Shown here: piece after piece, positions 1 to 64,000 of the stretch | Layout of the letters: each line of letters opens with the position of its first letter | How positions within the stretch are numbered: position 1 is the first letter of the stretch | Assembly (NCBI GenBank): GCA_021229015.1 | Contig: CM037785.1 | Coordinates: 3,626,350-3,690,349, forward strand | Length of the DNA: 64,000 bases | Source of the DNA: Solen grandis | Lineage: Eukaryota > Mollusca > Bivalvia > Adapedonta > Solenidae | Reading direction: 5' to 3' | Translations under genes and position numbers: made by a program | Notes under the pieces: model-generated | Told to the model about the DNA's origin: nothing | The model's database searches: none | Seen by the model: only the letters and a program-made list of their open reading frames with translations

Positions 1-191
1 AACTCATCTTTTACATAGACAAGATCAATAATAGATCCACTTAAGTGGTTGGTAATGTCACACACTGGCGATAATTAAGCAGAGATTCAGATAGTCTTCT
101 GTACCAAACTGAATCAACGTTGATGTTGAAATCACCTAGGATTATGTCAGGTTGCGTATCGTATACTGTGCTGGTAAGATCTGTACATTGT

Positions 192-704
192 CCATCTACA
201 CATTAAGGTTATTCATCACTGGAAGTTTAAGCAAAATCTGCCATCTGGTTTAAGAGGAGTTGCTTTCACAAAATTTCTATATGGTATATAGTGAAAAAAT
301 CAACAAAGGGCCATAATTCTGTTAAATTTGGTCGCCACGAAAAATTCCTTCCTTTACTTCCATCTACACATTAAGGTTGTTCATCCCTGGAAGTTTAAGC
401 AAAATCTGCCATCCGGTTGAAGAGGAGTTGCGTTCACAAAATTTCTATATGGTATATAGTGAACAAATCAACAAAGGGCCATATTTCTGTTAAATTTGGT
501 CGCCGCGAAAATTCCTTCCTTTACTTCCATCTACACATTAAGGTTGTTCATCCCTGGAAGTTTAAGCAAAATCTGCCATCCGGTTGAAGAGGAGTTGCGT
601 TCACAAGATTTCGGGACGTACGGACGGACTGACGGACTGATGGACTGACGGACGGACGGACAAGTGCAACGCTATATGCACCCCACTTTGTGGGGGCATA
701 AAAA
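192..704 (+). repeat. 168-bp tandem repeat ending in a GACGG-rich tract and hairpin
   Basis: Three direct units begin near 192, 359 and 527 with CCATCTACACATTAAGG, a period of about 168 bp. The third is cut short near 612 and runs into a GGACGGACTGACGG-type tract, then a hairpin CCCCACTTTGTGGGG near 681-695 followed by CATAAAAAT. The layout (tandem core, GACGG tract, terminal hairpin) parallels the longer modular elements elsewhere in the window, so I infer a related non-autonomous element. No coding potential is seen. Confidence 0.7.
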
Positions 705-758
705 TTGGTCTCGGTAAAAGTTACAGTTCCTGGTTTCTGCATTTCCCAATCTCACCAT

Positions 759-831
759 CTACTTATATTTCAAGTTTTGAAGTAGCCTTGGGTAGTCGAT
801 GCTCATATTGTACTGCTTCTGACAGTCAGTC
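759..831 (-). CDS. candidate terminal coding exon, minus strand
   Basis: On the minus strand a polypyrimidine tract ending in CCTTATCCTTCAG forms a good splice acceptor at 832-833. It is followed by a short open frame that contains the residues DYPRLLQNLKYK and ends in TAG at 759-761. It lies downstream, on the same strand, of two other candidate exons (1478-1617, 2742-2830). Its phase does not join directly to the 1478-1617 exon without a stop, so an intermediate exon would be needed. No family recognised; it may be chance. Confidence 0.22.
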
Positions 832-1477
832 CTGAAGGATAAGGAAAAGCTTACATTAGCTCAAAAGATAAGTAGTATATTTGTCTAAACACATATAAAT
901 ATGATCAGGTTTCTTAAATTTCAACAAACAAAAATTCATTTGACAACAAGAAAAATGTGTCTCTGCAACATTGATGCCACGCTTGCATAATGTTGGTCAC
1001 AACATAGTATTTGCCTGTGTATTTAAAAGCTTATTATCTTGATGTACATTTGTATCAAGTTTCATGATGATGTGAATTCATCTACATCGAAAAAAAAAAA
1101 AAAAGAAGCTTAAAACACAAAGTTAAACCTGAAGCAGGACAACTTATTTCACCATGTTCATTCAACTGTTTAATATATGTCACAGCCAAAAGCATTTGAA
1201 AATTAAATAGTTCATATCAAGATGTTCATTTGTAAAAATTTTCATGAAGATGTGATACCATCTTAAAAAAAAAAGAAAAAAGCAAAGGCAAACCTGAGGT
1301 GTGATGGACGGACACAGAGACTTAAAATCTAAAGACCCCCCCCCCCCAAACACACACACACCTGCATATGAGTTATAGGCATAAAAAAAATGGATAAAAC
1401 CTAAGCATACACAGAAGCACACTATGGGACATTCTAGTTATTTACGTTGATGAAGTATGTATGCAACAAGTACTTAC
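832..1477. other. non-coding, probable intron or intergenic DNA
   Basis: AT-rich sequence with two diverged copies of a TGATGTACATTTGTA...TTTCATG motif (near 1040 and 1220), short A-runs, an 11-C tract and a CA tract near 1337-1362. No supported gene. Confidence 0.4.
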
Positions 1478-1617
1478 ATAAAGTATGGACACTGTACAGA
1501 TCTTCACTTCCAGTAACCTGACCTCTAGTAGATGATTGTTCATTTGTTGATGGATGATAGAATCTGTTGTAGTCAGCTTTCATCTGTTCAAAAAATGGAT
1601 CAAACAGACACATGCCA
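1478..1617 (-). CDS. candidate internal coding exon, unidentified protein
   Basis: A 140-bp stretch on the minus strand is open and flanked by a consensus-like acceptor (TGTTACTTTAG at 1618-1619 and above) and a perfect GTAAGT donor (1472-1477). The frame encodes about 46 residues including LFDPFFEQMKADYNRFYHPS, with varied amino acid composition unlike the low-complexity ORFs nearby. One extra base at each end gives a phase consistent with an internal exon. Together with 2742-2830 it suggests a minus-strand host gene. I do not recognise the protein. Transcript evidence would decide; confidence is moderate because only splice-site and composition signals support it. Confidence 0.4.
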
Positions 1618-2104
1618 CTAAAGTAACATGTCAAATCAAGTAATGTGCATGTACTTGCAAATATTTTTTGAATATTGTAATCAAGTCTATTTAATCAATC
1701 ATAACCTTAGGGTAGTCAAAAGAATGTTACAAAATAATCTGGACTCAAATAGGTACACTTTATTAATATTTATGTACTACCTATGACTCAAGATCATGTA
1801 TTCTCTTCTGCAACATACTGATCAATTACTAGCAGTAACACTAATGGTGTCTGCTTTCAGATGAATTCATTTGACAGTTTTTAATTATGGAAGAAGTAGC
1901 CAGCATTCAGAAAAGGAGAGATGGTGGACCAGTGACCTTAATTTAGTTTCATTCTAATACTTCAAACAATTTTCTAATAATGAGCTTTGGTTATAGTGCT
2001 AGGAGACGCTGATGACCTTGACTATGATAGCGAGTCAAAGAGAAAAAGAAAACAAATACACAGATATTTAAATCTTGGAAAATTAAAATTCAAGGAATTT
2101 ATGA

Positions 2105-2335
2105 TGACCTCCTTGCTTTTTACCTCAAATAGCAGTGTACTAGTCTGTGACAGGGGTGCAGGTGTAATATGGCTTGTAACAAGGGCTGTAGTGATGAGGT
2201 TTTCGACAGGGGCTTCTGTGATGTGATCTGCAACAGGGGCTCTGTGTCAGGTGTACCTTGTTACATGGTCTGTAGCAGGGGCGGCTGCTCTTACGTCATC
2301 TGTGATGTGGCAGCGGGACTCATGTTGTTTGAGAG
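2105..2335 (-). pseudogene. degenerate octapeptide-repeat stretch, minus strand
   Basis: Read on the minus strand, one frame shows imperfect repeats of an APVTDHIT-like octapeptide (APATDHVT, APVADHIT, APVENLIT, ALVTSHIT). A single TGA interrupts the frame. The matching DNA shows degenerate copies of ACAGGGGCT on the plus strand. It could be a decayed or mis-sequenced repeat-rich exon of the minus-strand host gene, or only a degenerate minisatellite. Confidence 0.25.
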
Positions 2336-2741
2336 GTCATTCCTTTTAAGTTATCTTACAGGACAGTTTATCTGAAATCAAGAAATAAACATAAAAAAAA
2401 AAAACAGTCAATGATGGCTCATTATAGCTAGAAACTCGTCTTATAGGCAAGAGAATCAATGCACAATTGTTTTGTAAATGGATAAAAAACAACAACAAAA
2501 AAACACAACCCTCATGCAATGTCAAATAATCACCATTAGTCAATCATTTTCAGAAAATAATACTTAAGAACTAAAAGATTCGGTTGTATGTTTGTGAAAT
2601 TCAAATTGTTGATTTATAAATGTCAGTCATCTATCACAATAGGTAGAAACATAATTTATAAGCTGACATAAAATTTCATCAGGTTGATTTGATTAACTTC
2701 AAAATAAAAGATGGAGTCATAATGAGGAATTACATATATAC

Positions 2742-2830
2742 CTGCTTCAGAAGGCTATAAGCCAAGAGTCCAAGAGTGTACATGTTAAGCTGGACTTGCA
2801 TCACTTGTTACACATCTTTCTTTAGGAATT
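2742..2830 (-). CDS. candidate first coding exon, minus strand
   Basis: An acceptor TTTTATTTCAG (2831-2832 and above) and a donor CAG/GTATAT (2741-2740) bracket 89 bp on the minus strand. The first ATG, at 2801, opens a 20-codon frame (MQVQLNMYTLGLLAYSLLKQ) that reaches the donor in phase 0. Upstream stops within the exon make this ATG the natural start. The hydrophobic C-terminal half could be part of a signal or membrane segment. The next exon is not evident: the acceptor near 2364 leads quickly to a stop in this phase. Unidentified. Confidence 0.33.
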
Positions 2831-4700
2831 CTGAAATAAAATTCACAAATTTGTAGCTTTTGTAAATCAAAAAAAATGTCTGCAGTTTTGTTATTGTTTT
2901 TATCCTTAGTTATCGAGGCAAAGTATAATATTTATGTATTATAAATATAAATGTGTATTGGACTTATGAAGCTGAAAACTATCAATGATGATCAAAGTAT
3001 ATACTTATGTATTACACATGTGTATTAGACTTCATTAGAAGCAGAATATGATCAATCTACGTAATAAATTACTTACTTACCGATCTTGTAAATGTTAGAG
3101 CTCTGTATAGTTTCCCTGGAATTTGACTTCACAACGTAGGTTAATTGCTGATCTCTATTTTCTTTATACATATGACTGTAAACGTTTAAATTAATACAGC
3201 AAACACGTTGAGCAATCAACCATGATTTTGTTTATGTTTACATTTTTAACGGTTCATGGCGGGTTCACAGTTCAAATTGTAATGACGCATCTCGATCACG
3301 TGTTCAGTTTTATCCAATGGACTTTCTCGCTTTACATCAGTTATTTCTGTCTCAAGTTTGACTTACTGAAGAGTTATGATGAATTTTAATCCATTCTGAT
3401 GCTTATTTTAAATTCAGATATATTTTAGCAAATTAAAACCCAACATGTTTCTCAAAAAATGACCATTAAAGACATTTATCATGACCAGGGGTCCAAACTT
3501 TTTTGTCACTTTTGCTAACTTACATTGTTTAGAACACCTGTGTAAAGGATAAATAAAATCGATCACAGCAGATCCAAAGTTTAAAACCAAATGTTTTCTA
3601 AATTTCTTAGTATATCACAATTTTAATTGAAGTTTCCCAATTATTTATATATCTGAAAAAGATGATTGTTTTCATAAACACATACCAGGGTCCTACGGTA
3701 ATTCTAATTCATATTGTCCATTTTCACTAATCAATTGTTTTTAGCAGCCCAATCTATAAATAGAGACTGTGACGTGACTAGCTTACACTAGTCTCTATAC
3801 TAGACCGTAGGATTCACCCAAAAACTGCGAATTGTGCTTCCGCGCAAATAGACCCAAGTTCTATATAAAAATGACCAAACGTTAGTAACATGATCATGCT
3901 TAAATACTTCTAAAAGTGCATTTATCATTGTCGAAACATTATATCGTAATTTAAACACTTCTAGCATAGACTGAGCAATACATAGGAAATAGAATTACTA
4001 TCCTACTTTCACTTTCACATGAATTTTAGGAAAACGTTGTCGTGTAAGTGTAATTTGTAGAGAAGTATTTTTCTATTAAATGCCATATACAATGCAAAAA
4101 ATACGTCACACTGGCATAATAAATTGACAATAACTTAATACCGTGTTAAAATATTGCATTTACCTTACTTATTCATTTCAATGTAATCTCCAACGCAGGA
4201 GATCTTAGTGGCGCAGCCATGATTTACCCATGATTCTTTGAGCGCTTTTACACAGGTCATTCAGACCGGTGTTGACACATTGTTTAGCAGCCATTTTTAA
4301 ACAATGTGATGTCATAAGAGCCAATGAAATTGATCACATGACTGTGCAGACAGCGTGTCTGGAAGACAGGAAGTTGACAGTTCAGCCTGTGTAAACACAC
4401 ATGTTCTGTACTGTACACAAGCAAGCCAAAACAAAAAACTAAAAAAAAAGACTTTAACTTGAAGAAACTCATTAGGGAAACTGTTGGTGAATTTATGATT
4501 AGACATTTATTTTATTAAGTATAAAGTATATAAGCCTGATTTGGTCTGCATTTTTAATGATTTGTGAAGTTTAATAGCATTTTTTAGGACATGTTAATTT
4601 TATTTTAAGAATAGATTGAGGTAAAGTATGATTCTAACAAGATCTGATACAAACACAAATTACTTTTAGCCTCCTGTTCTCTTTCTCTTCCATTTTTTTT
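2831..4700. other. non-coding DNA with possible promoter region
   Basis: No gene or recognisable transposon in about 1.9 kb. Around 3240-3330 there is a CACGTG E-box, an ATCCAATGG CCAAT-type box and several CpGs, which could be the promoter of the minus-strand candidate gene. A second CpG-containing patch lies at 4190-4420. Short ORFs here are unremarkable. Confidence 0.3.
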
Positions 4701-4710
4701 TCACTTTTTT

Positions 4711-4733
4711 GGGGGGGGGGGGGGGGGGGGGGG
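4711..4733 (+). repeat. 23-G homopolymer
   Basis: An uninterrupted run of 23 G follows a T-rich stretch. It could form G-quadruplex, and its length is unlikely to be exact in any assembly. Confidence 0.8.
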
Positions 4734-5104
4734 TGCATCTTGAACTTCCTGAACTACATTAATTGAGCCAATATGTGAAATCATCTAATCTGTTTTCTCT
4801 CTCTCTTTAAAAAACAGCTTATACAAAGTAATTTTATAGATATCAAGTATTGAACCTGTGACAGATATTTCTGGTTTTAAAGGTATATGTAATCTATATA
4901 ACTGTTTTACTTGGAAAATCTGAAAATATATAATTTCATAAAATGTCCGATCTTCAAAAATAACTTCAAAAAATTCAGTTCTGATTTTATGAAGAATTAA
5001 CCAATGGTTACCAAAATAAAATCTGTGTAAAATAAATCTGTGATGAATAAAATCTGTTAAAATAAACTGTGATAAAAAAAAAAAAAAAAATAATAAATTA
5101 AACT

Positions 5105-5450
5105 GAAAGTTAAAGATGCACTTTTCACAAAAGATACACTTAAAACGCACTTATTAAAAAAAAGAAATCTAAAAGAAACACTTTTGCAGCAAAAGATACA
5201 CTTTAAACGCACTTTTAGAAACAAAAACACACTTATTGGCAAAAAGGTACATTTAAAATACACTTCTATTCTCAAAGATGCAGGAAAAATACACTTCTGC
5301 CAAAAAAAACGCACTTAAAATACACTTTTTCTGAAAAGGATACAGAAAAAAACACACTTTTGTGAAAAAACGCAGGAAAAACACACTTAAACTGCGTTTA
5401 AAAGTGCGTTTTAAGTGCGTTTTGGTAAAAAAGTGTGTTTTTTTTTTTAG
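5105..5450 (+). repeat. foldback minisatellite built on CGCACTT
   Basis: A series of degenerate units carries AAACGCACTTTT, AAACACACTT and AAGATACACTT. Near 5385-5440 the orientation flips (GTGCGTTTTAAGTGCGTTTT), so the array can fold back on itself. No coding potential: the ORFs across it are A/T-rich shadows. Confidence 0.6.
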
Positions 5451-6030
5451 AAGGGTTCCTATATAACTCTATGTAAAACAAGTAACCCCCTGGTGCGGGG
5501 TCATTTATCACCATAGGGCTATGATTTGAACAATCTTGGTAATGAACCATTAGATGATGCTACATACCAAATATCTTAGCTCTAGGCCTTATTATTTCAT
5601 AGAAGAAGATTTTTAAAGTTTTTCACTATATAAACCTATGAAAAATAAAATGACCCCTGGGGCGGGGCCAAGTGTGCCCCCAGGGTCATGATCTGAACAA
5701 CTTTTGTAGATGTTCATAAGACAATTCTACATACCAATTATTAAAGCTCTAGGCCTTACAGTTTTGCAGGAGAAGATTTTCTAAGATTGCATTTTAAAAA
5801 TCTATTTTTAGCTCCTGTGACCTACTTATTCACCCAATCAAAATATTTGAACAACTTTGATAGAGGTCATGATAAGGATGATTCCTGTGAAGTTTGGCCA
5901 AATCCATCCAGTGATTTAGGAGGAGAAGTCGGTCAGAACAAAAGTTGACGACGGCGCACGCACGGACGATGGACGACGGACAACGGGCGATCACAAAAGC
6001 TCACCTGAGCACTTTGTGCTCAGGTGAGCT
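5451..6030 (+). mobile_element. non-autonomous modular element, short copy with terminal hairpin
   Basis: Two diverged ~170-bp units of the ACCCCTGGGGCGGGGCCA family lead into an AGCTCCTGTGACC module, a GACGACGGAC tract and a perfect 14-bp hairpin (arms 5998-6011 and 6017-6030, loop CTTTG). The same order recurs near 62396-62787 and, inverted, at 55867-56100. It has no ORF. I regard it as a member of a bivalve non-autonomous family with variable internal tandem repeats; the transposition mechanism is not evident from the sequence. Confidence 0.6.
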
Positions 6031-6044
6031 AAAAGGCACAATTA

Positions 6045-6935
6045 TGAAATTCTACCAGTTTTTTCTACTTATATGAACTTAATCCTTACGTTGAGAAAAT
6101 TTTCATTTTTGTCTTTGTTTTTTCCGCTAGGGGGCGCTGTGTATAAAATCATAAAAAGAGGAGTAACTCTGTTATTTGGGGTCCGATTCAAATGCGGTTT
6201 TTTGCATTATGTTCACTGATGATAGCTTAATAAAATATGATAGATTTCAATGATTGGCGTACATAAATCTTTTGAGCTACGGAAGGTTGAAAGTTCAAAC
6301 CTTACAAAAAATGGTGAAAATGAGGGTAGGTCTACGAAAAACCTATCCAGTTTTTTTCAGAGATGAGATAGAAGAGTTCTTACAAAATATATGGGTTGGC
6401 GATTTTGAAAAATGCATTGTTTGTCTTCCAGAAACGGTCAAACTTTACTAAATTTTGGGACAAATTAACATTTCTTGAACACATTTGTGTTGCTCCTGAT
6501 TTTATTTTTTGTTCCTTTTCCATGAAATTTTCACACTTTATGTAGTTTAATGTCCTGAATGTTCCAGAGAAAAAAAAATTAAAAAATATTGCAAAGGTCA
6601 AGGTCATATCATGATTATTGGATTTTTAAACGGCCTCAAATAGCTCAAAAACTAAAAATATTTCATTGTTATCATGTGCAGATAAGATTTAGGTCTTGAA
6701 GAGACCTTTCAAATGATGTTTAGTTTTTGAAGATCGGGCTTGATTTGGTCATTTTATGGCAGTTCAAAGTTTATCCTCAATTGTAAGTTTGTTTTCAAAG
6801 TTTGAATTTAATTATTTTTTTGTGTGATTATCCTGAAGTTTAAAATCTTATAATTCAAGTAAAATAATCTTGATCAAAATCGGTTGTGAAATGTAGTATC
6901 TATGACATGTCAAAGTTAATGGTTTCTGGAAAAAA
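6045..6935 (-). repeat. single inverted copy of the 13-34 kb array unit
   Basis: The reverse complement matches the ~0.8-kb unit of the large array. Shared landmarks in the same order include the CCGCTAGGGGGCGC box (6124-6137), TTTGAGCTACGGAAGGTTGA, GGGTAGGTCTACGAAAAACC, and the toxin-unrelated non-coding phrase GGTCAAACTTTACTAAATTT. It is better preserved than most array copies and so is a useful reference for the unit. No protein is encoded; short ORFs are incidental. Confidence 0.7.
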
Positions 6936-6959
6936 AAAGCTTCTTATCCTGACGAGGAT

Positions 6960-7600
6960 TACCTGTATATGCAAGCCAAAGAGGCAGACTGTCTTATCTC
7001 AAGTAGAATGAGTACCGCTGATCAATTAACTTGATGCCAAAACAGGTATATCTCCGCCCCGAATGTTTGTCGGAGGTTGTTGAACAAAGGTAACAATTGA
7101 AAGCAAGGTTCACGTGCAATTGTTTGTCGGAGGTTGTATAGCTTTTCACAGGTTAAACCGATATGCATATTCATTTCGGGGCGTTTTGGCGTCATGTTAA
7201 TTACGTAGGTCAGCCTTTGGAGATTGGTAGCTATGTTTAAAAGCAGACTGACTTATCTTAGCCACCAATGCAATACACTGTTATTGAAGCGAATAAATCA
7301 CTATAAGTTTCTGCTCTCATCCTTACCTCTCTATCTGTCTGTCTGTCTCTCTCTCTCACATAGATTTAATTGGGCATAATGAAAAATATAGCTATGAAAA
7401 TCTCAACATTAATGTTTTTATGCTAGAGTCAGTTTTGCAAACAATAAGTAATGTGTACCTTTGCATATACCTTTCTACACAAGTTTTTAAAAGTGTATAT
7501 ATGATTGTAAGGTTACTTGATTTCTGAATACATCTCAGCGTTAGAAAATATCTGCATCATAACAATCATTTACGAATTTTATGAATTTCATATATAATAA
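6960..7600. other. non-coding stretch without recognised features
   Basis: Two copies of GTTTGTCGGAGGTTGT (near 7066 and 7122) lie about 56 bp apart, and a CTGT/CT microsatellite occurs near 7330-7358. Nothing else supported. Confidence 0.4.
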
Positions 7601-7639
7601 CTTTATTATGTGTATATACAGTGCGGCTTGTGTGCAAGT

Positions 7640-7750
7640 CGGCACACGGAACGCACGTTACACGGACACGGAACGCACGTTGCACGGACACGGAACGCAC
7701 GTTGCACGGACACGAACGCACGGTACACGGTGCGGGCACGTTACACGTTT
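7640..7750 (+). repeat. 22-bp GC-rich minisatellite
   Basis: Four or five units of roughly AACGCACGTTGCACGGACAC (period 21-22 bp) lie in AT-rich surroundings, the last ones degenerate. All frames across it are open because the unit lacks stops, which explains the overlapping short ORFs on both strands. Confidence 0.75.
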
Positions 7751-7931
7751 GGTTCATATACACGATACGATCCATGCACGATACAAACGCTGCCCCAGTT
7801 TATTCGGTTAACTTGGTTTTCGTGCATTGACTTCTTTACGCGTCATTTAAAGGAGAAAGCTAAATGATATCGCATTATTGGGAGACAGACAAAACAACCA
7901 TCCACTGATGATTTTACAAGACGTATAAAAA

Positions 7932-8150
7932 ATCAATTAGTGTGGTTAGAGCGTCAGTTTTAGGTGCGTGAGTTACGGATTCGATGCCCATCAACGACAT
8001 ACTAAAGTTAAAAAAAAAATGGTAAGGTCATTTGTTTGCCGCTCTTCATATAAGGAAAGTTGCAAGATTGGTTGGCCTGGTGTCAGGAAGATGTGGCTAA
8101 GTGTGTTTATGTTTATGGCGTGATACTGCAGTGATGCAGCACTTTAATTG
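7932..8150 (+). mobile_element. tRNA-derived SINE-like copy
   Basis: The 5' part carries an A-box-like GTGGTTAGAGCG and a B-box-like GGATTCGATGCCC about 35 bp apart, as expected of a tRNA-derived Pol III promoter. The 3' body (ATAAGGAAAGTTGCA..., CCTGGTGTCAGGA, GCGTGATACTGCAGTG) recurs inverted at 12125-12320, confirming a dispersed family. No obvious terminal poly(A). Family name not assigned. Confidence 0.6.
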
Positions 8151-8159
8151 TGTAGAGTA

Positions 8160-9620
8160 AAAAATCGTTTCTAAATGATTGTAATTCTGTCGAAGGAATG
8201 TTGTGGACCTATGTACAGGTTTGAGTTATGTAGCATAGGTCAAGGCAGCAGTTTCAATAAGCAGACGAAGACGTCGACAATAAAAAAAAGATTTTTACGA
8301 TTAACCCGCCGTTTTGAAATCTTATCTGTGTATGAGGCAGGGTATATAAAATCTGGCAAAAATCGAGACTCCCTGCGGTGAAACTTAGTAGTGCATGTGT
8401 ACATGATTGTTAATCTGTTTTAGAGTCTGGCTGTTTGTTTGACATGGTGCGTTTGTCAGAACTATGTATGCAAATTAAATTATGATTGCTCTGCCCACTT
8501 TTATTGACTGACAGTTGCCGTTTTTTGATACCTAAATATAGGGTTGGGTACCTGAAAAGTTTTACTGCTTTACTGTATTATAAACAGCATACTTACTATT
8601 GAATTAAACAAAATAGGCATCTATCACAATAATGCGTTAGATTGCAAAAAAAAAAAAAAAAAAAATATTCAGTACTGTGTTGAAGAAGAAAGGCACAATA
8701 TGTAATCACAAAAGTCGAATGTCATCGCGACACGTTAATTCGAGAACAAAGGGATGGAAAAGACATTGCATTGATATCCTAATCATTTAATATTCCGGTT
8801 TCTCAGTAAGTTTTACATCAATTTGCAGTAAATGTTATCTAATTACTTCTCGATTAGAGCACGCTCAGGTGTGAAACTGTAATGCTTTTAATCTTGATTT
8901 CGCAAGTCATTATTATAAATGTTGTCGTTTTTGAGACCCACACAGTTTTTTGTTTCTCATTTGTTCTTTTTTTACTTTATTTATTTTCTTGGCCTACATA
9001 GAATCATTAGTACATGTAGTTTATTATTACATTTTTTTTTTCCTGCTAGATCACATAAACTGAATTGTTTAAATATATGTGTGTGAAAAAGATGATATAC
9101 TTTGTGAAATTCTTAATAAATATCTGTTCTGTTCTGGTCTTGATTAAAGCTTAGAGAAATTGTTATTATTATTATTATTATTATTAATTTATATTTACAC
9201 ATATGATGAGCCTTGACAATAAACTTTAACAAGACTCGTTTTGTTTTTTGATCTTACGTTTTTGAAGGTACATAGGATTTAGAAGTATCCCAAATCCTAT
9301 CAGATTTTTAAACTAAAACAAGTTTATCGACGCTCTCGTCTAAGTTAGTACATGTACTCACAGATGAAATATGCTTGTAAACAGATTTTGAACAGTAGAC
9401 TATTATTTTACATCTTTGATCATTTTTTACAAATTTGTATTGATGATGATTTTAAAGTTGTGCGTGTAAAATCTGTCAAGACAATAAACAATAGTTAGCT
9501 ATAAAATACATGTATATTTCTTTTTATTTATATGTATGTGAATAGCAAAATACTGATTTATTCATAATATTCTTGAAATCAGTTATGACAAATGAATATC
9601 AACAACTGAATTTATGCACA
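8160..9620. other. non-coding DNA, microsatellites only
   Basis: No gene or transposon recognised in ~1.4 kb. Contains a 21-A run near 8646 and an ATT trinucleotide tract at 9160-9186. Confidence 0.4.
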
Positions 9621-9622
9621 AA

Positions 9623-11893
9623 CAAAGAGGCCCATGATGGCCCTAAATCGCTCACCTGAGATAAATAGGTTGACCCAAGGCCAGTAGTTTTGAAGAAGAT
9701 GATTTTTAAAGTTTTTCATATTTTTTTTCTTTTTGTAGCCATGGCAACCAGAGTTCTATATGGATCAAGTTTATTTTAGGAAACTTTTGTGCAGGTTGAC
9801 CCAAGGATCATTCCTGTCAAGTTTAATCAAATTCAGTCCAGTGGTTTCAGAGGAAATGTTGATTAAAGTTTTCCTTATATACATATAAGGCAAATAAGCC
9901 CCGCCCCTGGCGGCCATTTTTTTTTACGGATCGGAATTTTTTTTAGCAATTTTGGTAGAGGTTGCCCCCAAGGAACATCTGTACCAATTTATTTTAAAAT
10001 CTGGGCCAGTAGTTTTGAAAAAGATGATTTTTAAAGTTTTTCATATATTTTTTTTTTCTTTTTGTTGCCATGGCAACCAGAGTTCTAAATGGATCAACTT
10101 TATTTTAGCAACTTTTTTGAAGGTTGACCCAAGGATCACCCCTGCCAAGTTTAATCAAATTTCTGTCCAGTGGTTTCAGAGGAGAATGTTGTTTAAAGGT
10201 TTCTCTTATACATATAAGGCAAATAAGCCCCGCCCCTGGCGGCCATGTTTTTTTTACGGATCGGAAATAATTTTAGCAACTTTGGTAGAGGTTGACCCAA
10301 GGAACATCTGTACCAAATTATTTTGAAATCTGGCCAGTAGTTTTAAAAGGAGATGATTTTTAAAGTTTTCATTTTTTTTTTTCTTTTTGTTGCCATGGCA
10401 ACCAGAGTTCTACATGGTTTCAAGTTTATTTTAGCAACTTTTGTGAAGGTTGACCCAAGGATCATCCCTGCCAAGTTTAATCAAATTCTGTCCAGGGGTT
10501 TTTCAGAGGAGATGTTGTTTAAAGGTTTCTCTATATACTATAAGGCAAATAAGCCCCGCCCCTGGCGGCCATGTTTTTTTATGGATCGAAATAATTTTAG
10601 CAACTTTGGTAGAGGTTGACCCAAGGAACATTTTGTACCAATTTATTTTGAAATCTGGCCAGTAGTTTTAAAGGGAGATGATTTTTAAAGTTTTCAAATT
10701 ATTTTCTTTTTGTTGCCATGGCAACCAGAGTTCTTCTGGATCAACTTTATTTTAGCAACTTTTGTGAAGGTTGACCCAAGGATCATCCCTGCCAAGTTTA
10801 ATCAAATTCTGTCCAGTGGTTTCAGAGGAGATTTTTTGTTTAAAGGTTTCTCTATATCATTATAAGGCAATAAGCCCCGCCCCTGGCGGCCATGTTTTTT
10901 TACGGATCGGAATAATTTTAGCAACTTGGTAGAGGTTTGACCCAAGGAACATCTGTACCAAATTATTTTGAAATCTGGCCAGTAGTTTTGAAGGAGTGAT
11001 TTTTAAAGTTTTTCATTTTTTTTCCTTTTTGTTGCCATGGCAACCAAGTTCTACATGGATCAAGTTTATTTTAGCAACTTTTTGTGAAGGTTGACCCAAG
11101 GATCACCCCTGCCAATTTAATCAAATTCTGTCCAGTGGTTTTCAGAGGAGATGTTTTTTTAAAGGTTTCTCTATATAATAAAGGCAAATAAGCCCCCCCC
11201 TGGCGGCCATGTTTTTTTTTATGGATCGAAATAATTTTAGCAACTTTGGTAGAGGTTGACCCAAGGAACATCTGTACCAATTTATTTTGAAATCTGGCCA
11301 GTAGTTTTGAAGGAGATGATTTTTAAAGTTTTCAAATTATTTTTCTTTTTGTTGCCATGGCAACCAGAGTTCTTCATGGATCAACTTTATTTTAGCAACT
11401 TTTGTGAAGGTTGACCCAAGGATCACCCCTGCCAAGTTTATCAAATCTGTCCAGTGGTTTCAGAGGAGATGTTGTTTAAAGGTTTCCTATATACATAAAG
11501 GCAAATAAGCCCCCCCCCTGGGGGCCATGTTTTTTTACGGATTAGAATAATTTTAGCAATTTTGGTAGAGGTTGACCCAAGGAACATCTGTACCAAATTA
11601 TTTTGAAATCTGGCCAGTAGTTTTGAAGGAGAAGATTTTTAAAGTTTTCAAATTATTTTTCTTTTTGTTGCCATGGCAACCAGAGTTCTTCATGGATCAA
11701 CTTTATTTTAGCAACTTTTGTAGAGCCTCACCCAAGGAACATTCCTGCAAAGTTTCATTTAATTCTGTCAAGCGGTTTCAGAGGAGATGTCGTTTAAAGC
11801 AAATTGTTGACGACGGACAACGCACGACGGACGACGACGGACGAAGGGCGATCACAAAAAGCTCACCTTGAGCACTTTGTGCTCAGGTGAGCT
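9623..11893 (+). mobile_element. modular element with seven ~320-bp internal repeats
   Basis: The left end is CAAAGAGGCCCATGATGG followed by CGCTCACCTGAG; the right end is a GACGACGGAC tract, GGGCGATCACAAAAAGC and a CACCTTGAGCACTTTGTG hairpin ending GGTGAGCT at 11893. Between them the marker GCCATGGCAACC recurs near 9738, 10068, 10392, 10714, 11034, 11353 and 11670, a period of 317-330 bp. Each unit also carries a second conserved box CCCCGCCCCTGGCGGCCATG. ORFs inside are frame shadows of the repeat, not proteins. The same element with fewer units is at 57610-58887. Confidence 0.8.
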
Positions 11894-11993
11894 AAAAATA
11901 ATTACAGAAAAGGCTGTTATGACCGGAGATACGTTAAATTATGGGACCAGTCTCTGGTAACCCAAAAAAGAACAAAACAAAATTACGTTCCAG

Positions 11994-11997
<4 letters not shown>

Positions 11998-12039
<42 letters not shown>
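11998..12039 (+). repeat. GA dinucleotide microsatellite
   Basis: About twenty perfect AG repeats. Confidence 0.9.
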
Positions 12040-12042
<3 letters not shown>

Positions 12043-12124
12043 AGATGATGGGCGATCAGAACAGACATATACATAGAAGCTTCCCTAGTCGCTTTGTATC
12101 ATTATGTTTTCTTTGTTTGTTTGG

Positions 12125-12345
12125 TGGGCTTAATGTCCCACTACAGTATTTCAGTCATTTTAAGACGATGCCTACTTGAGACAGATGTAGTGCTGCCACA
12201 CTGCAGTATCACGCCGTAGACATGTGGCATGATCCCAAAACCAAATCACATTATCCTGACACCAGGCAACCGTCGTGCAACTTTCCTTATTGCTGAGTGC
12301 CAAGCAAAAAAGAGCTATAACCTACCATTTTAACGATTTGGGATG
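12125..12345 (-). mobile_element. inverted SINE-like copy
   Basis: The reverse complement matches the body of the copy at 7932-8150, including ATAAGGAAAGTTGCACGACG, CCTGGTGTCAGGATAA and GGCGTGATACTGCAGTGTGG. The tRNA-like head is missing or diverged, so this is a partial copy. Confidence 0.55.
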
Positions 12346-12359
12346 TCCCGTTAACAAGT

Positions 12360-12975
12360 AGGGGGCCGGGTACCAACTCCCCGGGCCCCTGCATTTTTAA
12401 TAAGCACACGGTTTTGCAATATTTTAAGGGTAGCAAATAAATAAAAAATTATAACAATGCACAAATTAATAAAAATCAATACAAGAGGGGGATGGGAAAG
12501 GGGGGGATATTTTTAAAAAAGTTAGTGACAAATGAAAAAGGTCAAAAAAGCAGCACAGTCACAAAAAGGGGGGAGAAAAAAATAAAGCGCGGAAAATCAA
12601 AAGACGAATTAAATAATATAAAGATATAAAGGGGGAAATAGAGGGGAAAACAAAACGTTCTGTATGCCCATCACACCAACCGTAAATATGAGCAAGAAAC
12701 CGCAATAAAACAAACAAAAAAAGCACGGACCTTAGGGAAAAAGAAGCAGTAGCCAAATCATACAGGGGTTTTTTACGTTGGGACCAAATGAAAAGGTGGT
12801 GAAAAAATTTAAAAAGACTTTACCGGGGCTCGAACCCAGGGTTCAAGAACACCCTCCCACACAAAACCAAATGAGCACCAAGTCACATGCTTCAATTAAT
12901 TGTTTTTCCCAAAATCTGTACCCCGGGTACATTTTACAAAAATTGAAGCTCCCTCCTCCAAAAAAAAAAAAAATC
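12360..12975. other. low-quality sequence running into the gap
   Basis: Homopolymer-rich sequence with implausible runs. A tRNA-like B-box on the minus strand (GGGTTCGAGCCC near 12823-12836) hints at another SINE head. No gene can be supported. Confidence 0.4.
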
Positions 12976-13075
12976 NNNNNNNNNNNNNNNNNNNNNNNNN
13001 NNNNNNNNNNNNNNNNNNNNNNNNNNNNNNNNNNNNNNNNNNNNNNNNNNNNNNNNNNNNNNNNNNNNNNNNNNN
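12976..13075. other. assembly gap (100 N)
   Basis: Exactly 100 N, the usual placeholder for a gap of unknown length. ORFs called through it are artefacts. Confidence 0.98.
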
Positions 13076-16000
13076 ATATGCCTTCACAAAAAAAGGGAGG
13101 GAAAAATAATAAAAAAAACTAGAATCGCAATCGCGATATCATGGGTTTCGCAAAAGCAATTTACCTCATTTTAACGAGTCCGCATGATTCGAAAAATATT
13201 TCTTCGTTCAATGGCTTTATAAATGTTAACAGCGATCTTTCAAACACTTTTGTCGCAATGTTTAAGAAGACTTTTTACCCAAAAGAAGATTTTTGAGTAT
13301 TACCTGTCAGTTATGTAGTCACGATATCATCGGTTTTCATAAAAGCAATTCCATTCAGTTCACGAGTCGCATAAATTCGAAAAACATTTCTTCGTTAAAT
13401 TTTGCTTGTTGAACTGTTAACAGTGATCTTTCAAACGTTTCGTCGCAATGTTTAAGCAGACTTTTTACCCAAGAGAGTATTCTTGAGTATTACCTGTCAG
13501 TTATGAAATCGCGATATCATCAGTTTTCATGAAAGCAATTCCATTCAGTTCATGATCGAAATGATTCGAAAAACAATATTTTCTTCGTTCAAGGCTTGTT
13601 GAATACTGTAAACATGATCTTTCAAACTTTTTTTGTCGCAATGTATAATCAGACTTTTTACCAAGAAAATATTTTTGAGTATTACCTTCTGTTATGTAGC
13701 CCGTAAACTTAAAAACTTTTTTTATGGACTTGGGGTACGCAATGTTTTATGTGTGTTTTGCTTTATGATGGAGACAAAAACAATTGTATTCGATAAACAA
13801 CAATTGCAAATGAAAAACCCAACAGTATAATATGACACACGACAATACAATAGCCACTCAACACTATTACGAACCCAACTGTTCATTGAATTACTATCAT
13901 TTTCAGAAATATCGCATTATCTTTTTTGTGTCTTTTCAAATTGATGTCACTGAAGAATAGAATAAAAAAAAAAAAAAAGTCGCATAAAAATCAACTTCAT
14001 TTTTTTTAATTATTAATAGGATTCAAGCTAATCGCCCCCAAGCGGCAAAATGAAACCAAAACTGATTAAAATTTTACTATTAGGTACCTACAATGCAGCA
14101 AATGGTTCAAACAAGTATACAAGTCGCACTAGTCAAACATTCCTATTCCTTAAAATATCACAAGTTGAAGCATAAAAAACTGATTTACAATTGTTTCTTA
14201 AGAGGATCAAACCTTGGACTGCCGTTAAATGACCAATCAAGTCCGATCTCAAAAAAGAAACATCACATGGAAAGGGCTATTTAAGAACAAAAACTTTTGT
14301 TAATATACTTTCAATGAAATATTTTTAGTTTTTTGGGGGTATTTGGAGCCCATAAAAACACAATAATCGTTTAATATGCCCTTGGCCATTGCAATTTCTT
14401 TTTACCCTTTCAATTGTGAGGGCCCTTTCAGACATAACAATACATAACTTGTGAAAATATCATGAAGAATGAACCAAAAATAAAGTCAGGACGCCAAAAT
14501 CATGTTTTAGGAATTTTGATTTTCCTAAAATTTAGTGAAGTTTGACCATTCTAGAGGACAAAACATGTATTTCTTAAATTCGCCACCCATATATTTTGTG
14601 CGTATATGTCTTGCAAATCTTTTGCAGCAAACAGAATTCTTCTATCTGATCTCTAACAAAAAAGGATAGGTTTTTCGTAACCTACCCTCATCTGCACAGT
14701 TTTTTGCGAGGTTCGAACTTTCAACCTTCCGTTTGTAGCTCAAAAAGTTTCAGCAACTCATACCTAGAAACTATCATACTTTAGTAGGCTATCAACAAGG
14801 AATACAATGCAACAAACCGCATTTCGATCAGACTTCAACATTTTGAGTTATAAGTAGATGAGTGCTTTCAAGCTAAGCGCCCCTAGCGGCAAAATGAGAA
14901 ACAAAATTGATTAAAATTTTACCATTAGCTACCTAGCAATGCAGCAAATAGTTCAATTAAGTATACAATTCGCACTAGTCGAACATTCTATTTATTATAC
15001 ATCACATTTTGAAGCGTAAAAACTGATTTACAATTATTCCAAAAAAGGATCAAACTTTGGACTACCGTAAAATGACCAATTCAAGTCCGATCTTCAAAAA
15101 CTAACATCAATGGAAAGAGCTCTTTAAGAACTAAATTTTTTGTTCATATACTCTCAAAGAAATACTTTTAGTTTTGGAGCTAATTTGGAGCCGAATAAAA
15201 ACACAATAATCGTGAATGACCTTGACCTTTTCAATTATTTTTAAATTTTTTAATTGTGGGTCCCTTTCAAACATAACAATACATTACCTGTGAATATATC
15301 ATGAAGAATGAACCAAAAATAAAGTCAGGAGCCACAGAAAACATGTTTTTGAAACTTAAAATTTTTCCTAAAATTTAGTGAAGTTTGACCGTTTCTAGAG
15401 GACAAACCATGCATATCTTAAATTAGCCACCCCATATATTTGTGCGTATATGTCTTGCAAATCATTTGCAGCAAACAGAATTCTTCTATCGATCTCTAAC
15501 AAAAATGGATAGGTTTTTCGTACACCTACCCTCATTTGCACAGTTTTTTGCGAGGTTCGAACTTTCAACCTTCTGTAGCTCAAAATACTTTCAGCGACAC
15601 GTACCCTCGAAACCTATCATATTTTATTTGGATATCAACAAGTAACAGAATGCAAAAAACCGCATTTGAATCGGACCTCAAATAAGTGAGCTATTAGCCA
15701 TTAATAAATTTCATGCAAAACGCCCCCTACGGAAAAGTAAGACATAAATGAAAATTTTCTCACGTTAGGATCAAGTTCAAATACGTGGTAATAACTGATT
15801 AAAATTTCATACAGTGACTTTTTCTATCATGGTGATATGCCGTTCACAAAAAAAGGTTAGAAAAATAATAATAACTAGAATCGCAATCGCGATATCATCG
15901 GTTTTCGCAAAAGCAATTCCATTAAGTTCACGAGTCGCATGATTCGAAACATATTTCTTCGTTCAATGGCTTGTTTATGATTTAACAGCAATCTTTCAAA

Positions 16001-19000
16001 CACTTTTGTCGCAATGTTTAAGAAGACTTTTTACCCAAAAGAAGATTTTTGAGTATTACCTATCAGTTATGTAGTCGCGATATCATTCAAACATTCTATC
16101 CCTTATATATCACAATTTGAAGCATAAAAACTGATTACAATTATTCTAAAGAGGATCAAACTTGGACTGCCGTAAAATGACCAAATCAAGTCAGATCTTC
16201 AAAAACTAAATACCAATGGAAAGGCTATTCAAGAACTAAAAACTTTTGTTCATATACTTTCAATGAAATATTTTTTGTTTTGGAGCTATTTGGAGCCGAA
16301 AAAAAAACATAATAATAATTGGTATATGACCTTTGACCTTTGCATATTATGCTTGATTTTTTTCTATGATTTTATTTGTTTTATAAAAATGCATAAACAG
16401 TGAAATAATGATGAAGATTGAACAAAAAAAAAGTCAGGAGCAGCAAAAAAGGGGGAAAAATATGGGAATACAATTGTTTGAAAAAGGGATAAACTTTGGA
16501 CGGGGTCTTTTGATCAAATGAACCCCGATTTTAAAAAAACAAACCCCAAAGGGAAATCCTTTTCACAGACAAAATTTTGTCAAATACTTTCTAAAATATT
16601 TTTAATTTGGACTTTTTTATGCCGATATAAATAATAATAATTTAGAAAAAGACCTTGATTTCATATTATGCTTGATTTTTTTCTATGAAATATTTTTTTT
16701 ATAAAAATGCAAAAACAGTGAAATAAAATAAGATTGAACAAAAAATAAAGTCAAGCAGCAAAAAAAAGGAAACTATGGATATACAATTGTTTGAAAAAGG
16801 GGATCAAATTTTTGGACTGGGGTCATTTCATAAAAGAAGTCCAAATTTAAAAAACTAACTTTAAAGGAAAAAATTTTTTCACAGACTAAAACTTTTGTTC
16901 AAACTTTCTATAAAATATTTTAGATTTGGGAGCTATTTTTGCCGAAAAAATAAGAATAATTAGTATATAACCTTGACCTTTGCATATTATGCTTGAATTT
17001 TTTTCGTATTTATTTGTTTTAAAAAAAAGTATAAACATGAAATAAGATGAAGTTTGAAAAAAAATTAAAGTCAGAGCTGCAAATACCCGTAAAAGTCATG
17101 CTTTAAAAATGTTGTTTTTTTCGAAAATATTGGTTATTTTGACCGCGTACTGTGGACAAACCAACATTTCCAAAATCGCCACACCATATTTTTTTGTGCG
17201 TATAGTCTTGCAAATCATATCCACAGAAAAATTGTCCTATCTCATCTCTGAAAAAAAGGGATTTTTTTCGTAACCACCTTATTTCATCGTTTTTTTTCGA
17301 GATTTGAATTTTCCCAAACCTCCTGTAAAAACAAATTTTTTAATTTACGCAAAAATTGAAACGTACTATTTTTTAAGTTTCTGACAAGGAACACAATGAA
17401 AAAAAACCCATTTGAATGGGGACCTCAAATAACAGAGAAATTTAAAGCCCTTAGTCATTTTTACAAAACGCCACCTAGCCAAAACAAAAAACAAAAATAA
17501 AATTTTCTAAACGTGAGGATAAAATTTCAGATTTTAGAACAAAAGGGTAAAAAATCAGAATGTGAATTTTTTCTATAAAGGTGATATGCCTTTCACAAAA
17601 AAAGGGTTAAAAAAAAATAAAAAAAATAAAAAAAAAAAAAAAAAAATAAAACAGAAAAAGAAAATGGGTTTTCGCAAGCGAGCAAAACCAAACAAACCCG
17701 CAAAGCGGCTTTTGGTTTTCGCTTTACTTGACATAAGAGTACTGTTTCAACTGCAGACATAATTGATTGATTTTAACTTTATTCGAATATTTTGGGGTTA
17801 ATTATAAAATTAAAGCCGATCTTCAAAAAAACTAAACATCATAGAACGACCCTTTTTCCCGAACAGAATTTTTTGTTCAATACTTCTAAAAAAAATTTTT
17901 CTAGATTGAGAACTATTTTGTGCCAAAAAATAATGGGTTTTATAACGATTTTTGCATTTTTTTCATCGTTTTTTAACTATAGTTTTTTGATTTTTTAAAA
18001 TGCAAAAAAAAAGAAAAAAATGATAAGATTGAACAAAAATAAAGTCAGGACTCAAAAAAGAACCCAACATAGGGTTTTAAAAATTGTTTGAAAAAAGGAC
18101 CAAATTTTTGGACTGTGGAAATTTTGATAAAATGAAGTCCATCTCAAAAAACTAAACACCAAGGAAAGACCTTTTCACAGACAAAACTTTTGTTCATATA
18201 TTTTTCTAAAAAATTTTTTTTTTAGATTTGGGAGCTATTTTTATGCCGAAAAATAACAATTTTGGGTAATGACCTTGACCTTTGCTTTAAAAATGCTTGA
18301 TTTTTTTTCTATGATTTTATTTGTTTTAAAAAAATGCAAAACATGAAATAATGAGAAGATTGAAAAAAAATAAAGTCAGGAGCAGCAAAAAAGTGAAAAC
18401 ATATGGATATACAATTGTTTGATAAGGAGCAAAATTTGGACGTTGTCATTGAACAAATGAAGTCCGTTTTCAAAAACTAAACATTAATGGAAAGATCTCC
18501 TCACAAACAAACTTTTGTTCATATATTTTCATAAAATTTTTTTAATTTTGGGCTATTTTATGCCGATATAAAAAAAAATAATTGGTAAGACCTTCATTTT
18601 TGCATATTATTTTGTTTTTTTTTTCTATGAATTAAATTTGTTTGAAAAAAAATGCATAAACATGAAATTATGAAGATTAACAAAAATAAGTCAGGAGCAG
18701 CAAAAAAGAGAAAAAAAAAGGATAAAAAAAATTGTTTATAAGAGGTCAAATTTTTGGACTGTTTCATTTGAACAAATGAAGCCCGGGCTTAAAAAACTAA
18801 ACTTTAAATGGAAAGATCCCTCACAAACTAAAATTTTTGGTTCATAACTTTCTATAAAATTTTTTTAGTTTTGGGGCTTTTTTAGCCGATAAAATAAAAA
18901 TAATTGGTATATGACCTTGACCTTTGCATTTTATGCTTTTTTTTTTTTAATATTTTAATTTTTTTTATAAAAATGCATAACGTATATAAGATGAATTTTG

Positions 19001-22000
19001 AACAAAAAATAAAGTCAGGAGCAGCAAAAAGAGAAAACTATGGATATAAAATTGTTTGATAAGGGACAAACTTTGGACGTGGCCCTTTGATCAAATAAAG
19101 TCCGATCTAAAAAAATTTAAAAATAATGGAAGATCCCTCAAACTAAAATTTTTTTTCAATACTTTCAAAAAATATTTTTAGATTTGGACTATTTTATGCC
19201 GATAAAAAAAATAATTGGATTCCCTTTCACCTTTCTTTTAAATGTTTTTGTTTTTTTCTATAAATTTTATTTGTGTTAAAAAAATGCAAAAACATGAAAT
19301 AATGATGAAATTGAAAAAAAAAAAGTCAGGACTGCAAAAAACCTTTAAAACAGCTTTTAAAATGTTATTTTTCGAAAATATTGGTTAAAGTTTGACCGCA
19401 TCTGTGGCAAACCATGAATTTCCCAAATTCGCCACCCCATATTTTTTGTGCGTAAAGTCTTGCAGATCATATCAACAAAAAAAATTTCTTCTATCTCATC
19501 TCTGAAAAAAAGGGGGATTTTTTTGGTAACCTCCCCTTTATTTCAATTTTTTGCGAGATTCGAACTTTCACCTCCGTAGAAACGAAAGTTTTATATACGC
19601 AAATTTTTAAACCAATCATATTTTTCATTTACAAGGAACTTGTGAAAAAACCGCATTGAATCGGGGCCCACCCAAATAAGGAGATATGCTTATTAAACTT
19701 TTTTCAAAAAAACCCCCCCCTGGCGGGAAAATGAAAACAAAAATAAAAATTTATCTCGACGTAGGATCACTTAAAGTAGGGGTTTTATTACTGATAAAGT
19801 TTCAAGATGGGTTTTTTTCTAAACCTCGAGCTATCCGTTCAAAAAAGGGAAAAAAAATAAAAAAAAAAAAAAAAAAAAAAAAAAACAGAACGAGAACAAT
19901 AGTTTTCGCACAGCGATCAAAAACCTAAAAAAAAACAGAAAAAACAATGGGTTTTTCGCACTGCGAGGTGCGAAAACCTAAAAATAAAACAAGAAGAACA
20001 ATAGTTTTCGCCCAGCGATGCGAAAACCAAAAAAAAAAAAAAAAAAAATAAAACAGAAAAAACAATGGGTTTCGCACGCGATGTCAAAAACCAATAATAA
20101 AAGTTTGGAAAAGCCGAAAAAGAAAAGGGCAAATGTTTAATCGGTCCGGTGAACAAGCATCCTAAAATGCACCTCATTCCTTCAAATACGCACGCAATTC
20201 ACCTTTCAACACGGGCAGATTTCTGCGTAGGAACGTCCGGAAAGGGTAACCCCCCCCCAAACCCCCTTTCTTTTCTTATTTTCAACTTGCAATTTTCGTG
20301 ACAAGCCCTTATCCGAAAACAGAATATCTCCCATTTTGTTGAAGGAACATCTAAATTTTCAGGATTTTTTTGCACACCGTGGGCTACGCACCTGCAAATT
20401 CAACTTCAAACGTCACTTGCCGTTTTTATATGATTTTTTTAAAAATTCTTGCAAAATATGCAGACGTCATAATCCGTGCCCAAAACAAATATTCCTGCAT
20501 ATACATCATTTTCATTTTTCAGTGTCTTAATCCTGAAGAAATCAAATTTTTACCAAAGTTCTGAAACTACAGCGTTTCAATTTCGTTTTAAAAATCACTT
20601 TTTTGCCTTTTTGTCATAAATCAACCCAATTCAAACCCCCATCTTTTAAAAACTTTAAAATCACTGGGAAAAGCTCTTTAAGAACTAAAACTTTTGTTCA
20701 TATACCTTCAAAAGAAAATTTGTATTTTTTGGGGCTCTTTGGGGGGCCCAATAAAAACACAATAACTAAAAATTTACCCTTGACCTTTTTATTTTTTTTT
20801 TTAACTTTTTAATTTGGAAACCCTTTCAAAAAATAACAAACAAAAATTTTAAAATATCAAAAAAACTAAAAAAAAGTCAGGGGCGACAAAAAAAAATGTT
20901 TTTGAAAAATTTTAATTTTTTTCCCAAAATTTAGTGAAATTTGACCTTTCTAAGGGCAAACCATTCATTTTTTAAAAATTTCCACCCCATAATTTTTTTC
21001 GATATTCTTGCAAAACATTTTCAGCAAACGAACTCTTCATCTGACTCTAACAAAAATGATAGGGTTTTTTGAACCACCCTCATTTTCCAGTTTTTTTGCA
21101 GGTTCGAACATTCAACCTTCAAAGCTAAAAAATTTTTAGCGACACCTACCTCAAAATTTTTCAATTTTAAAAAGGCAACAACAAGGAACAAAAAGCAAAA
21201 AACCGCAAAATTTAATGGACCTAAAAAACGAGTTATTTGCCTTTATAAATTTATACAAAACGCCCCCCAGCGGGAAAAAGTAAACATAAAGAAAAAATTT
21301 TTTCCCAAAGTTAGGGAACATCTTCAAATACGTGGTAAAAACTGATTAAAAATTCATAAATTTGGGGTTTTCTGATCAGGAGATTTTCCGTTAACAAAAA
21401 AGGGGGTTTGAAAAATAATAAAACCAAAAACGCAATTAAATTGCGATACATCGGTTTTTTGCAAAGCAATTTACCTCATTCACGAGTCGCATGATTTGAA
21501 AAACAATTTCTTTTTTTAAATGGCTTTTGAAACTGTTAACACGATCTTTTAAACATTTTTGTCGCAATATTTAAGCAGACATTTTTTCCCAAAAGAATAA
21601 TTTTGAGTCTTTCCGTCATTAGTATCGCGAATCAAGGTTTTTACAAAACAATTCCTTTGTTCACAGTTGCAGATTCAAAAACATTTTTCTTTTAAAGTTT
21701 TTTGATACGTAACAGGAATTTTCAAATATTTTTTGTCGCAATGTTTAAGCAATTTTTACCCCTAAGAAAATTGTTGAGTATTACCTTCATTTTGTATCGC
21801 GATACATCAGTTTTCACAAAGCAATTCCTTCAAATCACGAGTCGCATGTTTTTGAAAAACATATTTCTTCTTTTAATGGCTTTTTTTAATACGTTGAATA
21901 CAGTATCTTTCAAACATTTTTGTCCAAATGTTTTTGCAGACTTTTTACCAAAAAATACTTTTAATATTACCTGTCTTTTTACAGACTTCGGGACGCAACA

Positions 22001-25000
22001 TTATATGTGTGTTGCTTTATATGACAATTTCCAAATTGTTTTCGAAAAAAAACAAATTTTCAAACGACAAAAACTAAAAATACACCACAATGCATTCCCC
22101 TTAACATTTTAACGAACTAATGTTGCATTGAATTTCTATCATTTCATAAAAATTTGATAAATTTTTTATGTTGTTTCAAATTGATGCACCAAGGGACAGA
22201 AAGCAAAAAATTTCATAAAAATCAACTTTTAAATTATTTTATAATAAAGGGGATTTTAAACCAAGCGGCTCCCTAGCACAAAATGAGTAACAAAATTGTA
22301 CAATAGGTACCTTGAAAAACGCAAATGGTTCAAACAAGTATACAAGTCACACTATCAAACAAAAATATTCCTTAATACACAACAACATAAAAAATTATTT
22401 ACAATGTTCTAAAAAGGGGCAAAACTGGGGGCTGCCCTAAAAAGACCAATCAAGTCCGATCTTTAAAAAAAAACATCACTGGAAAGGGCCTTCAAGAAAA
22501 AAACTTTTGTTCAATACCTCAATAAATATTTTTTGTTTTGGGGGCTATTTGGGGCCAAAAAACACAAAAATCGTAATATACCCTTTGACCTTTGAAAATT
22601 TTTTTTAACTTTTTAAAAATTTTGGTCCCTTTCAAAAAATAACAATACATTCATTGAAAAAAACATGAGGAATGAAAACCCAAAAATTAAAACAGGAGCG
22701 ATAAAAAACCTGTTTTTGAAACTTTAACTTTTCCTAAAATTTTGTGAAGTTTTACCGTTTTCTAGAGGACAAACCCTCATTTTTTAAATTTGCACCTCAA
22801 TATTTGTGCGTAATGTCCTGCAAAACATTGCAGCAAACAAAATTTCTACATTCAACGAAAATGGATAGGTTTTTTTGTACACATACCCTCATCGCACAGT
22901 TTTCTGCGAGGTTTTGAACTTTTAACCTTCCGTTGCTAGCTCAAAAAGTTTCAGCCACCTACCTAAAAAATCATATTTTTTTTAGGGTATAAAAGGGAAA
23001 ATAAGCAATAAAAAGCCTTTGGGTCAGCTTTAAATTTTTGAGTTATAAGTAGAAGAGTGCTTTCAAGCTTTGCGCCCCCTACGCAAAAAAAAACAAATTT
23101 ATAAACTTTTACCCTTAGTACCTACAAGCACAAATAGTTCAACCAAAACAAGTCGCACAAGTCCCCAAAAATTCATTTTTTATATATCACTTTGAAGCAT
23201 AAAACGGTTTTACAATTATTCCCAAAAAAAGGGTCAAACTTTGGACGCCGTAATATACCCAAACAATTTCCCATCTTTAAAAAATTTAAACCCACTGGAA
23301 AGACTCTTCAAAACTAAAACTTTTTTACATATTTCAATTAAATATTTTTAGTTTTGGACATTTTTTGGGCCCAATATAAACACAATTACGTAATAAGACC
23401 TTACCTTTGCGTTTATTTTTTAAAATTTTTTTAAATTTTAAGCCCTTTAGAAGTTAACAAAACATAACTTTGAAAATTTTATGAAAATAAAACCCAAAAA
23501 ATAGTCAGGGGTACAAAAAACAGTTTTTAAAATTTTTTTTTTTCCTAAATTTTAGTGAAGTTTGACCGTTTCTTAAGGGGAAACCATGCATTTCTTAAAT
23601 TCGCCACCCCATATTTTTTTGGGGTATAGCTTGCAAATCATTGCGCAAACAAAATTTTTCTATCGTTCTACAAAAAAGGGTAGTTTTTCGTCACCTACCC
23701 TCATTTGCCAGTTTTTTGCGAGGTCGAACATTCAAACCCTTTTGTACTCAAAAATTTCACGACACCACCAACCCAAACCTACTATTTTTTTTGGCTATCA
23801 ACAAGGAACAAATGAAAAAACCGCTTTGAATCGGCCCAAATAACTTTATTAGCCATTTTTTTCATTTCATACTAAACCCCCCAGCGGGAAAAGAAAAAAA
23901 TAAAAGGAAATTTTCTCAAAGTAGGATCATCTCAAAACTGGTAAAACTGATTAAAATTTTATAAAAGTGGCTTTTCTGATCACGGAATTTTCCGTTAACA
24001 AAAAAGGGTTTTGAAAAATAATAAAAAAAAAAAAAAAAACGAAAAAAACAATAGGGTTTTCGACTGGAGGTGCGAAACCTAACGAATCGCAATCGCGATA
24101 TCTCGGTTTTCGCAAAAGCAATTCCATTCATTCACGAGTCCAAATTCAAAAATATTTTTTCATTCAAAGGTTTTTAAAAGTTAACAGCGTCTTTTAAAAA
24201 ACTTTTTTCGCAATGTTTTAGCAACTTTTTTCCCCAAAAAAATATTTTTGAGTTTACCGTCATTATGTATCGCGATATAATTTTTCACGAAAACAAATTT
24301 CCTTCAGTTACGATTGCATGATTCGAAAAAAATTTTTTTCGTTCAATGGCTTGTTGATACTTTAACGTGTCTTTTAAAACATTTTGTCGCAATGTTTAAG
24401 CAGACTTTTTACCCAAAAGAATATTGTTTATTTACCTGTCAGTTTTTTTAGTCGCAATCAAACAATTTTCACGAAACAATTCCCTTTTATCACGAGTCGC
24501 AGTTTCAAAAAAAAAATTTTTTTCGTTCAAGGCTTGTTGAATACTGTTAACATGACTTTCAAACATTTTGTTCAATGTTTGCAACTTTTTCCCCAAAAGA
24601 AAACCTTTTTTGTATTTCCTGTCTGTTAGTATCGCAAAATTAAAACCTTTTTACGACTTTTGGACTGCAACGTTAAATGTGGTGTTGCTTTATGAGGCGC
24701 AACACAATGACTCGAAAAAAAAGATTCAAAAGACAATAACACCGACAAAATATACAACTCAACACATTCAGACTAATGTTTACATTTAAATTTTATCATT
24801 TTTAGAAATAACGCTTTGATTTTTAGTGTTTTTTTTCAAATTTAGTACCAAAAAACAGAAGCAAAAAAAAAATTGCATAAAAACAGACTTCAATTATTTT
24901 TTTATAAAGAGTGATTTTAAGCCAAGCGCCCCCTAGCGGCAAAACGAAAACAAAATTGAGTAAATATTTTTTATTGGGGACCTAGCAATGCACAATGGTT

Positions 25001-28000
25001 CAATCAAGTATACAAGTCCACTATCAAACATTCTATTCCTTATAACAAAATTTTAAGTAAAAACCCGATTTACAAATTTTTTCAAGAGAATAAAAAATTT
25101 GGGCTGCCGTAAAAAAAAGACCAAATCAAAACATCTTTAAAAAATAAACACACTGGAAAGGGCTCTTCAAGAACTAAAACTTTTGTTCATACACTTTCAA
25201 TAAAATATTTTTTGTTTTTGAGCTATTTTGACCGAATAAAAAAACAGTAATCGAATATGACCTTTACCTTTGCAAATTTTTTTTTAACTTTTTAATTGTG
25301 GGTATTTCAAACAAACAATACATAACTTGTGAAAAAAATCATAAGAAGAACTAAAAATAAAGTCAGGAGCGAAAAAAAACCGTTTTTTTTAAATTTGATT
25401 TTCCTAAAAATTTAGTGAAGTTTGCCCTTTCTAGAGGACAAACCATGCATTTATTTTAAGTTCGCCACCCAAAATTTTTTTTGCGTATATGTCTTTTTTA
25501 AATAATTGCAGCAAACAAATTATTCTATCTGATCTCTAACAAAAAAGGGTAGTTTTTGTAGACCTAACCCTCATCTCACGTTTTTTTTTTCGAGGTTCGA
25601 ACTTTTAAAACCTTTCCCTTTTGTACTCAAAAAGTTTTTGCCACCATAACTGGAAAATTCAATTTTATTGAGTTCAACAAGGAACACAATGCAACAAACC
25701 GCTTGACAGACTTCAACTTTTTTAGTTATAAGTAGAAGAGTGTTTTTAAGCTAAGCGCCCCCTAGCGGGAAAAAGAAAAAAAATTGATTAAAATTTTAAA
25801 ACCCTTTGGGACCTAGCAATCAGCAAAAAGTTCAATCAAGTACCAAGTCGCACTAGTCGAACATTTTTTTTCTTATATTCACAATTTGAAGCATAAAAAC
25901 TGATTTACAAATTTTTCCGAAAAAAAATCAAACTTTTGACTGCCGAAAATGACCCAAAACAACCATCTTCAAAAACTAAACACACGGAAAAAGCTTTTTG
26001 CATACCTAAAACTTTTGTTCATATACCCAATGAAATATTTTATTTTGGCTATTTGGGGGCCCAATAAAACCCCAAATAACGTAAAATACCTTGACCTTTT
26101 CTTTTTTTTTAAATTTTTAATTTTGATTCCCCCCCCTTTTAGACATAACAATACATAACTTGAAAAATCATGAAAAATTAAAAAAAAAAAATCAGAACGA
26201 AAAAAACATTTTTTTAACCTTTTAAATTTTCCTAAAATTTAGTGAAGTTTGACCCTTTTTCCCGAGACAAAAAACCCTACATTTTTTTAAATTTCCCAAC
26301 CCCCTAATTTTTGCGTATATTCTTTTTCAAATCATTTCAGCAAACAAATTCATCTACTGATCTCTAACAAAAATGGTAGGTTTTTTGAGACCTCCCCCCA
26401 TTTGCCGTTTTTTTTCGAGGTTTTGAACATTCAACCTTTTTAGCTCAAATACTTTCAGCGACACGTACCCCCCAAACTTATCTTTTTTTTTTTGGGTATC
26501 AACAAAGAACAAATGCAAAAAAAAGTATTTTAATCGACCTCAAATAAGTGAGTTATTTGCCATTTAAAAATTCAGCAAAACGCCCCTGGCGGGAAAAAAT
26601 AAGACATAAGAAAATTTTCTCAACGTTGAACATTTTCAAATACGTGGTAATAACTATTTAAAATTTTATACATTTACTTTTTTCATCATGGGATATGCCG
26701 TTCACAAAAAAAAGGGTTTAAAAAAAAAATAAAACAGAATCGAATCGCATATCACGTTTTTTGCAAAACAATTCCATTAAGTTCACGAGTCCCCATATTC
26801 GAAAAATATTTTTTCGTTCAATGGCTTGTTTAAATGTTAACACGATCTTTAAACCTTTTTTCACAATTTTAAGAAGACTTTTTACCCAAAAGAAATTTTT
26901 GGTATACCCGTCAGTTATGTAGCGCATAAACATCGGGTTTTTTGAAAGCAATTCCATTTTTTCACAGTTTTTGATTCGAAAAACATTTCTTCTTTTTAAA
27001 TTGCTTTTTTGAACTGTTAAATTATCTTTTAACGTTTCTGTCGCAATGTTTAAAAACAGACTTTTTACCCCAAAAAATAAATTTTGAGTAAATTTCCTGT
27101 CAGTTATAAATCGCGAATCATCAGTTTTCATAAAACAATTCCTTCAGTTCATGATCGCATATTCGAAAAAAATTTTTTTCGTTCAAGGCTTTTTGAATAC
27201 TGTTAAATGAACATTCAAAAATTTTTTTTCGCAAAGATAACAACTTTTTACCAAAAAATACTTTTTAGTTTTTTACCTGTTGTTATGTTTTCGAAACTGA
27301 AAAAATTTTTTTTTCGGACTCGGGGCCCGAGAAAAAACAAAGAATTTGAAAACAAAAATTGCAAACGACAAAAAACAGTAAAAAATGACACACGACAATG
27401 CAAATGCCAGTCAACACTATACAACAAATGTTGCATTGAAATTTCTACATTTTTTAGGAAAACGCATTATCTTTTTGTGTCATTTTTTAAATTGATCACC
27501 GAAGAACAGAAGCAAAAAAAAATCGCATAAAAATCAGCTTCATTTTTTTTAATTATTAATAGGATTTTAACTAACGCCCCCAAGCGGCAAAATAGAAACC
27601 CAAAAAATTAAAATTTACATTAGGTACCTACAATGCAGCAAATGGTTTAACAAGTAAACAAACCCCACTAGTCAAACATTCATTCCCATATACACAATTT
27701 TAACAAAAAACTGATTTACAGTTTTCTAAAGAGGGTCAAACTTTGGCTGCCGTAAAAAAAGACCAAATCAAGTCCGACTTTAAAAACTAAAACATCACGG
27801 AAAGGCCTTTAAAAAAAAAACTTTTTTTAAAATACTTTCAAAGAAATATTTTTTGTTTTGGGGCTATTTGGGGCAAAATGAAAAAACAATAATCGTAATA
27901 TCCCTTTAACTTTTCAATTTCTTTTACCCTTTTTTAAATTTTAGATCCTTTTTGAATAACAAACATAACTTTTTGAAAATATCATAAGAATGAAAAAAAA

Positions 28001-31000
28001 ATAAAGTCGACGACAAAAAATGTTTTTGAAAAATTTTTATTTTTCCTAAAATTTAGTGAATTTTTACCGTTTCTAGAGGACAAACCATGCATTTTCTTAA
28101 ATTCCCACCCCCAAAATTTTATGCGTTTTTGTCTTTCAAACATTTGCCAAACAGAATTCTTCATCGATCTTAACAAAAATGGGTAGGTTTTTTCGTGACC
28201 AACCCCCATCTGCACAATTTTTTGCGAGGTTCGACCTTCAACCCCTAGTTTTAAACTCAAAAGTTTTAGCCACTCACCACTCATACCTAGAAACTACAAC
28301 TTTATTAGGGTATCAACAAGGGAAAAAATGTAACAAACCGCTATGGATCAACTTTACATTTTGAATATAATGAAAATGCTTTCATGCTATGCGCCCCCCA
28401 CCAAAATGAGAAACAAAATTTATTAAAAATTTTTCCATTAGTACCAGCAATGTGCAAAAAGTTCAAATTAAAATCAAACGCACTAGTCGAACATTCATTT
28501 CTTTTACACACATTTTTAAGCATAAAAACTGATTTACAATTATTCCAAAAAGGATCAAACTTTGGCTCCGAAAATGACCAAAACAAGTCCCATCTTCAAA
28601 ATCAAACATCATTAGAAAAAAAATTTTTTAAAACAAATCTTTTTTTTCAAAAAGTTTATGAAATTTTTTTTGATTTTGAGCTTTCAAGCCGAATTTATAT
28701 ACAATTACCTAAAACCGACCTTTTCTATAATTTTTTTCTTTTTATTTAGTGACACAAACATAGTTTTTACATTAAATTAAAATTTCTAGAAATTGAACCC
28801 AAAAATAAAATCAGAGCGCAAAAAATCTTAACAGTCATGCTTTTAAAATGTGATTTTTCGAAAATTTGGTTAAGTTTGACCGCACTGTGGCAAACCAGCA
28901 TTTTTCCCAATTCGCCACCCCATAATTTTTTGCTATATGTTTTGCGAATCAAATCAACAAACAAATTCTTTATCTCAAAAAAAAAAATGGGCACTTTTTT
29001 CGTAGACCTACCCTCTTTTCACTGTTTTTTGCGAGGGTTTGAATTTCAAACCTTTTGAGCAAAAAAATTTTTTTAAAAACCCCCAGATTTTTTAAACCTA
29101 TCATATTTGATTAGGGTTTTGACAAGAACACAAACAAAAAAACACATCTGAACCACCTCAAATACAAGTATTAGCATTTTTTGATTTTTTTTAAAACGCC
29201 CCCTACGGCAAAAAAAAAACAAAAAAGAAAAATTTCTCAACGTTTGGATCAAGTTTTGATAAAAAATAAGGAAATGGGAAAAAATTCATAATTGTGGGTT
29301 TTTTCTATCATGTTAATCCTTCCAAAAAAGGTTAGAAAAATAATAAAAAAAAAATAAACAGAAGAAGAACAATAGTTTTTTGCAAGCGATCGAAACCTAA
29401 CAAACGCTATTTTCGATACATCGGTTTTTCGCAAAAACAAATTCCATTCATTCACAGTCACATTTTTCGAAAAACTATTTTTCTTCATGGCTTTTGAATA
29501 CTGTTGAAAACAGATCTTTCCAACAATTTGTCGCAAGTTTTTAAACAGACTTTTTTTCCCAAAAAGAATACTTTTTAATATTCCTGTCGTAATGTAGTCG
29601 CAAACTTTTAAAACTTTTTTTACAGACTTCGGGTACGCAACATTAAATTGGTGTTGCTTTATGAGGTGAAATGGCAATTTTACTCATAAACAACATTTTC
29701 AAACGCCACAACAGTAAAAATGCACCGACAATGCATATGCCCCTTAACATTATAACGAACTAATGTTGCATTGAATAAAATACATTTTTATGAAAAATCG
29801 ATAAAATTTTTGTGTTTTTTTCAAATTTTAATTTACCAAAACAAATGCAAAAATTGCATAAAAAACAGACTTAATTATTTTTATTAATAAAAGGGGGATT
29901 TCAAGCCAAACGCCCCCTAGCACAAAATGAAAAAAAATTGTAATTATTTCCCAAAATTTGAAACCTTTTTTTTCGGGGCTCGGGGACGCAACGTTATATG
30001 TGTGTTTTCTTTAGATGGGACAACAAATTTTTACCGAAAACAAGAAAAGCAAACGACAAACAACAGTTTAAAAAAAACACGCGACAAGTATTATGCAACA
30101 ACACTATTACAGACAATGTTACATTTAATTACTACATTTTTTCATGAAATATCGCTTTGATTTTTAGTGTTGTTTCAAATTGATGTCACCAAAAACAGAA
30201 TTAAAAATTTTGCATAAATCAACTTCAATTATTTTAGTTAAAAAAAGTGATTTCAACCCCGCGCCCCCAGCGGCAAAAAAAGAAACAAAATTTGGGGTTT
30301 AAATATTTCATTTGGGATCTAGCAATACAGCAAAATGTTCAATCAAGTATACAAGCCACTTTTAAACATTCTAACCCAATTCAAAAATTTTAAGTAAAAA
30401 ACCCGATTTACAATTGTTTTAAAGAGATCAAATTTTGACGCCGTAAAATGACGAAATCAAGTCATTCTTCAAAAACTAAAAACACTGGAAAGGGCTCTTC
30501 AAGAACTAAAACTTTTTTTTATACACTTTTTTAATAAAATATTTTTTTGTTTTTGACTTTTTTGAGCCGAAAAAAACACGTAACGTAAAAATGACCCTTA
30601 CCTTTTTAAATTTCTTTTAACTTCTTAATTTGGGGTCATTTTAAACATAACAATTCATAACTTTTGAAAAATATGAAAATGAACAAAAAAAAGTCAGGGG
30701 GCGACAAAAACCCTGTTTTTTAAATTTTTTATTTTTCCTAAAATTTATAATTTGACCATTTTTTAAGGACAAACCATGCATTTTTTTAAGTCGCCACCCC
30801 ATAAAATTTTTTTTCTAATGTCTTTAATAATTTGCACAAACAGAATTCTTCTACTGATCCTAACAAAAAGGATAGGTTTTTTTGTAGACCTAAAACCCCC
30901 ATCTGCACAGTTTTTTTTCGAGGTTCGAACATTCAACTTTCCCTTTTGTAGCTCAAAAAGTTTTAGCCACTCAACCTTTAAAATACAAATTTTATAGATA

Positions 31001-33785
31001 TCAACAAGGAACACAAAGCAACAAAACCCCAAATTGGGCAGACTTTAAATTTTTTAGTTTAATAAAGATGTTTTTAAGCTAAACGCCCCTAGCGGGAAAT
31101 GAAAACAAAATTTATTAAAATTTTACCATTAGGTACCTAGCAATCACAAATATTCAATCAAGTACGCAAATCGCACTAGTCAACATTCTATTTCATATAT
31201 CAAAATTTTAAGCATAAAAACTGATTTACAAAATTCCAAAAAAGGATCAAACTTTGGGGCTGCCGTAAAATGACCAAATCAAGTCCGATCTTCAAAAACA
31301 AACCCCACGGAAAAAACTCTTGAATAACTAAAAATTTTGTTCATAAACTCTCAAAAAAAATTTTTAGTTTTTGGAGCTATTGGGCCGAATAAAAACACAA
31401 TAATCGTAATATGACCTTGACCTTTCATTTTTTTTTTAACTTTTTAATTTGATCCCCTTTCAACATAACAAAAAAAACTTGGAAAATATCGAAAAATTAA
31501 AAAAAAATAAAGTCAGAAGCGATAAAAAACATGTTTTGAACCTTTAAACTTTTTCTAAAATTTGTGAATTTGACCGTTTCCGAGGACCTACCATACATTT
31601 TTTTAAATTCGCCACCCCCTATATTTGTGCGTAATGTCTGCAAATCATTTTCAGCAAAAAAATTCATCTATCTGATCTCTAACAAAAAAGGATAGGTTTT
31701 TTGTAACCTACCCCCATTTTCAAAAGTTTTTTTTTCGAGGTTTGAACTTTCAACCTTCGACTCAAATACTTTTTAGCAACCTCCCTCGAAACCATCAAAT
31801 TTTTGGCTTCAAAAAGGAACAAATGAAAAAAACCGCATTTGAATCGGACCCAAATAGTGAGTTTTAATCCATTTAAAAAATTTTATGCAAAAAGCCCCCT
31901 GGGGGGGAAAAGAAGACAAAATAAAAATTTTTTTCCCCGTTTGGGTCATTTTCAAATTGTGGTAATAACTGATTAAAATTTCATACTGGACTTTTTTCAC
32001 ATGGTGAATCCGTTCACAAAAAAAAGGGTTTAAAAAAAAAAATAAAAAAAAAAAATAAAACAGAAAAGAACAATAGTTTTTCGCACGCGGTGCAAAACCT
32101 AAAAAAAAAAATAAAACAGAAGAAAACAATAGGTTTTCGCACGCGAGGTGCGAAAAACCAAAAAAAAAAAAAAAAAAAACAGAAGAAGAACAATAGGTTT
32201 TCGCACTGCGAGGGGCAAAACAAAAAAAAAAAAAAAAAAAAATAAAAAAGAAGAAAACAATATTTTTTTGCAAGCGATGCGAAAACCTAACTAGAACCGC
32301 AAAACGGCATCTTTTTTTCCTTTAACTTGACTAGTAAGAGTACTGGTTTTAACTGCAGACATAATTGTTGATTTAAAATTTTTCGAATATTTTTTAAATT
32401 ATCAAATTAAGTCCATCTTTAAAACTAAAAATCATTAGAAAAGATCTCTTTACGAACTAAATTTTTTTCATAAATTTAAAAAAATATTTCTAATTGAAGC
32501 TATTTTGTGCGATAAAAAAAATCGGGATTAGACCTTGGCCTTTGCATATTTCATCGTTTTTCTTTAGTTTGTATTATTATTTAAATGCATAAACAGTGAA
32601 AAATGATGAAGATTGAACAAAAAATTTAAAATCAGGGGTTGCAAAAAAAAGAAACATACGGGTTTTTCAATTGTTTGTAAAAGGGTCAAATTTGGGCTAA
32701 GGGCTTTGATAAATGAAGTCAAACTTTCAAAAACTAAACACCAAGGAAAGATCTCTTTACAAAAAAAATTTTGTTCATAACTTTCTAAAAAATATTTTTT
32801 AGTTTGGAGCATTTTTTGCCGAAAAAAAATAATAATTGGGAAAAGACCTTGACCTTTTGCATATTAAAGCTTTTTTTTTTTTTCTAGGGTTTTTTTTTTT
32901 GATAAAAATGCATAAAAAGTGAAATAATGATGAAGATTGAACAAAAAATAAAGTCGGAGCAGCAAAAAAGAGGAAACAATGGAATCAATTGTTTTTTAAA
33001 GGAAACAAACTTTGGGCTGTGGTCATTTGATCAATGAATCCGATCTTCAAAAACTAAACATTTATGGAAAAATCTCCTCACAACCCAAACTTTTGTTCAA
33101 ATACTTTTTATAAAATATTTTAATTGGGGCATTTTTATCCCAATAAATAATATTAATTGTATATGACCTTTACCTTTCATATTTTGGTGATTTTTTTTTT
33201 ATATTTTATTTGATTGATAAAAAAGCATTAAAGTGAAAAAAGCTGAAGATTGAACAAAAAATAAAGTCAGGGGCTGCAAATAACCTTAAAAGTCAAGGGT
33301 TTTAAAATGTGATTTTTTTGAAAATATTGGTTAGTTTGACCGCGTCTGTGGACAAACCATGCATTTTTAAAACGCCCCCCCCATATATTTTGGCTAAACC
33401 GCAAACATAGCAAAAACAAAATTTTCTACCACCGAATAAAATGGCACGTTTTTGGTAACCTACCCCTTTTTCACAGTTTTTTTCGAGATTCGAACTTCAA
33501 TTTCCCGTAGCACGAAAAATTTTTTAAAACGCAAATTTTTTGGGAAACCCATCATCTTTTTTGGGTATTTACAAGGAAAATTTTGCAAAAACCGCATTTG
33601 AATCGACCTCAAAAAGGGGATATTGCTTTTTAAACATTTTTATATAAAAACGCCCCCCGGCGGGAAAACAAAGCAAAAAAAAAATTATCTCGACGTTAGG
33701 ACATTTCAAATACGTGGTTTTTACTGATAAAAGTTTTATAGATTTTGGGTTTTTTTCACCTCGGAGCATGCCGTTCACAAAAAAG

Positions 33786-33820
<35 letters not shown>

Positions 33821-33990
33821 AAAAAGAACGAAACAAAGGGTTTTCCCCCTTTCGATGCGAAAACCCCAAAAAAAAAAAAACAGAAAAAACAAAAGGTTTT
33901 CCAAGCGATGCGAAAACCTAAAAAAAAAAAAAAAAAAAAAAAACGAGAAAAAAAGGGTTTTTCGCACTGCGATGCGAAAACCCAAAAAGA
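13076..33990 (+). repeat. higher-order tandem array, ~2.7-kb period
   Basis: The array cycles through four modules: (A) two to four ~180-bp units with TCGCGATATCAT and TTTTGTCGCAATGTTTAAG; (B) a TACGCAACGTTATATGTGTG block; (C) one to three ~0.8-kb units with GCGCCCCCTAGCGGCAAAAT, AAAATTTAGTGAAGTTTGACC and GCGAGGTTCGAACTTTCAACC; (D) GATATGCCGTTCACAAAAAA, A-runs and a TTTTCGCACTGCGAGGTGCG hairpin. Module A restarts near 13120, 15870, 21420, 24083, 26733, 29400 and, degraded, 32290. Between 16.2 and 19.8 kb and at 32.3-33.7 kb a variant C module repeats at ~290 bp. No protein is encoded. Copies differ mostly in homopolymer and AT-dinucleotide length, suggesting poor consensus as much as real divergence. 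Confidence 0.75.
19855..20080 (+). repeat. hairpin-bearing module D cluster in the array
   Basis: Three successive poly(A) stretches are each followed by an imperfect TTTTCGCACTGCGAGGTGCGAAAA-type palindrome with GAACAATAG before it. Equivalent clusters occur at 24020-24080, 29345-29400, 32035-32290 and 33785-33985. It marks the end of each higher-order unit. Confidence 0.55.
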
Positions 33991-35560
33991 AAATGCTTTT
34001 CAAATGATGTTTAAAGAATATTTTTCAAGCCAATTTAATGATATCAATAGTCTTTTAGAAGAAGAGAAATTTTCAATAGAAGAGACGATTTAAACTTAAT
34101 AACTGACATATTTGAGTTAATTTCCGATTACTACGGGAAAAGTAATTCTTCTAACAAAGGTTTTAAAAGCGAAAAAAGGGGCGCGTTGCCTTATAACTTT
34201 CAAAAAACAAATTTTTAGAATCATCAAAATTAGCAAACCAATCATGATGTATTCAATAAATTTTTTGACTCGGGCATTTTCCCCTGAAAATTGGGCAAAG
34301 GATATATCGTGCTATATATAAAAAGGGGAAATAAAAAGAAGAAAATAATATGGGGGATAACGTTCTCAGAAATTTTGGCAAACAATTTTCAGTGTCTTAA
34401 TCCCAAAGGTTAATTGGTTACATAAAAAAAAATTTTTTTTCAGACGCGAATTTGGTTTTCAGAAAGGCAAGGCACAACAGATCAAAATTTATTTTAAAAT
34501 TTTTTTAAATTTACAAAAATTATGGCAAAAATTTTCCGATTAATTGCGCCTTGCTTTTAAAAAAAGCGTTGTTTCATCTTGAAAGGGGGTGGGGATAAAT
34601 TGTTTAAAAGCGGAAAATGATGGTTAAATTTTTTTAATATTGTCATTTTAACTTATGTTCATTGGAAAAAAAAATGAAATTCTTTTTTCAGATTTCTTTG
34701 AATTTCAATGGGATTTTTTCAAGGGACAAACAAATTCCCATTATTTTTTGCTTTGTTTCTAAAAGATCAGAAATATTTCTAAGGATAGGTTGAATTTGGG
34801 GTATATCATTAAATTTTCTATTATTATTATTCATTTTTTCAGACGAAAGGGTTAAAATTGGTAATTCGGTGCAATTTAAAAAATAGCTAATCGTTTACAT
34901 ACTTATTGTAGCTTTGGGGGATTGGAAGTAAATGTTAAAAAAACCAAGGTCAGGGTATTTCGAAAAAAGGGGTCAAATAAAATCGATAAAAGTGGTTTCA
35001 ATAGGGAAAGAATTAGAAGTAGTCGAAATTTTAACTCCCTAGGGTTACTTTTAATTACCGGGCTCTTTCTCTTAATATCCAAAACTTAAAAGGAAAGACT
35101 AAATATGTTGTATTAATAAATAATGAAAACGGCTAAAATTAAACCAAGTCTTGCAAAAGTTATTTGAGCTTTTAAGACCTTAAATTAAATATGTTTCCCC
35201 CGTATGGGGTTTCACAATCAAGGACTTAAACACTCTTTTGAATTTTGTAAATCGATTTAAAGGGGTTAAAAAATTAAGCTCGTGCAATGCGCAATATTGG
35301 TAATTGGGGAATACCCCCAACATCATAGGGTTTATATGATAACAAAAATTGGGTTTAAATTGATAAATACGATAATATAATATAAAACAAAATAGGGATG
35401 TTTGAAAGTTGTAAAAAAGGGCAAAACTGGGTCTTTTGTTAAAAACTATGTTGAAAATTGGGTTTTTTTGTATGTTTTTTAATGGACAAAAGTCATTAGA
35501 TAAGTTTATCAAAAATTTTAACAAAGGCTTGTTGAAGTTTTAAAAATGGTTTGGAGAGTT
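33990..35560 (+). pseudogene. decayed LINE ORF2 (reverse transcriptase) fragment
   Basis: Reading between the three plus frames gives consecutive pieces of a non-LTR reverse transcriptase: FKEYFSSQFNDINSLLEEE near 34008-34065, a YKKG-type motif near 34320, NFGK and SQRLIGYI near 34370-34425, and a catalytic-region relic FSDERVKIGNSV near 34830-34870 in place of the usual FADD. Frames change many times at homopolymers, so the copy is dead or badly sequenced. The order and the motifs fit the LINE ORF2 group that is abundant in bivalves, whose usual ORF2 is about 1,000 residues. Clade not assigned; boundaries approximate. Confidence 0.6.
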
Positions 35561-37475
35561 ACAGATAATAAAAAGCTTAATTATTTTACGAAACATCAAA
35601 ACCCCAAATTTTAAAATGAAAAACCGGACATTTTTATTTGGAAAACACAGAGGGGGTTTTTAGTAAGATGAATAGTGCACTAATTTATTTATTGAAAAAT
35701 TTAGATAGGTCGGTAGAAAAAAAAGAGAGGACAGAAAGTGATTTTGTGTAATAGAAACGAATAGAAGCGAGAAAATTTTATATTAAAAGGACAAATATAA
35801 AATTTACAAAAACATAAAAAAAAGTTTCATACAAAAACCAAGTAGACCCAAATTTGTTGAATTACTGAATGTTCTAATAGGAAAACATTAACAATCTTGC
35901 AAAATATATTACAAAGCAAACAAAAAAAAACGAATTTTTGAAACCGGATGTGAAAATAGTAATTTATTGTTTTTTTTAAAATTTTCGATTCTGTGTGACT
36001 ATGCAGAAATTAAATTTGGGAATTAATAGGGGGCCCGGACAAAATAAAATTTAGCTACCCATTATCAATATGTGTAAATAATGTCAGTTTGTAAATGGGA
36101 AGGTTTTGAAAGGGGGGTTTATGAAAGATGATACTTTAGGTGGTACTATGACAATTCTTTAACTTCTTGTGTTGTGGTATTACTTGGTATTAAAATACAA
36201 CTATGTCTGAAGCTATCGTCATTATTTTTATGATTTTATTGTCAATTCCTTCTTTTCTCTAAATTTCGTTTTTGTTTGGGATTAAAAAGGAGAGAAATAA
36301 AGGCAATTCTTAATTAAACCTATCCACAAATTCTTTTTAGGAAACTAAAAGATAATTTAAGGACAGGGGCCTTTTTTTTTTCGTAAACAAAAGCAGTATA
36401 TTGTGCTTTTTCTGACAACTTTAACTTGGGGGGGGATGCATTTATATATGTATAAATTAGTACCATAGGCATACGATATGAAAAGTTTTAAAATATACAA
36501 GATTAAAAATCATTAAAAATGTTGCATAATAGAAAGCAGGGGACCATTCTCCGATTATCCTACATTAAAATTTAAAAATTAAATTTAACAAGTATTAATT
36601 GATCACTAGTACATTTACGAAAAAAAAAAAGAAAACGAAATGATTATCATGTTAATAAAAAATACAGGGGATCCTTCTCCCCTTACTAAAATATAAAATT
36701 TAAAACAAGGTATCAACAATTACGAAAACAAAGAGAAGTAAAAGTGAAAGAGTAAAGTGAGAGGTGATCGGAAGAAGTGGGGGTTTTTTTTTTACGTGGT
36801 TTTAAATTTTGGGAGTAAAATTTATTATTATTGAGTGAAAATGGTTTTTAAAGTCAAAGAATTAAATAAAAATATACAAGTTACAAATTTTGGGGGATCC
36901 AGTATAAAATTCTGAGTATACCGGCGGGGAATTCCCCCTTTTTATTCCCTGGGGACGCAAACAAGGCGGGGCGAAATTTAGCAACGGGATGGGGGGGTTC
37001 CGGGTGGTAAGGGCCGGAGCCATGGGAAGGAAACCACGAAACCCGGCAGAAAATTGGCTAAACATGGTACACGGGCTGGACAGGCCGCAATCGTATCAAC
37101 TCGGGAATCCCGGGCCCAACCCTTTTAAAAGGCGGGTGTTCCGAATGGAGGACACGAAGCGGTAGGAAACGTTTAGAACCACTAAGAAAAAAAAGCGGAA
37201 GAGAAAACCCCCGCTTGTCATTTAAACAAACAGTATAGGCCCGTTGGGGTCACCCGGGGCATGTGAAGCATCATGAGGAGAGTGTCTTTTAATACAGAGT
37301 TGCATGTAAATAGGTTTTAAACCCTTTATTTTTTTAAGTACCCAGGAAAATTTTTTCAAGGTTAATGCCATGTCCATCTGTTAGCCCTTTTTTGGCATCA
37401 AAGGAAATTAAATAATTAAAAAAAAAATCATATAACCAAGCCGAAAAACAACACAAAAAAAAATAAAAAATTTTT
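35561..37475. other. low-quality sequence at contig end, nothing recognised
   Basis: AT-rich until about 36,800, then an abruptly GC-rich patch (36,890-37,250, with runs such as GGGGGTTCCGGGTGG and CCCGGGCCC). No frame is convincing. The GC-rich patch may be another repeat or consensus noise beside the gap. Confidence 0.4.
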
Positions 37476-37575
37476 NNNNNNNNNNNNNNNNNNNNNNNNN
37501 NNNNNNNNNNNNNNNNNNNNNNNNNNNNNNNNNNNNNNNNNNNNNNNNNNNNNNNNNNNNNNNNNNNNNNNNNNN
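37476..37575. other. assembly gap (100 N) truncating the viral element
   Basis: Exactly 100 N. It removes the C-terminal end of the capsid gene and everything to its left. The sequence left of the gap does not resemble the element, so the join may not be contiguous. Confidence 0.98.
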
Positions 37576-38590
37576 TTACAATCATACTCGTTTCTTTATC
37601 TCGTTTTGAATTCAAAGCAAAGAATTTATTTATCTCATCCCACTGTTGATAAGCTCTCATTCCTTGACTGTATAGTTGATTTGGTACTCCTTCTATTGTC
37701 ATTTCTACTTTTGTTATTTCAGGATTAAAATAATGTTCTGTTGATGTTCTATCCGGATCTTCAAATAACATTAGAATACCTTTCATACTTCTAGCTGGAA
37801 CATTAAGATTAATATTCCAAAGTGTATCAGATTTATTTTTTTTTATTTTCCTATGTCTAAGTATTCTATCATATAAAATAACCATCTTACCACTAAATCT
37901 ATTTCTAATTATTCTGGCTAATTCAACATCAGAAACACTTTCAAATTCTAAACAAATATTCTTAATAACATAAGAAGCATTATTATCACTAGATCTAACT
38001 ACTTTATTATAATCATTAAATGTAAGTTCATATTCAAGTCTATCTCCTAGACCCGCTTGATAAAAAGGCATATGTGTTTCTAATAATTCAAAATCGAGAG
38101 GGATACAAAATCTATTTCCATATGCCTTTGCAATGGCTTCATCTTGTTTATCTGAGGAAGCATTACCAGCTCCAACTCTATGTCTTAACATGTTTATTTT
38201 ACCAATTCCTTGGTATGCCATATTTTCACGTTCTGTAGGAGACTTCCATAAATCTGTATAACAATGAAATATATCACTATCATCAATTGAGATAATTTCA
38301 TTTCCAGATATTTTTATTGTTGTTTTTTTAATTATTGATCTTCCTATGTTTGGATATATTGTTGCATTTGCATCACTATCACTTTTGATTTCAATTTCAA
38401 ATGCTAATCTTGTTGTTCCAGGAACAATAAAATCATTACTACTTAGATTAGGAAATCTTACTAACAAATGTTGATTTTGATCAATAGTTGAAGGATTATT
38501 GCTTATTACGACGCTCTGGCGAATTCCTCTCACACCTCTAGGTTCTCTTATTCTTCTATATGGGTTTAATTTGTTTCCGTAAGTAGCCAT
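37576..38590 (-). CDS. major capsid protein-like (double jelly-roll type), C-terminus lost in gap
   Basis: 338 uninterrupted residues from an ATG at 38588-38590 to the gap. The N-terminal region has the motif RGIRQSVVISNNPSTIDQNQ (residues 21-40), a jelly-roll-like strand start VPGTTRLAFEIEI (56-68), and near residues 178-195 YQAGLGDRLEYELTFNDY, matching the pattern of the second barrel in double-jelly-roll capsid proteins. I recognise close relatives as uncharacterised, multi-copy proteins in cnidarian and mollusc genomes; assignment to the capsid fold is inference from length (family usually 400-500 residues), strand pattern and neighbours. Start: ATG follows CTCTAAAAA, like the other genes here. 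Translation beyond the Ns toward 37334 is not part of the gene. Intact as far as visible. Confidence 0.6.
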
Positions 38591-38641
38591 TTTTTAGAGG
38601 GAAAAATGGAATTTTTTAGAGGGAATTTTTAATAAATAAAA
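38591..38641. promoter_or_regulatory. divergent intergenic region with repeated TTTTTAGAGGGAA
   Basis: Only 51 bp separate the ATG of the capsid gene (minus) from the ATG of the acidic/membrane gene (plus). The box TTTTTAGAGGGAA occurs twice (38591-38603, 38613-38625). Both start codons follow A-runs (minus CTCTAAAAAATGG, plus ATAAAAATGG). A compact bidirectional promoter is inferred. Confidence 0.5.
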
Positions 38642-39581
38642 ATGGCAGAAGGAGGATATGATTTTGAAAATCCTGTGTTTGATGAAGATGATTATGATTA
38701 TGATGATTATGATGATTATGATGATTATGAGGAAACTCCTCTTATAAATAATAATTTTGATAGACAAAGTACTTATGTTATATAAAAATTAAAAAGAGAA
38801 AGATTTTTTTTTAAAAGGAAAAAATTTTATTTAAACTTTAAAGTTAGAGATAATATACTATATTTTTCCGGAAAGATGATGTTAAACTTACTAAAGGTAA
38901 TAGTTTTATAAAGTTAAGTACTTTAGAGGGTAAAATTGGAAGAGGTGCAATTAGAAACTTGTTGAATATACGTTATGAACCAATATCAGTAGAGGATAGA
39001 AAAAAATTAAAAAATGCAAATGAAATACTTTCAGAAAATATTAAATTAAAAAAAAAAAAAAAAAAAGATAATGATGAATTCCAAATAGAAAGAATCACTA
39101 AACGAATAAGAGATTTAGAGATAGAGAGAACTTCAAGATTAAAAATAGAGAAAAAAAAAAAAAACATAAAATATTAAATGAAGATACAACATTAGCAGAA
39201 AGAATAAAAACTTTATTCAGAGAACAAGGGATTACAATTGTTAGTATTTTAACCGCTTTTGGAATGATTATTGGTTTTATTGTTGAAACTCTTATTCCTG
39301 GGGGTGGTGGAACTACAACACCTAAACCTCCAGGAAAAGGAGGAGATGTAAGAGATTGGATAAAAAAACAATTATCAAATATTGCTAAACTATTAACAAA
39401 ACTTGCAGGAAAAGCGGTAGAGGCATTACCAGGAATTATTGGAGCTATTGTAGGATGGTTATTAAAAACAACAGGAAATGTTGTTGCATGGTTTGGTAAT
39501 AATTTATGGGGTTTATTAATTTTAGTTGTGGGAATGATATATACAGCTGTTAGTGCTCCGCAGCCGAACAAAGTTCATTAG
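38642..39581 (+). pseudogene. virion membrane-protein-like gene, frameshifted
   Basis: The ATG at 38642 opens a 48-residue acidic N-terminus with a (D)DYDDY run ending in a stop near 38785. The reading then continues in other frames: basic/coiled-coil part 38959-39177 (KKLKNANEILSEN, ITKRIRDLEIERTSRLKIE) and, after a 14-A run near 39153-39166, a C-terminal part to 39581. The last 105 residues have a hydrophobic segment, a Gly-rich loop GGGGTTTPKPPGKGG, an amphipathic stretch ISNIAKLLTKLAGKAV-like, and a final membrane segment NLWGLLILVVGMIYTAV, ending QPNKVH. I recall the same order in uncharacterised repeat-encoded cnidarian proteins. A role as a capsid-associated or internal membrane protein is inference. 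Frameshifts fall at A/T runs, so they may be sequencing errors or true decay. Its stop overlaps the convergent gene at 39578 by four bases. Confidence 0.55.
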
Positions 39582-40893
39582 AGAACATATTCATAAATAA
39601 ATAAACTTAAAAGACCTATTGTAATACTTCCTATTATAATAGATATTTTATCATCTTCATGTGTTTCAATTGAAGGTTCACTAGTCCGGACTTTGTCTGT
39701 AGGTTCTGGTAAAGATTTTCTTGTTTTTGTTCCAATTAGTTCAACATTTTTCTTTTTAGGAACAGGTTGATTATTTATTTCATTATTTATTCCTAGTTTT
39801 TGATTATTAGTGGCTACTGTAATTTCATTATTATAATCTTGTATTGTTCCAATTCTTAATTCCATATCACTAGGAGACATATATAATCCTATTCCATAAA
39901 CATAATCAACTTTACTTCTTGCATATTTTAATGTGTTTACATAATTTAATATTTGACTATGTAAATCTATAGGACTGTTTATAACATCTTCAATGTTAAC
40001 TAAAAATTGTTTTTGAGCATCAAATGCCGTTCCTGTTCCTAAAATACTTGTTCTAGTTTGAGATTGTGCTCTAAGAATAGCCCAACAATATGTTCTTATA
40101 GAATCATTAATTCTTTCAACTCCTGCTTTTGTAAAACCTTTTGAATCATCAAGAATAAAAGTTGTCCACATGTTTTTAAATTCATCTGGTTTTTGATATA
40201 ATCAATATGAACTTTTTTAGGTGGGAGATATTCACATTTTGAAATACCACAAGTCTTCCTCCAGGTACTTCAGGACCAAATGTCATTTTTGAAATCTAAA
40301 TTTTGAGAAGTGCTGCTTTTTATATGTTGTGAAGAATTATCTCTTCTAAAATCTGTTCTTTCCCAAGCTGTATGACTTGTTGTATATACAATTCCAAGAC
40401 CTTCTTTATGTCTCCAATCTACATTAGGATCTACTTTATTAAACTCTTTACATACTCTTTCATAAGCTTCTCTATCATAATTATTATTAAAAGCATTCCA
40501 ATTTTTATCTTGTGGAAGAGTAATAGATAATTCTTTTAATATTCTTCTTGTTTGATAATAAATATGGAATAAGAATAAAGAACCCGTTAACCCTCCTACC
40601 TCTATATGATTTTTTATATCAACTCCACAACCTGTGGTTGAACACCAAATAGCAAAGTTTAATTGATTTTGCCAAAATAACATCCAATCACTTTCCCACC
40701 TTTCTACTATTTCTTGTGATTTAACATGTGGTAATAAATATTTTTCAAATATATTAGGGAAATCTGCATTAAAACTTTTTCCATCTGATGAAATTATTAT
40801 TTTTTGGTTTATAATGTTGAGTGTTTTTTTATTAAACTCTCCTCCATGTAAATACTTAATATCACTATTATATTTAAAAGCTTGTGGAATCAT
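39578..40893 (-). pseudogene. second structural protein-like gene with C-terminal membrane anchor, frameshifted
   Basis: Two long open pieces in different frames: an N-terminal 207 codons (40893-40270; YLHGGEFNKKTLNIINQKI, WMLFWQNQLNFAIWCSTTGCG) and a C-terminal 197 codons (40171-39578; AQSQTRTSILGTGTAFDAQK, then a polar linker and a final hydrophobic helix IIIGSITIGLLSLFIYEYVL). Short coding remnants lie between them in other frames, so one gene of roughly 430 codons is broken by at least two shifts. In relatives I remember, the two parts form one uncharacterised protein. Its position next to the capsid gene suggests a minor capsid or penton-like protein; not demonstrated. The terminal helix would place it in a membrane. 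Start ATG at 40891-40893 follows GATAAAAA. Confidence 0.55.
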
Positions 40894-40909
40894 TTTTTAT
40901 CAGTAAAAA
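40894..40909. promoter_or_regulatory. 16-bp divergent spacer between two start codons
   Basis: TTTTTATCAGTAAAAA separates CAT (minus ATG, 40891-40893) from ATG (40910-40912). The near-palindrome TTTTTTATCAGTAAAAA recurs before the second fibre-like copy (41801-41816). With no room for host-type leaders, either transcripts have almost no 5' UTR or the promoters lie inside the opposite gene. Confidence 0.5.
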
Positions 40910-41793
40910 ATGTATCATATAATTTCTAATATTGATAAACCTATAAACCTACAACAATATATAGATAATAAACATGGAGATAAGAAAATTAGATTAAAAA
41001 GTTTTAATTATACTATAGGATGGTATAATATAGAAAATATTCAAATAATGGGTTTTCAAATTCTCCACTCAAACATTTAAAAAAAAGAGATATATCAGAA
41101 TCAATAAAAGAAACATTTAAAGTTTGGATAGAAGAGCATGAAAAAAATTTAAAACGGGCAGGGGACGAGGAAACGAGAAAGATAATAAGAGAGGCAATAA
41201 AAAGAATTAAAAAGGAAGAAAGAGATTTTATAGAAAGAGAAAGAATAGAAGAGTTAGAAAGAGAAAGAATAGAAGAGTTAAAAAGAGAAATAGAAAGAGA
41301 AAGAATAGAAGAGTTAAAAAGAGAAAGAGAAAGAATAGAAGAGTTAGAAAGAGAAAGAGAAAGAATAGAAAAGTTAGAAAGAGAAAGAGAAAGAATAGAA
41401 AAGTTAAAAAGAGAAAGAATAGAAGAGTTAGAAAGAGAAAGAGAAAGAATAGAAGAGTTAGAAAGAGAAAGAGAAAGAGAAAGAATAGAAGAAGAGAAAA
41501 TAAAAGCTAATACTATTAGTATTCCTACTAATTATAAACAATTATATATTCACCTTGAACAAATAAATAGTGCTTATAATTTTCATAATGGAGCACCTAG
41601 TAAAATCTTAGGAGTTGTTCCTGTTGAAAATAAATCATTTGGAGATATTGTTAATATTATTTTTGATAATTCAGAGTATAAAAAATTAACTATAGGAAAT
41701 ATTTCTGAATTAACTATAAGTGTTTGTGATGAATGGGGAGAAAAAATAAATAACCATGGATATCCAATGAATTGTGTTTTAGAAATCATATAA
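40910..41793 (+). pseudogene. fibre-like protein copy 1 with charged coiled-coil centre, one frameshift
   Basis: The N-terminal domain (40910-41035; MYHIISNIDKPINLQQYI, TIGWYNIE) is in one frame. The rest, ending TAA at 41791-41793, is in another, with a shift near 41035-41050. The centre is about 85 residues of ERERIEELE/KRERERIEEL heptad-like repeats, a long charged helix. The C-terminal ~86 residues (YKQLYIHLEQINSAYNF, SKILGVVPVENKSFGD, YPMNCVLEII) match copy 2 closely. Head and tail domains joined by a helical shaft suggest a fibre or spike, but this is inference. Tandem with copy 2, start boxes nearly identical. Confidence 0.5.
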
Positions 41794-41816
41794 AATTCAT
41801 TTTTTTATCAGTAAAA

Positions 41817-42540
41817 ATGAATCATATAATTTCTAATATTGATAAACCTATAAACCTACAACAATATATAGATAACAAGTGTGGAGATAAGAGAATTGGA
41901 TTGAGGAGTTTTACTTATACTATAGGTTGGTATAATATAGTTAATCAATATATAAAACATCATTCTTTAGACCAAAAAAACATTCCAGATGGTTATTATA
42001 ATTTCCAACAAATAGCTGATGTATTTAAAGAATATTATAATGATAATATAGAATTATCTGTAAATGAAAAAACTGGTATTGCTTGTTTAACAATAAGAAC
42101 AGAGAAATTTTAAAATTAAAAAAATTTTAATAAGATTAATACAAATGTTAGGATTTAAATATTTTATGAAAGAGAGGGGATTAATATTAGGACCATCTAT
42201 AAATGTTAATGCTAAACCAGGGGATGTTGTTGTTAATAAACCATGCTATGGTGAACAACCAATAGATTTAGCTCCTTATAAACAACTATATGTTCATCTT
42301 GAACAAATAAATAGTGCTTACAATTTCTTTAATGGAGCATCTAGTAAAATCTTAGGGGTTGTTCCAGTTGAAAATAAAGCATTTGGAGATATTGTTAATA
42401 TAAACTTTAGTAATCCAGAGTATAAAAAATTAACTATAGGAAATATTTCAGAATTAAATATAAGTGTTCGTGATGAAAAAGGACAAAAAATAGATAATCA
42501 TGGATTACCAATGAGTTGTGTTTTAGAAATTATTCCTTAG
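41817..42540 (+). pseudogene. fibre-like protein copy 2, one frameshift
   Basis: Starts at ATG 41817, not at the upstream non-ATG codon of the longer frame, because the box TTTTTTATCAGTAAAAATG matches copy 1. The first 98 codons (NHIISNIDKPINLQQYIDN, RIGLRSFTYTIGWYNI, DGYYNFQQIADVFKEYY) end at 42113. The remainder (42145-42540, 131 codons: LGFKYFMKERG, YKQLYVHLEQINSAYNF, LPMSCVLEIIP) is in another frame, with the shift in an A/T-rich stretch. The centre (about residues 42-150) is an ordinary globular sequence, unlike the coiled coil of copy 1. Ends are ~85-90% identical in DNA to copy 1. Function unproven; probably a structural protein of the same virus-like element. Confidence 0.55.
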
Positions 42541-42605
42541 TGTTTCACAGCCGGACAAAGTCTATAGTGCCACGCAGTGTTTCACAGCTGTTCCATAGCT
42601 GGAAT
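42541..42605 (+). repeat. GC-rich CAGCCGGAC dispersed repeat
   Basis: GTGTTTCACAGCCGGAC, TAGTGCCACGCAG and a second TGTTTCACAGCTG lie between two genes. Variants are inside the gene at 43161 (43211-43272, twice), at 39681-39700 inverted, and at 39551-39577. Confidence 0.6.
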
Positions 42606-42619
42606 TTTATTCCATAAAA

Positions 42620-43111
42620 ATGAGTATATTCGGTTTTAAAAAGTATATACTAGATGAGAGTAAGATAACTTCATATTTTAATAATTTAAAGTCAAATTTT
42701 GACAGTGAATTATTTAATAATTTAAAGTCAAATTTTGACAATGAATTATTTAACATTTTAACAAGATTAGACCATGTGGTAAAAAGAATAGAGGAATCCT
42801 TAAAAAACATTACAATAAGTGCTGAAATAAAAGGTTCTTTATTTAAAGGTAAGGTGTTTTCATTTGGAAATGCCGGTAGACAAAAAGATGTTGGTTATGT
42901 TGTGATGAGGCGTGGTTATATTACTGGTATTGGTCTGTCGAGTAAAAGGACAAGTGGTGAAGTGCGAGTTGGTGTGTTGGTGGATGGAGAGCTTTTAAGT
43001 GGGTGTGAGATTACTTTGCATACAACACCAGCAAAACATGATAATTTTGAACGCCCTTTTTTAGTTGAGGCTGGAAGTGTTATTAATTTTGTTAGTCTGG
43101 TTAGTCTGTAG
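42620..43111 (+). CDS. small virion-like protein with tandem N-terminal repeat and beta-rich C-terminus
   Basis: Intact 163-codon frame from an ATG in CCATAAAAATG. Residues ~20-46 contain two tandem copies of FNNLKSNFDxELFN, predicted helical, followed by a helix up to the VVKRIEES region. The C-terminal ~95 residues (ITISAEIKGSLF, GYVVMRRGYITGIGLSS, VRVGVLVDGELLSGCEITLH, FLVEAGSVINFVSL) alternate strands and turns like a small beta-sandwich. A helical stalk plus beta head resembles fibre-type virion proteins; this is inference and no family is assigned. No signal peptide or membrane segment. Spaced 79 bp from copy 2 and 49 bp from the next gene, all on plus. Confidence 0.5.
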   Translation: MSIFGFKKYILDESKITSYFNNLKSNFDSELFNNLKSNFDNELFNILTRLDHVVKRIEESLKNITISAEIKGSLFKGKVFSFGNAGRQKDVGYVVMRRGYITGIGLSSKRTSGEVRVGVLVDGELLSGCEITLHTTPAKHDNFERPFLVEAGSVINFVSLVSL

Positions 43112-43160
43112 TTAATACTGTTGCCTCGTTATTGTTTGAATTCAAATAATATATATAAAA

Positions 43161-43817
43161 ATGAAGAAACTAACAGCCCCAAATTTATACCCCGATTTAA
43201 ATAGTGAATCTAGTGTTTCACAGCCGGACTTTATCCGTAGTGCTACGCAGCCGGACTTTATCCGTAGCGAACTCCAGGAACCAAGTCAAAATTATAGATT
43301 GCAAAAAATCTCAGAGATTGAGAAAACATTAATTAATGAGAGAGATACTCGTAAAGCATTATATAAAAAATATAAAAGAGGAATAAATATAACAGATGGA
43401 GTAGACACAGCTTTAATGTCTACTAGTATAATTATAGGAACTATTGGTTTAATTGTTCCTATTCTATTTCCGTTAGAAATTGCAGCTCTTGTATGCGGAG
43501 GAGTTGGAGCCTCTATAAAAATTGTTAGGCTTAAATTTATGAATAAAATTAAAAAACATGATAATATTAAAACTATTGCTAACAGTAAATTAAATAGTAT
43601 AAAAAATTTAATCTCTAAAGCTTTAACAGATGGAGAGATATCTGAACAAGAATTTAAACTTATATTAGATGAATTAGAAAAATATAATGAGCTTAAACAA
43701 TTAACAAAAAACTCTGCGGTTCCAAAAAACTATTCAGAAGAAGAAAGGCAAAAATTAATAGAACAGGGGAGAAAAGAGGCAATGGAGATAATATCCAAAA
43801 ATATAAAAACTGTATAA
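43161..43817 (+). CDS. membrane protein with coiled-coil tail, part of the viral module
   Basis: Intact 218-codon frame, ATG within TATATAAAAATG. Residues 17-36 hold two tandem copies of SQPDFIRS/TQPDFIRS, encoded by the GC-rich repeat. Then a helical NYRLQKISEIEKTLINE (44-60), basic KKYKRGINITDGVDTA, one or two membrane segments (about 84-122: STSIIIGTIGLIVPILFPLE, IAALVCGGVGA), and a charged helical C-terminus (SKALTDGEISEQEFKLILDE). I recall near relatives as a multi-copy uncharacterised family in cnidarians, always repeat-associated. Internal virion membrane protein is a plausible role, not shown. Last gene before the palindrome. Confidence 0.55.
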   Translation: MKKLTAPNLYPDLNSESSVSQPDFIRSATQPDFIRSELQEPSQNYRLQKISEIEKTLINERDTRKALYKKYKRGINITDGVDTALMSTSIIIGTIGLIVPILFPLEIAALVCGGVGASIKIVRLKFMNKIKKHDNIKTIANSKLNSIKNLISKALTDGEISEQEFKLILDELEKYNELKQLTKNSAVPKNYSEEERQKLIEQGRKEAMEIISKNIKTV

Positions 43818-44012
43818 TATTGAATTTTTATAATACGTTAGAAAACCCTCCTCCTCCATATTCAGAGTGAGGATTTTTATATAAATGTAAAAGGGGTTCA
43901 GGAAAAAACACAAATTTTTTATTTTTTTTCATTGTTGTTTTTTTTAAAAGTTTACACATGTGTTTTTTTAAATTTTACATTAGTGTGGTTTTTTTGATTT
44001 TTTATCACAAAT
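43818..44012. other. AT-rich tail of the viral element
   Basis: T-rich non-coding sequence with a short palindrome ACACATGTGT (43956-43965). No gene. Confidence 0.4.
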
Positions 44013-44098
44013 AGTAGTTATAGAATGGAGCGTGCCTGGCTTTGGAGGAGTGGGGGGGGGGGGGGGGTGAGCCAGGCACGCTCCATTCTATAACTACT
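44013..44098. repeat. perfect 29-bp inverted repeat with G16 loop
   Basis: Arms 44013-44041 and 44070-44098 are perfect reverse complements (core ATGGAGCGTGCCTGGCT), with a 28-nt loop containing 16 G. It lies exactly at the junction between the viral module and a host tandem-repeat unit that begins TGGGGTCACTTGAT. It may be the element's terminal hairpin or part of a terminal inverted repeat. Confidence 0.75.
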
Positions 44099-44598
44099 GG
44101 GGTCACTTGATTTTACATAGACATATATAAGAAAAACTAGAAAAAACTTCTTGTTAGAAACCACTAGGCCTGGAGTTTAGATATATGGTGTGTAACATGG
44201 CCTTATGGACATCTACCAAGTTTGTTCAAAACATAGCCCTGGATTCAAAATTGGCCCCATCCCAGGGGTCACTTGATTTAACATAGACTTACATAATTTA
44301 TGAAAGATTTTTAAAAGATACCCTTGTCAGAAACCACAAGATCATGGGTTTAGATATTTGGTATGTAACCTGGCCTTGTGGACCTGAACCAAGTTTTCAA
44401 ATCATGGCCATGGGGTCAAAATAGGTCCCACGCTAGGGTTAATATGGTGTTTTGGACCACATGTAAACTTTATGTGTGGAATTAAAATTATATTGCTGTT
44501 CTTCTGTATTGATTTTGTATTCAGTATGACTATATTGTAAAAGGCAATAAAAGCAAAATTTCTCAGGTGAGCGATTCAGGGCCATCTTGGCCCTCTTG
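44099..44598 (-). mobile_element. modular element end, inverted, ~165-bp units
   Basis: Two to three inverted units of the ACCCCTGGGGCGGGGCC family, then a unique block and the terminus CAGGTGAGCGATTCAGGG...GGCCCTCTTG ending at 44598, which is the inverse of the CAAGAGGGCC start seen at 57610 and 59544. Confidence 0.6.
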
Positions 44599-44750
44599 TT
44601 CCAATATAAGTCTATATAAAATCAAGTGACCCCTGGGGAGGGGTCAATTTTGACCCCAGGGCCATGACTTGACCTACTAAGCTATGTTACACACCAAATA
44701 TCTAAACTCCAGGCCTTGTGCTTTCTGACAAGAAGATTTTTCTTGTTTTT
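44599..44750 (+). repeat. ~165-bp unit, left flank of a nested insertion
   Basis: A plus-oriented unit (CAAGTGACCCCTGGGGAGG to AAGATTTTTCTTGTTTTT) that is interrupted at 44751 by another element. The unit continues in the same register at 55608 (CCTATATGAGTCTATG). Confidence 0.55.
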
Positions 44751-45375
44751 AGCGCGACTATTTGAAGAATATGAGAGCTATTGTAGTCACCCTGGCGTCG
44801 GCGTCAGCGTTGCAGCTTTTTGTTAAAGTTTTTCATGCAAGTTACTATCAACTTTATATCTCAATAACCATTCATGGTATTGACTTGAAAGTTTATAAAT
44901 ATGTTTAAAAATTTTGGTTAAAGTTTTGCATGCAAGCTACTATCCAGTTTGTATCTTAATAACCATTCATGGTATTAACTTGAAAGTTCACAAATATGTT
45001 CAGGGACATCAGACAACCTAGGTAGGTAACTCTTGGTTGAATATATTACAAATTATGGCCCCTTTTTAACTTAGAAAGTTTGTTTACAGTTTTGCATGAA
45101 ATAGCAAATTTGGTTAAAGTTTTGTGTGCAAGCTACTATCCAGTTTGTATCTCAATAACCATTCATGGTATTGACTTGAAAGTTTATGAATATGTTTAGG
45201 GGCATCAGACAACCAGGGTAGATAACTCTTAATGGAATATATTGCAAATTATGGCCCCTTTTTAACTTAGAAATTTTGGTTAAATTTTGCATGCAAGACA
45301 CTTTCATGCTTATATCTCAGTATCCAGGCATGGGATTGATTTGACACATTTTTAATATGTTTAGGGATATCATAC
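44751..45375 (+). mobile_element. nested tandem-repeat element, left part
   Basis: Begins AGCGCGACTATTTGAAG, with a GCGTCGGCGTCAGCG tract, then units marked by AACCATTCATGGTATT near 44866, 44960 and 45160. The right part is 55416-55607. It is split by the LTR retrotransposon; the host copy carries the ATAC target duplication. Confidence 0.6.
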
Positions 45376-46792
45376 TGTAGCGAGCCGGCTGATCTGGGTC
45401 AAACGGATGGGTGTGTAATGAGCAGGTTGATCTAGGTTGAACGGATGCGTGTCTGCGTGTGTCTCTTTCTCTCTTTACCATACACGCACCTGACAATCAA
45501 GTGGCATTGGCTACTTCTCTTTCACTCAAAGTGAAATGTTTAAGTTTAAACTAAAACTGACTCCGAGCTTATATTTATGAAAAATAATAAAGGAGGGAAC
45601 TCTCTATGAAGGGACGATAAAAAAACAATAATGCAAAGTTGGATTAAACTAGAGTTTTAATAATCAGAATATCTTATCTCAACAGTTTCCTAAATCTTGG
45701 TCATAAATTCATAACCAATGTGCACAATCAGATTTCAGCACTTCTGAAAAAAAAATGGCTAATACATGTACAGATTTACACTTAAAATCAACTTCAAAAT
45801 CAGTGGAGGTATATGTACTTAAGTGAAAAAATCTATGATGATATCCCTAATACAGTATGAGCTTAATATGATAGAATTCTCTTAAAATGCAATTCTAGAA
45901 CTCAGTTAATAATTTTACATTGGTATAAAATGATAAAGAAAGCCTAAGAAGAATAACCAAAAATCAGATCCTAACCCTAAGAAGTTTGGAATTGGAGTCC
46001 CCAAAAATCAGTGGGAGAAGCCTTATATAGTACCCACTTCTCTCACTTCCCACTACTCCCAAAACGTTCCCTAAAATTCCCTATGTTTCCCACAACGTCA
46101 AATCCCTCAAAATAATATGTGGGAATGTCAGAATCCCTCGTTAAGGAAACAGTGCTATGCACACTTCTAACAGTGTTTAAACAATTAACTTGAATGAATA
46201 AATATATACAAAACACATGAATACATTAATTAATCATCAATAGTAAAGACCTGAAAGTTTCCTTTTTGAAATACACAATTTTCTGACTTTAAATCACAGT
46301 TGAACTCGTTTGACAGATCTTGGAAATTAGCAGAAGATATAAACATGACCTTTGCCCTGTGACGTCATCATAATTTCCCACAATGCATTACCTCAGCTGT
46401 ACACATTCTAAAAATACACACACTGCATATAAAGTGTACTAAGATACAAGATTTAAACATGGAAGTGATTTAACGGTTAAAAGGTTTAATTAAAGGAAAT
46501 TGGTTAAAAAAAGGAAAAGATGACATGTTTATAACAATACATATTTCAGTGAATGCCAATACACAAAAGTTCTAGATCTCAAATGAAAAGAAACAGTCAA
46601 CTACACATGACGTTTTAAACTTTTACAATGTTTTATAATACTTATACAATAATGCAGAGCATCTTTAAGAAAAATAGCTTTACCTAAGTGCAATATCTAT
46701 CTTATTATTTACTGTAATAATGCTGGACATTACACGCCCTGATTTATATAAACAATACATGTACAATTTTTAACACAATGCTGGGCATTACA
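45376..46792 (-). repeat. 3' LTR of the Ty3/gypsy-type retrotransposon
   Basis: 1,417 bp, beginning TGTAGCGAGCC and ending GGGCATTACA on the plus strand (TG...CA), nearly identical to 53999-55415. Target duplication ATAC at 45372-45375. A TATA-like TATATAAGG on the minus strand lies near 46022-46034. Differences from the other LTR are clustered (around 45710-45765, 45850-45885, 46480-46525), not spread evenly. Confidence 0.9.
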
Positions 46793-46810
46793 CAGCCCCC
46801 TCTTTTAAGG
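46793..46810 (-). promoter_or_regulatory. polypurine tract
   Basis: On the minus strand AAAAGAGGGGGCTG lies directly before the 3' LTR, the expected position of the plus-strand primer for reverse transcription. Confidence 0.7.
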
Positions 46811-47035
46811 TCGGAGTCCCTTCCGACTTAACATCAAATATCTAGGTAAAAATCTACACAATAATGAAATGCTGAATGTTTCAAGTCAAAGTAACTGTTC
46901 AACAACAAATTGGCAATTAATCTTTGAGGTAATTCACATAGATAAAATTGAATGCACTCCTGGCTCTAAATAATTGTAGTCTAAAGCAAATAGGGTTTTT
47001 AAAATGAAAGTCCTTGATTAAATTTGGTTCACGAA
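46811..47035. other. short spacer between ORF3 and the 3' LTR
   Basis: AT-rich, non-coding. Confidence 0.4.
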
Positions 47036-48022
47036 TCACCACCTAAAATGGCGTTTTGGTCCCCTGTTGTCTTCCTTCCTACCGTCACCTCTGTCCGTCT
47101 GTCGATGTCTGCCTGGTTCCTGTCTTGTTCTGCTGTCATGTTGCTGAATTTCTTGCCGAGGTTGTTTTAAGCATGACTCTGCTAGGCGGGTCACAGCCCT
47201 TGATTGGTCCTCCACTGCCTTTGCGAGGTCCCTAACCGCTCTGGTGTTGCTGTTGATGGCTTCGACAATTCGGTCTGTAGAGGTCACCCATCTCTGCATT
47301 GACTGAGCTGAGGAGCTGGAGGAGGAGGATGATGATGATGAAGATGGCGAATCTGTTCGCCGCCTCTTTGCCGATTCCACTGGTGCTGCAGCAGGTTGTG
47401 GCTCTTCAGCAATGACAGGTTCTTCGTCAAGACCCATCAACGACGGCAGAATGTTAATTAAGTCATTGCTGGTTGACCTAGATATTGTCAGGTCAAGAGG
47501 TTCATCAGGGGTGATATTTACATGGCGTTGGTCAGGCTGGGACTGACCGCCCTCGGGTAGGGAGGCCACCCAGCTTGAGATACCATTTGGAAACACCTCC
47601 CCAACTACCTCTCCTAGGAGGTCATCCTGTCTCTCCGGCAGTTTCTTCAGGAAGAATGCCCTAGAGACTTCCTTGCTCAGTACACACCAGTCACTTAGGC
47701 CAAACTTATAGGGGTCCTTGCTGACTTTCAGGTACGGTGCACTGTCCATCACTCCAAGCGCCTTAGCCTCTCTAACGTGCCGTTTATGTTTTGTGACATG
47801 ATCATCAAGTGGGAACCTCGATGTACATTTAAAGTTACACTAGGTACAGTAATAAGGTACCCTATCCAACCCAACATGCATTCTTAGGATGTGGTCTTCA
47901 ACTCTTCCCTTCACATCAATGACCTGGTTCCCTTGTTCCTTGCACCGAACGCACTGATAGGCTCTTCCCTTATGTTTTGCAGCCTTCTCTCTGTCTGTCC
48001 CTGTTCTTGATTTTGATGACAT
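47036..48022 (-). pseudogene. retrotransposon ORF3: C2H2-type zinc-finger protein, one in-frame TAG
   Basis: The frame starts at ATG 48020-48022 (MSSKSRTGTDREK) and runs to 47036 with a single TAG at 47840-47842, about 329 codons in all. Finger 1 is CVRC-x16-HILRMH; finger 2 is C-x2-C-x12-H-x3-H and the TAG falls between its two cysteines. Beyond are an acidic Pro/Ala region, a basic KRRR patch, a run of about a dozen Ser, a heptad-like helix (RIVEAINSNTRAVRDLAKAV), and an Arg-rich tail. It has no signal peptide or membrane segment, so it is not an envelope protein. A pyrimidine-ended CCTTCTGATTGCAG splice acceptor lies just upstream (48032-48046), suggesting a spliced subgenomic mRNA. Nuclear or nucleic-acid binding role inferred from fingers and basic tail. 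Confidence 0.6.
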
Positions 48023-48603
48023 TCTGGTAGTCTGCAATCAGAAGGTACCATTATTAAGTTACATGCTTAGGTTGGTACATGGTCACTTGTAATAAGACCC
48101 CCCCCCCCCCCAGGATTTAGGTAGTAGAAAACAACTCGATTTCGCAGTTGCCGATTTTTATTTTGAAAATACGTCATGACATATATGTTTAAACTCTATA
48201 ATGTCGGTGTCAGATTAATCTCCTCGGAAGAAATGGCACGATACATCACCCTCGTGAGTAAACCCGGTTTATTCTACGCGCGTTCCTGTGTCCTCTATTT
48301 CTCGCAACTTCTCATTAAGCCATCTACACCACATGTTAGATGCTATCTCTCCGACCTTTCACGGGTCCAATCTCCGTCTTCATTCTCCATCTTTACCTAT
48401 CCCAAATGCCCAGATCTTCTACCTTTTTCCCAAAGAAGGCTAACTTTACCCAGCTTATAGGACATCGGCTTTTTTTTTTTTTTACGACGAACAAAACTCC
48501 AAGTCTGAAGATAAAATAACAACCAACAGAACTCTAATAAATTTTGCTTTATTTCTCTTTGATTACAGTTGATTAAAATAAGGAGGTGATCGTGAAATAC
48601 AAT
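48023..48603. other. pol-ORF3 spacer
   Basis: Contains the ORF3 splice acceptor, a C14 run (48098-48111) and a T-run near 48471-48483. No convincing coding on either strand. Confidence 0.4.
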
Positions 48604-51600
48604 TTAATCTCTCTTCAGAGGACGAAGTCCTCTCTTAGCCCTTTTTGTCCACTTTGGAGGGTTTGTACCCTCATAGGGCTTAAGTTTGTCGTGATGAACA
48701 AGTTTTCCTTTCCCCTTGGCATCAAGCTGTATCACAAAAGTCATTCCTGCTAATGCCGTTTTCACCAAATATGGCCCACAATAAGTTCTTTCCAACTTAT
48801 GCGCTACGCCGATCTTCCTGTCTTCTGCTGAACATACAAGATCTCCTGACTCGTAATTGTTTGTTGACGCCTTGACATCATACATCTCATTGTTTCTCTT
48901 AGCAGCATTTGCTAGATGCTTCCTAGCCACTTGATGGGCACGCTGCATATTGTCTTTCAGCTCCTGTATATATGATTCATAAGAGATGACATCTTTTCCA
49001 TTTGTCGTCTCACTACCATACACAAGCTCCGCAGGAAGACGTGTTTCTCTTCCCATCGCCAGCATGTTTGGGGTAAGTTTGGTGGATTCACAAGGTGTTG
49101 ATCTGTATGCACCAGCCAAACATCCCAGGTTGAGATCCCAGTCAGTCTGTTCCCCACAAAGGTATGCTTTAATCATGTGCAGTAAAGTGCGATTGAATCT
49201 TTCAGATTGGCCGTTCCCTTGCGGGTGCCTTGGACTTGACCTACTTTTCCTGACCTCTAATAGTCTACACAGGTCCTTGAATACATTGCCTTCAAACGTC
49301 CTGCCTTGATCACTGTGGAAAGTCAAGGGACAACCCCATCTTGAAATAAATTCATTCAAGATCTTACTGGCACATACTTCTGCTGTTTGGTCAGGCACTG
49401 CCATGATTTCCACATACTTTGTAAAATGATCTGTCAGGAGGAGAATATATCTGTTGCCTCTTAGCGTAAGTGGCAATGGTCCAAGGTAATCCATTGCAAC
49501 TACATCCCATGGTGCTCCCGTATTCAAACTACCTAGTGGGGCCTTCGGAACCTTCATTGGCTTCTTGTCGGCTGCACAGATATCACATCTCTTTATAAAC
49601 ATGGCAATATCACTTTTCATGTCATACCAGTAAAACCTTTGTATTGTCCTCTCCTTAGTCTTCTTACACCCAAGGTGACCAGATAAAACAGAACAGTGCA
49701 TTTGCTCAAGGATCTCTTGCTTTATACATGAGGGTACCACCAGTTGTTTGTAAGTTCCAGTCTTATCTTTCTTCAGAAAATGCTTCACCAACAAGCCATC
49801 TTTTACTTCTAACGTGTCCCATAAGAGCCAATACTGTCTTGTTGCAGGGCTCATAATTGTCATCTCTTTTGCAGAAGGTTTAATGCCTTCTTTCTTTGCA
49901 TTTATAATAGGTCCAATGTGGATATCTTCTTCTTGCAATGACCTCAGTTCAGACAGGGATTTACTGCTTATCCACACATTAGGGGTACTGTTAAAAGAAT
50001 CCGACTGGTTCGGGCTTTTGACATGCAACCTCTCTCCTGCATTGCACTTCTGATTTATCCCTCTCATCTTTTCGACCTTATTTCTTTCTCCTTCAGTGGT
50101 GGCTACTTTATTTTCCAGATATTCTGTCCCAGCATATGATCCCTTTATTGCCATATCTCTGGCGCGTTTCATACATTTGTTGCATGGACCACATTTTAGT
50201 GATTCAGACATGTCAACATCATCACATGTACAATCTTTGGGATTTTCACATCTAGAGAGTGCATCACAATGTCCTTGCTTTTTCCCTGGTCTGTACTCTA
50301 TGGCAAAATTATATTCCGACAACACTTCGATCCATCTTGCAATTTTCCCTCGTGGTTCTTTCAATTTAAATAGCCAAGTTAAGGCCTGATGGTCTGTTCT
50401 AACCAGGAATCTCCTTCCAAGCAGGTATTGTCTAAAGTATTCGATAAAGTATCTTATGGCTAGGAGCTCTTTCTCTGTTACGCAGTAGTTAGATTCGGTT
50501 CTATTTAGTGACCTGCTTGCGTATGCTATCACCCTTTCCCTCCCATTCTGTATTTGAGATAGCACAGCTCCTATTCCTACATTCGAAGCGTCCGTGTCCA
50601 ATGTAAATTCACCTCCTCCATTTTGTGGATATCCCATCACCTGTGGACTTATTAAGAATTGTTTGATTTTTTGGAATGCCTCCTCGCAGTACTCTGACCA
50701 CACAAACTTGGTTTCCTTTTTAGTCAGCTCTGTTAATGGTTTTGCAATCTTGGCAAAGTCCTTTATAAACCGTCTGTAGTATGATCCCATTGCCACGAAT
50801 TGTTTAACTTGTTTTGAGTTATTTGGTCTTGGCCACTCCAAGATTTTTGCTATATTCATCAGGTTTGGTTTTATCCCCTCTCCAGATATGACATGACCTA
50901 AAAAGGCAACTTCTTTCTGCAAAAGTTCACATTTTTCTGGTTTGAGTTTAAGATTGGCAGCTTTGATTCTATCTAAAACTTCCCCCATTCTTTGTACATG
51001 ACTGTCAAAGTTTGTGCTGAAGACGATGATGTCATCAATATATATCAGACAAGTTTCCCATTGCAATCCTTGTAGAGCCAGTTCCATCGTTCTCTGGAAT
51101 GTGCTACCACTGCAGTTAAGTCCAAAAGGCATACGTGTCATCTCGAAATGTCCGTATTTACAACAAAAAGCACTTTTGGGAATATCCTCCTGTTTAAGTG
51201 GAATTTGGAAATATCCACTAGTGAGGTCTAAAGTACTAAACAGGCACGATCCCGACACGGCGTCCAGACAATCCTGTATGCGGGGCATAGGGAACCCATC
51301 TGGCTTGACAAGCTCATTGACCTTCCTGTAGTCTATGCAAGGTCTGACAGATCCATTCTTCTTTCTTACTAGTACAATTGGAGATGCCCATGGTGAGGTA
51401 CTCTTCCTGATTACACCCTTGGCTAGTAAATCTTCCACAGCCCTTTTCTCTTCATCAGCATAAGCTAATGGAACACGTCTTGGACGTTGCTTTATTGGCA
51501 GAGCGTCACCAGTATTTATTGAGTGTTCAGTCAGATTTGTAAGACCTAGGTCCCATTCATTCTTTGAAAAGCAATCTTCATATTTCTTAAAAAGGTTAGC

Positions 51601-52599
51601 CACAGCAATCTGCTCATCTAAAGTCTTTTCCTTACATGTTTTGTCAAACAGCTCTTTTAAGTGTGGTGGGACTTCTGGTAAGACACGATCCTCTCGTTTC
51701 ATGGGTTTCTTACAACATGTGTTGAGTAGACAGTGGTTATTAAGCTGGATTCTTTTGATAGCTGAATTGTTCTCTCTTTCACTCTCATGCTCTTGATCTG
51801 TTAAAATGATAGGCTGACTGCTGATTTCCTCTGCGTAACCTACTATGGTATCTTGTCTTATAGTTACTGGTTGCTGGAAAGGGTTTAACAACCTAACTTT
51901 GTTTGTCACATTATGTTTTATATCAACCAAAGCTGCCGCCATCTGGAGTGGATGCTTCTCTTGAAAAGCTATGTTCGGTTCAATAACATATTCTGATATC
52001 ACTGCGTTATCATCTCTCTCTCCTCTTTCTACAAACACATCAATAATTGCCTCACAGTAGCCAGGTATTGTGAAATCATCGGCAGCTGCCACCTTCCTCA
52101 TTTTTCCTTCCAGTCCTATTTGGATACATGGTATCTCTTTTCCCTTCATCATGATGACCCCTTTACTCAGGATTATATCTGCAGGTCCTTCCTCTCCGTT
52201 TTGTAAAATATCTATCCCCAAAAGACATGCATCTTCTATGTCAGCGACAATTACTTCCTTCTGCAGCTCTAGTTCTCCCAGTCTAAGTGAAAAATGAGCT
52301 TTTCCTATTTCTTTTAATGGTGTGCCGCAAGCTGCAGTTAGACATGATGACTTTGCTAGCTTTGGTCTTTTGTCAGGGCTGATCTGGTTAAACACTCTCT
52401 CTGACAGTACTGTCCTAGAAGCACCTGTATCTGCGGTGAAATTAATCGGTATATCTTCTATTGAACCTTTGATGTACACCCCAGTACAATAGGTTTTCTT
52501 TCTGCGAATCACTCCCTCTTTTCCTGAACCTAATGTATTTTCACAATTTTGACCTTGATTACAATTTAAGGCATCCCCTTGGTCAACAGGTTCAGCCAC
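48604..52599 (-). CDS. pol: Pol polyprotein: protease, reverse transcriptase, RNase H, integrase
   Basis: 1,331 open codons. Aspartic protease with DTGAS at residues 57-61; reverse transcriptase from about 370 to 590 with LDLTSGYFQIP (catalytic D458) and YIDD (520-523); RNase H beginning FTLDTDAS (666-672) with TDHQALTW near 735; integrase zinc-binding H968/H975/C1005/C1008, catalytic D1037, D1097, E1133 (spacing x35 for the last pair), and a GPYLV module with KLVHHDKLKPY near the C-terminus. All key residues are present. The frame has no ATG at its start; it begins in the -1 frame relative to gag, entered at TTTAAAC (52605-52611), so Pol is expected as a Gag-Pol fusion cleaved by its own protease. 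Works in reverse transcription and integration of the element. Typical Ty3/gypsy length. Confidence 0.95.
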   Translation of the reverse strand: MAEPVDQGDALNCNQGQNCENTLGSGKEGVIRRKKTYCTGVYIKGSIEDIPINFTADTGASRTVLSERVFNQISPDKRPKLAKSSCLTAACGTPLKEIGKAHFSLRLGELELQKEVIVADIEDACLLGIDILQNGEEGPADIILSKGVIMMKGKEIPCIQIGLEGKMRKVAAADDFTIPGYCEAIIDVFVERGERDDNAVISEYVIEPNIAFQEKHPLQMAAALVDIKHNVTNKVRLLNPFQQPVTIRQDTIVGYAEEISSQPIILTDQEHESERENNSAIKRIQLNNHCLLNTCCKKPMKREDRVLPEVPPHLKELFDKTCKEKTLDEQIAVANLFKKYEDCFSKNEWDLGLTNLTEHSINTGDALPIKQRPRRVPLAYADEEKRAVEDLLAKGVIRKSTSPWASPIVLVRKKNGSVRPCIDYRKVNELVKPDGFPMPRIQDCLDAVSGSCLFSTLDLTSGYFQIPLKQEDIPKSAFCCKYGHFEMTRMPFGLNCSGSTFQRTMELALQGLQWETCLIYIDDIIVFSTNFDSHVQRMGEVLDRIKAANLKLKPEKCELLQKEVAFLGHVISGEGIKPNLMNIAKILEWPRPNNSKQVKQFVAMGSYYRRFIKDFAKIAKPLTELTKKETKFVWSEYCEEAFQKIKQFLISPQVMGYPQNGGGEFTLDTDASNVGIGAVLSQIQNGRERVIAYASRSLNRTESNYCVTEKELLAIRYFIEYFRQYLLGRRFLVRTDHQALTWLFKLKEPRGKIARWIEVLSEYNFAIEYRPGKKQGHCDALSRCENPKDCTCDDVDMSESLKCGPCNKCMKRARDMAIKGSYAGTEYLENKVATTEGERNKVEKMRGINQKCNAGERLHVKSPNQSDSFNSTPNVWISSKSLSELRSLQEEDIHIGPIINAKKEGIKPSAKEMTIMSPATRQYWLLWDTLEVKDGLLVKHFLKKDKTGTYKQLVVPSCIKQEILEQMHCSVLSGHLGCKKTKERTIQRFYWYDMKSDIAMFIKRCDICAADKKPMKVPKAPLGSLNTGAPWDVVAMDYLGPLPLTLRGNRYILLLTDHFTKYVEIMAVPDQTAEVCASKILNEFISRWGCPLTFHSDQGRTFEGNVFKDLCRLLEVRKSRSSPRHPQGNGQSERFNRTLLHMIKAYLCGEQTDWDLNLGCLAGAYRSTPCESTKLTPNMLAMGRETRLPAELVYGSETTNGKDVISYESYIQELKDNMQRAHQVARKHLANAAKRNNEMYDVKASTNNYESGDLVCSAEDRKIGVAHKLERTYCGPYLVKTALAGMTFVIQLDAKGKGKLVHHDKLKPYEGTNPPKWTKRAKRGLRPLKRD

Positions 52600-52882
52600 T
52601 AGCAGTTTAAATGTGGCGTCAGATTTTGCTTTTTTCCAGCTTGATCGAATTCTTTACTCTGATGGCTGGATTTATGGTCATGTCGATTGAAGGCCCTTTT
52701 TTCTGTATTTCTCACGGGACAATCCCTTGCATAATGTCCATGATTTTGGCAGGCAAAACAGGTTACGATCTTCTTCCTGGTAAAATTTTGTTCATGGTTT
52801 TTTTTTTTTTTTGTCCAACGTTGTTTCGTAAACTGTTTGTTCTTTGGGATTTGTTGTTTGGTTTCTTAGGTTCCCCTCTGTA
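52599..52882 (-). pseudogene. gag: gag C-terminal (nucleocapsid) segment, out of frame with capsid part
   Basis: After the gag TAG at 52883-52885 the same frame continues for about 28 basic codons to a 15-A run (52798-52812). Beyond it a different frame encodes a CCHC zinc knuckle (CFAC-x4-H-x4-C: CFACQNHGHYARDC, near 52712-52756) and ends at TAG 52599-52601. The knuckle identifies the nucleocapsid domain that binds genomic RNA. One nonsense codon and one homopolymer shift therefore separate it from the capsid domain. Confidence 0.75.
52605..52611 (-). promoter_or_regulatory. -1 ribosomal frameshift heptamer TTTAAAC
   Basis: On the minus strand gag codons read T TTA AAC, followed by TGC TAG. 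A -1 slip gives TTT AAA C and enters the pol frame directly. This is the canonical X XXY YYZ signal in exactly the right phase, one codon before the gag stop. Confidence 0.85.
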
Positions 52883-53917
52883 CTATCTGGTTTCTTTGTC
52901 ATATTGGGTTTTGTTGTCCTTTTTCCCTTCTCTAAACTGGTTCGCTCTCTCCTCTTCTATCCTCTCGCCTTCATCCTCTGCTTCGCTGTCGTGTGATATT
53001 GTTTGTCTTACCATCTTTCTCATTTTCCGTTCATTGTAAAACGATCTATGTTTTGTCTGTATCAGGTTCACGACATGATATACAGCCTCGTCTATATTGG
53101 CAGGCTCTTTGTGGAATTCAACTTCAAATCTGGTTTCTGGATCTCTCAAGCCATCTAAGAATCTTCTTACCAGATCTTCTTGTCGGGTTCTATTGTCCCG
53201 ATATTTGTGTGCCTTGTCATACAGTCGTGTCAGTTCTGCGGCATAATCCTCAGCTGTTTCATTCATTTTCTGGTCTCTATTGCTGAACTTTACTGCAAAT
53301 GTTCTGCTTGTTTCGATGACTCTGTATCTGTTGCTAATTTCTGAAACCAACTGTTCGTAATCACGCAGTGCCTGTCTTGGAAGTTGGGAGTAGACAAACT
53401 CTCCTGCTCCCCCCTGCAATTTAGGTAACAAATGATCAAGTTTGTCCTCATTGTTCCATCCAAATCTTTCCGCCATCACCTCAAATCTATTTCTCCATAC
53501 CTGCCAGTCGTCTTTCCCTGTAAATGCAGGTAATTTAATTTCTCTCTTGTTTGGACCCCGGAAATTTTCTGACTCTAATAAACCATGAGGTGTTTGCACT
53601 GGTCGAATGAAAGTTCTTTCTTCATTTTCCAGTTCTGTAGTTGATGAGTATTCTCTCTGACTCATATTCCTCTCAGGTTGGTTATTCTGAAGTCTGTTTT
53701 TATCACCCTTGTCATTTTTGATATCGTACAACAACGATACCATGCTTTCCAGGACTCCACTGATCTGGTGAAGAGTACCCTTTATTTCCTGTTGGTCACT
53801 CATGGTGGTATTCTGGTTGTGATTCATGTCTACTCCACCATTCTGCACTTCAGCTTGTCGTAAGTTGAGGAATACCTCTGTTTCGGATTCCGCTTCTGTA
53901 ACTTCTCTCGGATCCAT
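52883..53917 (-). CDS. gag: Gag, matrix/capsid part, ends at premature TAG
   Basis: 344 codons from ATG 53915-53917. The N-terminal ~110 residues are acidic and polar; then a capsid domain of the retrotransposon Gag type begins at LPAFTGKDDWQVWRNRFE and extends through LDHLLPKLQGGAGEFVYSQL, RQEDLVRRFLDGL and NIDEAVYHVVNLIQ. It assembles the particle that packages element RNA. The frame stops at TAG 52883-52885 in a basic linker before the zinc knuckle, which is not the usual end of Gag; the true C-terminal part lies at 52599-52882. The TAG could be a point mutation. Upstream of the ATG is a short untranslated leader following the 5' LTR. Confidence 0.85.
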   Translation of the reverse strand: MDPREVTEAESETEVFLNLRQAEVQNGGVDMNHNQNTTMSDQQEIKGTLHQISGVLESMVSLLYDIKNDKGDKNRLQNNQPERNMSQREYSSTTELENEERTFIRPVQTPHGLLESENFRGPNKREIKLPAFTGKDDWQVWRNRFEVMAERFGWNNEDKLDHLLPKLQGGAGEFVYSQLPRQALRDYEQLVSEISNRYRVIETSRTFAVKFSNRDQKMNETAEDYAAELTRLYDKAHKYRDNRTRQEDLVRRFLDGLRDPETRFEVEFHKEPANIDEAVYHVVNLIQTKHRSFYNERKMRKMVRQTISHDSEAEDEGERIEEERANQFREGKKDNKTQYDKETR

Positions 53918-53959
53918 GCTTTCTTCACTTCAGGATATAGGTTCGATCACTGGATCTGC

Positions 53960-53998
53960 TTAGAAAAATGCGGATCCCACTTCTGACACAAAAAAATA
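53960..53998 (-). promoter_or_regulatory. candidate tRNA primer-binding region
   Basis: On the minus strand the sequence just after the 5' LTR is TATTTTTTTGTGTCAGAAGT followed by GGGATCC. TGTCAGAAGTGGGATC is the kind of sequence found at Ty3/gypsy primer-binding sites, but an 8-10 nt offset from the LTR edge is unusual. tRNA identity not assigned. Confidence 0.45.
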
Positions 53999-55415
53999 TG
54001 TAGCGAGCCGGCTGATCTGGGTCAAACGGATGGGTGTGTAATGAGCAGGTTGATCTAGGTTGAACGGATGCGTGTCTGCGTGTGTCTCTTTCTCTCTTTA
54101 CCATACACGCACCTGACAATCAAGTGGCATTGGCTACTTCTCTTTCACTCAAAGTGAAATGTTTAAGTTTAAACTAAAACTGACTCCGAGCTTATATTTA
54201 TGAAAAATAATAAAGGAGGGAACTCTCTATGAAGGGACGATAAAAAACAATAATGCAAAGTTGGATTAAACTAGAGTTTTAATAATCAGAATATCTTATC
54301 TCAACAGTTTCCTAAATCTTGGTCATAAATTCAAAATTTAAATAATTTCAGTAATTAAAGATAATACATGTACAGATTTACACTTAAAATCAACTTCAAA
54401 ATCAGTGGAGGTAATGTACTTAAGTGAAAAAATCTATGATGATATCCCTAATACAGTATAGCTCTCTTAAAATGCAATTCTAGAACTCAGTTAATAATTT
54501 TACATTGGTATAAAATGATAAAGAAAGCCTAAGAAGAATAACCAAAAATCAGATCCTAACCCTAAGAAGTTTGGAATTGGAGTCCCCAAAAATCAGTGGG
54601 AGAAGCCTTATATAGTACCCACTTCCCTCACTTCCCACTACTCCCAAAACGTTCCCTAAAATTCCCTATGTTTCCCACAACGTCAAATCCCTCAAAATAA
54701 TATGTGGGAATGTCAGAATCCCTCGTTAAGGAAACAGTGCTATGCACACTTCTAACAGTGTTTAAACAATTAACTTGAATGAATAAATATATACAAAACA
54801 CATGAATACATTAATTAATCATCAATAGTAAAGACCTGAAAGTTTCCTTTTTGAAATACACAATTTTCTGACTTTAAATCACAGTTGAACTCGTTTGACA
54901 GATCTTGGAAATTAGCAGAAGATATAAACATGACCTTTGCCCTGTGACGTCATCATAATTTCCCACAATGCATTACCTCAGCTGTACACATTCTAAAAAT
55001 ACACACACTGCATATAAAGTGTACTAAGATACAAGATTTAAACATGGAAGTGATTTAACGGTTAAAAGGATTTAATTCAAAGGAAATTGGATTAACATAA
55101 AGAAGGTAATGATAAGCTTATTATCAATGCAATCTTTAAAAGATGACATGTTTATAACAATACATATTTCAGTGAATGCCAATACACAAAAGTTCTAGAT
55201 CTCAAATGAAAAGAAACAGTCAACTACACATGACGTTTTAAACTTTTACAATGTTTTATAATACTTATACAATAATGCAGAGCATCTTTAAGAAAAATAG
55301 CTTTACCTAAGTGCAATATCTATCTTATTATTTACTGTAATAATGCTGGACATTACACGCCCTGATTTATATAAACAATACATGTACAATTTTTAACACA
55401 ATGCTGGGCATTACA
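53999..55415 (-). repeat. 5' LTR of the retrotransposon
   Basis: 1,417 bp, TG...CA, pairing with 45376-46792; target duplication ATAC at 55416-55419. Candidate TATA box on the minus strand (TATATAAGG) near 54606-54618. It carries segments absent from the other LTR, notably around 55070-55140. Confidence 0.9.
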
Positions 55416-55607
55416 ATACTTTCATGGTAGATAACTCTTGATAGAATATGTTACAAATTATGGCCCCTTTTTAAGACTATCAAGGTATATCAGTTTTGAC
55501 TATTAATTATATACAGGGTATGTGAAGGGCAAGAATTGAAAAAAATCATTTAATTTACCAACAAGCATTTTGAATAGTCAAGCATGCTGTCCTCTGACAG
55601 CTCTTGT
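55416..55607 (+). mobile_element. nested tandem-repeat element, right part
   Basis: Continues the element begun at 44751 (ATTATGGCCCCTTTTTAA unit), ending AGCATGCTGTCCTCTGACAG CTCTTG. The inverse terminus CAAGAGCTGTCCGAAAGACA is present at 63570. Confidence 0.55.
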
Positions 55608-55866
55608 TCCTATATGAGTCTATGTAAAATCAAGTGACCTCTGGGGTGGGGTCACTTTTGACACCAGGGCCATGATTTAAACAGATTTGGTTGAGGTCCA
55701 CTAGTAAACATATTAACTCCAGGCTTTGTGGTTTGTTGCCAATTTTGACCCCAGGGCCATGATTTGAACAATCTTGGTAGAGATCTACTAAGCCAAGTTA
55801 CATGCCAAATATCTAAGCTCCACCCCTTGTGGTTTCTGACAAGAAGATTTTTCTGGTTTTTCATAT
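55608..55866 (+). repeat. ~165-bp unit family, right flank of nested insertion
   Basis: Plus-oriented units with GACCTCTGGGGTGGGGTCAC and AGGCTTTGTGGTTTG, continuing the register from 44750, with a partial deletion between them. Confidence 0.55.
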
Positions 55867-58800
55867 TAGCTCACCTGAGCACAACGTCCTCATGGTGAGC
55901 TTTTGTGATCCCCTTTTGTCCGTTGTCCGTGCGTGCGTGCGTCCGTCCGTCGTCAACAATTTCTTTAAACAACATCTTCTTCTAAACTACTAACTGCATT
56001 TTGATAAAATTTCAAAGGAATGTTCATTATGGGGCCCTTTAACAAAGTTGTTAAAATTATTTTGATTGGTCAAAAATCTAGGTCACAGGAGCTAAAAAAA
56101 GATTTTAAAAATGAAAATTTTAAAAATCTTCTTCTCCGAAACCACAAGGCCTAGCCTTTTGATTTTTGGTATGTAGCATAATCTTATGACTCTCTACCAA
56201 GATTGTTCAAATTATGACCCTGGGGTCAAAATTGGCCCCGCCCCAGGGGTCACTTGATTTAACATAGGCTTATATAGGAAAAACTTGAAAAATCTTCTCC
56301 TCAGAAACCACAAGGCCTGGGGTTTAGATATTTGGTATGCAGCATTGTCTAGAACATCACAACCAATTTTGTTCAACTCATGGCACTGGGGTCAAATTTG
56401 GTCCCGCCAAGGGGTCCCTGATATTACATAGGCTAATATAGAAAAAAACTTGAAAATCTTCCTGTCAGAACCCACAAGACCTGGAGTTCAGATTTTTGGT
56501 ATGTAGCATGATCTTATGACTCTCTACCAAGATTGTTCAAATCATGACACTTGGGTCAAAATTGGCCCCGCCCCAGGGGTCACTTGATTAACATAGGCTA
56601 ATATAGGAAAAAACTTGAAAAATCTTCTTCTCAGAAACCACAAGACCTGGAGTTTAGATATTTGGTGTGTAGCATGATCTTATGACTCTCTACCAAGATT
56701 GTTCAAATCATGACACTGGGGTCAAAATTGGCCCCGCCCCAGGGGTCACTTGATTTAACATAGGCTAATATAAGAAAAACTTGAAAAATCTTCTTCTCAG
56801 AAACCACAAGGCCTTGGGTTTAGATATTTGGTGTGCAGCATTGCCTAGTAGATCACTACCAATTTTGTTCAAATTATGACCCTGGGGTCAAAATTGGCCC
56901 CACCCCAGGGGTCAATTGATTTAACATAGGCTTATATAAGAAAAACTTGAAAAATCTTCTTCTCAGAAACCACAAGGCCTGGGGTTTAGATATTTGGTAT
57001 GCAGCATTGTCTAGTAGATAACAACCAAGTTTGTTCAACTCATGGCACTGGGGTCAACTTTGGCCCCGCCAAGGGGTCCCTGATATTACATAGGCTAATA
57101 TAGAAAAAAAAATGAAAATCTTCTTCTCAGAACCCACAAGACCTGGAGTTTAGATATTTGGTATGTAGCATGATCTTATGACTCTCTAACAAGATTGTTT
57201 AAATTATGACCCTGGGGTCAAAATTGGCCCAGCCCCAGAGGTCACTTGATTTAACAAAGGCTAAAATAGGAAAAAAAACTTGAAAAATCTTCTCAGAAAC
57301 CATATGACATGGAGTTTAGATATTTGGTATTTAGCATGATCTTATGACTCTCTACCAAGATTATTCAAATCATGACCCTGAGGTCAAAATTGGCCCCGCC
57401 CCAGGGGTCACTTGATTTAACATAGGTTAATATAGGAAAAAAAACTTGAAACATCTTCTTCTCAGAAACCATAAGGCCTGGAGTTTAGATATTTGGTATG
57501 TAGCATGATCGTATGACTTTCTACCAAGATTGTTCAAATTATGACCCTTTGGTCAAAATTGGCCCCGCCCCAGGGGTCACATGATTTAACAAAGGCTAAT
57601 ATAGGAAAACAAGAGGGCCATAATGGCCCTAAATCGCTCACCTGAGATAAATAGGTTGACCCAAGGAACATCTGTACCAATTTATTTTAAAATCTGGCCA
57701 GTAGTTTTGAAGCAGATGATATTTAAAGTTTTCATATTTTTTTTCTTTTTGTTGCCATGGTAACCAGAGTTCTATATGGATCAAGTTTATTTTAGCAACT
57801 TTTGTGAAGGTTGACCCAAGGATCATTCCTGCCAAGTTTAATCAAATTCTGTCAAGTGGTTTCAGAGGAAATGTTGATTAAAGTTTTACCTATATACATA
57901 TAAGGCAAATAAGCCCCGCCCCTAGCGGCCATGCTTTTTATGGATCGGAATTTCTTTTAGCAACTTTGGTAGAAGTTGACCCAAGGAACATCTGTACCAA
58001 TTTATTTTAAAATCTGGCCAGTAGTTTTGAAGAAGATGATTTTTAAAGTTTTTTTTGTTTTTTTTTGTTGCCATGGCTACCAGAGTTCTACATGTTTCAA
58101 AGTTATTTTAGCAACTTTTGTGAAGGTTGACCCAAGGATCATCCCTGCCAAGTTTAATCAAATTCTGTCCAGTGGTTTTAGAGGAGATGTTGTTTAAAGG
58201 TTTCTCTATATACATATAAGGCAAATAAGCCCCGCTCCTGTCGGCCATGTTTTTTTACGGATCGGAATAATTTTAGCAACTTTGGTAGAGGTTGACCCAA
58301 TGAACATCTGTACCAATTTATTTTAAAATCTGGTCAGTAGTTTTGAAGAAGATGATTTTTAAAGTTTTCTTTTTTTTTCTTTTTGTTGCCATGGCAACCA
58401 GAGTTCTACATGGATCAAGTTTATTTTAGCAACTTTTGTGAAGGTTGACCCAAGGATCATCCCTGCCAAGTTTAATCAAATTCTGTCCAGTGGTTTCAGA
58501 GTAGATGTTGTTTAAAGGTTTGGCGGCCATGTTTTTTTACGGATCGGAATAATTTTAGCAACTTTGGTAGAGGTTGACCCAAGGAACATCTGTACCAAAT
58601 TATTTTGAAATCTGGCCAGTAGTTTTGAAGGAGATGATTTTTAAAGTTTTCAAATTATTTTTCTTTTTGTAGCCATGGCAACCAGAGTTCTTCATGGATC
58701 AACTTTATTTTAGCAACTTTTGTAGAGACTCACCCAAGAAACATTCCTGCCAAGTTTCATTAAATTCTGTCTTGCGGTTTCAGAGGAGATGTCGTTTAAA

Positions 58801-59543
58801 ACAAATTGTTGACGACGCACGACGACGGACGCCGGACGAAGGGCGATCACAAAAGCTGACCTTGAGGACTTTGTGCTCAGGTGAGCTAAAAACTTGAAAA
58901 ATCTTCTTCTCAGAAACCACAAGACCTGGAGTTTAGATATTTGGTATGTAGCATGATCTTATGACTCTCTACCAAGATTGTTCAAATCATGACCCTGAGG
59001 TCAAAATTGGCCCCGCCCCAGGGGTCACATAGGCTAATATAGGAAAAACTTGAAAAATCTTCTTCTCAGAAACCACAAGGCCTGGGCTTTAGATATTTAG
59101 TGTGAAGCATTGTCTAGTAGATCACAACCAAGTTTGTTCAAATCATGGCCCTGGGGTCAAATTTGGCCCTGCCAAGGGGTCACCTGATTTAACAAAGGCT
59201 AATATAGGAAAAAAAATTGAAAAATCTTCTTCTCAGAAACCACAAGGCATAGATTTAAGATATTTGGTATGTAGCATGATCTTATGACTCTTTACCAAGA
59301 TTGTTCAAATCATGACCCTGGGGTCAAAATAGGCCCAGCCCTAGGGTTCACTTGATTAAACATAGGCTAATATAGTAAAAACTTGAAAAATCTTCTCAGA
59401 AACCACAAGGCCTGGGGTTTAGATATTTGGTGTGCAGCATTGCCTAGTAGATCACTACCAAGTTTGTTCAAATCATGGCCCTGGGGTCAAAATTGCCCCA
59501 GCACCAGGGGTCACTTGATTAAACATAAGCTTATATAGAAAAA
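55867..59543 (-). mobile_element. modular element, inverted, ~165-bp tandem core
   Basis: Begins with the degraded hairpin AGCTCACCTGAGCAC...GGTGAGCT and a GTCCGTCCGTCGTC tract, both inverse to the right end at 5950-6030. About nine inverted units follow (marker AAACCACAAGGCCTGG near 56140, 56304, 56640, 56972, 57299, 57468), a 57610-58887 insertion, then four more units to 59543. No ORF. Confidence 0.65.
57610..58887 (+). mobile_element. modular element with ~320-bp core inserted into the array
   Basis: 1,278 bp from CAAGAGGGCCATAATGGC to GCTCAGGTGAGCT, inserted between ATATAGG and CTTGAAAAATC of a ~165-bp unit, with A4/A5 runs on either side as the only possible target duplication. GCCATGG markers near 57754, 58068, 58388 and 58672 show four units, the last interval shortened. 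Confidence 0.75.
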
Positions 59544-62395
59544 CAAGAGGGCCATAATGGCCCTGGATCGCTCACCTGATATCATTAGGCTATGTAAAAT
59601 TAAGTGACCCCTAGGGCAGAGCCAATTTTGACCTCAGGGTCATGATTTGAACAAACTTTGTAGAGGTCTATTAGCCCATGTTACATACCAAATATCTAAA
59701 CACCAGACCTTGTGGTTTTTGAGAAGAAATTTTTCTAGTTTTTTTCAAAATAAGTCTATGTAAAATCAAGTGATCCCTGGGGCGGGGCCAATTTTCACCA
59801 AATATCTAAATGCTAGGCAATGTGTTTTCTAGTTTTCTAAAAAGAAGAAAGTTATTTCTATATTAGCCCATGTAAAATCAGGTGACCCCAATGGCGAGGC
59901 CAAATTTGACCCCAAGGCCATGTTTTTAATAAACTAAGTATACATCCACTAGACAATGCATGATTCATGATTTGAACAAACTTGGTAGAGGTCTATTAGC
60001 CCATGTTACATACCAAATATCTAAACTCCAGGCTTTCTGATTTCTGAGAAGAAGATTTTTCAAGTTTCTCCTATATTAGTCTATGTTAAATCAAGTGACC
60101 CCTGGGGTGGGGCCAATTTTGACCCTAGGGCCATGACTTGAACAAACTAAGAAGAGATCCACTAGACAATGCTACACACCAAATATCTAAACACCAGGCC
60201 TTGTGGTTTCTGAGAAGATTTTACAAGTTTTTTCCTATATTAGCCTATATAAAACCAAGGACCCCTTTAGTGGGGCCAAATTTGTCCCAATGTTCATGAT
60301 TTATAAAAACGTTGTAGAGACCCAGTAGACAATGCTACATACCAAATATCTAAACTCCAGGCCTTATGGTTTGTGAAAAGAAGATTTTTCAAGTTTTTTT
60401 TCTATATTAGCCTATGTAAAACCAGTTGACCCCTATGGAGGGGCCAAATCTGACCCCAGGGCCTTGATTTGAACAAACTTGGTAGTGATCTACTAGACAA
60501 TGCTGCACACCAAATATCTAAAACCCAGGCCTTGTGGTTTCTGAGAAGATTTTTCAAGTTTTTTCTATATTAGCCAATGTATAATCAAGTGATCCCTGGT
60601 GCTGGGCCATTTTTGACTCCAGGGTCATGATTGGAACAAACATGGTATGGATCCACTAGACAATGCTACACACCAAATATCTTAACTCTATGCCTTGTGG
60701 TTTCTAAGAAGAAGATTTTTCAAGTTTTTTCTATATTAGCCTATGTTTAGTCAAATGACCCCTGGGGCTGGGCCAATTTTGACCCCAGGGTCATGATTTG
60801 AACAAAATTGGTAGAGATCCAATAGACAATGCTACACACCAAGTATCTTAGCTCTATGCCTTGTGGTTTCAGAGAAGAAGATTTTTTAAGTTTTTTTCCT
60901 ATATTAGCCCTATGTAAAATCAGGTGACCCCTATGGAGGGGCCAAATTTTATCCCTTGGCCATGATTTGAACAAACTTGGTAGTGATCTACGAGACGATG
61001 CTGCACACCAAATATCTTAACCCCAGGCCTTGTGGTTTTTGAGAATAAGATTTTTCAAGTTTTTCCTATATTAGCCTATGTTAAATCAAGTGACCCCTGG
61101 GGCGGGGCCAATTTTGACCCATGGTCATGATTTGAACAATCTTGGTAGAGAGTCATAAGATCATGCTACATACCAAAAATCAAAAGGCTAGGCCTTGTGG
61201 TTTCTGAGAAGAAGATTTTTCAAGTTTTTCCTATATTAGCCTATGTTAAATCAAGTGACGCCTGGGACGGGGCCAATTTTGACCCCAGGGTGATAATGTG
61301 AACAATCTTGGTAGAAAGTAATAAGATCATGCTACATACCAAATATTTAAACTCCAGGCCTTGTGGTTTCTGAGAAGAAGATTTTTCAAGTTTTTCCTAT
61401 ATTAGCCTATGTTAAATCAAGTGACGCCTATGGAGGGCCCAAATGTTATCCCTGGGTCATGATTTGAACAAACTTGGTAGTGATCTACGAGACGATGCTG
61501 CACACCAAATATCTTAACCCCAGGCCTTGTGGTTTCTGAGAAGATTTTTCAAGTTTTTCCTATATGAGCCTATGTTAAATCAAGTGACCCCTGGGGCGGG
61601 GCCAATTTTGACCCGGGTATGATTTAATTGGTAGAGAGTCATAAGATCATGCTACATACCAAATATCTAAACTCCAGGTCTTGTGGTTTCTGAGGATAAG
61701 ATTTTTCAAGTTTTTTTATATATTTTGCAAGTTTGTTCAAATCATGGCCCTGGGGTCAAATTTGGCCCTGCACCAGGGATCACTTGATTAAACATTGGCT
61801 AATATAGAAAAAACTTGAAAAATCTTCTTCTCAGAAACCACAAGGCCTTGATTTTAGATATTTGGTGTGCAGCATTGTCATGGCCCTGGGGTCAAGTTTG
61901 GCCCCACCAAAGGGGTCACTTGATTTACCATAGACTAATATAGGACAAACTTGAAAAAAATCTCAGAAATCACAAAGCCTGGAGTTTAGATATTTGGTAT
62001 GTAACATGGGCTAATAGACCTCTACATACATAGGCTAATATAGGGAAAAACTTGAAAAATCTTCTCAGAAACCACAAGGCCTGATGTGTAGCATTGTCTA
62101 GTGGATCTCTTCTTAGTTTGTTCATATCATGACCCTGGGGTCAAAATTGGCCCCACCCCAGGGGTCACTTGATTTAACATAGACTAATATAGGAAAAAAA
62201 CTAGAAAAATCTTCTTCTCAAAAACCACAAGGTCTGGAGTTTAGATATTTGGTATGTAACATTGGCTAATAGACCTCTACCAAGATTGTTCAAATCATGA
62301 TCCTGGGGTCAAAATTAGCTCTGCCCAGGGGTCACTTGACTTTACATAGCCTAATGATACCAGGTGAGTGATCCAGGGCCATCATGGCCCTCTTG
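59544..62395. mobile_element. foldback element with 47-bp terminal inverted repeats
   Basis: The left end 59544-59590 (CAAGAGGGCCATAATGGCCC...) and the right end 62349-62395 are inverse complements at 44 of 47 positions. Inside are about thirteen plus-oriented ~165-bp units (59590-61720; marker CCTTGTGGTTT) and then four inverted ones (61730-62350). No transposase. Confidence 0.65.
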
Positions 62396-62787
62396 TGTAA
62401 TTCTATGTAAAATCAAGTGATCCCTAGGGCGGGGTCAATTTTAACCCTAGGGCCATGATTTGAACATAGAAGTCCATAAGACAATGCCACACACTAAATA
62501 TCTAAGCTCTAGGCCCTGCGGTTTCGTAGAAGATTTCTAAAGATATCACTTTAAAAAAAATATTTTTAGCTCCTGTGACCCAGATATGCAACAGACCGGA
62601 ACCATTTGAAAATTTTGGTAGAGCTTCATGCAAGGAACACCACAGGTAATTTTCATGCAATTTGGCCCAGTGGTTTAGGAGGAGATGCCATTTAAAGAAT
62701 ATTGTTGACACCGGACGTATGCACACACTGACAACAGACAAAAGGAGATCACAATAGCTCACCATGAGCACATTGTGCTCAGGTGAG
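62396..62787 (+). mobile_element. short modular element copy with terminal hairpin
   Basis: One ~165-bp unit, the AGCTCCTGTGACC module and a terminal hairpin GAGCACATTGTGCTC extended by CTCACCAT / AGGTGAGCT, ending near 62787. Same order as 5451-6030. Confidence 0.6.
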
Positions 62788-63001
62788 CTAAAAAACTAGA
62801 AAAATCTTCTTCTAAGAAACCAAAATTTTGGTGTGTAGCATTGTCTAGTGGATCTCTGCAAAGTTTGTTCAAATCATGGCCCTTGGGTCAAAATTGGCCC
62901 CCGTCCAAGGGGTCACTTGATTTAACCTAGACTTTTAAAGAAAAAAAATCTAGAAAAATCTTCTTCTCAGAAACCACAAGGCCTGGAGTTTAGATATTTG
63001 G
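62788..63001 (-). repeat. inverted ~165-bp units
   Basis: One and a half inverted units (GGGGTCACTTGATTTAACC, AAACCACAAGGCCTGG). Confidence 0.5.
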
Positions 63002-63425
63002 TGTATTGGATTTAAACTTCACACAAGTCTTCCTAAACATGAAATGGACATGCAGAACCAAGATGAACAACTCTTGCTAGAATTTTACTCAAATTATGGG
63101 CCTTTTTCAACTTAGAAATTTGCGTTCACATTTTTGGTTAAAGTTTTTCTGCAACTAAGTTAAAATCATGCACTTGGTGTATTGGATTTAAACTTCATAC
63201 ATGTCTTCCTTAACATAAAATGGACCTGCAGAACCAAGATGAACAACTCTTGCTAGAATTTTACTTAAATCATGGGCCTTTTTCGACTTAGAAATTTGCG
63301 TTAACATTTTTGGTTATAGTTCTTTGAAACTCAATTAATGTCATTACTCAGTAACCCCTTGGTGTATTGGATTTAAACTTCACACAAGTCATCCCAGACA
63401 TGAACCAAACCTGCAGAACTAAAAT
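63002..63425 (+). repeat. ~180-bp tandem repeat
   Basis: TGTATTGGATTTAAACTTCA recurs at 63002, 63177 and 63362; each unit also has GAACAACTCTTGCTAGAATT. Period 175-184 bp. Confidence 0.65.
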
Positions 63426-63567
63426 TTTAATAAATTTAATTAATTAAATTTAATTAATTAAATTAATAATAATTATTAAATACTTATAGAAAATTAAAAA
63501 ATTGCTTTAACTTTTTTTATTTAATACAATAACTATTATATATTAATTTAAATAATATTTAATTTAA
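63426..63567. other. AT-only low-complexity tract
   Basis: TTAATTAAATTTAATTAATT-type sequence with almost no G or C; nothing else. Confidence 0.5.
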
Positions 63568-64000
63568 CAAGAGCTGTCCGAAAGACAGCATGCTCGACTA
63601 TTTGGGTATTTGATAGTGATGCAATACCATTGTATTATCATGGGTTTAGATATTTGGTATGTAACATGGCCTTGTGGACCTGCACCAAATTTTAAAATCA
63701 TGGCCCTGGGGTCAAAATTGGTCCCATGTCAGGTTAACTTGTTTTTTTTTTTACCACATGTAAACATTTTTGTGTGGAATTAAGATTATATTGCTGTTCT
63801 TCTACAAGGATTTTGTATTCAGTATGACTATGTTGTAAAAGGCAATGAAAGCAATATTTCTCAGGGATTCAGGGCCATCTTGGTCCTCTTGTTTAAAATA
63901 ACTTTGCACAAGTGATCCTTAGGACAAGACGATGTGTCGGAAACAACAAGAATCAAATTTGATGGTAGTTGTAAGTCTTTTGTTCTACATAGTATCTACT
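63568..64000 (+). mobile_element. element terminus and inverted unit remnants
   Basis: AACAAGAGCTGTCCGAAAGA begins an element of the 44751-55607 type; 63640-63890 matches 44340-44598 (ATGTAAACTTTATGTGTGGA-like and GATTCAGGGCCATCTTGG blocks). The last ~110 bp hold nothing recognised. Confidence 0.45.

Follow-up and report, generated by a model that had tools for sequence, protein, structure and literature searches.

Vertebrate Mavericks are described, in excerpts of PMC8097293, as having an (AGT)2//(ACT)2 end motif and 6-bp target site duplications (TSDs). Excerpts of PMC11071308, citing Jeong 2023, report Polinton polymerases with homing-endonuclease inserts, which are ascribed to intein invasion, and metazoan genomes are stated to be without inteins in passages of two further papers (PMC8529194; PMC5784728). 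We analyzed a 64,000-nucleotide stretch of contig CM037785.1 from the bivalve Solen grandis (the window). Sequence evidence makes it almost certain that the block at 37576-44098 comes from a Polinton (Maverick), a virus-like DNA element that integrates and has many copies in this genome. The block would be the structural portion, on the right-hand side, of a single copy that is damaged.

A structural gene block in the window

The sequence-only reading of this locus had described a compact, strand-switching cluster of seven adjacent frames lacking introns. We observed frames throughout 37576-44098 in a strand-switching block with no visible introns, and comparison with other copies places the exact right end of the element at 44098, the end of the block. 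The seven frames are present where that reading put them, but they are not seven separate genes, as several are fragments of single genes, some of which form one unbroken frame in the copies L012 or L014. The features are as follows.

37476-37575, no strand: assembly gap of 100 N, the expected place of the element's other half
37576-38590, minus strand: putative gene for the major capsid protein; 338 of its approximately 422 codons are present, the N run at 37476-37575 truncating it at the 3' end
38640-39581, plus strand: remains of a disrupted gene for a coiled-coil/membrane protein (a single frame of 436 codons in L012 and 370 in L014)
39578-40893, minus strand: gene broken into two frames, 40270-40893 and 39578-40171, with a C-terminal hydrophobic stretch
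40910-41793, plus strand: fibre-like paralogue 1, a split frame that includes a Glu/Arg-rich repeat stretch at about 41231-41478
41817-42540, plus strand: fibre-like paralogue 2, split frame (41817-42113, 42145-42540), paralogue of 40910-41793
42620-43111, plus strand: 163-codon frame, modeled at low confidence (mean pLDDT 48.2) as a helical stalk followed by a beta-rich part
43161-43817, plus strand: 218-codon frame with a hydrophobic stretch (261 codons in L014)
43781-44098, no strand: right terminal inverted repeat (TIR), sharing 90% identity over 333 bp with the repeat at the far end of L015
44013-44098, no strand: terminal hairpin whose perfect arms of 29 bp enclose a C-run loop; the element's last base is 44098

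To the left of the gap at 37476-37575, there is no match to any element gene searched, and the assembly gap most likely accounts for the missing half of this copy. With several of its genes broken, the copy in the window is probably a fossil.

For the frame at 37576-38590, the Pfam profile Capsid_N matched all ten of the capsid copies scanned. The match to the window copy (E 0.002) falls below the cut-off, and the best match (E 3.2e-5, 24.0 bits) lies exactly at the cut-off of 24 in one copy only. This borderline profile match and the position of the gene point to a capsid protein, and the profile match supports a double jelly roll only indirectly. An AlphaFold2 model of the protein made without an alignment had a mean pLDDT of 32.5 and was unused for fold searches. 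Likewise, the model of the 163-codon protein, also made without an alignment, is weak and was not carried into fold searches.

Elsewhere the gene at 39578-40893 is a single frame, of 445 codons in L012 and 480 codons in L014. It has no significant relative in Pfam or the PDB, and its position makes its product a candidate minor capsid protein. One of the two fibre-like genes is unsplit in L014, where it forms a single 236-codon frame. No other structural frame scanned gave a significant profile match, no penton (single jelly roll) was recognized, and the frames scanned gave no match at E 0.1 to an adenovirus-type cysteine protease, an enzyme whose diverged forms can escape such a scan. This protease is usual in Polintons, though not universal.

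Replication, integration and packaging genes in other copies

The sequence-only reading had suggested that the frames look like the structural half of a double-jelly-roll dsDNA virus or Polinton-like element, with no replication genes visible. A virus-derived, Polinton-type element whose replication genes are missing from the window is borne out by the other copies, which are approximately 13-15 kb long (read in pieces) and supply polymerase pieces, a packaging ATPase and an integrase, together with the TIRs and target duplications described below. The packaging ATPase is of the A32 type (Pox_A32, E 1.4e-13) and has the capsid-like gene as a neighbor. The integrase matches rve over its cut-off (E 5.9e-11), has DD35E spacing and resembles the PFV integrase (E 2.3e-9) in a search of PDB sequences, which was significant for no other element protein. 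An endonuclease VII domain (Endonuclease_7, E 4.1e-10) is placed before the polymerase. The polymerase pieces carry what we take to be family-B (PolB) motifs A, B and C, and they are homologous to frames of 1286 and 1313 codons on two IMG/VR contigs that contain DANNLYG, motif B and DTDS. Pfam polymerase models matched neither the pieces nor these relatives, and PHROGs returned a single weak "DNA polymerase" match (E 0.0079). A weak polymerase-labeled PDB match (E 0.017) pointed to the intein described below.

The two IMG/VR relatives are among seven viral contigs matched by a degenerate DNA pattern for LDANNLYG. An alignment search of the viral contig collection with the polymerase piece, its two patterns falling at the start of that piece and off the polymerase motifs, found no relatives, and a single-protein search found none for the ATPase.

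In outline, the gene set of PolB, rve integrase, ATPase and capsid is shared with the adintoviruses. Members of this animal virus group have an adenovirus-like hexon, an OTU-like domain in PolB and a chromodomain at the C-terminus of the integrase. Excerpts of PMC11071296 report adintovirus-like virion proteins on a contig from a Tegillarca clam. However, the 314-aa integrase of L019 has no chromodomain at E 0.1 and has DUF5679 as its N-terminal domain, the polymerase is preceded by endonuclease VII, and a single-protein search that detects only close relatives found no relative of the capsid among viral contigs. We consider membership in this group improbable and continue to treat the element as a Polinton.

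In three of the five copies read, PolB motif C is split, between D and TDS, by an intein with a LAGLIDADG endonuclease. L013 and L019 have a clean empty site, and in L011 and L017 the C-terminal Asn of the intein stands before Thr. The N-terminal splicing region (TIGR01445) scored 26.9 bits in L011, over the cut-off of 24.5, and 13.8 bits in L015, below it; Intein_splicing in L017 scored 17.6, below its cut-off of 35.8. In intein-bearing copies, the polymerase would be active only once the predicted intein has spliced itself out, and the intein endonuclease could convert intein-free copies. The presence of both kinds of copies in one genome makes homing testable. Provided that the host is an animal, this intein counters the claim, in the passages cited above (PMC8529194; PMC5784728), that metazoan genomes have no inteins.

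Element ends, copy number and selection

TIRs were observed in four of the five copies fetched, with alignments of 224-331 bp, and the inverted repeats of these other copies begin with AGTAGT; the fifth copy (L017/L018) shows one end only. Perfect 6-bp TSDs flank all nine copies testable at both ends. Four of these were read by eye from the junctions of the fetched copies and five come from seven further pairs, the other two pairs being untestable; the window copy, whose left end is missing, stands outside this count. Ordinary intron-bearing host genes are excluded as the setting of the relatives, because these are copies of one frame scattered through the genome, with TIRs and target duplications where ends were read.

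Hairpins are present at 16 of the 21 resolved element ends, and their arms mostly change together. The proposal that every element end is a hairpin fails, since five of these 21 ends, in three copies, lack one. Hairpin ends are a strategy of poxviruses and parvoviruses, and how Polinton ends are replicated is a question that the mirrored arms raise and that can be tested.

Across the 1.32-Gb genome, 127 matches to the capsid frame were listed, on every contig from C1 to C19, with 119 of 966 candidates scored and some copies counted in two rows; 13 of the 127 rows contain stop codons. The packaging ATPase has 150 matches scored out of 429 candidates in the genome. The repetition of the capsid is far beyond chance. 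One could suppose from the scaffold gap at which the window copy ends that the block is a contaminating free virus or an assembly artefact and not integrated DNA; matches on each of the 19 contigs and site-specific duplications at all nine testable copies leave this with a negligible probability.

Median dN/dS is 0.26 for the capsid and 0.15 for the ATPase, calculated from intact frames of these two genes in sets where some loci are the same copy fetched twice. These intact frames are under purifying selection. Open frames and values below 1 would also be seen if a virus-derived gene cluster had been domesticated for host use, but the same genes lie in dispersed copies with their own TIRs and TSDs where ends were read, and several genes of the window copy are disrupted, making domestication very improbable. 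Neither host domestication nor adintovirus membership, both of which we considered, was adopted in place of a Polinton.

TIR mismatches within single copies number 8/155, 0/261, 2/254 and 2/235, a sign of youth. The element is abundant and apparently recently active. We infer a life cycle in which linear DNA would be inserted into the host by the integrase and copied by the polymerase, capsid proteins and the ATPase would build particles and package the DNA, and germ-line genomes would be re-entered through transposition or reinfection. The intein and the hairpin ends are unusual extras. A more far-reaching version, which we regard as unlikely, is that the intein, carried by some copies and missing from others, is still mobile, against the view that metazoans have none, and that the hairpin ends evolve concertedly and either fold back to be copied or are resolved by the endonuclease VII domain that the element encodes, in the manner of poxviruses or parvoviruses and not by plain protein priming. 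Orphan frames become part of a defined, abundant element, and its uncharacterized structural proteins are open to study as virion proteins.

Comparison with known systems

The related IMG/VR contigs are the following.

L054/L058-L059: 17,398 bp
L052/L060-L061: 15,128 bp

Both have PolB segments that are 35-49% identical to those of the Solen element and an endonuclease VII segment (33% identity in the longer contig, 29% in the shorter), and the longer contig has an rve integrase that is 30% identical. Their capsid-like frames have 477 and 439 codons, respectively. The 477-codon frame matches Capsid_N weakly (E 0.028), and profile alignment of these frames with the Solen capsid is collinear and insignificant. 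Searches with the Solen capsid did not find the contigs' capsids, and searches with the contigs' capsid-like genes returned only self-matches. Unlike some Solen copies, neither contig has an intein at motif C. The shorter contig has 123-bp perfect TIRs with no base-1 hairpin, and no TIR was found in the longer one.

As in excerpts on vertebrate Mavericks (PMC8097293), the Solen element has AGTAGT ends, 6-bp TSDs, PolB, an rve integrase, a packaging ATPase and a capsid gene, as well as intron-less genes and purifying selection. It differs from them in that no protease or penton was recognized, an endonuclease VII domain precedes PolB, some copies have a PolB motif-C intein, and most ends read have a base-1 hairpin. 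The words "hairpin" and "intein" have no mentions in the main text of PMC8097293. The Polinton polymerases in excerpts of PMC11071308 likewise contain an endonuclease-bearing insert inside the polymerase. Compared with those inserts, the Solen copies provide splice junctions and a precise empty site within one family in one genome.

Capsid-like gene and element boundaries

Reading frames were catalogued over positions 36900-44700 of the window. The capsid-like frame lies on the minus strand at 37576-38590, where 338 codons are visible, and is cut short by the assembly gap at 37476-37575 (100 N). The genome (1.32 Gb on 811 contigs), translated in six frames and with 119 of 966 candidates scored, gave at least 127 matches to this frame at 74-100% identity, with some copies appearing as two rows. 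Stop codons occur in 13 of the 127 rows listed, and many of the 127 sit inside an open frame of 419-423 codons. The gene is multi-copy and dispersed. Pfam Capsid_N matched 10 of 10 copies scanned at E < 1; the best score, from another copy at locus L009, equals the cut-off (24.0 bits), and the window copy falls under it (E 0.002). A packaging ATPase gene adjoins the capsid gene. Capsid-like frames in two IMG/VR contigs are collinear with the N-terminal part of the protein at insignificant hhalign E-values of 0.037 and 0.39 (probabilities 1.4 and 0.15 per cent, respectively), and AlphaFold2 run without an alignment produced no usable capsid model. The gene likely encodes the major capsid protein, for which we infer a double jelly roll fold.

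For five copies, the sequence on either side of the capsid gene was fetched and compared piecewise. Terminal inverted repeats (TIRs) with 91-99% identity across 224-331 bp bound four of them, and the fifth (L017/L018) has one end only. The TIR coordinates give lengths of approximately 15.3, 14.7, 15.2 and 14.3 kb. The right end in the window aligns with the ends of the other copies and terminates at base 44098. Inspection of the printed junctions revealed perfect 6-bp target site duplications (TSDs) outside element base 1 in all four TIR-bounded copies. Likewise, among seven further copies, taken as inverted pairs of TIR matches spanning 13.0-14.1 kb with ends as 181-base pieces, perfect 6-bp TSDs were found in five, which are all that could be tested. 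The genome search with the TIR scored 40 of 619 candidates, so the count of element ends is a lower bound. Sequence just beyond the copy at locus L013 matches the satellite-like array at 9679-11799 of the window.

Genes missing from the window

The sequence-only reading had proposed a Polinton-like element whose replication genes were not visible, and both points are upheld. A search for element genes left of the gap at 37476 within the window gave no match, and the window's sole hit resembling an integrase belongs to a retrotransposon at 48.6-52.7 kb. The other features of the window are as follows.

47039-53929, minus strand: Ty3/gypsy-type retrotransposon with gag and pol frames
52886-53929, minus strand: gag of the retrotransposon
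48607-52653, minus strand: pol of the retrotransposon, 1349 codons, with protease, reverse transcriptase, RNase H and integrase
47039-47839, beside the retrotransposon pol: no Pfam match
9679-11799 and 57655-58521: satellite-like arrays, period about 316-319 bp
56114-57609, 59027-59544 and 59965-61721: satellite-like arrays, period about 163-166 bp
12976-13075: second assembly gap, 100 N

Because the capsid frame stops exactly at the gap, we infer that the remainder of the window copy was lost in assembly; a deletion is a possible alternative cause of the missing half. Damage is also evident in the window copy, where splits interrupt the coiled-coil/membrane gene, both fibre-like genes and the 480-codon gene. 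The broken frames of the earlier reading stand, and several frames that it had counted separately are pieces of single genes.

The missing genes are present in other copies. Downstream of the capsid gene are a Pox_A32-type packaging ATPase (E 1.4e-13) and short frames. One small frame (L013:1804-2277) matches the Sak single-strand annealing protein weakly (E 0.0035), and its product is a possible recombination helper. A plus-strand integrase near the far end contains DUF5679 (E 3.7e-13) and rve (E 5.9e-11) domains with DD35E catalytic spacing and resembles prototype foamy virus integrase (E 2.3e-9); its frame (250-350 codons) is intact in just one fetched copy. The minus-strand polymerase block opens with an endonuclease VII domain (E 4.1e-10). 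Pfam polymerase models did not match the polymerase pieces, which contain LYLDANNLYG, KLMNNSFYG and DTDS, taken here to be motifs A, B and C. Each of the two IMG/VR contigs has one long frame (1286 and 1313 codons) that these pieces match and in which counterparts of the motifs occur. In both contigs (17,398 and 15,128 bp) a family-B DNA polymerase is accompanied by capsid-like frames and an endonuclease VII-like segment. The contig of 15,128 bp, with perfect 123-bp TIRs, may be a complete element. With its TIRs, 6-bp TSDs, integrase, polymerase motifs and packaging ATPase, the Solen grandis element is a Polinton/Maverick.

Polymerase intein and hairpin ends

The intein polymorphism and the hairpin ends are the parts most worth following. 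In three copies (L011, L015 and L017), an insert starting SVLGDTPII interrupts motif C after its D; where the far junction is readable (L011 and L017), the last residue of the insert is Asn, immediately preceding TDS. Copies L013 and L019 have an uninterrupted ASDTDS at this position. The intein_Nterm model scored 26.9 bits in L011 (cut-off 24.5) and 13.8 bits, under the cut-off, in L015. The L017 insert, of approximately 345 residues, contains LAGLIDADG_3 (E 3.7e-12), and a match to Intein_splicing is under its cut-off (E 0.0035). Neither the L011 nor the L017 insert has a length divisible by three, so the copies read have a disturbed frame. The stretch surrounding the site has 157 matches in the genome; among the 150 listed, 80 cross the site unbroken, 55 begin from 20 residues before to 3 after it and 15 begin farther past it; the 55 are candidate intein-bearing copies. 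Copies differ from one another by 2.7, 2.8 and 5.3% in the intein, compared with 6.5, 7.1 and 5.8% in the N-terminal extein and 3.0, 5.0 and 5.3% in the C-terminal one, which would lend at most weak support to recent homing. PMC8529194 and PMC5784728 state that inteins are absent from metazoan genomes. Among the titles and abstract openings listed on inteins in Polintons/Mavericks, in molluscs and in metazoan polymerases and transposons, none describes a case like the present one. PMC11071308 reports homing-endonuclease inserts in Polinton polymerases, and inserts of this kind therefore have a precedent.

A fold-back beginning at base 1 is found at both ends of four copies and at the right end in the window, and the outer 16 bases of the arms pair perfectly in all nine ends. 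Of 19,841 positions taken at random from the window, 10 show perfect 16-base pairing of this kind within 140 bases. In ten comparisons among five copies, changes in the first 24 bases of the 5' arm that were also present in the 3' arm numbered 0/1, 1/1, 7/7, 7/7, 0/2, 6/6, 6/6, 8/8, 8/8 and 2/2; L014 and L020 have additional 3'-arm changes without a mirror. The hairpin-end feature is real, and its arms are probably maintained through copying or correction between them. A second sample of 14 ends, 12 with a resolved start, showed the fold-back in 7 and its absence in 5 (three copies), giving 16 of 21 resolved ends in total. Perfect TSDs were found in the two of these three copies that could be tested. 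The hairpin is not indispensable to the element. Five end pieces (L064, L065, L067, L072 and L073) open with the usual AGTAGTTATAG and have an A-run/TG repeat stretch in place of the second hairpin arm; in a sixth, L069, the inner arm alone is present and a short direct repeat replaces the outer one. That the endonuclease VII domain resolves the hairpin is speculation. Hairpin ends are not described in the titles and abstract openings found on Polinton/Maverick hairpins, palindromes and TIRs, nor do the hairpin passages of PMC6431247 and PMC12747079 describe Polinton ends.

Selection, age and comparison with known Mavericks

For the capsid and ATPase genes, dN/dS was calculated from intact frames of the fetched loci, excluding broken copies. 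The median is 0.26 for the capsid gene (18 intact frames, about 16 copies; 147 pairs with dS > 0.02) and 0.15 for the ATPase gene (38 intact frames, about 32 copies; 695 pairs). With the hairpin excluded, the TIRs within single copies differ at 8/155, 0/261, 2/254 and 2/235 aligned positions, and these few mismatches indicate that some insertions are young. Mavericks of marine molluscs are already in print (PMC8097293, citing Haapa-Paananen 2014). That source reads strong purifying selection on capsid genes of fish Mavericks as a sign of particle formation and reinfection. By analogy, it is reasonable that the Solen grandis element may do likewise, although the capsid dN/dS values given there for fish are much lower than those found here.
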